64,000 bases of DNA from Sabellastarte sp. h YS-2021. Its lineage: Eukaryota > Annelida > Polychaeta > Sabellida > Sabellidae. Below, one piece after another: positions 1-64,000 of this stretch. The notes under the pieces are model-generated. The model saw nothing but the letters and a program-made list of their open reading frames with translations, did not search any database and was not told the DNA's origin. The DNA lies in the NCBI GenBank assembly GCA_964017235.1, contig OZ024933.1, forward strand, positions 8,001,962 through 8,065,961, in the 5' to 3' direction. Numbering within the stretch: position 1 is the first letter of the stretch; each line of letters starts with the position of its first letter. The translations under genes and the position numbers were made by a program.

Positions 1-830
1 CAGCATTTAATCAATTATATGGATACACAAAACGGTAAATTGTGAAGGGATGAATTATGTTGTGAATAATAAACATTTGTATTTATTATTAACTCATTGT
101 GAAATGAAAATGAATAATAAAAGATGAACAACTGCTTATTGAACAATAAAAATATGTCCAAAAATATATGATTTGTTATTTACAAAGATTGGCAGTCATC
201 TAGCATTTTATGAACAGCGCAAAGTGATAAGTTGCTCAACAAACTCCCCTGTCGCAAAGCTACACCTGCTGGATACCTCTTGCCCTCCCTACGTTTTCTA
301 TACCTGATCTAAACAAGAACTACGCTCTTGCCCTCCCTACCTTTGCTATACCTGATCTAAACTAGAACTACACTGATGAGATACACGCTGATGAGATGCA
401 TCGAACTACCGAGATGTGTTTCAAGGAAAGTTCACTCTGACAGTTCAGAGGAGGATGTGATGATATTTTGTCTATTGGAATCAGTAAACAGAATAATGCA
501 TCACAGTTCAAATGTTCCTAAGTTGGTCAGTGTTTAATAGTGTAGCTCATAATAGACAGGAAAACTGTGTACCGAATTAGGGGGCATTTTGTTAACTTGG
601 TATATTTGGGAAAATCAAAACTGTAGTTCCTTTTTCCAATGGAGTTTACAAGAAATGAAAAAAAAAGATTTACAGGACACTTAATCAATAAGACATCTAG
701 GAATCCCATTGGATGATTGTGGTCTCAGTCATATTTTGGAAGTTACAATGAGGTGATGGTTGGGGGGAGTATCCACGTGCTTGTTAGCACTGGAACTGAA
801 ATGACACTTCAAAGGCCCGTGACAAAATTT
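1..830. other. AT-rich flank without a recognised gene
   Basis: I see no convincing coding sequence here. The only structure is a two-copy tandem repeat near 277-372, listed separately. Short open frames lack any recognisable motif. Confidence 0.5.
277..372. repeat. 48-bp tandem duplication
   Basis: The unit starting CTCTTGCCCTCCCTAC at 277 recurs at 325 with a few substitutions, giving two adjacent 48-bp copies. It ends in a short run of related GATGAGAT words. Confidence 0.7.
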
Positions 831-903
831 TTTGCTTAGTTCTTTTATGTTTTATGAAAAAGTTATAATGCAACTTCACTCCTTTTCACAGAAGATTCAC
901 AGA

Positions 904-1725
904 ATGGCAGCGAGACATAATCAGAAGCAAGCAGGTAACTCATATAATTTGCAGAATCGAGTTGAGATACCCATTAAAATACAAGCTGAAAATGACGGTA
1001 CCTTTTGGATGATTTTTTTTCACAGCCGAGTGCAGGTCAAGCGCTTTCTATTTCAGAAAGTAATGACACTGATACTTCCAGTACAGACTGGGGTACAGTT
1101 TTTCAGAAGAGTATTAACGGTTTTGTTTTTTCTGACTCACAGACTAAAGTCAAAGGTTCTAAGCTCCGTCATCTGAAAGGGTTTCTCAGTCTAGAAAGTT
1201 AATGATATAATTCTATCTCTCAACTTGATGCAATAAATAAGAGGTTAGATCCCACTGAAACTCCTTCTTTCTCTGCTTCTGCTTCAGTAAGTAAGCTACA
1301 TGCAGCCCCTAGGGGCAAGAAACGGCCCATTAAAACTGCTGATTCAAATGTCAAACTTGACGGTTCTGTCAAAATTTTGGATGTTAATTTGGCAGATCTG
1401 AATTTAACAGACAAGATAGGCACATCCAACAGCAGGTCGAGGACCACATATGACAGCTATCTGAAACAAATATCAATTAACCTAGGAGGGGAGAATTTGA
1501 CGTGTATGTCAAACAAGGTGTCAAATGGCAACATGAGTATGTTTTGCCTGGGAATAAGAAAGATTGTGTTAATTATAACCAGTTGAACATAACACAATGG
1601 ATGGCTAGGGTTTGTAGAATTATGAAAGAGGAAAAAATGTGTGATGTATGTAAACTTGTTTGCTTGAGTACTTGATAGCATTGTTAGATGATGCCAATTG
1701 TTTTTCCTTTCAATCAGCTAAGGCC
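904..1725 (+). pseudogene. Gag-like ORF1 remnant of Ngaro-type copy 1
   Basis: Fragments in different frames resemble Ngaro ORF1. A serine- and aspartate-rich segment lies near 1005-1200. A conserved block around 1522-1640 reads WQHEYVLPG followed by a YNQL motif, matching WPHEHILGG and YDQL in the 58-kb copy. Last comes a segment ending DDANCFSFQSAKA at 1725, equivalent to DASDFSWLSAKA in that copy. The frame stops exactly where telomere-like repeats start. The downstream Cys/His region seen in sister copies is absent. Confidence 0.65.
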
Positions 1726-1784
1726 CTAACCCCTAACCAACCCTAACCCCTAACCAACCCCTAACCCTAACCCCTAACCCTAAC
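1724..1784. repeat. Interstitial telomere-like (CCCTAA)n tract
   Basis: About 60 bp of degenerate CCCTAA/CCCCTAA/CCAA units reads as telomeric TTAGGG on the minus strand. It is fused directly to the gag remnant, with two bases shared at the junction. Confidence 0.85.
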
Positions 1785-2230
1785 AAATGTTTCCATACAT
1801 GGGATGGAGTACCATATTGAGACATGGTACCTCTATCTCTACAATTTACAATTCTATAACTATAAACATGAGAATCTGAAACAGTAGAAAACTCTTCCTT
1901 GCCCTGGGTAGGGCCTTTGTCAGCAATGGCCATATCCAGGTTTATTAGTTTTTTATTCTCCCTTCGGTCTACAGCACTGTGAGTACTGGATTTGCCCTCA
2001 TGAGTAAAGTACTGCAAATGTGCTTATGGTAAACACCTCTGGTCTCATGATGCTTTTGCTATGAGCAGGACCCGTCATTGTTATACACACATACTTTTAG
2101 TGACTTTAGCTTGAGTTTGACCTTGAAATTTCTTGCTTTTTAAAAATGGAGTAGAAGATTGGTAACCAGTGGTATGTCTCTGGATGCACACCTAACTCTG
2201 TCTATTTTTTTCAGTTTCTCACCAACTGGT
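1785..2230. other. Unassigned insert between telomere-like tract and RNase H remnant
   Basis: This stretch of about 450 bp has no counterpart in the other Ngaro-type copies and no coding signal that I recognise. It entered with, or next to, the telomere-like tract, or replaced the missing reverse transcriptase. Confidence 0.4.
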
Positions 2231-2404
2231 TATCTCCCTCTGCTCCATCTGACATAATAGAACGACATGGCTAGTTAGCTATAAGCAATATGTGTAGGCC
2301 TGTAGATCCCAGATGCTCTTTTGCTGAGGTAATGAAAATTTGTCCCAGTAAATACAAAAATACTTTGGCATACTAAACGGTTTTGTTCCAAAAGACAACT
2401 TCTG

Positions 2405-2920
2405 TCTTTGCTGTGGTCACTATTGTATATATGTAAGTGTGTAAAGCCAGTTAGGGTGTTTCTCAACTGTATGCTCACTCTGCTTAGAGATAATGCCAAT
2501 AATGATACTATATTCTTATCTAAGGAGTTTTTTAAATACCTCAACTGGTTTTCCTTATTCTTAAAACAGTTTAATGGGAGTGTATTTTATGATGTTAGAT
2601 TAATATCAGCTGATTTGTGTCTTGATGTCTGTCTCAAAGGTTTGTGGGGTGTTTATGGTCAGCAATGTTATGCCCTACCCCGTCCTAAAGATTTCAATAA
2701 TTAAACAATAGTCCATCTTGAGATGTTAAATGTTCTGGGCTTCTCAATGAACTAATTGCAAGGTTCAAATTTAATGTGATAACATGGCAATGGTTTAAAT
2801 TCTTGGTTCTAGCAAGACCAAAGACAAGATATTTGCTACATGTACCTGTGTTACTGTCATCACTACATAACATCACTTTACATATTCCTGGTAGAGATAA
2901 TGCAGTGGCCGAATTGTTAT
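2405..2920 (+). pseudogene. RNase H remnant of Ngaro-type copy 1
   Basis: The + frames read SLLYICKCVKPVRVFL, then a KEFFKYLNWF block, then HIPGRDNAVAELL across several frameshifts. These match SLLYITKCVRYSRYF and KFFKYLHWF at 8.9-9.1 kb in copy 2. The family position is the RT/RNase H end of DIRS-order pol. The reading frame is broken, so it is a relic. Confidence 0.65.
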
Positions 2921-2924
2921 TCTG

Positions 2925-3735
2925 AGTTATTCCAGGAATTCCTTGGTTTCCTGGTGGTGGCTGGGCTGTCACTGCAACAGGTAGATATTTCAGTAAAATT
3001 AACTCTGCCAGTATCAGTAATTATATGGCTGCTTTTAGAGCTTTCTTTATACTGTATGACTTGCCTACTGCTCTCTTTAAAGATCACAAGATTCAGTACT
3101 TTATTAAAGCACTCAAGTTTAATAGGCCTTGCTCTTCAAAAACACTCCGATTTTCACTGAGTACATTCTTTCTCATATTGTGGAGGTTTGTAATTATCTG
3201 GAGCATCCTCATGTTTTACTACTGTTTATTTGTTGGCTTTCTTCTCATTTATGAGATTGTCAAGTAGTGTTCCCAAGTTGAGCTCAGTATGATCATACTA
3301 CACATTTAGCTAGAGGGGATGTGATCTTCACTTCCACAGAAGCCATTATCTTGATTAAATGGTCCAAGACCATCCAATTCAGGGACAGAGTTGTTGCTAC
3401 CAGGGTTCTTTTTCTCCCTGGATCATCTCTTTGACCAGTCACAGCACTTAAAGCAATTATTGCACTTGTCAATGGATCTGATAATTATCTACTTTTTGCT
3501 ACTCATACTAATGATTCAGTATTACCATAAACAGATGGCATGGTTAGAAAACATCTAAAGAGGGTGCTTGCACTCCTTGGCATGCAAAAAAATGGGTATA
3601 CATTTCACACATTTAGGCATACAACCATGGGGTTCCTGTGGAAGCAATAAAATCTCAGGGGACATGGATGTCAGACACCACCTGGCATTATATACATGTA
3701 CATTCCCCTACCTCATCTGCTTTACTCTCAGCTTT
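2925..3735 (+). pseudogene. Tyrosine recombinase remnant of Ngaro-type copy 1
   Basis: The N-terminal part includes FLGFLVVAGLSLQQVD and a MAAFRAFFILYDLP block. The C-terminal part near 3600-3720 reads GVPVEAIKSQGTW followed by a WHYI motif. That motif matches WSYI in the 56-kb copy and WKYI in copy 2, placing the nucleophilic tyrosine of the family. Several frameshifts and stops lie between the parts, so it cannot be functional. Confidence 0.65.
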
Positions 3736-3759
3736 TAGACAGCACCTACTGTTATGATG

Positions 3760-4604
3760 GGTGTTTGGGTGAATTGTGTCTTTAGATCAAATCCTTTGGT
3801 TAAATATCTAAATTATAGGGTTAAATTGTGATCACTTGTTATCTGGAAGCAGGTTACTCCTGATAGTCATTCCTTAAGGAGCACACATATATTTTGCAAT
3901 TGCTCCGGCACATTAATGGTGCTTTTGCAACTGCAATGTTATACACATGAATTACATTACTCACATGTTTTGCATTATAAAGGAACACTGTAGTCAGTGA
4001 CATTTACTAGTCATCATGGACTCTTGCAAATAGTCTTCACATTTCCCTGCCTACCCTCTAACACAATAGCATAGATGTTGGGTTTAAAATTCTTTTGTTT
4101 AAATTTATGTTCAAAAATACTTTTAACAACATCACAGCATTTTTAATACTGTGGTATTGATCAGTCAACTCTGTCACCAATCAAGCAAAACATTCAAGTA
4201 CCCACAATCAAGTTCCAAATGAAAAATAAACCCCACTACCCCACACCCCAATCCACTCACCCAAGCCAAAAAGGGCAGTAAACAATTTACTGCTCTTAGA
4301 AGGCCATAGTTATTAAATATTTTTGCTTTTAAAGAAAATCCAAGAATTATCAATAAAGGTGACAGAAAAAGACATTTCAAAGAAAATGGCTGATCTTCAT
4401 ACTTTTCATGTCTTTTGTCTCCTTTTTTATTAGTCATACAGGTAAGTGATTTTAATGAGTTAGTCAGTTGGTAAATCAAGATAGCTAAGTTGATTTATTG
4501 AGATAATAGATTTGTTGACAAGTTGATAAAATTCATGTTGTCCTTTCTACTTCTTCATGGTATACATGTAGCATGATTCAACTATTACAATAAAAATGAG
4601 CTTA
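3760..4604. other. AT-rich spacer between two Ngaro-type elements
   Basis: No coding region, RNA gene or repeat is recognised. It may include the decayed 3' terminal repeats of copy 1, but I found no matching pair. Confidence 0.4.
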
Positions 4605-4818
4605 TGCGAGGTGGCATTTGGGTGCCACCAAGTTCATTCCTGGAGGGTCCCTTTCACCCCTCTTTCAAAAATTTTGGATCAGACACCAGATTTAGTGTGC
4701 ATGTCCATGCGGTTTTGTAAAAACTTTTTCTATTGGTTTACAGGTTTTTGACTCGAAGTGCTTCCCTTCATTCTGCCATTTGTACAATTGGCAGCAGAGG
4801 GTAACATCTGTTGAAGCT
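4605..4818 (+). repeat. Left split direct repeat (A1) of Ngaro-type copy 2
   Basis: It begins TGCGAGGTGGCATTTGGGTG and ends near GTAACATCTGTTGAAGCT. It aligns over its length with 11051-11261. I judge identity by eye to be well above 80 percent, with a few indels. Confidence 0.85.
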
Positions 4819-4887
4819 AAATACCAGTGATACTGCATATTTTTAGCTATGCTAATTTTTTAGTTTTTATATTTTATTTTATCACTG

Positions 4888-6050
4888 ATGTTTTACTTCT
4901 TGATGGTTATGTCAGATAGAAAACATGGTTATGTAGAGATACACAAACATCTGTGCGATGATAGGGAATTTTTGACAGAAATGTTGGGTAAACAGTCAGA
5001 TCTGGGTGATATCTCTTCCCATGAGTCGGACATTTCTGCTTCGGATAGTAATCTAGATTGTAGTGGCTTGGTTTCAGTCAGAAAATGAGGCACATTTGAG
5101 TAAGACAGATAGTCATAAATTTGCCAGGGAAAGAGAAACGCCTTCCCACAGTAGGGACACCAGTTCGGATCCGCTTTCTCAGACCCTCATTAACCAACAG
5201 ATACTTCATCGGCTCACAGTTTTCAGGAAACGGCTTGACAGTATTGAAACTGCATCAGTCAATAAAACAAATGATCAAAGCAAGATTAAGAAAAGATGTG
5301 TTAAAAAACAAAAATAAGTACTCAAGCAACAGAAGCTAGTAAATCTGCACAAGAGGGCAATCCCTCCCCCCGCTGACAAGTTATCCAATCTTGCTGCCTT
5401 GAGACAAGATTTGTTCATACAAAAACAAGTCGAACAGAGGCTGAAAGAACTTACTGCTTTGCAATCAGGTAGTGAACAGAAAATAAGTCTCAGATCAGTG
5501 GGGTGAAAGTCATAGTAAAAACAGAATTAAATGGCCCCATGAGTTTGTACTCACGGAAGTACAAAGGAAAGTTGACCCCAATACAATGTTTTATGTCGCA
5601 CCATGAAAGAGGAAAAATGTAGAAATGAAGGAACATATGCTTGATTATGTTATTGCATTATTAGAGGATGCAAATGATTTTTCCTGGGGTGCGGCAAAGG
5701 TCAACCATGCAGTGTTACTGTGTCGCATGGAACAAGGAGAGGTTTGTGATTTTTCGGATGTCCAAAAATTGACAGGATCTGACATGCAAACACACAAAAA
5801 CATGTAACTTCCAATAGTTCTTCCTCACAAAATGGATTTTCAAAGAAACTTGGAGGGAAAATACTAGGTCAATGCCCTGTAATTACTACAACCATGATTC
5901 TTGTGTTCATGATAAAACACCTGAAACAAAAGGTACAATTTACAAACATATATGTTCAGCATGTTTTGCAAATGGGGGGAAAAGTTTCACACATCCAGAA
6001 ACCCAATGTTGGAATAAAATTAAAAGGTCTCAGTCAAAAAATGAGTAACG
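4888..6050 (+). pseudogene. Gag-like ORF1 of Ngaro-type copy 2
   Basis: Broken into at least four frame segments. The N-terminal part (4888-5085) is acidic and serine-rich. A conserved middle block at 5625-5800 reads DYVIALLEDANDFSWGAAK, matching the 58-kb copy. The C-terminal part (about 5865-6045) holds a Cys/His-rich candidate metal-binding region: CNYYNHDSCVHDK, then HICSACFANGGKSFTHPETQC. The 58-kb copy has the same spacing. The role of this region is inferred from its position in ORF1. Confidence 0.7.
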
Positions 6051-7577
6051 TGAGGTACAGAGGTGAATTCCTGTACCCATGTGTGTAAAGCTTTGAAAAA
6101 GTGTTTTCCAACCAAGTTTGTATGTTCAAAAAATGTGCAAAATTGGATATTTATTTTCGAGGAAAGGTATGCCACAAGGCACAATTGGCTCACCTGGTTT
6201 TACAAGTCCAAGAACGATACCATTTTCACAGGTCTTATGCTGATGTTGTTCGTACTAAAAATATTGGTATACCAATTCCACCTTCCACTGAAAAGTCTGC
6301 ACAATTTCATTCCAATCTCAATCTAGTGCAAACTATAATCAGAATGTTTTGAGTAAAACAGATATACCGGAAAGACACAAACATCAATCACCAGTTCAAT
6401 ATCAAAACCCTACTAGTCCAAGGGTTATTGTAGGAAATACAATGAGTTCTTAGCCAAAATTGAATAATAAATTTGCCCCATTGCAGGACCTGGGTTCGGA
6501 ACCACTTGAGTCAAACTATACAACAGCTTCACAGCCTAGTATGGTGACATATTCTACTTTGTTAAACACTCCACATGTCCCTCATAAGAAGTTGGGTAAG
6601 GAAAATGACTCAACATATAACTGTGATGACAATCTGTCTGTTTCATTCGAACCTTCTCACCAGGCATTGAACCATGAGCATATCATTTAATCGGAATCAA
6701 AGCAGGAAAAATTCCACCTGATATTCTAATGAATAGAATAAAGTGTGTAGACTATGTGAATTGTTCACAACAAAATGGTACTCAGCTCGGTTTTATACCA
6801 GTAATTCCTTTGAAAGTGTATACTGATGAATATACTTGTAATAATGTGATACATAATATTGTAGATCTTCATAAAACAGTTAACTCCAGTAATCTTCCAA
6901 ATTTCATGGCTTGCAGGATTCCCTTGCAATCTCACCTTAACATGACCAATTGGAGGAAGTACTTGGTTAACTATTGCGATCAGCAACTGGTGGATCTACT
7001 AGCCTTTGGATTTCCTTTAGATTTTTACCGTTCTTGTCTTTTACAGGCCACTGAAATTAAGCATGCTTCAGCTGTTGCTTATTCAGAACATATTGACAAA
7101 TATTTACAAGATGAAATTCATTTTGGAGCCATTTATGGACCTTTTGACTCAAAGACTTTGCCTTTACATGTGTCTCCATTTATGACAAGTGATAAGTTAG
7201 GTACTACTAAATGTAGAGCTATTGCTGATTTAAGTTGGCCACATGGTCTTTCTGTTAAAGCTGGTGGAGCAAAACACAAGTACCTGGGTACTTATTTTGA
7301 ACTCCAGGACCCTTCCATTGACAATATTGTACAAGCAGTCAAAGAGGCTGGTCATTCAGTCCTTATGTTCAAGGTAGACATTAGTCGTGCCTTTAGGCAC
7401 TTAAAGATCCTATAGACTTGGACCTGTTAGGGCTTTGTCATAACAAGTACTTTATTGATGGATTGCTGCCTTTTGGGTTCAGACACGGAAGTACTTTCTT
7501 TTAGCGTTGTTCAGACACCATACAAGGCTGTACAATTATATAGATGATCTTGTCTATATTGGCCCCCCTGATGATAT

Positions 7578-8701
7578 TTATAATGTTTTTTTTTTCCAAT
7601 AATTTTTATTTATTCACTCTTTTTGTACAATATGTCTTGGTAACCGGAGGGGCGAGAGTGGCAAACCCCCATCAGCACCTTACAAAGAATTTCATACACA
7701 GTATGAAAAGTCAACTATTTGACAGACATAAATACATTATTTAGTAGACACATTAACAAGGGTAACTGCAGGACATATATTGATTAACATGATATCTGAT
7801 ATTGAAATTCAACGCTTTGGTTTTGAGATAAATAATCACAGGAAATTGTACGCTGAGTACAAACTGGTAAACAGAAAACTTTAGCATAAAATTTATAGAT
7901 GACAGTGTTTTACAAAAAAGAAAATTGCTGACATATCTGTTTGTTGAATATTGAAGGAATACTAAAATAAGCCAGACCAAAGTTGATATTACACGGACAC
8001 TAGCATGCATGTGTTTCTGTCTAACAATTAATATTTAATATAGCAAGTTAAAACATATTTATTGACAATGATACTCAAAATTCTTTAGGATTGTACTTAT
8101 ATTCTGCCATTGTTTACCTAATTGCCTATAAGTAAAAACTTTTGTGTTTGTTTGTGAGTTCACAAATTGTAAAATATTTTTATTTGCCCACTGGTCTTTG
8201 CCCCTGTTGATATACCAATCTTTGTATATGAAAAACGCAATCACTGATATAAGGAAGCATTTTGTCTGGTCCATATTTGATATAATTATATCTTTTGTTG
8301 TCAATTTAATGTTGAAGAAGGTTGACATTTTTTTCCAAACACAATTTGCTTTTTTACAGAAAAATAATAAATGGGGAATATCATGAAGCACATTGCAAAT
8401 TTCACATTTGTCGCTTGAGGCAAAGGCCCACTTTTTCAAATTTTTTTCACAAGGCAAAATTAGATTTATGATTTTATAATTAAATTCTGCTATTTGTTTG
8501 TCTTTGATATGTTTTATTTTCTTAGTGTACAGAACTTTATAATTTATTGTTGGATCATAAAATAGTTTGATCCAGAAATGTTCCTGAAAAGGAGGTATTT
8601 TTTTGTTGTTAACTAATGATGTATACAGGTGCCTACTGTTCATCCTTTTTGATTTACAATGATTTTCGTTCACAAGTGGACCTGGTTCTCTGCTTATAAT
8701 G
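7578..8701 (-). mobile_element. 5'-truncated Tx1/L1-like LINE inside copy 2, flanked by TTATAATG
   Basis: The minus-strand body is 7586-8693. Its 3' end carries an AATAAA signal (in GAATAAATAAAAATT) followed by ten A, seen as T on the plus strand at 7586-7595. The 8-bp word TTATAATG flanks it at 7578-7585 and 8694-8701, a target-site duplication typical of target-primed reverse transcription. Only the last part of ORF2 is present. Confidence 0.85.
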
Positions 8702-8730
8702 CTTATAATTACCTTATAAACCTCCTTCAA
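8059..8730 (-). pseudogene. C-terminal end of LINE ORF2 (Tx1/L1-like)
   Basis: An open minus-strand frame of about 220 codons, its first codons lying in target DNA. It carries CEICNVLHDIPHLLFFC followed by WKKMSTFF, the Cys/His segment expected downstream of the RT in L1-superfamily ORF2 proteins. The LINE at 25.4-27.9 kb has an equivalent region (NRPNCCLC), so the two are related but not the same subfamily. It lacks endonuclease and RT because of 5' truncation. Confidence 0.7.
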
Positions 8731-9599
8731 CAGCTAGGTTTGGATATAAGTAAGGAGAAGCTTGTTCCCCCCACCACCTCTCTTATATGACTTTATATTC
8801 AGGTGGACGTTGTTCAAAGAACCATATTTATACCCCAAGACAAATTGGTTCAACTACAAAATGATTGTAGAAGTTGGGTTAGTAGAAGGACCTATACCAA
8901 AAGACAATTGCAATCTTTCCTAGGGTCCCTTCTGTATATTACCAAATGTGTACGATATTCCAGGTATTTCCTTTTCCTTAGAATGCTGGAAGTTTTACAT
9001 CAGAACACAAACAAAAATATTTGTAAATTGACCAACAAATTCTTTAAATATTTGCATTGGTTTTTGGCCCTCTTGAACCAGTATAATGGGGTCACTTTTT
9101 ATGATAATAAAAAGCTATCTGAATCTGTACATTTAAATGCCTCCTTAAAAGGCTTGGGTGGTGTTCATGGCCAAATGGTTTATGCCCTTGATATACCAAG
9201 AAATTACATAATCTATTCTATTGTCCACCTTGAAATATTGAATATCATGCTTTAAAAGTGTAGGGCTATTGTTGGAAAGGCAAATATATTGAGTTTTTTG
9301 TGATAATCTTGCAGTCGTACAAGTATTACAAACAGGAAAAGCCAGGGATTGTCGGCTAGCTACATTTGTTAGAAATATATAGTTTATATATAGCTTATCA
9401 CCATATTTAAAATACACTTAGCTATAACTCATATACCTGGAAAAAATAATTTTGTAGCAGATTTGTTGTCCAGATGGAAGGCTACTCTTGATAACGAAAA
9501 TAAGTTATTATCTATCAAACATATGCATCAGTGGATTCCTACTCATTTAGAACTAACATTGCTTAACTATCAGATTTAATCCTATTTTCTGTGATTTGT

Positions 9600-10577
9600 T
9601 TCTTTTTCTTATATTTTAGATAACACTATGCTAGGCCAGCTCACCTCCAGTGCTAACCAAAGATTGGCTCATGGTTTTCGGCCCAATACTCTCAAGAACC
9701 ATGCACACATGTTCAAGGACTTCCTCATCTTCCTGGTGGTGACTGGCCTAGCTATTAATCAGGTATCTTCCGACACCTTGCTATGCTTTATCTAGTCCAG
9801 AACCAAGTTTCACATGCCAATATTGCCAATTACATGGCTGCCCTTAGGGCTTCCTTCATAATATATGCCATTCCCACTGTAGAGGTCAGAGATTACAGTC
9901 ATTTTTCAAATCTGTTAAAATTAACTCAAACTTTGTACCAACTATACATTCTTCTATTACTGTGGACACCTTGTATAAAATTTGACAGGTTTGTACAGTA
10001 CTGCCAAATACAGAGATTTTACTGCATTATGCTAATTTGCTTTCTTCTCTGTCTTAAGATTGTCAAATATCTTACCTCATTCCATTAAACTCTTTGGTGG
10101 TACTAGACAATTATGTTGAGGTGACATCATTTTTTATCTACCCATGCAGTAGTTATTGTAAAATGGTCTAAAACTTTACAGGATAGAAAAACGTTTGCCA
10201 CTGTGACTATTTCTGTCCTAGGTCACTCTCTTTTGTGACCAGTTGCAGCTCTACAAAACATGCTGCAGAAAGTTCCAGGTTCTAACAATAATCCTTTATT
10301 TCAGATTTTTTCTGCTGGCAGGTGGGGTCCGCTTACAGGTTCCATGGCCAGAAAGCATCTTATGAAAGTATCTAACTTCCTTATTGTACAGACCTCCTTT
10401 ACTTTCCATGATTTCAGACGGGCAGGTACCTCTTGGGGTTTTAGCCATGGGGTTCCAATGGACCATTTGATGCAACATAGTACCTGGAATTGTAATGCAG
10501 TTTGGAAATATATTTCTGTTGATGCAGCTGCTCTTTCTGTTGTGTCAAACACTTTTTGTCTTCATTTCCATCAGTAG
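9600..10577 (+). pseudogene. Tyrosine recombinase ORF of Ngaro-type copy 2
   Basis: It begins after TTATATTTTAG at about 9618 with DNTMLGQLTSSANQRLAHGF. Next are FKDFLIFLVVTGLAINQV, a MAALRASFIIYAIP block in a second frame, and a C-terminal frame at 10260-10577. That last frame has FHDFRRAGTSWGFSHGVP, MQHSTW and WKYI. In tyrosine recombinases these positions hold the H-x-x-R pair, the second His and the nucleophilic Tyr. At least two frameshifts break it. The enzyme would integrate circular cDNA into target DNA without target duplication. Confidence 0.75.
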
Positions 10578-10615
10578 TTATAACCCCTCCTTTCCCTGAT
10601 TCTTCCTTTGGTGTT

Positions 10616-11050
10616 TGGGGTTGTGCCTTCAACTCCACTTTGACCTCATAGGTCACTTTCACACCTTACAATACCAAATGTTACCAAATTTTTAAATTGG
10701 CCCCTAGTGGCCCCTCCTGGGCTCTTTGGGCTGCCAGGAGGGGGCACTGCTGGCACTTATTGCCTTGGGCATACAGCAGTTTCAGCATATTTAATTTATT
10801 AGTATTGGTGTGAGTTCATGATGCACTCAGACATTGTGAGCATACAAAATGTCAAACATTCTAGAGTGCATTATTGTATTATATTTATTTCTTACTTCTA
10901 GTTAATATAATTTTAAATGATTCTAAACTTATACTCTATCATCCCATAATGTAAAGTACTTTTGAAGATTCAAGAGTAAAACGGATTTTTGAAATAAAAA
11001 ATTTATAATCCCCCTTTGATTTTTCATTGGGTGGGGTCCCTCGAGGAATG
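10616..11050 (+). repeat. B1 part of the right split repeat, Ngaro-type copy 2
   Basis: The first 70 bp (GGGGTTGTGCCTTCAACTCC onward) recur at 11722-11786. It contains a short hairpin, GGCCCCTCCTGG with CCAGGAGGGGGC, near 10704-10742. It runs directly into A2 at 11051, as expected for B1-A2. Confidence 0.6.
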
Positions 11051-11261
11051 TGCGAGGTGGCATCTGGGTGCCACCATGTTCATTGCTGGAGGATCCCTTT
11101 CCCCCCTTTCAAAAATTTTGGATCAGACACCAGATTTAGTGTGCATGACCATGCTGTTTTGTAAATGTTTTCTATTGGTTAACAGGTTTTTGGCCTCAAG
11201 TGCTGAACTTCGTTCTGCTATTTGTATGATTGGCAGCAGAGGGGTAACATCTTTTCAAGCT
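11051..11261 (+). repeat. Internal split direct repeat (A2) of Ngaro-type copy 2
   Basis: A second copy of the 4605-4818 sequence, starting TGCGAGGTGGCATCTGGGTG, in the same orientation and downstream of the recombinase. Confidence 0.85.
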
Positions 11262-11721
11262 CCCACCCTGTAACCCACCCTTTATTCATATATACCTTGG
11301 TTTTGGTTTTCTATTCTACAGGCTTTGCTGCAGATTTAACAAAATGGCCTCCGTCTGTGATAAGTTTGATTATTGTTATTCTATTGTTTCTGAACAGAGT
11401 ACTTCCTGTCTTCTTATAGTTTCAGGTACTGTCCACTACTTTTTTATTTCATCTTGAACTCGTAGTCTGTGATGTACCTTACTACCATTCTCGCTGGTGT
11501 GGTAACAGACTCCAGCACTTGAGAGAGCGTCTGCTTGTGTGTAATATAAGTTTGGTATATGTTAAGCAATGCTATCTTTTTATCTTTAATAATTATAGAA
11601 TGTTAGTGGCTGTATAGCTTCCATCCATTACTTATGCTATTTCTACCACCTTTGCTTGTAGTACTAAATTTGGATCTCACTGCTGCAATTTTGCATTGAC
11701 CTTTCATTATTTGTTCTCGCA

Positions 11722-11786
11722 TGGGGTTGTGCCTTTTAACTCCACTTTGACCTCGTAGGTCACCTTACAATACCACGTTACCAATT
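11722..11786 (+). repeat. B2 remnant of Ngaro-type copy 2
   Basis: It matches 10616-10690 for about 65 bp and then diverges. It marks the approximate 3' end of the element. About 460 bp of unassigned sequence separates it from A2, compared with 86 bp in the younger element. Confidence 0.6.
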
Positions 11787-12297
11787 ACATGGAAATCAAA
11801 GCTTAATTTTTAATCCCTGTAAAATACTAAATAATTAGGCAATTGTACAAAGATACTCCCCAAATTGTTCCTTATTATATGGGGAATCAACATCTTTGGT
11901 AAACTTGAAATAACTACAGTATCTTCAAAATAGGATAATAAGCAGTATAAAGGGGGTTGGAGCTGATTCTACCACCAACTCTACAGCTCTATCGTCAGCT
12001 GCAATAGTCGGGGATAAAATTACAGGAAAATGGGCAGGAAAAATCTTGATTGGTTTCACCTTCCTGGCAGGACGTAGTGCATCCATGCTTGTCTCTATCT
12101 AGTGACCAACCTGACTTGGGGTCCGGATAGTTTCTAGAAGACTAGAGTGGAAACTACCAAGACAAGCCCTAAACCCCTAAACAGACAAGCTGTACAAAGT
12201 CCCAACAAGCAGTGCTAACAAACAGACAGGACTGGAGAAATATACAGAATCACCACCACCAGACTTGCAGTTGTTATTTCCATTACAAATTTTGATG
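11787..12297. other. Unassigned AT-rich stretch
   Basis: No coding region or RNA gene is recognised between the Ngaro-type element and the inverted-repeat element. Confidence 0.4.
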
Positions 12298-12796
12298 AAT
12301 TTCTGGGAAAAAAGAGGATCAATTGTCGACCAATATAAACAAATCAAAAACTAGGTCAAGGCTAAATATTTGGATCCCATCACGTGACCAGAACATCTAA
12401 AATGGCATTTTTGTCATTTTAATTATAGTATTTAGGTTTTTACTTTAATATTGTATCAATCCATGTTTTTCTAATTATGACGGAAAAGGCCACTTAAAAT
12501 AGAAAATTTCAATAAAATGTTAGTTTTTCTTCAAACAAGCAGAGGGAAATGTGCCTCTGACAATATTTCTCAGGCCTTTAAACTCTAATTTCGAACCTCT
12601 GGGAGAGACCCCTGCAATATTTTGTACATGTGAGCATTTTTTCTACATATTTATTCCAAATAATTTTAAGCCTCTCTGGAAGACCCTATTCTGAACATAA
12701 GGTAAGTTATGGTCATGTGATGGAATCCAAATATTTACTATTGACATAGTTTTATATTTGCTGATTGGTCGATAGTTGATTGTCTGCCCAGAAATT
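12298..12796. mobile_element. Long terminal inverted repeat element (MITE or foldback type)
   Basis: The left arm (about 12298-12393) contains AATTTCTGGG, GTCGACCAAT, AAATATTTGGATCCCATCAC and GTGACCAGAAC. The right arm (about 12706-12796) contains their reverse complements in mirrored order, with scattered mismatches. The arms are about 90-95 bp and the loop about 310 bp. There is no coding capacity. The target duplication is unclear, so the superfamily is not assigned. Confidence 0.7.
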
Positions 12797-13674
12797 TTTC
12801 TGTTGAAATAATCTGGGATTTTATTATTACTTAAGCAAATAAAAATTATTTTCAGGTATCTTAATATTTTACAGTATACATGTGGACCTTTTCTGCCTAA
12901 AAGATTATGATTAAATATACTGTTTTTATCATTCCTAACATAATTGTGATCATATATTTACCTCACTTCATGCTGGAAATGGACTGTCAATGATCATTAC
13001 TCAAGTGACTAAGGTCAAGCCAGTTTTATTATAGGACAAGACTGAAAATGATGAGGACAAGACTTGAAGTGATACGGACAAGAATGAAAGTGTCCAGGAC
13101 AAGTTGGTTTCTAGGTGGCTAGAGCCATGGTCTGGAACAAAAGTCGGAGATGGTCAGGGAGTGTTGATGAAATATCAAACATGTCTGCTTTTTTGCATAC
13201 CCAACACAACAAGCCAGGAAAACTCAACCAGTTCTTACGGACTATGTAAACATTGCTTCCGATTTTGGAAAAAAATCCTTATTAACCAACGAGGCAGCCA
13301 CAGTGGAATACCCCCATTACTATCTGTTTTCTTAGCTTTTGAACTGGCAATGGTAAAGTCATTGTACACCATTTATAACTGTGAATTATAGGTCACACAC
13401 TTATGTGTGTATGTTAAAATAAACCTGTAAAACCTAAATTGATATGTTTTTCATTATTATATCTTAAAAATAAAGAAATGAGAAAAGTCTTTTAACAAAA
13501 CAGAAAATGGAGCTTTAGACTTATTTAATTGGTGCAAAAACTTAAGATAATCACAAAAATCAATAATGAGAAACGACTGTTATTTCTTTTTTTCTTGTTA
13601 AATGTTGGAAAACACCAAAAGGAAAATGGTCATTTTCCGTTTTTTGTTTTCCATTTCATAAATAGGAAAACAGA
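12797..13674. other. Unassigned stretch with a short 21-bp tandem repeat
   Basis: Four diverged units of the pattern GGACAAGACTGAAAGTGAT lie at about 13033-13105. The rest shows no motif that I recognise. A 95-codon open frame at 13104-13391 has no family signature and is probably chance. Confidence 0.4.
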
Positions 13675-13992
13675 TCAATGGAATGCCCGGTAATTGTACC
13701 ATTGTAGGCCTGATGCCATCATGGCTGGAATTGGCTTCTCAGGAAGGACAATACTAGACAACGACTTATTGTCAAAAACTAAGTGAAAGTATCTTCCATA
13801 GAGGTAGTGATAAAGCTTCTTGAAACCACATATAATGGCAAGTGTCTTTTGAAGTTGGCTGTAATTTTTCTCAGCAACTTTCAGGGTCTGGGCAAGAAAG
13901 CACTGGCCTCTCTGACTTGTCTGGTCCTGCATCACATTGTACATGCACTGGTAGCTTAGAATCATAGTGGACCAAAATTCTATCACTGGCAA
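13675..13992 (-). pseudogene. Ty3/gypsy RNase H remnant
   Basis: The frame contains EKNYSQLQKTLAIICGFKK then YLYGRYFHLVFDNKSL. This is the RNase H motif of Ty3/gypsy pol (EKNYSQLEKEALAI, FxLxTDHKPL). The usual catalytic D-H of TDH reads F-D-N here. It ends close to the expected connection to integrase, which is missing. Confidence 0.8.
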
Positions 13993-14265
13993 TTTCTTTT
14001 TGCTCTTTCATGCACATATGACCATTTCTATTTCGTGTTATCACTGGTCAAGTGATAGAGTCTCTGTAGAATCTGAGAAACATTGGGGGCATAATGATGG
14101 TAATAATTGATGAGCCCTAACAGACTATGCAGTTCTTTCACATTCTTTGGTCTCAGTGCTTCAAGGATTGCTTTGATTTTGTCCTCTTCTTGTTGTATCT
14201 CTTTTGCTGTTATGTGGTGACCACAGAAAATAACAGTAGGTTACAGGAAACTGCATGTGTCAGCA

Positions 14266-14860
14266 TTAACCTTGAGCACAAACTCTTCTAACCTTTGTGA
14301 ACACTTGTGAAAGTGTTTGTAGATGTTCATAATCATCGGCACCTGTAATGCAAATATCATCCTGGTTCACGATAACATTAGGTATTCCATTAAGTACAAT
14401 CCAAATGCTCTTCTGCCATTTGGCACTGGCATCAGTTACTTCCATTGGCAATTTGTTGTAGACATAAAGATATTTACTAGTTGAAAGGGACCAATAATTT
14501 CTGTTCTCTGGATCTACATTCACGCAATGATATGCCTTAGTAATATTTATCTTGGAAAATTTTTCACAATTAAATGATGCACAAAGATCTTGAATTTTTG
14601 GCAATGGGTATTGCTCTGTGTTCCCTTAAAGTCTGCACAAATTTTTACATCACAGTTCTTCTTGGGCCCAGCAACTATGGTGATGCCCATTCAGAATGTG
14701 TATTTTTTATATGATCCCTTGACTTTCTAATCTGTCCAATTCCTCACTGGTTTTCTCTCTCAGAGAAAAGGGTATAGCCCTAGCTTTGACAAACTTTGTA
14801 CGGTATTTGGTTTCAGTGTAAACCTGGCTGTGATGCGTCTTAAATTTCTGACACCTGGAG
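14266..14860 (-). pseudogene. Ty3/gypsy reverse transcriptase remnant
   Basis: The minus-strand frame has KINITKAYHCVNVDPENRNY, corresponding to the D-containing motif of Ty3 RT (LDLxxAYHQ), then a YNKLPMEV block (usually FxxLPFGV). The catalytic box reads VNQDDI instead of Y/VxDDI. Upstream sequence to about 14860 continues the RT start in a shifted frame. Substitutions in key positions and frame breaks show that it is dead. Confidence 0.8.
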
Positions 14861-15439
14861 AAAAGAGCATTTTCTGTTTGTTGATGTGTCTCTATACATC
14901 CCCATTTATCCTGTTCCTATTTGCGTGCACTGATGATTTATTTTGTTGATTTATTGCATCAGCAACAAGCAAAGCTTTCACCTCAGCTCAGTTGACTTGT
15001 ACTTATTTAACCAGTCTCTGCCAAGCAGGCTAATTTCTACAATAAACAGTGGTACTTTCCTCTTTTGTTCATTAATTTTGACAGTTGCTATAAACTATCC
15101 CACTGGCGTCAAAAGTTGCCCTGCGTAAGTTTTGATCATCATGCCTGTCTCTTGTAGGTGCACATGGGTTTTTTCTCACTGAACCCTGACATCAGCATTA
15201 TGCTGTGTGCACTTACATTATCAAGCTGCATCTTGACTTGTTTTGCATTAATTCTTGGCATGACACACATTTCATCATGACACTTCTCTTGCACTTTATT
15301 TATCTCTGAAATACTGTATATATCATCAGAAGAACTGATACATTGTTCTTCCTCATCAAACTTCTGGAGTTTCCTTGGCTGTGTCTTTGGCGTAGCATCC
15401 GATCTTTTTAGATGTCAACACATGCCTGTCCCTGGACTC

Positions 15440-15522
15440 TCCCTTCTTGGTCTCAAGCGCATTAGATGATTTGTATCAATTTTGCGCTATATAAATCCTA
15501 CTATTATTATTATTATTATTTT
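15440..15522 (+). mobile_element. Short SINE-like tail ending in (ATT)n
   Basis: The word GCGCTATATAAATC (15484-15497), followed by an (ATT)n microsatellite (15503-15520), resembles a tail shared by many short interspersed elements of marine invertebrates. It interrupts the gypsy gag region. The 5' limit is uncertain and no tRNA-like head is visible. Confidence 0.5.
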
Positions 15523-16262
15523 GTGTAGTTTCTTCTTCTTTAAGCAAGCTCATTCGATATGATCTGTAAGTAAACAGAAGGTGCACCCTGTGTTGATGTA
15601 GCAACAAGAGCTACTGTCATGGTCTGATCCAGTTTTCCCATATTTTTGGTTTGATTTTCATGGGCGGGGGGCGACAATGATTGCTGTTCATAGCATAAAC
15701 CCCTTCACTGGCATTGAGCTTTTCTGTTTTACTGTGGGCCTACTCACAACCTGCAGCAATTTCCGCTACTCTATTTAAAGTTAGGGTGTGTTTTGACAGC
15801 AACTTCTTCTGGATATTGTTGTTGGACAGTCCAACAATGAATCTATTAAATACATTTTCATTCAATGTGTTGCCTTCATATCCTCATTGAACGCTTAACT
15901 GGTTGAGAGCTGTACTTACTATACTTTCATGATCATGTTGTACTCGCATATGGAAACAATACCTATCTGTAATTTAAAGAGGGTTACAGTTGAAAATCTT
16001 TCTCTAATTGTGCAATGAGTTCATCATATTGCTTTCCATGTGGTTTCCTGGGAGCAACAAGATCCTTTAGGAGCTTGTAGGTTTTTCTACCTATCAACAA
16101 AAGTATTACTGGGAGTTTCTTTTCTGCACTGACATCATTGACCTAAAAAATGAGTAAGTCTTTCCGAGTGACTCTCCCAATCATCCATGACCTCGTCAAA
16201 TAGATCCATTTGCCTAAGTTGACTTAAATACTTTATTCCAGTTGCATCTTCCTCTCCCATCC

Positions 16263-17584
16263 TTTAGCAATTATTGTGCTAAACACAGAAATGTTTTAGA
16301 GTAACACACAATCATAAAACAAAAGGAGATATCCAGGATCACAAGCAAAACATTAGTATAACTTTGGTTTATCCTCGTCGCCATTGTAGTGTCGATCTAT
16401 TTCACCTCTGAATACATTTTTGAAAGCTGTTACATACTTAGGGACTGTCGCAAACATTACTAAGATTTTCAAAAATTAAAATTAGCTCTGCTCACTTGCT
16501 TACTTGTTAACTGGAACATAAAATCAGTTTTTTGCTGATAAAGAAATGTGCTATTACCTTTTTATTCCGTTGGGTCAATTTTTTAAGATTTACATACAAA
16601 ATTACTGATTAATGAAATTACTGCATAGTTTTTGCATAAACCATTCTGTAATGGATGTGTGCACATAATATATTTTGTACACTATTTTATTTAATATTTG
16701 TAGAGTGCACAAATATATTGGTAGCATGTGTTTTTGGATGACTGTCACTTAAACATACACACGTGTACTCGGTGCTATTTCTAACATTAATTTTGTTAAT
16801 TGACCAAATATTGTTATAGTTATTCTGTGTTGCTGCACTTTCTGAGCGAATACTTGTTTTTATGGACCACACTACTTGGAAAACTCATAAATTAGAGTTT
16901 GTAAATATTTTTTTTCAAATGAATTCAGTTATTTATTCAGTGTTCCTAAAATTGTTCCCTATCGAGCTGAGTAAATAATGTTATAATTATTGGACCAATT
17001 TGGAAAAACTTAATAAATTTATTTGATGATATTAACATCATATAGAAGACAAATATAACTGTTATCAAATTAAATATTTCGCAAACAACTTTTTGCTTGT
17101 TAATATATTCAGGAATGCCATGAAATATATACACATCATAATATGTGTTTATTACAAATGTTTTCAAAAGGTTATGACTATTCATCTGGTGCTAAAACAA
17201 GTTATTTTTCCCACTTTCAAATTTACTGAACTTAAACCAGTAAGATAATATGGTAGAGCACATGCACCTTACAAAGTTTTCTAACCATTTAAATGTTTAA
17301 TGTATGTTCACTTAATATTCTGCAAAAGATTTATCAAGATTTATTGAATTTAAACATTTTACTGTAAGATATGTCTGAGGACACAAGGAAGAGATAAACA
17401 GTCATGGTGGCCTTTGTGTCAACACAATCTGATAGCCAAATTACTGCTGGGGAAAGTTTCGAGTGGTAGTGTAGATTTAAAACATCCTCATTTTGTATAT
17501 TTCCATGTAGATTAGATACATAATCCTAGATTAAAGTTAGTAGTGCAGAAGGATTATTAGACTACGAAGAAGAATAAGCATAAG
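16263..17584. other. Region upstream of the receptor gene
   Basis: AT-rich, with no recognised coding region. The last 200 bp would hold the 5' untranslated region and promoter of the receptor if the 17585 start is right. No unambiguous TATA or initiator was seen. Confidence 0.4.
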
Positions 17585-17603
17585 ATGAAGAAAATATTTG
17601 TAG
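17585..17603 (+). CDS. Exon 1: start codon and first half of signal peptide
   Basis: Encodes MKKIFV up to a phase-1 junction. The donor TAG|GTGAGT is near-consensus. Joined to exon 2 it gives MKKIFVVAVFLDLWLLQTAS, a textbook signal peptide with A at the likely cleavage site. A leader split by a phase-1 intron is common in Ig superfamily genes. The alternative is a start at 18441 or 18465, read straight into exon 2. Confidence 0.6.
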
Positions 17604-20600
17604 GTGAGTTAAAACACCAGAAATGATCTTAAAATAATATAGACTCAGTCACTAATTTTTGATAAATTTCCAAAATTTATAATTACTATCATAAATTTTT
17701 GTCACAATAAATCATGGCAGCTCAATGCTTTTATGTGTAAAAGTATGATACTACCTTGAGAGCTTGTACATGTTTGTTGTTGATTACTTCAGCATCAGGT
17801 TTTATACTTCAGCATCAAGGTCTAGTTTTATGAAGGAATCTGATAAAAGAGAATTTGATTGTGAGAACCCAAGTTTTGTTTGATGCTTAAAGTTGGATAT
17901 GCATAGCATTGTGATAACTTTCTTGTTTCAGTTAATGAACATTTACTTTTATGACTCCTCCACATGCTATTTATGTGTGGCTCACTTAAATAATTTTGCA
18001 TGACAATACAAATAAGAATAATCAACAAACAAATACCATATTCATGGGTAAAGCAGTTTTTGCAAAACAAATACATGTAACAATCCGTCGCAACCTACTA
18101 CGACACTGTGGCACCAAGAAAAGACACTTTCAAACAACCAAACCTTAATTTCATAAGAAGTGAACACTTGCTTGTGTTAACTTTGATAACTTACATTTTC
18201 TTTCTTTGGTTATCACTTAGTATTTGGGGAAATCACATGGCATCAGTACTAGTATTATTTTTATCTATCTTCACTTGTTTGTAGAAAGACTCCACATGTT
18301 TAAAATACATTTAAGATGAGGCATTCCGTAGGATCAACACTATTCAAAACTTTTAAAGATTCTGATTGAGCCAGAAAGGAATTAAATTAGATTACTCTTG
18401 AAGTGTCATTTAAAGAAATTGTAAGTTTATTATCCTACTGGTGGAATATTGTGACATAAGATTTATGAATTATTTTGCAGTTGCTGTCTTTTTGGACTTG
18501 TGGCTACTGCAGACAGCATCTGCCATAGAGATTCATAATGACATAAATGCTATAGTTTACATTGACAATGGGACAGAGTCTGCAGATCTGTCATGTGGTA
18601 AAGTACCTGAGAATGCAACTGCAATCGAGTGGTTTCTGCAAAACTCTGAAGAATGGGAAATGATATTGAAATTCAAACACATGACACCTGGTTCAGTTCC
18701 ACAAAACATTGTCACCTACAAAAGAGACAAGTATGGTATCACTGATTCTGTGCATACCTCCCTTGTCATTAAAAATATTGACATATCTGATATTGGCTTA
18801 TTCCAGTGTATCACAAAAGGGACAGATATGGCCTATACCTACACTACTTTATTGAAGGTCGTAGGTAAGTTTCTACTCCAATATTATATATAATGGAATT
18901 AACACAGCACTATATCTGAAAACTTACTAAAAACTTTATTTTTTTATTTATGCCTATAAGTAAATTACTATTTATGAATTATCTAAAATATCAATCTCGC
19001 ATCTATAATCTTACATTTTACATCAACAGTGATAGTAAACACAATCTCATTTATTTGATTTCTGAGTCCTAGTGGCTGGTAATACAGAGTCTTGTCAGTG
19101 TAGAAATATTCTGAATAGCATAGATGTTTTGCAGGTTTAGCATCCAATCACAGGTTGTCATATCTGTATGGGTTTAATTCCCACAAAAAACAATGTCACA
19201 TTTCATCCTATTTATTAACAGGTATAAAACAAGTTTGATGTTTGACAGTGCATATTGCTGTTTCCATATTTACACCATTATAAATCAATTCCAGTATTCC
19301 AATGGTCTTTTGAGTGTCAGTAGAAACACTGGCATATCTATCTACCTATCCCCTTCATGATTTCAATAATACAAAGCCAGGGTTGGTAGTTTTTACATGA
19401 TGGGAAAGCTGCCCAAACACTAACTCCTGTTTCTCATCCTGGACTTCGGTCCAGACAATGTTGGAGCTAGCAGAACAGGTATGGAGAAATATAAACACAC
19501 GGGTCACAATGTCTGCGCCAAAAACCTTAGAAACACGCCCAACCTTGTAGGTTTTAATTTATTATTTTGGTGTTCCTTTCAATGTTTACTTCATTTTATT
19601 CATAACTAGGGTTTTATTAGTGTTTTTATTTTTATATTAGTGTTTTGTTATGGGGCTTAGAAATTTTGATTTTTAATTGTCAAACTATTTCTGGAAAGAA
19701 TCTGTGTGGGTTAGTTCTGAGAATAACCTTTCTTCAGTTTCTGATATAAACCAGTCTACTGTTTTGATGTAGCATTAGTGTCTTTTCAGTGTCTTTTATT
19801 ACAGTTCTGTATATTGCATCTATGTCCAGTTTGGCTATTATTCTGGTTATGTAGAGCTGGATGAAAAGAGTGTTGAGTGTCTTTCCAATAATGTGGAAAT
19901 CCACTAGAATGTTTTCACTTAGCTTAAAGTTTGTCTCTAGGAAACCAAAATCAATAAAACTGCTGCTGCAAGGATGGAGAGGGGCGAGTCTGTCCAAACA
20001 TTTTATAGTGTGAAGCAGGCTGTTGCTGGATGAAAGTTTATATAACCCTCAGCATCAGTGGATATTGTTTACCTATTAGGCTTCAGCCAAACATTCATAA
20101 TGCTGAAGCAACTAGCTGAAGCTGAAATTTCTGCTACTTTAGATTATCTTGTGGCCCAGTGTTAACTCTTGATGCCTGTCAACTTCTAAACCGTGTTCCC
20201 CCTTTTCTGTGCTTTGTCTTTTTGAAGTCCCATTTTCAATGAAAGTTATATCTAAATTATGTCCTCCTTATATATAATTAAAACACACCATCGTATCAAT
20301 TGCAGCCTTGCTGACCTATATCCTACCTATTCTCTTGTTCATTAGAAGCTAAAAATATTAAGTGAAATAAAAACCTCAGCTATGCATAAATAATACTAAA
20401 TGTCCTACTCCCACATTCTTTTCAAATTGATTATAACCTTTCACACAAAAGTAGGGTTAGTAGGCTCGCCTACATCATGTAAACTAAACCAATAAATACT
20501 ATAATAAGATAAAAAGTTATGTTCCACAATAGGCATAAAGACTACCTCACACCAACTGGAAGTTGAACACTTGGGTAACTATAGCTAAACTGTTGTTTTT

Positions 20601-23600
20601 CCCCAAACCTAAGACAAAACTACTCATAGATAATCAAGCATGCAATGTCACTTTTGAATTTAATCACTAGTAAAAAATTCAAAGAAATCTGTGGTGATCC
20701 GAATTGTACAAAAATACTCTATACAAATATGCTCTCTTTGAATCTGGATCACATTTTGAATCATATATAAATCTGAATTGATTAGGATTGGTCTGGATTG
20801 GACTGGAGTTTTTCAACCCCAAATTACTCAAACGTACAGGGAGGCCAAAGTTTGATTCATAGCTTCATGTATTCTGATGAAAAAATATTAACTGAAGCTT
20901 CTCATTCACACATATATTTGTGTTACTTTATTTTTAGTACTTACTTACTTTAGTGAGAGTTACACAGGAATTCCACACTGTATCAACACTGTTCTTGTCT
21001 GTAACATCCTAGTCGCCAAAAGCTGTGGTTAAACTAAACACAATAAATGTTTGTCTTACTTTATTTCCTCCATAAAACAAAATGACTGTCACTTTCAGCA
21101 TGGCTAAAAAGTACTGAAATTCGATTAATCCCAGCAATGTTATCCACTACATAACAGTTGGTGACAAACAAATCCACTTTGTGTTTTCTGTGCATAAATT
21201 CTTTCTCATATTCCATTTGTATGTTTACAGAGATTTTTTTGAATGTATAATCATGATTTCAGCAAATGCTACAACAATCAACATGACAACGGTTCCTAAT
21301 CGATATGTTGAAGAAGGTTTAGTAGTAGAGTATGTGTGTGAGACAGACTATGCCTACTGTACTGACCCTCCTGTTGTCCTGTGGTTTGTTGGTGATGACT
21401 CTGTGAATGCAAGTAGTGTACACCTAAATGATACTGACTCTTTGTGGGGGAATTATAGGCAGATGACTATAAGCACAATGACACTCATGGCAAAAAGGAT
21501 GTTGAATAATAAGCAAGTTAAATGTGTCTTGAGTAATGATGACACAAAACTGAGTGAACATAATCTCAATATAAAGTGTAAGTATATATGACACAGAGAT
21601 AACAAACATTACCCTTGGAAATTTTTTAAACTAAGAGTCATATTTAGAAACAGCTAATTAGTTCTGGTTGTGCAAGTAAAGTTTATGAGCAGTTTTTTGG
21701 TAAAAATACTTATATTTCACACAATCATTGTTCATATTTCACTCCTTGGTTTGTCTTGCGAGATTCTCCTAACTTGCCAAATGAACTACCATTAAATTTG
21801 GTTTCATTCTTTGTTATAATACTATGTCAGCTTGTACTACACATCATTAAATAAGAACTCTTTAGAACTCATAAAGGTGTCTTTTCTGTTATACCAGTTA
21901 AGCCAATTGAACTGGATATAAATATAGGGAAGACAGTGAAGGAAGGCACTTATAAATCGGTAGAATGTAAAGCCAGCAATGCAAATCCTTCTTCTTCAGT
22001 GGATATGGAATTTTTAATTGATGAGAAGAAACAAAAGTACCAAAAACGCCAAGAAACTGTGATACCTGGTCCTCACAATGGTACGCGTAACACATTCACA
22101 TTCATCTTCACAACAACCAGAAGTCAGAATGAGAAGCCTGCAAAATGCAAACTGCAGTGGGATGGGAAGTATATCAAAATGGTTGCAGAAGACATTCTAA
22201 ATATTACATGTAAGCAACAATGTCTGGATGACAGATTACAACTTGATTTTTAGCTCAGATTTGGTAATATTCCATAGTTTATTAGCAAAAGAATAATGTC
22301 AACTGGTTTATATAAAACAGTATTGAAAGAAGTTTTGTGATTGATATGGATCTAACCATTGAAAGCCTTGTTAAAATCTATCAAATTTTGTTCTTTATAC
22401 TTAAGATCAACTGCATTTACTGACATCAAAGCAATAAGCTAGCTAAATATATAAGTCACTTTCAGTTGGTACATTTTCAGTATTTTATTGCTCAGATCCA
22501 CCTGCAATAAGTGTAGAAGGTACAACTAAGCCTGCTGTGGAGTACACAAAAAGAAACATAACATGTAACACTAGAAGTGGAAACCCATCTGATCCAAAGA
22601 GCTATTACTATGAATGGATGTACAAGCTCACTTATGGAGACTCAAATACATTTAATGCGCTTTCATCTGGTATGTTTAGTTGGATAGATCATTGGAAAAA
22701 ACTCAGATTTTGTAGGAAATTACACTTTCCAGCAGTGAAGATATGGAATAAATCAAATTTTATCTGAATATAATATAAAGCTAATAGTGTGATAGATAGG
22801 AAACAGGCTTCAAATACTCCTTAGATGTGACCAGTGCATGCATGCTGCATTGCTGCATTGTCCCCATGGGTCATTTCCGCATACATGTTCAATTAAAGGC
22901 TTACATGCAACAATAAGCACATATATAAAATACCCCACTATTTTCTTTGACCATTAAAAACAAGGAATTTCTATAATCCAGTAATTTTAAAGAAAGTGTG
23001 ACATGTGAATAGGTGGGTGTACATAAGAAAACAAAACTAATCTGCTTTAAATGAGTATTACAAATGAAGGAGATATTTAACCAGATTTAGTTATGGTCAA
23101 GTTTTTATTCTGAAATCTTTACCACCTGTTGTACATACTTGTGTACATTTTCTATTTTGTTTATTTATCAATTTAAACCAATTAACATGATTCCACAAAG
23201 AGAGACATATTTACAATTGTCCTCTTATTTGCTTCACTGTGCTTAATCTCTAACATGATAGTGTCAAATAGGTTGTGCATGTTTAATGGATGGAGAGAAA
23301 ACTTCGGTGAAAGGAAAATAATTTATACAATATTTCGGTACAATGGTTTCATATGAAGACCTGCCCCTATGAAAGACTGTTTTTAGCATTTCCCTTTGGT
23401 TTCCCTTTTCACAAGTTTTACTGTACAGTTAGGTTGTATGGTAATAATTCCTTCAATAATTTTCAACCAAGTGTATATTTTTCAAAGTTATTATGTTTTA
23501 GGAATTTCTGTTATAAATACTGGAAAAACATTAGTGCTAAATAATCTTGGCTATAAAGAGATGGCAGGAACCTACAGGTGCACTGTTACAAGTATTGGCG

Positions 23601-26600
23601 GAAAAAGCAGTGGAACTAGTAATCTGGATGTGTACTGTAAGTATTACAGTTCAAGCCTATATACTACAAATGCAGTTTTTGTTTCAGGCAAACTAACTTT
23701 GTCTATCGAGACTGATCAAAAGCAAAGCCATATGTCACATGCATGCTATCACACAACTAGTGATCTATTTATCACCTCCTTTGTGGTATTATATTAATCA
23801 GTATGCCTAATAGTGGGAGCTACAATCCTTGATCTTGCTTATTGGTCACTGTATTTATTGATATTATTATTCACACACTTTTACTTTGAAGAATTTTCTG
23901 CAGAGTGTTATGTGGTCTTAGAACGTATATATGCCATATCATCAACCACTGCTCAGTTTTTGTTTAAATATTTTTAGCCAATGGATAATAACCTAAAAGT
24001 ACTTCAAGCATTTCAGTTTGTTAGTTAATCAGGCACATTTCCACTTCATGTTTGCATTGGTGATTATTTCAGATTCAGCTAAATCTGCAAACACAGCTGA
24101 AGATATGACTGTCTACACTTCCCTGGAATCTGCAGCAAATCTGACGGTGAAATTTCATATGAATCCTGCCAGTAACTACACAATTGACTGGTCCATGGGA
24201 AGCTCAAACAGCTTACAAGATACCAACATAAGGAATACAGTGAAAGACAATCAGGTTAAGACCACCTACTTTGTATCAAATGTGACCAAGAGTCAGCTTG
24301 GAAACTACACAGTTCGAGTCATTAACTCAGCCATTGAAAGTGAACACAATGAAGCCATATTCCATGTGATATTAAAATTGAAAGGTGAGAAAAGTAATAA
24401 TGGACCATATTTCACCCAGCAAGTTTTACAAACATGTGTCCTAGGTATGCTTGTTATTAAAAATAATAGAAAGTTTGATTTTGGTTTTTTGGGTAGAATA
24501 GCACTTGCAATTTCTGCTATATTAATGATAGTGCAAATTTGATTAAAAATTTACATGCTCAATATTTTACACGAATGTTTTTAGACTAATTCTTAGCTGA
24601 ACAACATGAAGAAAACAGTGTGAACTGGACACATGACATGATTTATAATGCGCTAGAAATTGACAATTACTATTTATTATGCCACTAATACCTCAGTTAA
24701 TAAATTTTCCAAAGTTCTTAAATCTAAAGTTCATTTCAACAAGTCCTTCTTGTATGGTGCTACAAAACTCTGGAATGATTTGCCACTGGAAATTCTAACT
24801 GCTCCTACACTACCATGTTTCAAAAGGTGATTTAAAATCTGTTTGAGCAGTCTTTCCTTCTTAGTCTTTTGCTTCACTACCAAACACCGATGAACCACTG
24901 TTGACGACCCTGTTATGGTGTACGACTTATGATTTATGCATTATGATTTGGATATTGTACCTTAGAATCTGCGAGCTTGGAGATTAAACACATGGATACC
25001 AGATAATGCTTAGTTCAATCATTTAAGCTGTGACATGTATATATACATATTTCAAACTGCTTTACAGCTATGGTGTAGGAGACCATGGTGACGCAGTGGT
25101 AACACACTCGCCACGCACCTCTACAGTCGGCAGTTCAAACCCTAGACCTTATGTGGAAATGTTTATTTTATATTTGTATTTTCTTTTTCATAACAGGTGC
25201 AAAAACACTTATATTATATATATTATATAACAAATTAAATACAAACTTGTTACTTTAGAGCAAGGAAATGAAAAAAATACACAAAAACAAATGAAGCACA
25301 AATACTTATCCCTGTATTTCAAAGGGATCAAGAGTAACTTTTCACACACCACAATTTATGATTGTAATTAAAGAGATACCCTATGCACTTTCATTTGGTC
25401 ATTTTGTTTTGAAACTGTTTGTTTTTCATTAAATTTAGCACAATATTCCTTGTCTCTTAACAGACTATTCAATCTATGTTTTAGTAACTTTAGAATTAGT
25501 CTCTTGCCATCTCTAGATGTATGAAATATATATTTCTTAGTAATGGGAATCAAGCTATTGATGGGAATGTGATTCTGGTCTTTATTAATATATCCAAAAA
25601 TGATTGTAAAACTCGAAAATTTTATTTCTAGACTTATCCTGTCTTTCAATAGTTTTTCAATGTCTTTCTATAGTTCCTTCGAATTTGGACATTCGTAAAA
25701 ATATGAAGCAGGGATTCTGGCTGTTAACAGAGACAACAGTTTGGACGATTTCTTATGCCTAGTTTATGCAGATAATGGTTGGTTCCTAAGATCCTATAGA
25801 TCAATTTTAGCTGAAACCATATTAGATTGTTATTAGTCACTGTTTTAAAAAAAATATGGAAAACAACATTCTCCAGGTGTCATGGTCAATGCAAATTTCA
25901 TACTCTTGGTTCCATCTGGATTTCATTTTGTGATCATTTTGAAAATTGGCATGAAAAATTCCATAAATTGTTCCAACCCCTTTTTTGCTTTTTAAAATTT
26001 ACTGAAGATTGACAGGAACAAATGGCCTCTCCAATATAATATTTTCCACTGCATACCCAAATTTTGTCAAAAGTATATTTATTTTACATTTCACTGAAGG
26101 ATAATTCAGATAGTTAGAGCGGGCGGAAAACTTTTGACAAAGTTCTTCGTAACTGATCACCTTGTTATAACATACAACATCTGCAACCATTATAACTCTT
26201 TTCTGGTACCAGTCAGGAAAATATAATTGTTGGTCTGAGATGAGTGGGTTATACCATAATGGAATTGTCAATAAGTCAATATTGTTGTAAATTCTTAAAT
26301 TAGCTGACATGGCAATCCACCCCTCAAAGACATCTTGCCAAAAGGGGTTTAAAGTTCTTATCATTTCTGACAAATATTGTGGTCCAAAGTGAGAGATTTT
26401 GGTTAAAAACAAATTGAAGTTTCAGCTTGTAGAAGCTTCATCCAAGGGGCATTGTTGTATCCAAACAGTCTCTGTATCCAAGTAATTTTCAATGATTTCA
26501 TAAGTACTTCAATATCTACCATTTTTAAACCCCCTGCAAAATATGCCAGTCTCATCACATCCCGATTAATCTTATCTGGTTTGTTTGACCATATAACTCT

Positions 26601-29600
26601 GTAAAATATGCTATTAATCCCTTGAATTAGAGAGGGTTTTAGATTTGGGAGTGATAAAATAAAATTGTTTAACTTAGATAACAAGAAAGTCTTTACAATA
26701 GTGATTTTACCAATAGGTGTCAATGACCTTTTGTTCCAGTTATTAATAATTTTACAAATTTCTGTTATTTGTTTAGAAAAATTGATTTCAGTGCATTCTG
26801 TCAGATCAACTGAAAGTGATAATCCCAACATATTGAAACTAACAGTATCTCACTGGAGCTTTAGCCTTACCAGTTTATCTTTACAGTACTTTTTCTTTCC
26901 TATCCATACCACTTGAGTTTTTTCAGTGTTCACCCGTAGACCTGATAATGATCCAAAACTTCTAAAACATTTAAAGCAGCAAGGACTGAGATGTTCCATC
27001 TAATATTAATGTTGTGTCATCAGCGAACTAACTGAGCTTGATTTCTGTACTATTGCAGATTATACCCTTTATTTTTTATTATTTAGTATTAAGTATTGTC
27101 AAGACTTGGGAAACAATAATAAACAGATATGGGGAAATAGGGTCACCCTGACAACAGCCACATTCAATATTAATAAACTTTGATAAAAATCCACACTGAA
27201 TAATGATAACTTTAATGTCTGTATTAAATAATTTTATCCAACTGATAAATGATTTTCCAAATCCAAAAAAAATCTTAAAGTATTAAGAATAGAAGTATAT
27301 GAAACAAAATCAAAGGCCTTTTCGATATCAATAAGGACCAACATTCCAGGAAGGTTATGTTTTTCAGTATAATTCAAAATGTCAAATACCAGTCGAGTGC
27401 ACTCACCAATATACCTTCCTGGAACAAATCCATTTCGGGTTTTAGAATAAGATTATCAAGATATAGCTTAAGTCTATTTGCTATCACAGCAGATGCTAGT
27501 TTATAAAGCACTGATAGCATTGACAGAGGGTGCCAATTCTTAATCATTTCACGGTTTTTTTCCCTTTTTTGGTAAGCATGTTGTTACACATTGGTCATCT
27601 GTCTATGCTATCATTTAATGCTTTTAAAACACAAGATTTTAAATGCTTCCAAAATATTTTATAAAATTCTGATGGAAAACCATCAATACATTCATTTTCT
27701 GTTAGGGCACCCTGTAGTGCATTAGCTTCAGTTGTATTTAATTTGTTAATGGAGTACTGTCCTATTATATCTGCGAGATGATAACCTTGAAAGTCTTGAT
27801 CATTTGCTTTAAAAAGTGTCTTGAAATACTGAGACATTGAGTCTAATATTTCATTCTGAGAAGTTTGTCCTCCTACTTTGGCCTTGGTGATCGTGAGTTA
27901 GCTGGGACCAAACCAGGGGAGTCACCAATAGGTCTCTTGTTAATTTCAGAAAAAGGCTTATACTTTTTGTGAGCTTTTTCAACAGAAACATTTTTGCAAA
28001 TGTCATTGTCCTCAAAACCATACTTTTAATGAACTTGTGTTTGTGCAAATGGTTTGTTTGTATCATTATCACATTTTTAAAACTGTAGCCTGGTCATATA
28101 TTTTGAGGAATTGTGTCTCCCAGGCCAGTTTCCTCTTACTGTCCTGGGTTTTCTAGTATAAATTTTGAGTAGTAGTGGAATTTTGAGGGGAAATCATAAG
28201 GGTGTCTTCTGTTTTTGTCTGGAGAGAATGATTTACTGTTTCTTTACTGAGAGCACAATTCCTCTGAATATGACCTGTTTTACCACATTTAAAACAAACA
28301 ATATCAGAACAGACCGATCTATTGTGCCTGTATTGTCCCTGGTATGTTTGCTGTTGCTGTCTGTTGCGCCTGTCGTCACTGGTTGTGTTGTTTGATACTC
28401 TGCTTTTTGCTTGACAGTTCTTCAGTAAATGTCCTTGTTTCCCACAAAAACTGCACCAAAGTCTCTTGAGTCCCTGAGCTGGTTTTGGTCTGTCTCCTTG
28501 TCCTTCTGTCATGGGTTGAAGTGAAGATGGCTGGGAAAACTTTATTGCGCTCTCATACAAGGTGGCTTTGTTGATGGCTTCCTCTAATGTAGTGGGTCCC
28601 TGGGTTAAGGTGTGAGTTCTACATGGTGGTGAGAGTCCCTTGGTAAACTGATGTAAAATTTCTCTCTCCGATTTAAATTGTTTGACAGTTTCATAAGGTG
28701 CTTGGATACTGTTTCAGAAACTCTGTGAAAATGTGGTCTGGATCTTGAAGTATTATGGGTGACAATGTCTCAAACCATGTCCTAGCTGCACCTTTTAAAC
28801 AAAGCTGGAAGGCTGTGGCCCCCAAATCTCTTGGCCAGGATGAAATGGTGGCTGCCAGTCTGAAGTCCTTCACAAATCTGCTGGGATTTTCTTGTGGATC
28901 TCCTGAGAATTGGGACAGTTTGAAGGGGAGACTGTCTAAGGGTGTTCTTGACTGGGGAGGGGAATTTGTGTGAACTGAGAGGGAAGGTTGGGGAAGGTGT
29001 ATGGGGAAGGGTGTTGGTTGGGGAGGCACAGTAGGTTGGGGACGAATAATTGGGTGGGGAAGTTTTTGTTGTGGAGCGGTAATTGGATGGTGAATATTTT
29101 GTTGGGGAGGTTGTGGGGTACCTGGCTGAGGAAGATTTCCTGGGGCATTCTGTTGGGGTGGTTGCTGATGAAGCTGCTGGTGTTGTAATTCCTGTTGATC
29201 TGGCTGCTGCTGCTGTGGTTCATGTTGTCTGGCCTGCAGCTGTTGTGGTTGGTCCTGGTTGAGCTGTTGTTGTTCCGTATCTGGTTGCAGCTATTGTTGC
29301 TGCTGGTCAGTTTGCAGCTCTTGTACTAATTGCTGCCATCCTTCTCCTGGTGGGTGTTGAGTTTGCTGAGTCTGATCCATACTTCTCAATTTTGAGAGGA
29401 TGGGATTATTTGACTGGAGTAGTTCTTGTAATTCTCTTTTTGACATCAAGTCCGGATCTCCACCATGTCCTCCTTCTTTGGCCTTGGTGAGGGTGAGTTA
29501 GCCGAGACCAAACCAAGGGGAGTCACCAATAGGTCTCTTGTATACACAAGTTAAAGATCAATGTATATTTGATGTCTCTATTGCAAGAACTATCCCCACT

Positions 29601-32600
29601 TCCCAAATCCCACCATCAGACTGCTAGTTCTGAGCTTACATGAGCCTTATATAAACCCTAGGCTCTGCCCGGCCCTAGCTGCCTGAGGCCGTCGTGCAGA
29701 GCACCCAATGAAATGAAGCCACACCGATTTAGCCAAAGAACAGCTGTAGCCAAAGATAATTTGCCTCATCAAAAGTAACAACTCAGCAGGCAGTGGTATT
29801 GATTTACTTCAATGTCTGTTAATGCCGAATAACCTATCTTAGAAGCATGACTAAGCAACCAAAATAAACATAATAACACAGCTGGGTTCAGGACAAGTTA
29901 GATAATTGCCATTAGGATTTTTAAGGTGCTTAATAGTTTTGCTCAAGTAATTTTTGTTTCTAGTGAGCAGAAATATTTTGATGGTCTTTTACCCTCGATG
30001 TTCCACTGAGAGCGTGATTGAACCCCACTGACCCTTCATTCTTTCACTTCTTGTTTCTAATTCCATCTTTTTAGTTTCAAGATTATCGGATAGGTCATTA
30101 TCACTTTCAGACTCCAATTTCTTGATATCAGCTTTTAGTATATTTCCTAAGTTATCTGGAAAAGTTGGTAGCTGCTTACAGATGGTTGGCAGTTTATGGT
30201 ATAATATCAGTGGATTGAGTAAAACCTTTTTGGATAACATGCTACACCATATTTTAGCCAGGGAATATAAGTTTTAACCAGGTCTATTGCAAAATTTGAT
30301 AGAGATATGTAAGCCTAAGACAAGATATCAAAGTGAGATTTTGATGAAGCCCAGTGAATGTTTTCTGTAAATGTTGGCTGTAATTTTAGGTCCACCAGAA
30401 AAACCTATGAACGTGGCTATTCTAGCTAAGTCTCACAGTAGCATAACAATTGGCTGGATGGCAGGTCTGAATGGTGGATCTGAACAGCACTTTAAAATCC
30501 TCTATCGGGAAAGAGGCAAGATGAATTACCAGCAAAGCCATAATATTATCACTGGAGTAAAAACTGGACAAAGCACAAATTACACAATACATGAACTTTA
30601 TGCAAAGACAGAGTATGAAATTATTGTTGTTGCTATTAATCAATACAGGAACAAATCACAATCCGAAGCTGCTGCACAATATATGGTAACTGAAGGTAGG
30701 ATATCGTTTTAAAATATCAGTTATACATGTATTTAAAAATCTGATGATCAACTTCCTTCAAGCTTTTGAAATTGTTCCGTCTTTCGAGACAATGAAATAT
30801 AGATTTTTTTTATATTTGAAAAGAATACCCAGGTTACTCATCAAGTATTCTCTATGTTTATATCATATTCAGATTGAACACAGTTCTGAGATTAATGTTT
30901 GAAGCAATATATTTGTATAATAGTCAGCCAGGTGATCTCTTGAAACTCATATCCTCATATCTACAGTATGAACCAAAATTATGAATTAGAATTATAAGAC
31001 ATAAAATATACCTTAAGTGTACCATAGTACCTGGTTTTCTTGATATTGGTAATTGGTATTACACTCATTTTCAGTAGAAACTTTTAAACAGCAATATATT
31101 TCATATATTACAATGATTTGGGCCAAATACTAGAGCTGCAAGCTATCACATACATTCAATAAAATGAAACACAACTACCAAAGAAAATGTTCACTGTTTA
31201 CACGAGGTTATTAATTGCACAGTATTTCAAACTATTAATGTGTTCAAATGTGTTCTGAATTATATTCTCTGAATTGCAATCCACTTTGTAAACAGTTGTG
31301 TCCTAATTTGGTCTAATTCTGTTCTTTGAAATACACAAGTGTTTGATGATATTTTTATATATGGTGTTATTGTCTTACAGCATCTACATCATGGTTCTTT
31401 GTATTTTACTGTAATATTTGGAGATCCTTATTGTCACCTCTTTGTAACCCAAAAATTGTACTATAAACTTCTTATTTTTGATGAAAATTATAATAAATGG
31501 TAAATCTTCTCATCCCAGATATCTTAGATACAAGGCTTTCTGGTGCATATAATTATTGGATATGTCTTCCTTTTTATGGTGACATCTTTCTTTAAAGTGA
31601 ATATTAAAGAAACAATTTCAAGTTGCTTTTCATATTTAGAGTCTCTTAATTGAAGAGTCAAAATCCAAATTTCTATAATATATTTGAATTGGTATGTATC
31701 AGCACCCAAGTTTCCATTGACTTGAACCATCAAGCTCTTATATGATGGGCCCAGACACTACCAGGTGTGGTTTAAGGGACCAGCATACCAATGCAAGAAT
31801 GATTCCCCGGGATCTGTCACAGGCAGCATTCTTACATATTGTGATATAATAACATATTGAAACAGCAGCAGGTCAAACAAAATCAATTTTAATTTTCAGC
31901 TCAAAATGGATTTACCTGATATATGAATGTTCCATTTTGTAGGTTAATTCTTCTTGTAAAGGTATTTCAGGGTTCTACCATGAAATTTTATCTTTGCAGT
32001 ATTTTGATATTTTAATGCTGATTTCATATAGATAATGGAAGACTGAATCCAACAATCATCACTATGGGTATATCCTTGGGCTTAATGGCTACCATAATTT
32101 TTATTGGATCTGTCTGGTACAAGACAAGGAAGTCTCCACGAGGTACAGTATAAGTAGAAATTGTTACAAAACAGCCTAGCATTATGCAGTTTTTCATCCT
32201 TTTGGCAGAACATCTTATTGTGAACAGTGCTTGACTTGTACGTGTGTTGTACTCACTTTGTCTAGTTTTAAGCAAAGCTTCAAATATTTCTGATATCCAC
32301 ACTGTGGGAACTTATACAGCAGTAAGGTAGTCCTAAATATGCAGTAATGATCAAGAGTCTGTTACTGGAGATGCATTCTAACAGGAGTGATATGTGAGTA
32401 TTTTGTGTTATTGATAATAATTCTAGCAAGACTGTGTTAGATGTGATGCAGCTTATGAATATCAAGTGCAGAGAGACTCCTAAACAAGGAATGCAAGTAG
32501 TCAATCTACTACCAACCAAACCATATGCTGCAATAAGTGCAGCATCACATGTGCGACAGCCTCTGAGATGCTTAAGATCCAACCTTTGAGCAAAACATGA

Positions 32601-35600
32601 CTTACAGATGTTCTGATTATTCCTGTAGAAACAGAAATCAGTGTTAAAGGAAATGAAGAAATTACTAAGAATATTGACTATGAAAAATTTCTTTAGTTTG
32701 TCATAGTGATTTGTTCCCAAATAATGAATTCTGGTTTATCTGGTTTTAAGAACCAATTTTGATGCACTAAGAACTATGAGAGAGGTAAGATTTGAAGGAA
32801 TCCAGAACACTGCCACAACATCAAAATAATTCAGACAATCTAGGAAGGTACCATGATCAATGGTATCAACAAACACTAACAATTGGTCAAATAGCACCTT
32901 TGTGGCGGCCTCATCTCTAGCCAGAGTGTGATGAATTTAATTTTTAATCAACAGCAACACAGCATCTAGGCTGACTGTTTTTGACATTTAAGCCCATTAG
33001 ATACAACATAGTAATATAACTGGGAAGCAACCACTCACTGTATGGATGAAACACCAGCCTGACACATGTTGATATTTTTTTAATTTGTCAGGTGGCAGTG
33101 TGGCCTTTTTGAACACTCTATTGACAGCAGGAACATAAAATAAAAGCCAGTTTAGTGATTTAGGACATAAAATGTTGAAACACTTTTTAACCAAAAAGTG
33201 GGCCATGGATACAGGACAACGGATTTTGTGGTAATTTTATCTGAGAAAAAAAAGTCACAAAGTGGTTACCAAAACTTTTCAGAGAGTACTTTCAGATCTT
33301 TGGGAAAAGAGTCGAATGCAGATTGTTTGACCTGTAACAGTTTCTGAGAATCATGAGCATTTTCATTAACAATTCTGCAATAATTGTACTCATTCCTGTA
33401 AAGTAATGAGTGGCAATGGGCAATTTGCTTGCACAGTCTAGCTTGATTATGTGATGCGTTATCCTCATACTCTATCTGTCCAAACTGACCCCTGTGACAG
33501 CCTTTGCCACAGAACAAGAATCTGATAACTATTTAAGACCATCTTTGATGAAAGTATTGGACATCTTAGAGTGTTCAGCAAATGCAAACATTTAGATCAC
33601 TTGCTCATAGAGGTGTCTTGCTCATAGAGGATGCTAGAAGTATTTCCAGGGCATCTGACAATTGAACAGTTTACTATGCAAACTGTCTGGTTTTATATTT
33701 TGATATGGACAACAGGAAATATAACTTGACCTTGATACAGAAGGCTGTTCAAATGGTGATGAGTCAGCACTAGGGGATGACTTTAAATGAACTGGCCAAC
33801 ATTTGAAAGAACACTGATAGTAGTAGGAATGAGGATGAGATCAAGAATATGTCCATGAAGGTGTGTTGGTGTATTGACATATTGATTGATATTCCATGGC
33901 TCAAGACAATCAAGAAATTTAACACTGTCTTTGGAATTTGTATCAGCTCAGATATTTATGTGCCAATAGATTAAAAGAGATGAACGGAGTACAGGCACTC
34001 AAAAAGCTGGAAGAAATTATCACAAAATGCACTAGAAAATGAGTAGGGTGGCCGATAATGACATGCTATCAGAAAGGACTAGCCAATGAACCCATGTCAA
34101 TTACAATATTTTCAAGGATATGTAAGAATGACTGTCAACTATTTTAAATTGGATAATGTAATTGATGAAAAGGCAGCATGATAGGGAGTTATGTCTTATT
34201 ATGTGTTAGGATATATTCCTCCAAAAAATAAATAGGCCTTATTTATTTTGAATCATTGTTTTTAGGAAAATCTCAGGTAAAGAGAGGCAGTTCAAGAGAA
34301 TATGATGGGCTTAATCTGGATGATAGAGGGGCATCTATAAATGTTCCAGGTGTCTACCGTGATTTGCAAAGAAACACCCATGGTACTACAGGTAAACGTA
34401 TTAATAATGTTATTGCTGTGCTTGTAAAGTCATTGGATACAGTTTTAAGCAGACATAATGGTTTTCTAATTTTATATATCCACTTGTAGCACAAAATGCT
34501 GTATATCTTAGACCAATCAGGGCGTAGGAAGCAAGTTTTGGTTGGTGGGGCGCGGAACTAGATTGCACCGACATGACAGCCGTATCCCCAGACGGGCCAT
34601 TCCTCATGCCATAGGCATTGACTGGGTATTTTTGTAGTACCCATTTTGTGTGATTCACAATTATTAATTATCAGAATTAACTAAAGTCTTTTGTTAGGAT
34701 GTTATGTTAAGATGTCTAACAATTTTGGTTAAATTTACAGAATCTATTGCATGTAGGTAATATACAAATTCAAATGGTCTAACTAAAATATTTTAAGTTC
34801 CTTTACCAAAGGAAGTCTTTGTGTCAACAGTGTGACTGATATTAATGCTAAGTTTCCCCAACCTTGTCTGGGTACAGATTTACATATAGGCATCTCTGCA
34901 TTTGAAAGGTATTTCTAAAGTCTCGACTACATGTTTCCAGAACTTGTGACCTTTCCTTCAAGTGCCGAGCTGATACAAGACCTATTTTTAGCAAGTTTAA
35001 TCCCCAAACTGAGGGGGATGTATAATCATTGGACTGGCTTGGTCACACATTAAAGAAAGAAGAGTTTTCTGGGAAAAGTGTTATCAGCTGAAAAATTGGG
35101 TTAAAAACTTCTAGCACTTGTGACCTTTCCTTCAAGTGCCGAGCTGATACAAGACCTATTTTTAGCAAGGTTAATCCCCAATCTGAGGGGGATGTATAAT
35201 CATTGGACTGGCTTGGTCACACAGTAAAGAAAGAAGAGTTTTCTGGGAAAAATCTTATCAGCTGAAAAATTGCTCTACGTGAATTTGAAACTATATGTCA
35301 AGTTTTAAATAATTAGCAATACGGCAAATTAAATGCAGAAGATTACTATATGTATGATTTGGGTCTGCAGAACTGGAACGTTTTTTTTGCAAATGTTCCT
35401 TTTACAGATCATAAAAATAAATATTGTATAGTTCAAATAATAGCTTACACAGTGGTGCATGTGAGCAGTGGATAGATAAATGTAATTTCACCACATATTA
35501 TTGAGTTATCTGTAAAAATTTACATAACTTCAAAATTGGAGTTTAGTTCTGTTGCAAAAGTTGGGGGGCGAAAAGATATCCCCGCCCCTCGAACTTTATG

Positions 35601-38600
35601 GTTGGGATGGCGGCCGCCCCGCTGTCCCCCCCAGTTCCTACACCTATGACCAAGGTTCAAAAGGCGTTTTAAATTTAAAAGCTGAATTAATTTTGAGAGC
35701 ATAAAACAAAGTCATATAGAACACAGAGATCAGTTCTTCTGTGGAACAGAGAAGATAAAAAAATATGTTTCCTAACAATCAATATTATAAGAAAAGTTTC
35801 ACTTAGCTTTATTAAATTGAGTATCATAAGAAAATAAAGTAAAATAAACTTCACCCAGTGAACAAGAAAATATTTGACAATGGTAGATATATACTAATAT
35901 TATTTTTATACTTAAATGGACAGGAATTATCGATGCTTACTTATAAATTTGAAACACATAAAATACATTTAGAGATTATAGTTTGACTGTTACAGTCAAA
36001 ATATTAGGATGTATTTGCAGATGCAGAGGAATATGAAATCATTCCGGAAACAATTTTAACAGATGCAGCAACTATCGATTCAGGTGTGTGCTTAAACTTA
36101 TTCAGTTGTGTTTCCTTTTGATGCAACAGTTCCAATACCATTTTGCTTTGACTAGGTAAATGGAAGCAAATAATGAGTGGTACAAGCACATTACTTAACC
36201 TCGGAGAACTTTATCAGATTACTTTGAAATTTCTGTTTAAACACAATATCAGTCTGAGATTTCTCTGGAATCAGAATGTTATGAATGCATATGATACATC
36301 GCCCTACAATTTGGAACATTGAAATAAGTTAATATTAAATTTCTACTAGACTTAACATCAAATTTAGAACAATGTTTCGTTCATATTATGATGGGAATAT
36401 ACGAGTAAAGAAAGGTATGAAACCTAGAAAATATTTTAAAACGGTTGTTAAAACTGTGGTGCAGGAGTTATGGCTTTGCTCTCATATTATATAATGGTGT
36501 GAAGTAATGTTTTCACACCACTGGCCTTTTGGTATTTAGACAATTTTACTCGAAGGCAATGCAACTACTTGTCATCTTAACCATGAAAAAGTTATGAAAG
36601 TAAAAGTAGCGAAAATATACGATTAATAATGTTACCAATATTTTATCCTATGTATCAGTTTTCCATCCACATCCATATCATATGTTATGTTTTATGACTA
36701 GTATGATGGTTTCCTGATTAGGCTTGCAATCTCAATCTGATCCCAGAAAACAAGAAAAATTTGGATGATCAAAAAAAAATGCTTGAACTAAGAATACTAT
36801 AGTTGCCATGGAGTATACTATGACAAAAAAGGTTCACAGGACTGGTCACTATAGGGGTCACTGGAAAGGTCAAATTCAGTACTAATATCAATACTGACCA
36901 AGATGGATAGAGTAATTAAGACTTGTTACAAATAAAAGTGATATTTGTTAGACTGTTCAGAGAATGCTAGAGTTAGATGATATGATTATGAGGTCAGATT
37001 TAGAGTTGTTCCAAAGCAGAGAAGAAGGAGGGGGCTCATGTGACTTAGATTAGACTGTGGCAAAGGAGAGGGGAGGACAGGGGTCAATACCCCAATTTTT
37101 TGCTGAACTATGCCAGCCTACATTCAAAATTTTTATGCAGATGTGGCCAGAGATATTTACCCAGATAGAGTTCAACCTGACGCCTGACCATCAGATGCAG
37201 ACCACCTTTCACTAACAAGCCCTGACACCAGGCCTCAGGTTGGTCAGTATACGTGGCCACAGCAGACAGCTCCATCTCCAACCAGTACACCTTTAGGGTA
37301 GGTCAATCGACCATAAACCACATCATCCTTAAGGCATGTGATTCTATTATCAGGTAGAATCAAGGCGAATTTGTTGGTTGTCCCATCTGCGTCAAAGACT
37401 TGAAGAAGATAGAGCAGGCATTCAGGGAGTCATGAAACATGCCTCATTACATTGTGGCTTTAGATATCAAGCACATTCCCATCACATGTCCCATGGGAAC
37501 AAATAAGGGTTGTAATGGTTCTGCTGGCCCTACTGCAGATTAAAAGCATGACATTTCTGCAGCTAGATCCAGATTTTGCATTACATTTGTCTAAAACAGA
37601 GAGGGGAAAATCATTGGCTTCCCCCCAGCAGAGTCCATTGTGGATAACAGGCCCAAAGTTTATCATTTCCTTACATTGGTTGATGAAACCCTTTGATATC
37701 AAAGAGCAGATCTTCAATCACTGGAGAAGGTTTGTGGATGCTTTTGGTACATTGTCTAGCAGTTTTGGGGTGCTGCAATCCATGATGCAGCAGAAGCCAG
37801 ATGGTGGTGATGGTTTTTGGGATGATGGGATGGGATTATTGTTTGGGGATGGTTTATGGTCTTTGTGGTTCTGCACAATTTACTATAGACAAGATCTAGC
37901 AGGTGAGAGTTTCAACCAGAGAACACGGATGGAATGTTGTAGGGGAATCATTTTCCAAATCAGGAATGAAACCCTGTGAAACTGCTAGGGCATATTGATG
38001 TGTACTGGCTCTTTACTTCAGAAATGAAATATCTGAGCCTTGGCTGTTAGAGTTGATATAATAAAGCAAAATAGACTGCTTCAGTAATTTTTATAACTTT
38101 TTTAGCAGAAATACATAATTTTTCTTGTAATCGTATTGTATTTAATTGTTTATTTTAAATATGTTTATTGTATGTATATTTTGGTGAAAATGTATTGAAT
38201 GTTCTTGGAAGATTTGGCGGCCCCGAAAGGGCCTTAAAATTTACAGCTAATAGCTGGATAGAGGCTGCTGGGGGCTGGATAGACACTTTTGCAGTGTCAT
38301 CTTCTACTGTTCATCTCCCTGGTAATCTCGGGTAGTGCTGGTCTCTTGTAGAAGGGCCTGTGTTGTATTGAGGTTGATGCAGCTGTCAACAATTCAGGTG
38401 CTAGAGGTGCATTAGTGACCCAAATTAAGTGTCCACTGAGATTATCAAGGCGGAGTCAACAGGTGTTGGCGGGATGAGTCTGTAGAAGTTGGTCACGCTT
38501 TCTGATGATGAAACATGGCTAGTTCTTGGGATCTGCAGTGGTGAATTTTGGTGTGTTGCTGTGGAGTGGCTACATCTGTTTTTGGACTGGTTGCTGCTTC

Positions 38601-41600
38601 TGTTGTTGAACTGGTTGTTGCATCTGCTGTTGGAGGGCAGGGTGCATCTGTCATTTTACAGATGACTGCATCTGTTATTGCATGGACTGGTGGTGCAATG
38701 TCTACAGCTGAAGTGTCTGCTGTAGTCAGTCCTGTTTTTTGGAATGACATTGATGTTAAAATGTAGGCTAGGTCAACTAGGTAGTAGACTGGAATGTGGT
38801 ACACATGGCCTGTTGTAATAAACTAGGATGCACTTTAGGTTTTTTGGATCCATGCCAATTTCTCCCTTCAAATGATTCTATTGACAGGTTATTCCCTTCT
38901 GATTGAATCCAGTCACAATAGATGTCAGGTCATTCTGTTTTTTTTTTGTCGAATAACAATTGCTTTAGCTTGTGTTCCAGTAAGTCCAACTTCTATCACG
39001 TCTCCGAGGTTTCTAACTGGTACTTGGACTTACTAATGGGTAGTGTAGTGCATGGTTGAATACTTTGTGGGTTTTTTGAAAGGGATTGGGGAGATGTCGG
39101 ACACTGTCCTTGGCTCATTGGTCGATCCACGTTCACCACTATGTGGAAGTGACTCCACTGACATCCTATCTGTTGCTGTGGGCTGATTAGATTTGTCTCA
39201 TAGATCAGTTCTTTTTGAACAGAAATGTCACACTATGTTGGTGTTGGGGAAGGAAAAGTTCTGTTTCAGTCACTTATGCCAGTCAGTAAAAGGAGGAGTA
39301 ACTTGACCTGATTTAGTGTGTGTAAGCTTTCCAAATATTTTGTATTTGATTATTATTTAAAAGTGTTCCATTGTGCTTCCTGTTGGTTTGGACCTTTGTA
39401 TTCCACAAGATGCTTATTATACAAAAGTTAACCTTCAGAAAGTCTATATGTTTCATCTCTTGTTGCAAAGTGTATTACAAATACAGTAGAGCCTCAATTA
39501 CCTGGCCCTCTACTATCCAAATCTTCAGATTAACTAATCCAAAACTTTTCTATCTACCTTCATGTGTAATGTACTGTTTAGCATGAGCGATAATACAGGA
39601 TTTTACACATTGTCCGTAGCCATTAATTCTAGTGCTTTATACAACATAATATCCACGGAAATGCCTAACTTCTTTGATATGTAATACTATTGTTAATATA
39701 TTAAACTACTTCACCTGTGTCCATGGAAGTGTATATTTAAAGTTTTCTTCAATTATTGCCCACCTGCTAACCCATAGATAGTAAATATCTTGTCCCTTCA
39801 TCTATCTGAAACCCCTCAATTATCCGATCCAATTGCATGACCCCTATTGAGTTTGAATAATTGAAGTTCTACTGTATTTTCAAATCCAGGTATACAATCT
39901 AAGAGTTTGCCATAGGTTTGCGATCGAAATATCCATCTTGAAACACCATGCTCAACTCAAATTCTTTTCTCTCCCTGATATACTTTGCTACTCATATTCA
40001 GGGACATAATATAACCAAATTTTAACCAATTATCATAATATCTCTAATGCCCACTACTGATGCCTTTTTTGACCATTCTTTAATTAGATTCACCTTCAAT
40101 CTTACAACTTCTAGGTCCCAAACTGATGCTACTGTTACTTTTCGTAAAAACTGACAATTGACAAGAAAAGCTGATGCTTTGTACAGCCAATGTCACTCAA
40201 CCTCGTCAAGCCTGATTGACAAACATGCTCCACCTCAAACCAAACATGTCAAGATACAGCACATCGCAGGATGAATTGTATATAAAGAGATCAAGCTTTT
40301 GTAATGAAAGCTTTTGCCACAAAAATAAATCCATCTCCAGTAGATCATAATACATACAGAAAGTTCATCAGTAGAATAGAATCTGCATTTGAGCCAAATC
40401 AGCATAGACTTCAGGCCTGTTTGTTAAATTTATAAAGCCCCAATCTTCTGGATGATAGATTTGTTGAGTTTTTCACAGACAAATTGAACAAAATCAGCTC
40501 ACCTTTCCTTGTATCCTTCATTCTGCAAACACATCTCTTCTGATATTCCTCAGGGTTGTCATTCTCTCATCTAAGTTTTTTATATAACCACCCGACTGAA
40601 AAAAAAACTGTATTGACTGCCAGTGAAGTACAGGGTACAATTTAAAGAATCATAGACAAATCGGCCCTTTGCCAAATCGGCCCCTAAAATAAAATACTCT
40701 AGTCAACTCGGCCCCCAGGAAAAAATACCTTAGTCAAATCGGCACCCTGGAAATTACTGCACTTTCAAAAAATATATTAAACACATGACAAAAATAACAA
40801 TCTAATAAGAATCTAAATAAAATCCCTATAGCACTTAATCTCTTTAAAGTCAATTGACCTCCAATAAAACTTACACAAATAAGTGAGTAAAGGACAGAGA
40901 ATAAATTATATGGATTACGGTATCCAAAAATCCTTATTAATTACACTTCTGCTAATTACTATTCAAGTAGCTTTCACCCTTGATGTGATTATCAAATTGC
41001 ACTTATAATCAATCTAACATAAGTTAAAAGAACTTGGTGTAGTATCGAAATATCTTTGATATGTTAATTGCACTTTGAAAATATCAATATAGAAGTTGTC
41101 ACCCTTATGAAACAAACAAAGCATGATCACAAAGATCATTGTCATTAACCTACTACATGCGCCTCTGATGTAATATGCATACTAAATATCTGTCAATCTA
41201 AGAATCTGCCATATGAAGAAGATTAAGTGTTACAAAAGTAATCTAATTGCATTACATTTTAGTTTTTAACATGGGGGCCGACTTGCCCGGCCGAGTTTTT
41301 CAGGGGGCCGATTTGCTGAGGGCCACTTTGGCAAAGGGCCGAATTGTCCAGTTCCCCAATTTAAAATAGGCCTTATCACATACAAAATTATGAAACAATG
41401 CCAACCAGCTTACCTAAGTGGACTACTTTACCCCTACACCTCTTCTGAAAATACGAGACACAACAGCCCTAAACTGAACTTTCATCACATCCTCACCTTT
41501 GACCACAGAGTTCTCAAATCGCATGAACATGTTTCCAATTCCTTCTGTCATTACTCTTTCCTGTTCCAAATAAGAAATAGCCCCCAGCACTTCTTTCAGG

Positions 41601-44600
41601 AAACATTTGAAAGCTCACCCCTTTTCTCCACTTAATCTCTTTCCAGTTTGTGACACCAGAAACTCCTGACTACCAACCTCGACTGTCCCTGTATTACACT
41701 AATGACTAATATTTTTGTTAAGTAAGTGTAGTTCTTCATTGGGGTGGGGGGAGATATTGCACCTGCAAAGCAGTTGCTTAGATTAAATTAGAATAGATGG
41801 CTTTAAGATCAACATATGATCCAAAAATGTACTTGCAATCAATATGAGGGATTTGGTTTGCAAAACCTTATGAATGGAATATCTGATAAGGATTGGGAAA
41901 ATGTTGCGATAATTTCGTTTGAAATAATAATTCAAAGTGTTTGAAATTATTGCAATGGTGAACCACATATTTAATACAGATCACAAGCCTTGTGAACAGC
42001 GCGATTGTGGTTTGCACCGAAAAAGATGAAAAAGATTGAATTCCCAAAGAGAATATATTTAGAATCACAAGTCAATCACAAAGGAAGATCACCAGATTGA
42101 GACCGTTGTTTATAGCCTGGATTGTTTATAGCCTGGATTGTTATAAGATGTAACTAGCTTTTTTGATCCCCACAGTAACACAACAAGTTTATATAAGAAA
42201 TAGTCAAAATATTTACAGCAATTCATGACTAAAATATGGTTCTATCCTTCAGACAATCTTGAGGTGGTAACCGGCACAAGTAAGGTAACAGGTGAGTCAT
42301 TGTTACTAAATACTCTTCGGAACAGATTCTATACTGTTAATTTGAATGTTAAAACTGGATAAGAATTGGTGACCAAAACTGAATTTTAACACATATATGA
42401 CAGTCAAGTCGGTTATAGTATTACTCAATTTTCTCTGAATAATTTTCTGTTACTAATTGATACCATCTTTGGCAATACACATTATTAAATTGATAGATAG
42501 ACCACATAATTTTACAAATAACTTGAAAGGTTTTACGGAGTGGCTGCTGATTCATGTTTCACGGTTCAATAGTTTAGTGGTCTATCGGTCCATGTAGGTT
42601 ACAAACACTTACAGATCGGTGAATTATGAAAAACAATGGAAGAAAAATGCCAAACACAACCACTGTAATAAGTTTTACACACAAGAAGATTTGAAATGTT
42701 ACATGACTGTAAACTCACACAACTCTCACTATCACTTGAGCTGATAATTACAATTAGCTGCCGGTTATATCAATGGAAGGGATATTGCACTGAGTATGAT
42801 GGCGTGTCATTTTTAAAAGTGTTAATAATTCCACTCATAAGTCTAAGGACAAACTCCAGTTGGAAATTTTAAATGGATTTTGAGCCTATCTTTCTGCTTG
42901 CTGTTAAAACCATAAATCTGTCAGTTCTTGTGTGCATGTTTATTTTGGAAGTAGATTTATGTGTACTTTGTAGTGTGTGAAAGTTAGCAGATAATATAAG
43001 TACCAATTTCACCTATGCATGTAATGTGAAGTATATGTTACTTCTGTGTCCATGATGGGAAGGCTTTATAAGTAGCCTTGTCCCAGGTGGCAATATGTAT
43101 AGCATAAACACAACTGTTTGAATGCATTATAATTATTTTTATTTTTCATAATGTTCTCATATATTTATGTGGCTTAGCTAGCTCATGAGTCTCCCAGACA
43201 GGAAAGGCGTCTGGTATAATCTGCATTATGGCAAAAATATTTTGTGTTTGCATTCTGGTTTAGACACGCTGGAAGGCAAGGCTAGCTGACAAGTGTTTTT
43301 AAGTAATTATTGTGGTCATATTCCTGGTTGTAAATAAAAGTCAGTTATACAGAATGATATTTTTCGTAAGATATATAGTCAGTGCTTTTGTGTTTCAGTG
43401 TATATCTTTAATAAAATAGTTATGGTTATTGCTGTTTCCGTCATTATTTACTCAAAATCACGGATATATTAGCATTATTGAACCATGAAAACACTACACG
43501 GATCGATAGACTGTTAAGCTATTGAGGTGTGGCATGATAACATGACCCATTTGTACCTACCCTAAAAAACTTGAGTCAAGCTTGCTAAACAAAGCATATA
43601 AAATAAAATGGTTAACATTAAAATATCTTAATGAGGGGCAGTTGTGGACAGATAACTTCAGCTCAACTGGAAGAGCCGTTTTTTATGAGAAGGGAATATG
43701 TTACTAAAATTCACCAATTCAAAGTTTTAAAATGTGTATATTGCACACAAATCCCAGAATAAATGCTAAAAAACAACTTTATTATGAATGCGTATTATCT
43801 CGTGCTTAATTTGGTATATAAAGGTTGAACCTACCTTCAATACTTTTTAAACTACAAGCTCTTGAGTATGTGCTCGTGGATATGGAAATTAGGGCTTAAA
43901 AATTGGGTGACTTTGTTTGAGTACCCACTACAATAATATTTTTTTGGTCTGTCATTAACATTTTTAGTTATATGATAGCCTGATGTCTTTGGTTAAATGT
44001 GGTCAAGATTTAAAGTCATTATCCCAATCTGAAGAGCCTACCTTTAGAAAAAGACAGGAGCTACAGAACCAATTAAAGTTGTTGTTTAGAAGGAACTACA
44101 TGTGCACTATAAGGTCTGAAAATATAAACCTTTAATGATTTTCTTCAACAGAATGACAGGCAAAAGTTTCTGTCCGAAACAGAAAATGTCACATCTGAAT
44201 AGGTTTATTTTAACCTGTGAAGATGTATTGTCGTGATTGACGGTTTCAAAAGCAATATTTCAGCTTTATTTTGTATTATTTTGTTTTAGGGAATATGAAA
44301 CAGTGTACAGACATGAAAGTTTATTGGAAAAAATCTTTTCTTCACAAAATGTAAATTTTACTTCCAGTGACATTGATAGATGAAATTAATGATCATTATT
44401 ATGATTTACCATGATGGTCAAATGCCCTTAGTTGCAATCCAGATCAGAAAAAAAGGCTATTGGAAGGATCACTTCTGGAATAGTTTGACACCAATGGAAC
44501 TCTGCAGATGTGACCAAATGCTCTTCAGATGTGACATATTGCTCTTCAAATGTGACAGTAAATAATTTTCTCCCAACATTTTCCCCATTCTTTAATTTGT

Positions 44601-47600
44601 GCAAATCCTTTATACAAAGGTCCTCAACTTCCAATATCTTGTCACATATTAGAATAAAAAGAAGTCTGAAATGTTGACCTTATTTAACATGTCACATCTG
44701 AAGAGCACTAACCAATTGGACAATTGCTAATGCACAGAATGGCCCACCAAACAACAGAAAAAGTCATTCTGTGTTTCTACCAACAGGACCAGCCTAGTAC
44801 TGTCCATTCGCTATGTGGCTAGAAGACTTCCTGTCTAAACAGCGTGACATCATACCATCTTTTTTTATGTTTAAACCTATTTAGACCCCTGGTAAGCTGA
44901 TAGTGGGGTCAGTTGGGAGGGCCTTACCTGTTCATTGGGTAAGGTATTAACTTATATGCAATACGAAAGAGATGTTCCAGGAGAGGATGCCTCTCCGACC
45001 CTTAAGCCTGTCTCTGTGGAAACTAACCAAGAGACAAGTAAGATTCTCATCTCTGCTACTATTGATGGGTAAATTTCCCAGTTTGTCTGCACTGGCTGAC
45101 CTGTAGCCATGAACTGTACTTGGCTGCAACTTCCTGTCCTGGAACAGATTCAACAGGAAGTGAGTAACCTTTGCCCTGAAGTCCACCTTATTACTGTGGC
45201 ACTACTTTGTAAAAATGGTCCACTTAGCCTCATAGACTGATTTGGTTGAGACTCTCTGAGGAGCTTCATTTCGTGCTGCCACTGCCTCAGAGAAACCTTG
45301 CTCATTGATAACTGAGGATCCAGGAGCAAGACATTGAGATTTAGATTTGCTAGAATCCTGTGAGGGATCTGACTGAATGGCTGGGTTAGCAGATTGGGCA
45401 GGTACAGCAGGATTTGACCTGACATAGTCATTAGGTCCCAAAACCAGGGCATGGTGGGCCACCCTAGAGCAATCGGAATGATTCTCTTGCACAGATAGTC
45501 CTGAAACTTCTCAAGCACTTTGCCCTAGATGGCTACTGGTGGGAAGGCATGAATGTCCAGATCTTCCCACAGCAGACTGAGTGCCACCTGCTTTCTGGGA
45601 GGGAGCAGGTTTCCCTTATAGTGTGCTCTCCTAAGTAAGCGCCCCACCCTTCTTTTGATACATCTGTAAAGATTGGCAGAGAATGCCTGATTGTAGTGAT
45701 TCTGGAACCTTCCAATTCCTTTTCAGCTGCCACTGCATAGGTCTCATATGCAGCCGTCCCAGGTGGACCTATTTTTCTGTAACTTTCAGTAGCCCTTATC
45801 AGTGACATGAGTTGCTTGACCTGACAGGTCGGTTTGGAGAGCAGTTCCTGAATCTGAAGGTTTGCCAGGGCTGTAGGGTGGGCGACAGGATCTGACCTTG
45901 CCCTCCTTGAACTGGTAACCTATGAAGTTGAACACTTGTTTAAGTTGTTTGGGGTCCAGTTCTGATTTTTTCCTGTTTACCAACCTAGCTCTTGACACAG
46001 AGCTACTAGAGTATGTGTATGCTGGAGATGGGTTTGGTGGGATCTGGCTCTGACCAACCAGTCATTTAAGTACTGGTGGATTCTTATACCCTTGTGTAAG
46101 GTCATCAATTTGACATCACTACTGTAAATTCCATGGGTGTTGTGAATTGGTGGGACTGGCCCTGGATGTAAAAATGTTCAGTCTGGCAGATTTATTATAC
46201 CAATTGAAATTATACCAGGAAATTGAACTGGAATCCTTGTCTTTGCTGGTGTGTAAACTATACTCAATCCTGAGATTTGGCAGTCCTGGTGTACTGGTTA
46301 CATTGCAAACCGGCAGCCTCCAAACTCCTAGAAGGGTAGGCTTCAACTAGTGTGAGTTTATCCAACTTCTTACACAACCAGTCATCTGTCGGTATGTTGA
46401 CTGAACCCATGACCCATGAAGGATCTGATGCCTCTCTCATTGTCTCTCTGTAGGTTTGCTCCTCTGAAAGAGCTTGGTCAATGTCGGCTGAAGTCGGACC
46501 CTGATCTAGGTCAGACAGCTCCATTTCCTCTGCTTGGCAAACAGTGAGAGGTCGGTCAGTGCAATTGACATTGAATCAGTGTCCTTCTAGGTAGCTGCCT
46601 CTGTAACCAGTGTACTGGACAACTGTAACTGCATAGCAGGGACCTGGTCGGTGCTGGCTTTGTTGACAGACTGGGGTCGGTCCGCAAGCTGAGTTCGAAG
46701 CACATCAACAGGCAGAGGTCTGTCAACAAGCTGAGTCAGTGTAATAAAAGGGTCAGCTGCCTTCACTGCACCAGCTGGTGGAGCCCTTGTTGGTGTCACT
46801 TTCTGGAAGGTCAGTAATGGTAGAAAACTTCTGGCCAACAGCATTGTCTCCAGCCTTGAGAAATGTTCTGACCATTTCTGATCTAGAGCTTCTAATTACA
46901 GTTGACGGCTTTGAAGACTTAGAAGGCCTAGAATGCTTTTTGGCCTTATCCTTGTCTTTGGCCAGTGTCTTCTCAGGTGATTTCTGCTTCTTTTGTTCAT
47001 TCACAGACCCTAAACTGAGACTACAGTTGAATCTATTAGGGTCTAACTAGTATCATCAGCAGCAGACACATCAGACTTGCCATCTTGTTTTTCTTTCTTC
47101 AGTTTGTAAGATGGTGGGGCCAGTTATGCTCACTGATCAGTGGTTAGGATATTACAGTGAGAACAGTCTTCTTTCAAAACACAATAGTTGTTGCCCTTAC
47201 CCTTGTCACAATAACATGCACAGTGGGTTGTTACTATTAAAGGTTGCCATTGAATGATCTCATGTCCCTCTCTTCTGTCCTGGTGATACCATGTTGAGAA
47301 GTAACAATCACTAGTATATGTAGAAAATATGAAATTAAAGTTCAAATCCGCAATCAGCAAATTCTTCAGTTTCTGAAAGCTTCCCAAGAAACACATCTGC
47401 ACAGTACACGTACCACATGGAAAAGATGTGATGTCACACTGACTAGACAGGAAGGAAGTGTGCCACGCCACCTAACGAATGCACAGTATTAGACTAGTGT
47501 TGCCAGTGGAAACACAGGGCGAATTTTTCTGTCATTTGACGGGCCGGACTGCTCCGACAAGATTAGCAATTGTCCATTGGATAAGATGTATTGACATAAT

Positions 47601-50600
47601 AAACACTAATAGTTTAAAACATGTTTGAAATTTATTATCATGTTGCAAAATTTAACATCTGAAGAGAAAATTGTCACATCTTAAGAGTAGTCACATCTGA
47701 AGAGCCTTTTATTTCATCTAAAAATGGCACACATGTTGTCAGTTATTATTATTTATTACTTTATTGGTGCAATTTAAACATTTCTAAGCTTCAACAAGAA
47801 AATAAACACTAAAATTTTTAAAAAGTCACATCTGAAGAGCTATAAGTTACATCTGGAGAGCATGTGTCACATCTGAAGAGTTTGCTTTGGAGACCTACAT
47901 ATGTGAAACCTGTACAATCATCCTAACATTGGTTCTATTAGAGGTAGACCACCTTTAGGTTAACACCTGCTAAATGTTTCAACTTTTTGGATATAGTACT
48001 TTTCTTTTTACAAGAAACAAAATGTGTTTTTTCAATAGGTGCCAAATATGCAAAAATAGAAAGCTGTCAAAAAATTTAACCAAGTTCCCATACATTTATA
48101 ACTTCATTCAAATATGTTAGGGTGCTCAATATAGTATTGGCATAATTAAATTTTAAAATTATTAAAAATGAGAATTTCATGTTGTGTCACATCTGAAGAG
48201 TTTCCAGACACACCTTTATATTCTTCAACTTAAAATATACAAAACGACAAAAAGTTATCTTTTCATTATTGGAAGTAGATACTAGGGTCATAGTAGTATC
48301 TAAATAAACACTTAGGTTTAATCTCCCGAAGACTTTAAAATTTCACCTCCAGGGAACACCTTTGGGTCATGTTATCGTGCAAACACCCCTATTGAACCAT
48401 GAAACACAGATCAATAGCCACAGCGAAGGTTTTATTTGCTGTACAACATCATTCAAGCTTACTCTGTCAAAGTTTTGTTTATACCAAATTTGGCAATTTT
48501 TGTGTCCACAAACAACACATAATTCACCCATGTTTTGTGTGTGGTGGAATTAAACTCCATCTAGATATACACTATTTTCATAATATGAATACAACTTTTA
48601 CATTATTATGTATTAATTTAATAGCAGTCTGTTTCTGTAAAACAGAATAAGAAACCATCAGTATTTGATATGTAAATAAATATATTTTAAGGCTTAAATA
48701 CATGGGCTAAGTTAAAGTTGCAAATTGATAAATAAAAGAGAAGATAATAAATCATTAAAGATCTTGAAACAGTACAAATTCATTCAGAGATTGAGGAAAA
48801 AGAACCATTCAAAGCCACAGTTCTACTGCCATTGTCTTAGTATTACGATCTATTGACAGGTGAAGTAGGGTATGCAAATACTCCTGAAACAGTTGTCTCA
48901 GATGCAGCAAGTGATGATTCAGGTATGTGTTTAAAGTTATTCTGGTACATAAAACAATATTTGAGATTGTTTTCAGTTATTGGAGAATTGTAAATGTCTG
49001 CTGAATTGTTGAAAGTTCTTACCGTATGGGTAAGATATATTATGACTGCTTACTTTAAACATGTATTTTATAAGCAAAATATTAACCCTGCTCAACGAGA
49101 CATACTGAAGTAAGTTTATGTACAAATTTCTTTCAGCCAATACATCATATTTAACATAATGTTTCAGTTATATTTTGATTGGTACTAAAGTAAAAATAGG
49201 TATAAACTAGTTACAGATCAATCTGGAAGTTGCAAAAAGTGAGGTTTATTACCTTTGTACAAAGGAGACAAGGTTTAAAGTATATAAAGGAACTTTTTAA
49301 CTGTGATGCTGGAGTTATATCCTTGCATACTTATTATATAATGGTATTAGTTAACATGTGGGCATTGCTAATATAAGGGTCATTATTCTATAAAACAAAA
49401 CAAAAAATTAAACATGCCACTACAATTGCACATAAAAGGTTAAAATACTTAAAAGACGAAAAGAGCATGAACAAAAGAAATATATTATATCCCATGAATT
49501 TGCATATTTTCATTATCACTATCAGAACGGTAGTAATAACAAGTTAGAAAATATACACTGTCCAAACCCTGTACCCCAGTACTGTGGTGCCATTTTGAAT
49601 TCAGATTTTGAAGGGTAAACAAGAATTTTATTGCCCTCCCCCCTCCCTGTTACACTGAGACTACGGGAAGCATTATGCAGGTCAGATATGACCTCCAGGC
49701 GGCTCCAAGCTGACCTTGGATGACCCCCTCTCGATTTTGACATATAACAAGACACAGTATTGTAGTTCAAGGCAGGGCCAGGCAATTCCCTGGTAGCCCC
49801 CTCTCACAAATTACTCACTCATACTAAATTTAGGCAAGACCAGGCTCGACCCTGGTACCCCCTCTCTGACATGTCATTATTAAACCCACATAGGGTATTA
49901 TATACGACAATTGTGTATAGTGAGCATGAGTTACTTATTGTATTAACACGAGTTGGTACACACATAGCTAATTATAACTTCAAAACTATAACCACAATTG
50001 AGCTCAAATTTGGTGGGCAGGTATTTCATGGGGTACAGATGGATTCCTCCAAATTTGGTGTAATTTGTTTGAAAATTAAAGTCAGGAGACAGGTTTATAA
50101 ATTTTTAATTTGGCATATACAGTGAAACCTGCTTGTCTTCAAAAATCAATATCATGACAGGATTTCTTCCTCATGATTTGTGTCCAATCAGGTTTTTTTC
50201 TGTGGCTGTGAGTGTAATATGTAGAATTTGTAATCTAATGGTTGGTGTTCAATACCAGTCATTTCTAGAGTTGTTTTTTTTTAATTTCAGTTTTTAGGCT
50301 TTTTTTTGGCAAGTTCTATTAAAGGTTTTTTTAAAGAAATGAAAAAATTAAAACACAACATTTAAAATTTTGCTGTTCAAAAAAACTTTAAGCAAGATGA
50401 GGTGTCCAACTTGACAGATAATGATTTTCAATTTGGCATATACAGAGAAATCTGATTCTCTTTATCACATAAGTAAAAAATCAATATTTCGCTGTCTGAT
50501 GATGTCATTACTTAATGATGTCACAATGCAATTGTCATTGTGAGGTCACAAACCCTAGCTTGTGCTGTCGTTAAGTAATAATATTTCTTCTCATTAAATT

Positions 50601-52157
50601 TACGGCATGTCTTGGAATTGACATAAAGATAGTAAAGAGGGGGGTGGTGTATACGTCATGTTTATTTATTTCTGTTTTCTTTTTGTTTCAATTTCTTGAC
50701 ACTCCATCACAAAAAAAAATTACCCTGAGTGATTCTCACCAAGAAGTGGCTTTTAACCAATATTTTTACCTCTACCAGGAGTTTATGTTTTTGTGTGCTT
50801 TTTTGTGTATTTGTTTGTCTGTTTTTTGGCGTTTAGATTTCTCCAGAACTAATGAACAGATCTTTATTAAAAATTTTGTGGGTAGGACCTGGTCAAAGGA
50901 AGAAGTTACTAATTTTTGGGAAAGACCTGGATCATATTTTGGATACAAAAAATCATTAATTTTCATAGGTCTCATTCCAATGTATTTTAATGATTTTAGC
51001 TTTCTACTTGATATTTCTTCAAAAGTAATGAATAAATTTTGATGTCAAATTTTAAGTAGAACGGGGTTAGCCATGGGAAGGAGTGATTATATTTTAGGAA
51101 AGATCCAGTTAATATTCTGGATACCAATAAGCCGCCAAAATTTCTGGAAATGCCACCATGGTGGATGTGTGTTATACTTTATAGTCACATCAAGTCGAGC
51201 GTTTTGCTCTCTCAGAGTGCATCTTGTTATTATCTGTGATACTTCATTGTATGGTGTTTTTAAAACCTTTCAATTTTATTGAAAACTTTTAAAACTTTTA
51301 CCTTTTACATACTAACATGTAAATAAATTCCTCAAACCAGAATTTGACCTTCCTTTCACTTCCACATTTGACCGTTGCTTGACCTCTCACACTTGACCTC
51401 ACCTTCATTTAGGAAACTGAGAAAATATACACTGTCCAAACCCTGGTAATGTTGATGGAACCATTTCATTATCTGTACATCTATAATATAAAATTATTAC
51501 ATTAAGACATTGCCAAATATATTTCATGATTCCAAACTGTGTATATCTTGCAGACTATCTTGAGCCCGTAGCCAGCACTAGCCAGGCAATGGGTGAGTCA
51601 TTGTGTTATTGCAATTAAAATGCTCGAACTGCTTGAATGATTTTTTTAAGAATAACAATTAATGCCCAACAGACTTGATACTGGCAGATAAATGCTAGAT
51701 ATTTGGAATGTATTGAAGTTTAATTTTTAATACACAACATGGTTTAACTCTTTTCCCACAATATTGTTTTAGGTAAAATCATGTTTTGCTATGCCTTCAG
51801 AGCTTTTCTTGATAAAAAACTTCAGAATCCACTACAAAAATGTTAACTGTTTAACTTTCTAGGCTCATTTCTTATCATTTATCATGAAAAATCTGTCTTG
51901 GGAATACCTCAGAAAATGTTAATATAAATAATTTATTAAATTTATTGAGCTAAATAAATCTATATTTAAAGATAGAATGTAACATGTTCATCAAAAAAAG
52001 AAAATTTATATCATGAGTTTTAATGTTAATCATACTTTATGCTAGGATAATAATTAAAATTGGTCAGCTCAGAAATAATTAAAACACATTATTTTATTAT
52101 TGCAGTATAACTAGAAGTAAACATTATGATTTGTTTTGCACAGAAGCAAAGGTCTAA
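17585..52157 (+). CDS. Ig/FN3 transmembrane receptor with tyrosine-motif tail (15 exons)
   Basis: Joined exons: 17585-17603, 18481-18864, 21263-21577, 21898-22209, 22496-22669, 23502-23636, 24073-24384, 30390-30695, 32032-32142, 34266-34391, 36021-36083, 42253-42291, 48860-48922, 51554-51592 and 52144-52157. All 14 introns are GT-AG and phase 1, and the 2412-nt sum keeps one frame to TAA. Layout by residue: signal peptide 1-21; Ig-like domains about 22-134, 135-239, 240-343, 344-446 and 447-550; FN3 551-652; transmembrane helix about 660-682; cytoplasmic tail 683-803. N-glycosylation sequons are abundant outside. Tail tyrosines lie in YDGL, YRDL, YEII, YANT and YLEP contexts. This is a single-pass plasma-membrane receptor or adhesion protein; a role in recognition plus phosphotyrosine signalling is inferred. 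No specific ortholog is recognised. Introns hold most of the transposons of the window. Exon structure is strongly supported; the first exon is less certain. Confidence 0.85.
18481..18864 (+). CDS. Exon 2: rest of signal peptide and Ig-like domain 1
   Basis: The acceptor is ATTTTGCAG. The domain shows SADLSC, IEWF (core Trp) and DIGLFQC (the D-x-G-x-F-x-C signature before strand F). This is a V-like set with all core residues. Donor GTAG|GTAAGT. Confidence 0.85.
21263..21577 (+). CDS. Exon 3: Ig-like domain 2
   Basis: 105 codons. Core residues are VVEYVC, VVLWF and QVKCVL. An extra Cys sits in DYAYCTDPP. Sequons NAT, NMT, NAS and NDT suggest heavy glycosylation. Acceptor GATTTCAG, donor GTAAGT. 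Confidence 0.85.
21898..22209 (+). CDS. Exon 4: Ig-like domain 3
   Basis: 104 codons. Cysteines lie in KSVECKASNANPSSS and KPAKCKLQW, a pattern of C2-type domains in nephrin/IRRE-like proteins. The usual strand C Trp is replaced (VDMEFLI). Acceptor TTATACCAG, donor GTAAGC. Confidence 0.85.
22496..22669 (+). CDS. Exon 5: first half of Ig-like domain 4
   Basis: 58 codons with NITC, SGNPSDPKS and YYYEWM (core Trp). The second half of the fold lies on the next exon, so this domain is split while the others are single-exon. Acceptor TTGCTCAG, donor GTATGT. Confidence 0.85.
23502..23636 (+). CDS. Exon 6: second half of Ig-like domain 4
   Basis: 45 codons carrying LVLNNLGYKEMAGTYRC, a strong strand E-F signature (L-x-x-x-D/A-G-x-Y-x-C). 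Acceptor GTTTTAG, donor GTAAGT. Together with exon 5 it makes one 103-residue domain. Confidence 0.85.
24073..24384 (+). CDS. Exon 7: Ig-like domain 5 without the cysteine pair
   Basis: 104 codons. The fold is recognisable from YTIDW (core Trp) and SQLGNYTVRVIN (G-x-Y-x-V in place of G-x-Y-x-C). Both canonical cysteines are replaced: strand B reads LTVKF. Four sequons are visible (NLT, NYT, NVT, NYT). Acceptor TATTTCAG, donor GTGAGA. Confidence 0.8.
24690..24975 (+). mobile_element. CR1/L2-like LINE 3' fragment in the exon 7-8 intron
   Basis: One frame reads KSFLYGATKLWNDLPLEI then LPCFKR and a stop. This is the C-terminal end of the reverse transcriptase ORF of CR1/L2-type LINEs. It is 5'-truncated, with further stops. 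Confidence 0.7.
25083..25240 (+). mobile_element. Probable tRNA-derived SINE
   Basis: GACGCAGTGGTAACACACTC resembles a polymerase III A box, and GTTCAAACCC (25133-25142) fits a B box at suitable spacing. The tRNA fold is not intact and the sequence continues into AT-rich tail. No clear target duplication was found. Confidence 0.5.
25368..27866 (-). mobile_element. Tx1/L1-like LINE, 5'-truncated and frameshifted
   Basis: The minus strand carries ORF2 pieces in order. At 27837 is an SMSQYFKTLFK block before the RT. Near 27300-27370 is GMLVLIDIEKAFDFVSY, the first RT aspartate motif. Near 27000-27045 is FADDT, the catalytic box. At 26831-26403 is NNWNKRSLTPIGKITIVKTF then WSNKPDKINRDVMR, which is typical of L1/Tx1. 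At 26412-25999 and below is the C-terminal region with a Cys motif (NRPNCCLC) near 25725. Frameshifts separate most pieces. The 5' truncation point lies at about 27866, abutting a gypsy-derived 75-bp repeat. Confidence 0.8.
27866..27940 (-). repeat. 75-bp gypsy leader repeat, copy 2
   Basis: Matches 29466-29540 in the same orientation with about seven mismatches, starting TGTCCTCC and ending GGTCTCTTGT. It lies downstream of the gag relic and may be the primer-site region of a second element. Confidence 0.75.
28150..29540 (-). mobile_element. Ty3/gypsy-like retrotransposon fragment: leader and gag
   Basis: From 29540 down the minus strand there is a leader with TTGGTGACTCC, resembling the first bases after an LTR and primer-binding site in some gypsy elements, then gag. 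Protease and pol are missing, and the fragment is followed at 27866 by a second copy of the leader and a LINE. It lies within the long exon 7-8 intron of the receptor. Confidence 0.7.
28153..29446 (-). pseudogene. Gypsy-like gag with two CCHC zinc knuckles
   Basis: An in-frame ATG at 29446 opens a Q/P-rich N-terminal region with one stop. The retrotransposon gag core follows at about 28950-28700 (PFKLSQFSGDPQENPSRF, AARTWFETL). After a frameshift near 28700 come LWCSFCGKQGHLLKNC and VCFKCGKTGHIQRNC, both fitting C-x2-C-x4-H-x4-C. Gag would form the capsid and bind RNA. The stop and frameshift make this copy non-functional. Confidence 0.85.
29541..29885 (-). repeat. Putative LTR of the gypsy-like fragment
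   Basis: It lies directly upstream of the leader. On the minus strand it would start near TGTGTTATTATG (29880) and contains a TATA-like TTTATATAAGG near 29650. No second LTR was found, so the limits are guesses. Confidence 0.4.
29886..30389 (-). other. Intron segment with an unassigned minus-strand open frame
   Basis: An 83-codon open frame at 29989-30240 is rich in charged residues (KADIKKLESESDNDLSDNLE). It has no domain that I recognise and could be a transposon relic or chance. Confidence 0.3.
30390..30695 (+). CDS. Exon 8: fibronectin type III domain
   Basis: 102 codons beginning PPEKPMNV and including ITIGW (core Trp), GGSEQHFKILYRERG and LYAKTEYEIIVVAINQY, the FN3 signature (L-x-x-x-T-x-Y-x-I-x-V-x-A-x-N). 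It is membrane-proximal, as in nephrin-like and sidekick-like receptors. Acceptor AATTTTAG, donor GTAGGA. Confidence 0.9.
30696..32031. other. Intron 8
   Basis: AT-rich intron. No transposon or RNA gene is recognised. Confidence 0.5.
32032..32142 (+). CDS. Exon 9: transmembrane helix
   Basis: 37 codons encoding a hydrophobic run TIITMGISLGLMATIIFIGS followed by VWYKTRKSPR, a basic stop-transfer anchor that puts the C-terminus inside. Acceptor CATATAG, donor GTACAG. Confidence 0.9.
32160..34000 (-). mobile_element. CR1/L2-like LINE relic in the exon 9-10 intron
   Basis: Minus-strand pieces run in order. The end of the endonuclease is near 33840-33930 (FLDCLEPWNINQYVNTPTHL then HILDLIL). The spacer is at 33266-33517 (RLCKQIAHCHSLLYRNEYNY). 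RT remnants follow near 32800-33100. The C-terminal thumb region is near 32280-32580 (LHHIQHSLARIIINNTKYSH-like, then ITPV). This order is that of CR1/L2/Jockey-type ORF2. Many stops and frameshifts are present. Confidence 0.7.
34266..34391 (+). CDS. Exon 10: proximal cytoplasmic tail with two YxxL motifs
   Basis: 42 codons. Tyr702 lies in REYDGLN and Tyr720 in GVYRDLQ. Both fit YxxL, with 14 residues between Leu705 and Tyr720. That is slightly longer than the classical ITAM spacing (6-12), so it is ITAM-like at best. Acceptor TTTTTAG, donor GTAAAC. Confidence 0.85.
34392..36020. other. Intron 10 with a tandem duplication
   Basis: Contains the 174-bp tandem repeat described separately. Short GTAGGAA-rich G/C patches near 34520 and 35640 are in opposite orientation and might be degenerate transposon ends. 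Confidence 0.4.
34942..35272. repeat. Two-copy tandem repeat, period 174 bp
   Basis: Copy one (34942-35098) and copy two (35116-35272) are nearly identical over 157 bp, starting ACTTGTGACCTTTCC and ending CAGCTGAAAAATTG. A 17-bp spacer separates them. Few mismatches imply a recent duplication. Confidence 0.9.
36021..36083 (+). CDS. Exon 11: tail cassette unit A, copy 1
   Basis: 63 nt, 21 codons, phase 1-1. Encodes AEEYEIIPETILTDAATIDS; Tyr736 lies in YEII. It has the same length and phase as exon 13, with matching PET, TDAA/SDAA and DS positions. Confidence 0.85.
36700..39300. other. Intron 11 region with transposon relics
   Basis: The plus strand carries a Harbinger-like relic (37105-37830). 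The minus strand at about 38490-39250 shows broken, proline/threonine/glutamine-rich coding-like sequence (VPVRNLGDVIEVGLTGTQAK) that I cannot assign. It may belong to the same or another transposon. Confidence 0.35.
37105..37930 (+). pseudogene. PIF/Harbinger-like transposase relic
   Basis: Near 37454-37505 the frame reads ALDIKHIPITCPMGT, resembling the first catalytic block of Harbinger DDE transposases (ALDGKHxxIxxP). Further on, in another frame, comes LHWLMKPF and then FVDAFGTLSSSFGVLQSMMQ at about 37728-37790. The latter resembles the block that normally reads VENAFGILxxRF with the catalytic Glu; here it is VDAFG. Multiple frame changes show that it is inactive. Terminal repeats were not found. 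Confidence 0.5.
39484..39874. mobile_element. Pogo/Tigger-like MITE
   Basis: A 391-bp element with terminal inverted repeats CAGTAGAGCCTCAATTA at the left and TAATTGAAGTTCTACTG at the right. It is flanked by TA dinucleotides (39482-39483, 39875-39876), as for Tc1/mariner/pogo insertions. Internal TATCCGA-like words also match this family. It has no coding capacity. Confidence 0.7.
40330..41640 (+). mobile_element. CR1/L2-like LINE relic, split by a MITE
   Basis: A stretch near 40440-40490 reads RFVEFFTDKLNKI, the linker between endonuclease and RT. After a deletion of the RT, the C-terminal part LPVKYRVQFK (about 40617-40646) continues past the MITE at 41366 with IGLITYKIMKQCQPAYLSGL and SENTRHNSPKL. 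This is typical of the C-terminus of CR1/L2 ORF2. It lies inside intron 11 of the receptor. Confidence 0.75.
40638..41365. mobile_element. MITE with CGGCCC-rich inverted repeats and CAATTTAAA duplication
   Basis: The 710-bp element 40647-41356 is flanked by CAATTTAAA at 40638-40646 and 41357-41365. Its ends are inverted copies: GACAAATCGGCCCTTTGCC on the left, and its complement ending GGGCCGAATTGTCC on the right. AAATCGGCCCC-like words repeat several times inside each end. An 8-9 bp duplication points to a hAT-like or Mutator-like family. Confidence 0.85.
41641..42252. other. End of intron 11
   Basis: AT-rich sequence before exon 12. It contains a short direct repeat, TTTATAGCCTGGATTG (about 42109 and 42125). 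No gene is recognised. Confidence 0.4.
42253..42291 (+). CDS. Exon 12: tail cassette unit B, copy 1 (tyrosine lost)
   Basis: 39 nt, 13 codons, phase 1-1. Encodes DNLEVVTGTSKVT, homologous to DYLEPVASTSQAM of exon 14, but Tyr is replaced by Asn754. Acceptor CCTTCAG, donor GGTGAGTCATTGT, the same donor context as exon 14. Confidence 0.85.
42292..44187. other. First part of intron 12
   Basis: AT-rich intron without recognised element before the motif-repeat cluster. Confidence 0.4.
44947..45518 (-). pseudogene. DIRS1-like tyrosine recombinase N-terminal remnant
   Basis: Upstream linker sequence (45518-45300) matches the DIRS1 pol end (LLYLPNLLTQPF). The recombinase N-terminal domain reads VYEAKWTIFTK, LLNLFQDRKLQPSTVHGYRS and LLVSFHRDRLKGRRGI. 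The C-terminal catalytic domain with R, H-x-x-R and Y is missing. Confidence 0.75.
45533..46000 (-). pseudogene. DIRS1-like RT/RNase H remnant
   Basis: RLVNRKKSELDPKQLKQVFN, FIGYQF and KEGKVR mark the end of the RT. LPIFTDVSKEGWGAYLGEHT marks the RNase H start with its first catalytic Asp (TDVS for TDAS). The RT palm with its YxDD box is absent. Confidence 0.75.
46265..47300 (-). pseudogene. DIRS1-like gag remnant
   Basis: Includes CDKGKGNNYCVLKEDCSHCN near 47160-47220, a lysine-rich stretch (46753-47004, KKQKSPEKTLAKDKDKAKKH), LDQKWSEHFSRLETMLLARS near 46830-46890, and acidic C-terminal sequence at 46264-46524. Its order resembles DIRS1-type ORF1. Frames change several times. Confidence 0.6.
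48860..48922 (+). CDS. Exon 13: tail cassette unit A, copy 2
   Basis: 63 nt, 21 codons, phase 1-1. Encodes EVGYANTPETVVSDAASDDS. Tyr770 lies in YANT, which fits the Y-x-N preference of Grb2-type SH2 domains, unlike YEII in exon 11. Acceptor TTGACAG, donor GTATGT. Confidence 0.85.
48923..51553. other. Intron 13, partly homologous to intron 11
   Basis: About 600 bp after exon 13 resembles the start of intron 11; for example, a GGAGTTAT...TTATATAATGGT block occurs near 49308-49345 and 36466-36500. The rest is an insert framed by a 25-bp direct repeat. Confidence 0.6.
49547..51445. repeat. 25-bp direct repeats flanking a 1.85-kb insert
   Basis: GAAAATATACACTGTCCAAA plus CCCTG occurs at 49547-49571 and again at 51421-51445. 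The sequence between has no recognised ORF and is absent from the paralogous intron 11. This is either a transposon with long target duplication or a local duplication. Confidence 0.6.
51554..51592 (+). CDS. Exon 14: tail cassette unit B, copy 2
   Basis: 39 nt, 13 codons, phase 1-1. Encodes DYLEPVASTSQAM; Tyr788 lies in a DYLEP context, a candidate SH2/PTB docking site. Acceptor ATCTTGCAG, donor GGTGAGTCATTGT. Confidence 0.85.
52144..52157 (+). CDS. Exon 15: last four codons and stop
   Basis: The acceptor TTTTGCACAG joins in phase 1 to give EAKV and TAA at 52155-52157. The short coding part is supported only by phase and splice signal. Confidence 0.65.
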
Positions 52158-53735
52158 CAACACACTTTGAGACTTAGAAGACATGCAGACACACAGGTGT
52201 TCAATGTAGCATCTGGTAAATATTAGTAGAAAATGAAGAACACCTATTTACAATATGTAGAAGTCGTTATAATATTCTGGACAATATGATAAATTTATTA
52301 AAACTACATTTCTTACAGTTTAAAATGGTGACTTTCTAAATGAGAACTAATTTAAAAGTTATCTGAAAGATTTTGTATGTTAAATACTACCTTTCCACTG
52401 TTATTTAGAAATGCTGAAATCAAGAGAACGCAGAAAATGATATGTCTATATGATCAGTTCAATGCCTTTAGATAATCGGCTATTTATTATTGTGGTACTC
52501 CTCTTCCTCTTACTAGTGATATGTTTTGTATTTTATGGCATTTTTATGATTTTATGGACATAAAGCATGTTAGTTATTGTGGTGTAAATATTTAGAAATG
52601 TTTTTGTAACAAACCTTTTTAAACAGAAAATTGTTTGTGTCACAGATCTTTTTACGGGCATCCATCAACTCAAGATTCAGATATTGAGTGAAAGACTTTT
52701 TCATTGTTTAAAATTCTTGCTCTGTGTGCACACATTAATATTCTTGATAATTTTTATTTTCAAAACAGATTCAAAACTGTCTTTAGTTTAGATATTTGTT
52801 AAGTGGCACAAAGTTATTATTTGTGGAAAATCTATATTCTGGTGCATTCTCTATCCTTAGATTTTGGCTAAGCCTAGGGTAATTAGAGCTGATGCTTATT
52901 CAACGTAGCCATATTTATGGTTAATTAATGCTAGGTTATGTGTACTTTCAACACAGGTGAACACTGTATACAGAATATATTGTGCAGAATCTCTTACTCC
53001 AGCTGGTTGCCTTCTATCAAAGTGTTAAGTATATCCAGAAATATATGATTGTTATTCTGATTAAAACAATATATTTGATTTTGTTATACAAACCACTTTT
53101 TGAAAAAATAAATGCCCATAACATCAATGGATATTTTGTTTTTTTATGTTTCTAAGAGTATCAACAATGGACATCTGTATACTGGTGTATGTGAAGGTAG
53201 ATGAGACACTTTTGTCTAATACTGCAACAAAAGATTACAGTAATGGGAATAATTTATTCGGCCTTTTGCAATTGTGACTTTAGAACCACACCAACTATTT
53301 ATATAATGTCTTACTAATATTGTATGTTTTGGTTTTATGGTGATCTTTAAAGAAAACATAACCCAATTAATAAAATCACTCACATAACTACATAGGAAAA
53401 ATTTGAAATGGATGGCATGCCTAGTTACTAAAGTTCTACCAAAGGGATGTCTTATCATTATATAATTATCTCTGCAGAATGTTATAAATACTAATATATT
53501 TAATAAATGATGAAATCTATATATTAAATGAGTAATAAATCAGATTCACTGGATGTTAATAACTTAACTATTGATATGACAGTACATGTAAGTACGTTAT
53601 GAGTAATTTATTTTTGTAATTGATAAAATGCATAAATAAAGCTTATGTAGTGGCTAAAGGAGTTTTCATTGATTCCAATATACTGTTGCAGTCAACTTCA
53701 TAATTTACAGGCACAATAATGGAATGCAAACACAT
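52158..53735 (+). other. 3' untranslated region candidate and flank of the receptor gene
   Basis: Non-coding, AT-rich. The first clear AATAAA is at 53107-53112, followed by a T/GT-rich stretch, a plausible poly(A) site. Others lie at 53502-53507 and beyond. No other gene is seen. Confidence 0.4.
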
Positions 53736-54102
53736 TCATATAACTGCTTTAACTCTTAGTATAAATGTAATGCAATGAAATGAGTATAAAATGAAGGGTG
53801 CACCTGGGTAAAGGGTGCATTGAGAGGGCATACCCTCAAACAAACATATTGATGCCTGCAGGGTTGAGTGTAGGGAATACCCAAATATAAGATAGTTCCT
53901 GGCGTTTGTGCCATTACTTAATGGATCCCCCATCCAATGTAAAATGCTAAACTTCATGTTCTTTGTGAGTAATGTCTAGGGACTGTAGACTTATCAGACT
54001 GGAATTTCTGAAGATACAATAATGTTCATACATTCAATTCCTGATCGGCCTTTTGGTTTTCTCCTGTATATTAGAGGCCATATAGGTTGCAATTTATTAT
54101 GT
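53736..54102 (-). pseudogene. Penelope-like element, 3' part (GIY-YIG endonuclease)
   Basis: Minus strand from 54102: IINCNLYGL, a stop, then YTGENQK, matching the GIY-YIG core of Penelope-like retroelements (usually INCxxCGLxYIGET). After frame breaks, MKFSILHWMGDP and YSLHSTLQASI match the end of that domain (ILEWI, WIxxLxTLxPxGIN). Continuous with 59652-59959 once the Ngaro-type insertion is ignored. Stops show that it is a relic. Confidence 0.7.
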
Positions 54103-54621
54103 CAGTCCCCACCATCCCAGGTCCAAGCAACAAGCCAGTGAGGGTTAATTTTTATTGATATACAATAACATAAGTAAATTACAGTTGTACAATGTGTGTA
54201 TGTATATATCTATGTAAATCTACTTTATTTTTACAGATTACAGTTGTGATAATACAGGTTTAAAACCATTAAATGCAGACACAGGTTAATTTTACAATAA
54301 AGCAGTGTTAACAGAATTAATTATCAATACAAAGGTACTTTACATGAATTAGCAATTTTTACATCCTTTAAACTATTGTATACACAATCACAGGACACAG
54401 TCCAGATGTAGATTGGACTTTGACCCTTGACCCCAAGGTCAAGTAAATTACCCTTTGACCCTTGACCCCAAGGTCAAGTATAATCCAAGGTCAACCCCCA
54501 CCTTCAAATTTGAATCCCTACTGAGGGTACGTGCGAGGTGGCCCAGAGGTCAAAGGTCATAGAGTTTTTGTTACTAGTTATACTGAGTATTTTTATGCAT
54601 CATTATTATCCAACTGCCTCA
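54103..54621 (-). repeat. Ngaro-type copy 3 terminal repeat B2
   Basis: 519 bp identical by eye to 54938-55456. Carries a 35-bp tandem pair (starting 54419 and 54454) built of TTGACCCTTGACCCCAAGG. Its outer end CAGTCCCCACCATCCC is the exact element boundary. Confidence 0.95.
54547..54559 (+). promoter_or_regulatory. Perfect DR1 nuclear-receptor-like site AGGTCAAAGGTCA (B2)
   Basis: Two AGGTCA half-sites with one-base spacing. About seven more AGGTCA or TGACCC half-sites lie upstream at 54420-54510. Sequence match only. Confidence 0.4.
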
Positions 54622-54707
54622 CCATATAAAAATTTGACTAAACAGATAAAAAGAATAAAACCAGTTTAAAATAATACTATTAGCCTTTCACCGGGAGGGA
54701 GGGAGGG

Positions 54708-54937
54708 AATTTTTAAACATGTCCTCCTTGTTTCATTGTTCCTGGCCAACTGAAGCCCCTATTTTATGAATTTCTCTCCTTCTGAATGCCCAACCAATCA
54801 CATTCTCCGACACATATGCCCTTGTTTTGCAGATGTGAACCCCACTTGGGGGGTACTAACCCCCAAAACCCCTTATACCCCCGCCTGCCCCTGGGATGAG
54901 GGACTGACCTCCATGATGCCTTATACACCATTACTGA
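54708..54937 (-). repeat. Ngaro-type copy 3 internal repeat A2
   Basis: 230 bp matching 59422-59651 with one difference (TTTCTCTCC versus TTTCCCTCC). Abuts B1 at 54937/54938. Confidence 0.95.
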
Positions 54938-55456
54938 CAGTCCCCACCATCCCAGGTCCAAGCAACAAGCCAGTGAGGGTTAATTTTTATTGATATACAA
55001 TAACATAAGTAAATTACAGTTGTACAATGTGTGTATGTATATATCTATGTAAATCTACTTTATTTTTACAGATTACAGTTGTGATAATACAGGTTTAAAA
55101 CCATTAAATGCAGACACAGGTTAATTTTACAATAAAGCAGTGTTAACAGAATTAATTATCAATACAAAGGTACTTTACATGAATTAGCAATTTTTACATC
55201 CTTTAAACTATTGTATACACAATCACAGGACACAGTCCAGATGTAGATTGGACTTTGACCCTTGACCCCAAGGTCAAGTAAATTACCCTTTGACCCTTGA
55301 CCCCAAGGTCAAGTATAATCCAAGGTCAACCCCCACCTTCAAATTTGAATCCCTACTGAGGGTACGTGCGAGGTGGCCCAGAGGTCAAAGGTCATAGAGT
55401 TTTTGTTACTAGTTATACTGAGTATTTTTATGCATCATTATTATCCAACTGCCTCA
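54938..55456 (-). repeat. Ngaro-type copy 3 internal repeat B1
   Basis: 519 bp; constant offset of 835 bp to B2 at both ends, so no net indel. It includes the second DR1-like site at 55382-55394 and lies 15 bp beyond the recombinase stop. Confidence 0.95.
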
Positions 55457-55471
55457 AGCCCAATGAGAGCA

Positions 55472-56474
55472 TCATGAAGCATTTATCAAATTTTTGAAGG
55501 AAGCAGCTATCTGAGCACTACGAGCATTGTCTTGTTGAATATATGACCACACACAGTCGGACGCCCAGGAGCCATGGGACTTAATACTTTGTACAGGAAC
55601 ATGAGCATTGTACGCACAGGTGGCTCCTGAGCGTCTAAATGTGTGAAAGGAGAAGTGATGGGGTTCGAACCCAAGCTTTGTATTTAATTTGGACAGGGTT
55701 TTACGCAATTTTGACTCAGTTACAAGCCTGTAACCATGAGTAGTCTTGACCTGAAACAAAGGTTCATGAGGAGATGGTTTATAATGGGACAGGGCCCTTT
55801 TAAGGGCGTATACAGGGCAGAGGGGAGAAGGGTGGAGGAAAGGAAGGGTGATGACATGGACTTTATCTCGGGTTTGCATTGTCTTAGACCATTTTAGTGT
55901 GATTTGATGCCCAAGGAATTGAATTGTACATCAGATCTGGTGAGATGTCTGGTGGAATCAAATTGGGAATATGAGTGAGGGGCAATGTTTGAAATCCTGA
56001 GAAAACCAAAGAATGCGACCAGAAAAATTGCTTTAAACGTGAAAGGGGAAGTCAGATCATCACACGCTACTATGAGTTTTTGAAGTACGACCAGGGACAT
56101 AATATTTCTCTTCACCAAAGACAAGGGGCGATTCATCTTGAGAGATTTGGTAAAAAGCCTGACCCGGGGGTGTTCTAGGAGGTGAAAGTTGAGGTCGTAG
56201 ATGATGAAATTAGCTTTGATGGCAGATATGTTATTGGCCACCATATTGTATGAGACACCATTCTCTACCAAATACTCCAGATATGCCATTATATCTTGTA
56301 CATCCATGGTTTTAACATTCAACTTTGTGATTTGACAAAAACCTATAAAATTTCTAAATAAGAGTTCGTAACACCTCCTAGTCTTGGGGCGGAAGGCCTG
56401 AGACACCCTGGAGGCAGCTCTCGACTTCAAGGCTGTCAGCACATTCTGACCTGAAACAAAGCATAGCATTCGTC
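55472..56474 (-). pseudogene. Tyrosine recombinase of Ngaro-type copy 3 (one frameshift)
   Basis: Two frames, 56469-55894 and 55879-55472, join by a one-base shift near 55912. The N-terminal SAM-like domain has RPKTRRCYELLFRNFIGFC. The catalytic domain has FFGFLRISNIAP (the catalytic Arg in LR-I-S), FHTFRRSGAT (H-x-x-R), SHGSW (second His) and WSYI (nucleophilic Tyr). The full catalytic set is present, so apart from the frameshift the domain looks intact. It would recombine circular cDNA into the genome. The frame starts just after TTTGTTTCAG, a splice-acceptor-like tract. Confidence 0.85.
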
Positions 56475-56481
56475 ATTATCA

Positions 56482-57036
56482 TCATATTTCATTGTCAATT
56501 TCCAATATGTCGTGAGGTATGGTCATCCAAGTGGGGTTTCTAACATTTTGATGGTCAACAGTTGGGAAGGTGAGATCAAAATCTGTGGCCAGATATGAGT
56601 CTATACCCAAGTTTACAGATGCATCCTTTGGCCATGAGAGGTCAATGATGACCCTTCTGTGGGCTGCATTTGATTTCTCACGCGTCATAAATGGGGAATA
56701 ATGTAACTTATCTATCGGGCTGTTATCAAAAGGACCAATTATGGCCTTGAATTTGGTCTCCTCTTGCAAATAAGCATCTACATCCCTAGGAAATTGAAGC
56801 GCAGAGTTATGATTCTTGCCCTCACAACGCAAGTTCGCATCCCTGTTAAAATCAAGTGGGAATCCGTAAGTTAAAAATTCCAATAACTGGGAGTCCCAGT
56901 AGCCCTCCAGCTCGTGAACCCAGGCATGAACTTTCAGCTGGGACTTTATAGGAATTCTACAGCCTAGGTAATTATATTTGCCACTGCTTTTAATGATTTT
57001 GTGGAGTTCAATTGGGTCATCTATTGTATGGTTTGA
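56482..57036 (-). pseudogene. Reverse transcriptase N-terminal part of Ngaro-type copy 3, internally deleted
   Basis: The frame from about 57036 reads CRIPIKSQLKVHAW, FLTYGFPLDFNRD, FKAIIGPFDNSP and YSPFMTREKSN, the N-terminal blocks seen in copy 2. It stops being homologous at TFPTVDHQ (about 56545). It then jumps to NPTWMTIPHDILEIDNEI and a stop, equivalent to the RNase H end of copy 2. The palm with FKVDISRAF, YIDD and RNase H are thus missing, a clean in-frame deletion. Confidence 0.8.
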
Positions 57037-57830
57037 TTGAAATTAGCACTTACAAACTCCCCAAGAGGGGTGAAGCCAAAGTCAAAGGCTGTTTGACACT
57101 TCCAATTTTTATAATTGTCACAATTGATTTCGGCTTGACACCTGAGTTGTCGGTTGACATGTTTTGAAAACATAGTGTTAACAAATTTGTCTTCATCGAT
57201 GCCATTTATGTCAAATAACAACGCCTGTGCAGCATTTAAAGTGACACTTTCATGTGGAACACACTTGTCATCTGACGTGTGGGATTTTATTTCTGGGATA
57301 TTTTGTGTCGCATTTGTGCATTGGCTTTGTGAAGCGACAGTCTCACGGGGTTGGGGACACTGGTCAGCCTCCAGCACAGTGGCGACTGACCAGTGCCCCC
57401 CAATCTGACACCTTTTGTCATTGTCTTGATTTGTGTTGTAACCTCTCTTGTTTCTGAACACTTTGGTTTTAACTCGACACCCTTCATTAGGTACACCTTG
57501 GGCTACAGTATTCATACTCTGGTTTGTGATATGACTTTGTTTCATATTTTCTAGTGTTTTGAACTTGTTACCCCTAGCCATAAGAGCATTGATGTTTTTT
57601 CCAGAAAGGTTCGAGTTAATGAATGTTCTACTGACCACAGGGGTTTTAACAGCGTCACTTTTCGACGCCTTCTCAACTGCTTTCACAACATTATCAACAC
57701 ATGCATTTGATTTACTTTCGACAGACTGTACATTTTTTATACTATATAAAACTTGAGGGCTGCCCCCCTGATTTATGGGTGGGCAGCTCCCAGCTCGTTT
57801 TTTGAACCCAATTTTTTTGAAAAATGACAC
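57021..57830 (-). CDS. N-terminal extension of the pol ORF, Ngaro-type copy 3
   Basis: A 269-codon open frame starting MSFFKKIGFKKR that overlaps the gag end by 58 nt. It shows no enzymatic motif. Low-complexity N/S/K-rich sequence then leads to a conserved C-terminal piece (WKCQTAFDFGFTPLGEFVSA), equivalent to the segment before the RT in copy 2 (QNGTQLGFIPVIPLKV). A one-base frameshift near 57030 separates it from the RT part. Confidence 0.7.
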   Translation of the reverse strand: MSFFKKIGFKKRAGSCPPINQGGSPQVLYSIKNVQSVESKSNACVDNVVKAVEKASKSDAVKTPVVSRTFINSNLSGKNINALMARGNKFKTLENMKQSHITNQSMNTVAQGVPNEGCRVKTKVFRNKRGYNTNQDNDKRCQIGGHWSVATVLEADQCPQPRETVASQSQCTNATQNIPEIKSHTSDDKCVPHESVTLNAAQALLFDINGIDEDKFVNTMFSKHVNRQLRCQAEINCDNYKNWKCQTAFDFGFTPLGEFVSANFNQTIQ

Positions 57831-58879
57831 TCACGCTCTGGGTGATTCAGGTGTTTTCCCTGAGACAAACAGTGGGCACAGATGTGCCTGTGCAACTTCC
57901 CATTGACCTCGTGATCCTTACTGAACACACAACTACCTGTCTGATAATTTTTACAAAACCATGGGCGCTTTTCTGGTTGCCTAGACCCCCAATTTTGCCT
58001 ACTTTGATGTTTTTGGGCGTGAGCTCTCCTAATTCTATCTATCCTGTTAGTATCAGACCATACAACTTGTCCCCTTTCCATCTCGCAGAGTAATACTGCG
58101 TGGCTTGCCTTAGCACTTAACCATGAGAAGTCTGACGCGTCTTCCATGATGTCACCCAGGTACCTCAGCATGAACTCCCTATTTTCCAAATTTTTTTCAT
58201 CTAATATATTTTTTACAAAGCCCTGGACAAATTGGGACATGGTTAACTGGTCATAGGTCACTCTTTGCCTGGTTTGACCTCCCAGTATGTGCTCGTGGGG
58301 CCATGCTACTTTTTTCTGAACTGAGACTTCTACCGGACCCCCCCTTTTTGATTTTAATTTCTGTGAATTCTCATTACCTTGTAGTTGCTTCCTACTGAGC
58401 TTTGCTATACTTCTATCAATCTGTCTTTGAACTTCTTTTGAACTTCTAATGTGTGATAAACCTGGGAGTTTTACTTCATCATCAGAAGACTCAAGACTCT
58501 CATTTGACTCACTAGAACTAGTATCAGACTGGTTTACAGATTTTTTTAATTTAGCACTACTACTTAACTTGTGTGTCTTTGTCTTGACTTTTGTGACGCT
58601 CTTCTGCTGCCCCACTTGTTCTTCTACCGTCTCCAACCGCGCCGCCATACTTCTGAGTTCCGCCAGGATCTGGAACTGTACCCCTTGGCCGGCTGCCTCA
58701 TCTACCAAGCCCATTTCACCAACCGTGTCGCTCTGGCCATGCTGGCTCTTAACACCGAAGTCCTTCTTCCCTGCGACACTTGAGTACTTGGCACTTTTCT
58801 TATTTTTTACACTACTTTTTGCTTGGCTCGATAGAGAGTCCCGTTCATCAAGGCTGTCATCAGAAGTACCACTCATCAC
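57773..58879 (-). CDS. Gag-like ORF1 of Ngaro-type copy 3 (intact, 368 codons)
   Basis: The N-terminal half is S/D/K-rich and likely disordered, with a short coiled-coil-like ILAELRSMAARLETVEEQVG. The middle block WPHEHILGG, then YDQLTMSQFVQGFVKNIL, and DASDFSWLSAKASHAVLL is conserved with copies 1 and 2. The C-terminal Cys/His region (WFCKNYQTGSCVFSKDHEV, HICAHCLSQGKHLNHPEREC) is a candidate nucleic-acid-binding zinc module. Gag presumably packages element RNA. No stop or frameshift was found, in contrast to pol. Confidence 0.8.
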   Translation of the reverse strand: MMSGTSDDSLDERDSLSSQAKSSVKNKKSAKYSSVAGKKDFGVKSQHGQSDTVGEMGLVDEAAGQGVQFQILAELRSMAARLETVEEQVGQQKSVTKVKTKTHKLSSSAKLKKSVNQSDTSSSESNESLESSDDEVKLPGLSHIRSSKEVQRQIDRSIAKLSRKQLQGNENSQKLKSKRGGPVEVSVQKKVAWPHEHILGGQTRQRVTYDQLTMSQFVQGFVKNILDEKNLENREFMLRYLGDIMEDASDFSWLSAKASHAVLLCEMERGQVVWSDTNRIDRIRRAHAQKHQSRQNWGSRQPEKRPWFCKNYQTGSCVFSKDHEVNGKLHRHICAHCLSQGKHLNHPERECHFSKKLGSKNELGAAHP

Positions 58880-59421
58880 AGTTTCATTATTTGGTTTCTG
58901 GGCACTTTTACAGTTCTTACCCGTGGGTGGGTAGTGTTTGTCGCCACAAGCCCAGCACTTATTTTTGTTTTTTTCCCATACTTATTTTTTGAACTATTTA
59001 GTCTTACTGAAAATACACAGAACCTGCTCCCTGGTGATGTGCATACGACAATCCTTAGGTTGAATTTGGCTATTCACTGCGAAGGAATTTCACAATAATA
59101 ACAAGGGGTAGACCATCCCTTCTGAGTAGCCAAATAAAGCCTGAGGTTGTCACGATGACTTCCCAGAGTGCAGACAAGCAGGAGGTGTTGACAGAAAGTT
59201 CCACAGTTTAATCACTAGTGACAATTGATTCCACGGTTCATTTCCACACACAACATTTAAAATGTCAATATATAAACTAAATGACCGTCCTTTAGACTTC
59301 ACACGTAAAAATCATAAAAACAATAAAATCATTATGTTATAAAAGCAAGTCCATAAAATAACAAGATAAAACAAAGTTCCAGAGATCAACACTTCTACAG
59401 TTTCGCCAGTCTATTAAGAGA
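58880..59421 (-). other. 5' leader of Ngaro-type copy 3
   Basis: About 540 bp between A1 and gag, without ORF or repeat. It probably holds untranslated leader sequence. Confidence 0.4.
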
Positions 59422-59651
59422 AATTTTTAAACATGTCCTCCTTGTTTCATTGTTCCTGGCCAACTGAAGCCCCTATTTTATGAATTTCCCTCCTTCTGAA
59501 TGCCCAACCAATCACATTCTCCGACACATATGCCCTTGTTTTGCAGATGTGAACCCCACTTGGGGGGTACTAACCCCCAAAACCCCTTATACCCCCGCCT
59601 GCCCCTGGGATGAGGGACTGACCTCCATGATGCCTTATACACCATTACTGA
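59422..59651 (-). repeat. Ngaro-type copy 3 terminal repeat A1
   Basis: 230-bp left-end repeat on the minus strand, with outer end TCAGTAATGGTGTATAAGG. It contains C-rich TTGGGGGGTACTAACCCCCA, which can form a short hairpin. Confidence 0.95.
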
Positions 59652-59959
59652 AAATCACAATACTTAACTTACAAGTGAGTTTATGCTTGGGAGGCAGTGA
59701 CTGATATTTAAGAACTTTCTCATAATAAAAACTTGTGATCTGGTCCAGTTTTTTTTAGTTTGGTGCAGTAGGTGCGCTTTCCATGTCTTTTACAAACTGG
59801 AATAAATAGAGGGGGTTTAGTATCTGATTTGGGTGCAGGTGGATAAGTCACTTTACTACTTGTCCACATATCCTTGAGATTGGGTAATCTCCTGTAGCCT
59901 ACTATGGGTTTTGTTCTGGAAATTGGAGTCAACTCTTTAATTTTTTGAAATATTACCAA
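59652..59959 (-). pseudogene. Penelope-like element, 5' part (RT-endonuclease linker)
   Basis: Minus strand: SRTKPIVGYRRLPNLKDMW, VCKRHGKRTYCTKLKKTG, then after a stop HKLTCKLSIVIF. This is the linker of Penelope-like elements (AYRRxxNLKDxLV, C-xx-C, TCxSSNVIY) just before the GIY-YIG core. The frame is cut at the Ngaro-type boundary and continues at 54102. Confidence 0.65.
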
Positions 59960-61680
59960 GCATATTGGCTAATATAAGGCTGGTTAACTGAGAGTTTAAG
60001 TTATTCTCACTCACACCTATTCACTTATCACAATCAAATGATTACTTGATTTCTCACATGACACTGTATTTGATAATGGTTCCAAAATGGGAGAAACATA
60101 TTGATAAGGCCAGTGTAAATACTTTAACTATATTTAAACTATTATCACGAGCTCGATTTATCCCATGACCATGTAGATAAAGGACAAAGAATTGAATGCC
60201 AAACTTGTTAATCATTTTCGTCACTCTGACATCTCTAAATAGATTGTATTGGCAAAACTAACATTAATTTTAATATATTACTGGCCAGTATTTAAACAAT
60301 AAGACAGGTCTAGATAACGCCACCATTTATTAATGATAATTTTTACTGCAATAAAACAAAAATTAACTCATTATTTCCTGTTCTGCTGCAATATTTATGT
60401 GTATTTGTGGACAGAGAAATGGATTTGCTTCAGATAAAAAGCACGAGAAACCACATCAATTTGCACTCAAAGTGGATTTTATTATATTTTCTTAGCTCAA
60501 ATGATAACATAGATATGAATTTTGAAGCAAATGTAAATTTGGACTCAGTGACATTTATGTAGCTTGTAATAGAAATATTAAACTTCTGAATAGGAGCTTC
60601 AAAAAAAGATGTGTATTCAAAAATTGTATTAAGACCAGCAAAACTACTTTGGCAGGGGTTCTGAAAACTTAGAACTTTTTAATTATTCAATATAATCCTG
60701 ATCTTTACCAAAATTTCATCACGGTATGACTTGATAAATTCTGATATCTTTAGGGAGATAATATTCAGATAATAAACAGCCATAACAAATCACAGCACTT
60801 GGAGGGAGCAGAGTGCAGGCTTTGAAACAGTTTTTCCTTGTAACAGTAATGATGCTCCCTAATGATTTCAATACCACCCAGGCTGAAGTTTGGGCATTAT
60901 GCAGTAAACAAAGAGTCAAACAAAAAGACTGATTAGTATATTTTGTAAACATTTTCCAGAGTAACGATCACACACAAAGCAAAATGTAAGTCATTGTTGG
61001 CCTACTAGTTACCATTTTTTGTCTAATCACAGTCTGTCACTTTATTGTGGGTACTGCTTCTTCTGGTGTAAATGATGACTGACAGACCCAGTGTAAACAT
61101 GGATATTAAAGAGGAGAGAAACACACCATTTATCTTTGCAAAACAAGGTATGATTCTCAAATGTACTATTATAGTGTGTATTAAATTATTTAAATACATT
61201 ATGAATTTGTGGTGAGGGAAATCATAAATATTGCTACAAGTACATTATGGGTCATGTATGAAGATAAGATGCCTTAATTTCATTTCCTAGACTGTTTCCA
61301 CAAGAAATCACAACATTAGGAACAAAGACAAATACATTGATAAATTATTATATCACTTAACTTAGTGAAATATTTGTCCTATATTTTGATTGAAAGAGCT
61401 CTGTGAGATCCGATTCTGTCCAACACACTGCAAATTTAAAGGATTCTGTAGGAGCACTGATAATCACGAATGTAAAAAATTTACACAAAATGTCAAATGT
61501 TGTAAAAATGCAGGGCATTGGTATGCATGAGTAGTATAGGATGGTAATTTGACCCGCTATACCACAGTGATTCAGGACACTTCCGGTCATGTGACATCAT
61601 GCAGTATCAGAGGACCGAGAGATCGGATTGGTTGAATTTGATGGGAAATCAAATTTGGCAGGAAATAATTATTTGCTGAT
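59960..61680. other. AT-rich stretch without recognised gene
   Basis: No repeat family or RNA gene is recognised. A short possible coding exon near 61068-61148 is treated under rejected items. Confidence 0.4.
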
Positions 61681-61925
61681 TTAGCTTATTTTTGGTGGGA
61701 AAAAAATTGGTGTGAAATTTTGTGCCGATGCAGCTTATTTTTGGAGGGAAAATTTTGGAAGAAAAATATGTGCTGAAGCAGCATATTTTTGGAAGGAAAA
61801 ATTTGGTGGGAACTTTTGTGCTGATGCAGCTTATTTTTGGAAGGAAAAATTTGGTGGGAACTTTTGTGCTGATGCAGCTTATTTTTGGAGGGAACAAAAT
61901 TGGAAGGAAATTATGTGCTGATTTT
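61681..61925 (+). repeat. 48-bp minisatellite
   Basis: About five units of period 48 (for example starts at 61818 and 61866). Because 48 is a multiple of three, one frame is open throughout and repeats FCADAAYFWKEKFGGN. There is no start context or surrounding gene, so coding is doubtful. Confidence 0.9.
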
Positions 61926-61939
61926 TGAAGGGAAAATGA

Positions 61940-62330
61940 TAGGGGCTATTTTTAATAACACCATGGTAGCCAAGGGCTATTTTTGAATGAAGTAATGGTT
62001 GCTGATATTTTTGAATAATGCCATGGCAGCCAGGGGCTATTTTTGAATGAAGTAATGGTTGCTGATATTTTTTAATAATGCTATGGAAGCCAGGGGCTAT
62101 TTTTGAATGAAGTAATGATTGCTGATATTTTTGAACAAATGCCATGGTAGTTAGGGACTATGTTTGAATAATGTTATGGTTGTTAGGGGCGATTTTTGAA
62201 TCATAATATGGTTGCTAGGGGTATTTTTGAAAAATGCAACTGTGTTTGAGGGCTGTTTTTAAAAATGCCATGGTTTCTGGGAGTATTTTTTAAAAATGCC
62301 ATGGGTGATATCGGTTAATTTTTTAATAAT
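61940..62330 (+). repeat. 60-bp minisatellite built from 30-bp half-units
   Basis: TTTTGAATGAAGTAATGGTT recurs at 61981, 62041 and 62101. Each 60-bp unit contains two related halves of the form TTTTTGAATAATGCCATGG. Copies decay toward the right end. Confidence 0.9.
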
Positions 62331-63306
62331 GTCGTGGAATATTCGAAGACTGCAATGAAAATTTCTGTTTGCATATTTAAAAGATTTAACAGGTCTAATG
62401 CCAAATCAAGAACAATGCAGATGTATCTTCCCAGGGGGGACATCTCCCATTGAGGACCTCTGCCCCTAAGGAGAGGAGCAATTCTACTGACAGATTACCT
62501 TGTCAGTCCAAAAAGTTCTGTGTGCGCTGACAAAAAGTCGCATGAAGTGTCATCACATTTATCATAAAGTGTGTTGAAAGCCTGTGTTTAAAGTGCTTTA
62601 AAGTATTTAACATGTTTTTCCCTGTTTCAATAAAAAATATTAAACTTTTATGGTTTTAATGAACAAAATGTTTGAAAACTTAATAAAATAACTGGAATCA
62701 CATTGGCTGTAATGTGTTAATCACATCACACCAATTCAAAAGCTAATAGTGTCCAAGTGACTTTTTGCAAAGTTAAAAATGGTGATGATATTTAACTGAA
62801 ACCAAATACAATGACACACTGTCACATCATCAAACAATAATAAAAGTTAGAATCATCTTCTCCTCCTCCTTGGGGAGAGGGACTGCTTTTATAGTAGGAA
62901 TAAAAAATGGTGGGGAATAAAAATTATCCTTGATTATTTCAAGTTAAAAGTATTTTGGTCATGAGCTCACCACATTTTGAAATTGAGGATAAGGAATAGA
63001 CAGATGATTTTTTTCACAGCTACTCCTGCAAGATACTCAAGGGAAAGAATGCGGTTGTGACCTTGTCACTGTGCAGCCCATCCAATCTTACAAATAATTT
63101 TCATGATGGAAATCCACCAACGACTCAATGTCATCAAACCAATTCAAATTGAATTCCAAATGCAAACGACTGGGAAGTGTATCTCTAATGATCTGCCTCA
63201 CAAAGAGTCTGTCAGGGGATAATTTAACAACTAGTCTTAATTCTTCTGTTGAAAAATCGAGCAGCACAGGTAAAAAAATGGCTCTGATAAAAAGTAAAAG
63301 CAACTT
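62331..63306. other. AT-rich stretch without recognised gene
   Basis: No coding, RNA or repeat structure is recognised apart from short A/T runs. Confidence 0.4.
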
Positions 63307-63545
63307 TTCCATTCTTTTATTTTATTTGTTGTTTTATGTCGCATTCATCAGCCAGGGTCATATTGCGACGGGTAGTTTACAGGTGAGGAAACCAGTGCAT
63401 ACTTCACTGTAAACCACCGGGCATCGGCAAGTAACTACCAACTTTCCAACATGAATCGCCCGGCCCTAGATTCGAACCGGCGGCCTCAGAGGTTGGAGGG
63501 GAGAAGTCTAACCGCTACACCACCGAGCCCCCTTCCATTCTTTTA
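63307..63545 (-). mobile_element. tRNA-derived SINE with 13-bp target-site duplication
   Basis: The minus strand begins GGGGGCTCGGTGGTGTAGCG at 63532. It has an A box TGGTGTAGCGG (63512-63522) and a B box GGTTCGAATC (63469-63478), then a tRNA-unrelated body and an A/T-rich end near 63320. TTCCATTCTTTTA flanks it at 63307-63319 and 63533-63545. Few changes in the promoter boxes suggest a fairly young copy. Confidence 0.85.
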
Positions 63546-64000
63546 AATAAATAATGTAGCTCAACATTTTGAAATAACTGAAAAAATGAAAATGCTACAA
63601 CTGAAAATATGTCATGAGATGATGACGTGACACACACTTAATGTCACAGTGATTTGCTTTATGATGTCATAAGAGAACATTTAGCAATTTCATTAAAACA
63701 TGCAAACTGAAAAGTATAACATACATAATTGTACGTAATGTACTGACAACAAAGACATAAAATAAATAACCTCAAATAAGAATTACTATTGAAGAGCATT
63801 CCCTCTGACCAGATACTGTCAAATTAAAACATAGTAAGTCTGTTCCAGTCCCTTTCCAGGCTCCAGCACCAGAGGAGATGTCTTCCACAAGCAGAGAGTG
63901 ATATGATAAACAATGATAACTGACATTCCAGTTAGTAGCACAACATATTCAACTAGAAATCTATGTTGATAACAGGAAATGACAAAATAGTGTCATTTGG
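63546..64000. other. Right flank without recognised gene
   Basis: AT-rich, with no coding region or repeat that I can support. Confidence 0.4.

Follow-up and report, generated by a model that had tools for sequence, protein, structure and literature searches.

Tandem duplication of a two-exon segment in the predicted cytoplasmic tail of an immunoglobulin/fibronectin-type receptor

Background

Downstream of the transmembrane exon of a predicted receptor gene, two short exons, here called A and B, are seen twice in the order A-B-A-B. Did this arrangement arise by duplication of a genomic segment, and what would a second pair contribute to the protein? The initial annotation of the locus described a tandem duplication of a two-exon phosphotyrosine cassette, which had lengthened a signalling tail and whose copies now differ in docking motifs. 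According to a 2002 study, as stated in PMC9013439, tandemly duplicated exons occur in about 10% of animal genes. Below, the window is the whole 64-kb stretch of DNA that was analysed.

Structure of the receptor gene

The gene model was built by hand and comprises 14 exons on the plus strand, with predicted splicing. It contains 802 codons in a single frame with no internal stop. The predicted protein consists, in this order, of a signal peptide, about five Ig-like domains, a fibronectin type III (FN3) domain, a transmembrane segment, the products of the tail exons T1, A1, B1, A2 and B2, and that of a short last exon.

The signal peptide and the Ig-like domains are encoded by six exons (18465..24384, plus strand), of which E4 and E5 together form one domain, and E2 and E3 are Ig-like by cysteine pattern only. 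Pfam matches above the cut-off in the joined protein are Ig_3 (4.7e-10), I-set (2.3e-8) and fn3 (6.5e-10, in the FN3 exon at 30390..30695, plus strand, phase 1-1); V-set (6e-4) is below the cut-off. When the segments were scanned singly, five of the eight (E2, E3, E4, E5 and T1) had no Pfam match at 0.1. The transmembrane exon (32032..32142, plus strand, phase 1-1) contains a basic stop-transfer sequence KTRKSPR. It is followed by the first tail exon, T1 (34266..34391, plus strand, 126 nt, phase 1-1), which reads REYDGLNLDDRGASINVPGVYRDLQ and contains the motifs YDGL and YRDL. The proposed terminal coding exon (52144..52157, plus strand) encodes (E)AKV followed by TAA. It has an in-phase acceptor, tttgcacag, after an intron of 551 nt following B2, and remains a weak prediction.

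The predicted protein has the features of an IgSF/FN3 transmembrane receptor, the transmembrane segment and signal peptide having been read by eye. A PDB sequence search yielded eight matches at E up to 0.01, to Ig/FN3 proteins, titin and contactin-3 among them; these matches do not name the receptor family. The arthropod-type Dscam layout has 10 Ig and 6 FN3 domains, whereas about five Ig domains and one FN3 domain are present here, and the Dscam FN3 model scores 0.0034 (18.1 bits against a cut-off of 39). Kinship to Dscam is suggested by nothing beyond such weak FN3 matches. The gene content points to an animal source. Class 1-1 modules are usual in animal exon shuffling, as described in PMC8001218, and thus the phases of the exons are expected rather than surprising.

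Two pairs of related exons

Exon A1 (36021..36083, plus strand, 63 nt, phase 1-1) encodes the peptide DAEEYEIIPETILTDAATIDS, whose first D is split over the intron; its acceptor is tttgcag and its donor CAG/gtgtgt. Exon B1 (42253..42291, plus strand, 39 nt, phase 1-1) encodes DNLEVVTGTSKVT, which has no tyrosine. The second pair consists of A2 (48860..48922, plus strand, 63 nt, phase 1-1), encoding GEVGYANTPETVVSDAASDDS, and B2 (51554..51592, plus strand, 39 nt, phase 1-1), encoding DYLEPVASTSQAM. All four exons are flanked by AG and GT. The introns following B1 and B2 share the start gtgagtcattgt and are alike in their first 12 bases. The A2 acceptor scores low (-0.1), similarly to those of E2 (-0.7), E3 (-0.3) and the transmembrane exon (0.1). 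The lengths, order, equal phase, peptides and donor contexts given in the initial annotation are all correct, and its coordinates are exact to the base.

The relatedness of the copies, also noted there, is confirmed by several comparisons. A1 and A2 are identical at 44 of 63 nt (about 70%), and B1 and B2 at 27 of 39 (about 69%). The fused peptides DAEEYEIIPETILTDAATIDS-DNLEVVTGTSKVT and GEVGYANTPETVVSDAASDDS-DYLEPVASTSQAM share 15 of 34 residues, and their local score of 71, against a shuffle mean of 22, was reached by none of 2000 shuffles. Self-BLASTN of the window aligns the A exons with their flanks (35980-36103 with 48819-48942, 71.8%, E 4e-15) and the B exons with theirs (42123-42303 with 51433-51604, 64.5%, E 4e-9). 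The exons are significantly alike within one gene, as is the case in tandem exon duplication.

Stop-free phase-1-1 stretches bounded by AG and GT were scanned for copies on both strands of the window, with 148 candidates of A length and 240 of B length. A1 and A2 score 97-100, and the next-best candidate of this length 13; B1 and B2 score 57-58, and the next-best 14. When splice sites were not demanded, the scores are 103-106 versus 29 for A and 63-64 versus 27 for B. Thus no close third copy of A or B was found on either strand of the 64 kb. Derivation of A from B was considered and rejected, as the scores were reached by 615 and 1494 of 2000 shuffles.

Homology in the adjoining introns

Absence of intronic alignment beyond the exons had been named at the outset as the observation that would contradict a duplication. 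Such alignment is present, in stretches over some 600 nt after A: the intron following A1 (36084..36680, plus strand) is homologous in stretches to 48923-49524 after A2. The introns were compared with the exons removed and against dinucleotide shuffles; the finer bracketing, with 500 shuffles, was also done without splice-site bases.

The 701 nt following A (36084-36784) have an alignment score of 57.5, where shuffled sequences average 21.9 (z 10) and none of 300 attained this score, so that the adjoining intron was copied together with the exon. The slice 300-600 nt after A, taken alone, was likewise reached in 0 of 300. The best ungapped block there, 36452-36507 with 49299-49354, is 76.8% identical over 56 nt. 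Taken as the nearest 24, 54, 94, 194 and 294 nt, the region after A gives 13, 71, 288, 73 and 0 of 500 shuffles, and the signal is patchy until the 294 nt are taken together. Before A, the nearest 28, 38, 58 and 98 nt give 1, 1, 1 and 0 of 500, and longer stretches are not significant (198 nt, 29 of 500; about 320 nt as a whole, 126 of 300).

The intron end before B1 (42123..42252, plus strand) resembles 51433-51553, and this is a weaker case than the A flank. The 330 nt of intron alone give 2 of 300 shuffles, and stretches of about 40, 60, 100, 150, 200 and 330 nt give 53, 8, 40, 1, 5 and 7 of 500. Homology past the B donor stops after about 12 nt; the introns after B do not align, either over 301 nt (30 of 300) or at six lengths (88 to 303 of 500). 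None of the mismatched pairings, namely four intron controls and three involving the region downstream of T1, is significant (35 to 293 of 300; z -1.4 to 1.3). The intron between T1 and A1 has a single weak 50-nt match to that between B1 and A2 (E 0.004), which was not used as evidence, and the B1-A2 intron has no match at E 0.01 to anything after B2.

Judged from the sequence, the two pairs arose when a segment containing two exons was duplicated in tandem in the genome. The evidence that intron was copied too comes chiefly from two regions, one 200-600 nt downstream of A and one comprising the 100 nt upstream of it. The duplicated unit begins about 100 nt upstream of A and ends just beyond the B donor, unless subsequent turnover removed further homology. 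The introns are 6169 nt (A1-B1), 6568 nt (B1-A2) and 2631 nt (A2-B2) long, so that gains or losses since the duplication account for much of their current length.

Two further suggestions concerning the 56-nt intron block were dropped. It was not taken as an unusually conserved element, since 72.5% identity is seen over the 447 aligned nt of the intron, a comparison made by percentages. Nor is it a known RNA, as Rfam at the gathering threshold gave no match in the window and ARAGORN no gene.

Other repeats in the window

The B1-A2 intron contains an inverted repeat of about 160 nt (44709-44863 and 47421-47583, 72%) around minus-strand ORFs, perhaps a mobile element that helped to enlarge this intron. 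Two ORFs scanned within this region had no Pfam match. The intron before A1 contains a tandem repeat (34935-35272, unit 174 nt, 1.9 copies) that is younger than the exon duplication, because its copies are 95% alike.

A minus-strand mobile element at 54096-59656 has tyrosine-recombinase domains (Pfam Phage_integrase 1.3e-6, SAM-like 5.8e-8), a 527-nt direct repeat (54096-54621 and 54930-55456, 99.6%) and a second repeat (54625-54942 and 59338-59656, 87%). We take this layout to be like that of DIRS/Ngaro retroelements. Tandem arrays whose units measure about 48, 60 and 31 nt adjoin one another at 61667-62304, and a short CCCTAA-like array at 1724-1784 resembles an interstitial telomere repeat.

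Tyrosine motifs and the origin of the tail

The tyrosine motifs are YEII in A1, YANT in A2 and YLEP in B2. B1 has asparagine at the position of the B2 tyrosine, and the two codons, aat and tat, are one base apart. The term phosphotyrosine cassette in the initial annotation could apply to A1, A2 and B2, as putative sites, and overstates the case for B1. The Src-family optimum is pYEEI, which YEII of A1 resembles. Consensus motifs given in PMC10279719 are pYxNx for Grb2 and pYxx(P/L) for Crk; YANT of A2 fits the former and YLEP of B2 the latter. SH2 docking is the most likely use of these predicted tail sites, and the particular partners are motif guesses.

T1 contains YDGLNLDD, strikingly like what we take to be YEGLNLDD of vertebrate CD79a. 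By eye, the tail does not contain an ITAM, the consensus of which is YxxL/I-x6-8-YxxL/I (PMC12058738): YDGL and YRDL of T1 are 14 residues apart, outside x6-8, and the A and B exons have only one YxxI, namely YEII. Also by eye, T1 and A2-B2 both have 17 residues between their tyrosines and 11 between the second tyrosine and the end of the exon, perhaps by chance. T1 as an ancestral fusion of A and B was not accepted, as the alignment scores are below the shuffle means (reached by 1258 and 1965 of 2000 shuffles).

The account that best explains the locus as a whole, and that we consider probable, is head-to-tail duplication of a tail exon pair followed by drift of its motifs, with putative SH2 docking. 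A genomic segment with two neighbouring small tail exons was copied head to tail, giving A1-B1-A2-B2. As all phases are 1-1, a single mRNA could include both pairs and keep the frame, and the cytoplasmic tail would gain 34 residues per pair, with one or two tyrosines among them. The copies then drifted to the present motifs, YEII and YANT in the A exons and a single tyrosine, that of B2, among the B exons. Engagement of the ectodomain may lead to phosphorylation of the sites by a tyrosine kinase, and different SH2 proteins may dock: Src-family-like on YEII, Grb2-like on YxN and Crk-like on YxxP. The claim that the duplication lengthened the tail is supported by the exon and intron homology, by the equal divergence of A and B and by the one open frame that runs through both copies after the transmembrane exon.

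Alternative explanations

The pairs may be alternative rather than additive, so that transcripts contain either A1-B1 or A2-B2, or skip single exons, and the tail is switchable. All four exons are symmetric and any subset of them keeps the frame, the low score of the A2 acceptor would fit optional use, and tandem duplicates are linked to mutually exclusive use in PMC9013439 and PMC9741552. However, symmetric exons do not force exclusivity and, since the homologous A1 and A2 are separated by B1, pairs would have to be skipped jointly for exclusive use. Moreover, a shared RNA docking site was not found for one 70-nt intron block per copy: the common score was reached in 17 of 100 shuffles and those of the single blocks in 40 and 84 of 100, and the top-scoring shared site overlaps with the first block. 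Alternative pairs are possible but on the whole unlikely.

The divergence of the copies bears on whether both pairs are used. Between them, dN and dS are 0.35 and 0.53 by NG86, 0.36 and 0.65 by LWL85, and 0.43 and 0.60 by maximum likelihood, with dN/dS of 0.55-0.71. Differences are distributed over codon positions as 9, 12 and 10, with no bias, and the amino-acid identity of the copies equals that under a random-substitution null (P 0.59), so that constraint on the peptide sequence is not demonstrated. Absence of stops is weak evidence, because a stop arises in 63% of the random-substitution trials. Constraint on exon length is demonstrated, as judged from the copies, by the distribution of indels: the 102 exon nt contain none, and 47 gap events were counted in the 563 intron nt that align (Poisson P 2e-4), where the intron rate comes from two score-maximised aligned stretches and may be inflated. 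Exon identity (70% and 69%) is close to that of the alignable intron (72.5% and 69.8%). The claim of a signalling tail with differing docking motifs is consistent with the sequence, as YEII differs from YANT and Asn from YLEP, but the substitutions between the copies show no clear amino-acid constraint.

The same values would fit a state in which just one pair reaches the protein and the other is out of use or in decay, as would the missing tyrosine of B1 and the low A2 acceptor score. On the other hand, eight splice sites and the frame are intact at dS of about 0.5 amid frequent indels, and we consider a decaying copy improbable. The four symmetric exons might be combined in cell-specific sets that switch between Src-like, Grb2-like and Crk-like outputs, with rapid and possibly adaptive divergence of motifs, dN being not far below dS. 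Such a combinatorial docking tail is doubtful.

That A and B were duplicated independently is very unlikely. The intron stretches that separate the A flanks from the B flanks (36684-42123 versus 49524-51433) show no clear alignment, the best local score being just 21 without a shuffle control. However, A and B are equally diverged, which argues for a single event, their order and orientation are kept, and one event is simpler. Finally, an assembly artefact, with two haplotypes of one region set in tandem, is an error known in heterozygous genomes and can practically be dismissed here, as about 30% of exon sites differ, dS is about 0.5 and the introns are 6169 versus 2631 nt long, too far apart for alleles.

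Comparison with known systems

As in the tandem exon duplications described in PMC9013439 and PMC9741552, homologous exons stand in tandem inside one gene. However, these descriptions stress mutually exclusive exons, whereas here the unit is two exons (ABAB), all of them symmetric, and additive inclusion is possible. In B7-H3, too, tandem exon duplication in an Ig-family gene led to a longer protein, but there the Ig domains of the ectodomain were doubled (PMC3172298) and here the cytoplasmic tail. The duplicated H2 exon of COE came to be included together with the original, according to PMC2394523; COE is a DNA-binding factor, and there the asymmetry of the original exon meant that a new donor site was required, whereas the exons considered here are already symmetric.

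Modular tyrosine tails of Ig-type receptors are described as well. In arthropod Dscam, as described for shrimp, small exons, some of them optional, together encode a tail in which SH2-binding and YxxL motifs are predicted; the account in PMC6851185 names no duplicated tail exon pair, whereas here a pair is doubled. PECAM-1, an adhesion receptor of the Ig type, has a tail that contains tyrosine motifs and is alternatively spliced, and its variants without exon 14 do not bind SHP-2 (PMC5664058). Its motifs, as described there, are of the ITIM type, it has six Ig domains, and no sequence relation to the present receptor is shown. The CEACAM receptors likewise have tail tyrosine motifs over very short exons, but their ITAM is split by a phase 0 intron and PMC2110893 describes exchange between genes, not duplication within one. 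Oyster CgIgIT2 is an invertebrate receptor with five Ig domains, a transmembrane segment and a tyrosine-based tail motif; no FN3 domain is named in the description in PMC11999971, and the likeness to the receptor here is one of layout. That review calls the motif an ITAM, and a title in its reference list speaks of an inhibitory receptor.

No direct precedent combining tandem exon duplication with a cytoplasmic phosphotyrosine segment was found among the open PMC papers listed, which is no proof of its absence in print; the match found for exon duplication and SH2 tails concerns IL2RG. The receptor described here joins two known features, exons duplicated in tandem and a tyrosine tail built from modular exons.

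Conclusions

Duplication of a tail exon pair alone changes no established view. The event is real, yet gene evolution of this kind is ordinary; the duplication is old and the copies have since drifted apart. The locus is a clean case in which the intracellular wiring of a receptor can grow by copying of a small in-frame exon pair, and homology between the introns can still be seen. Should both pairs be in use, the locus would allow a direct look at whether short linear docking motifs are free to diverge once they have been duplicated.
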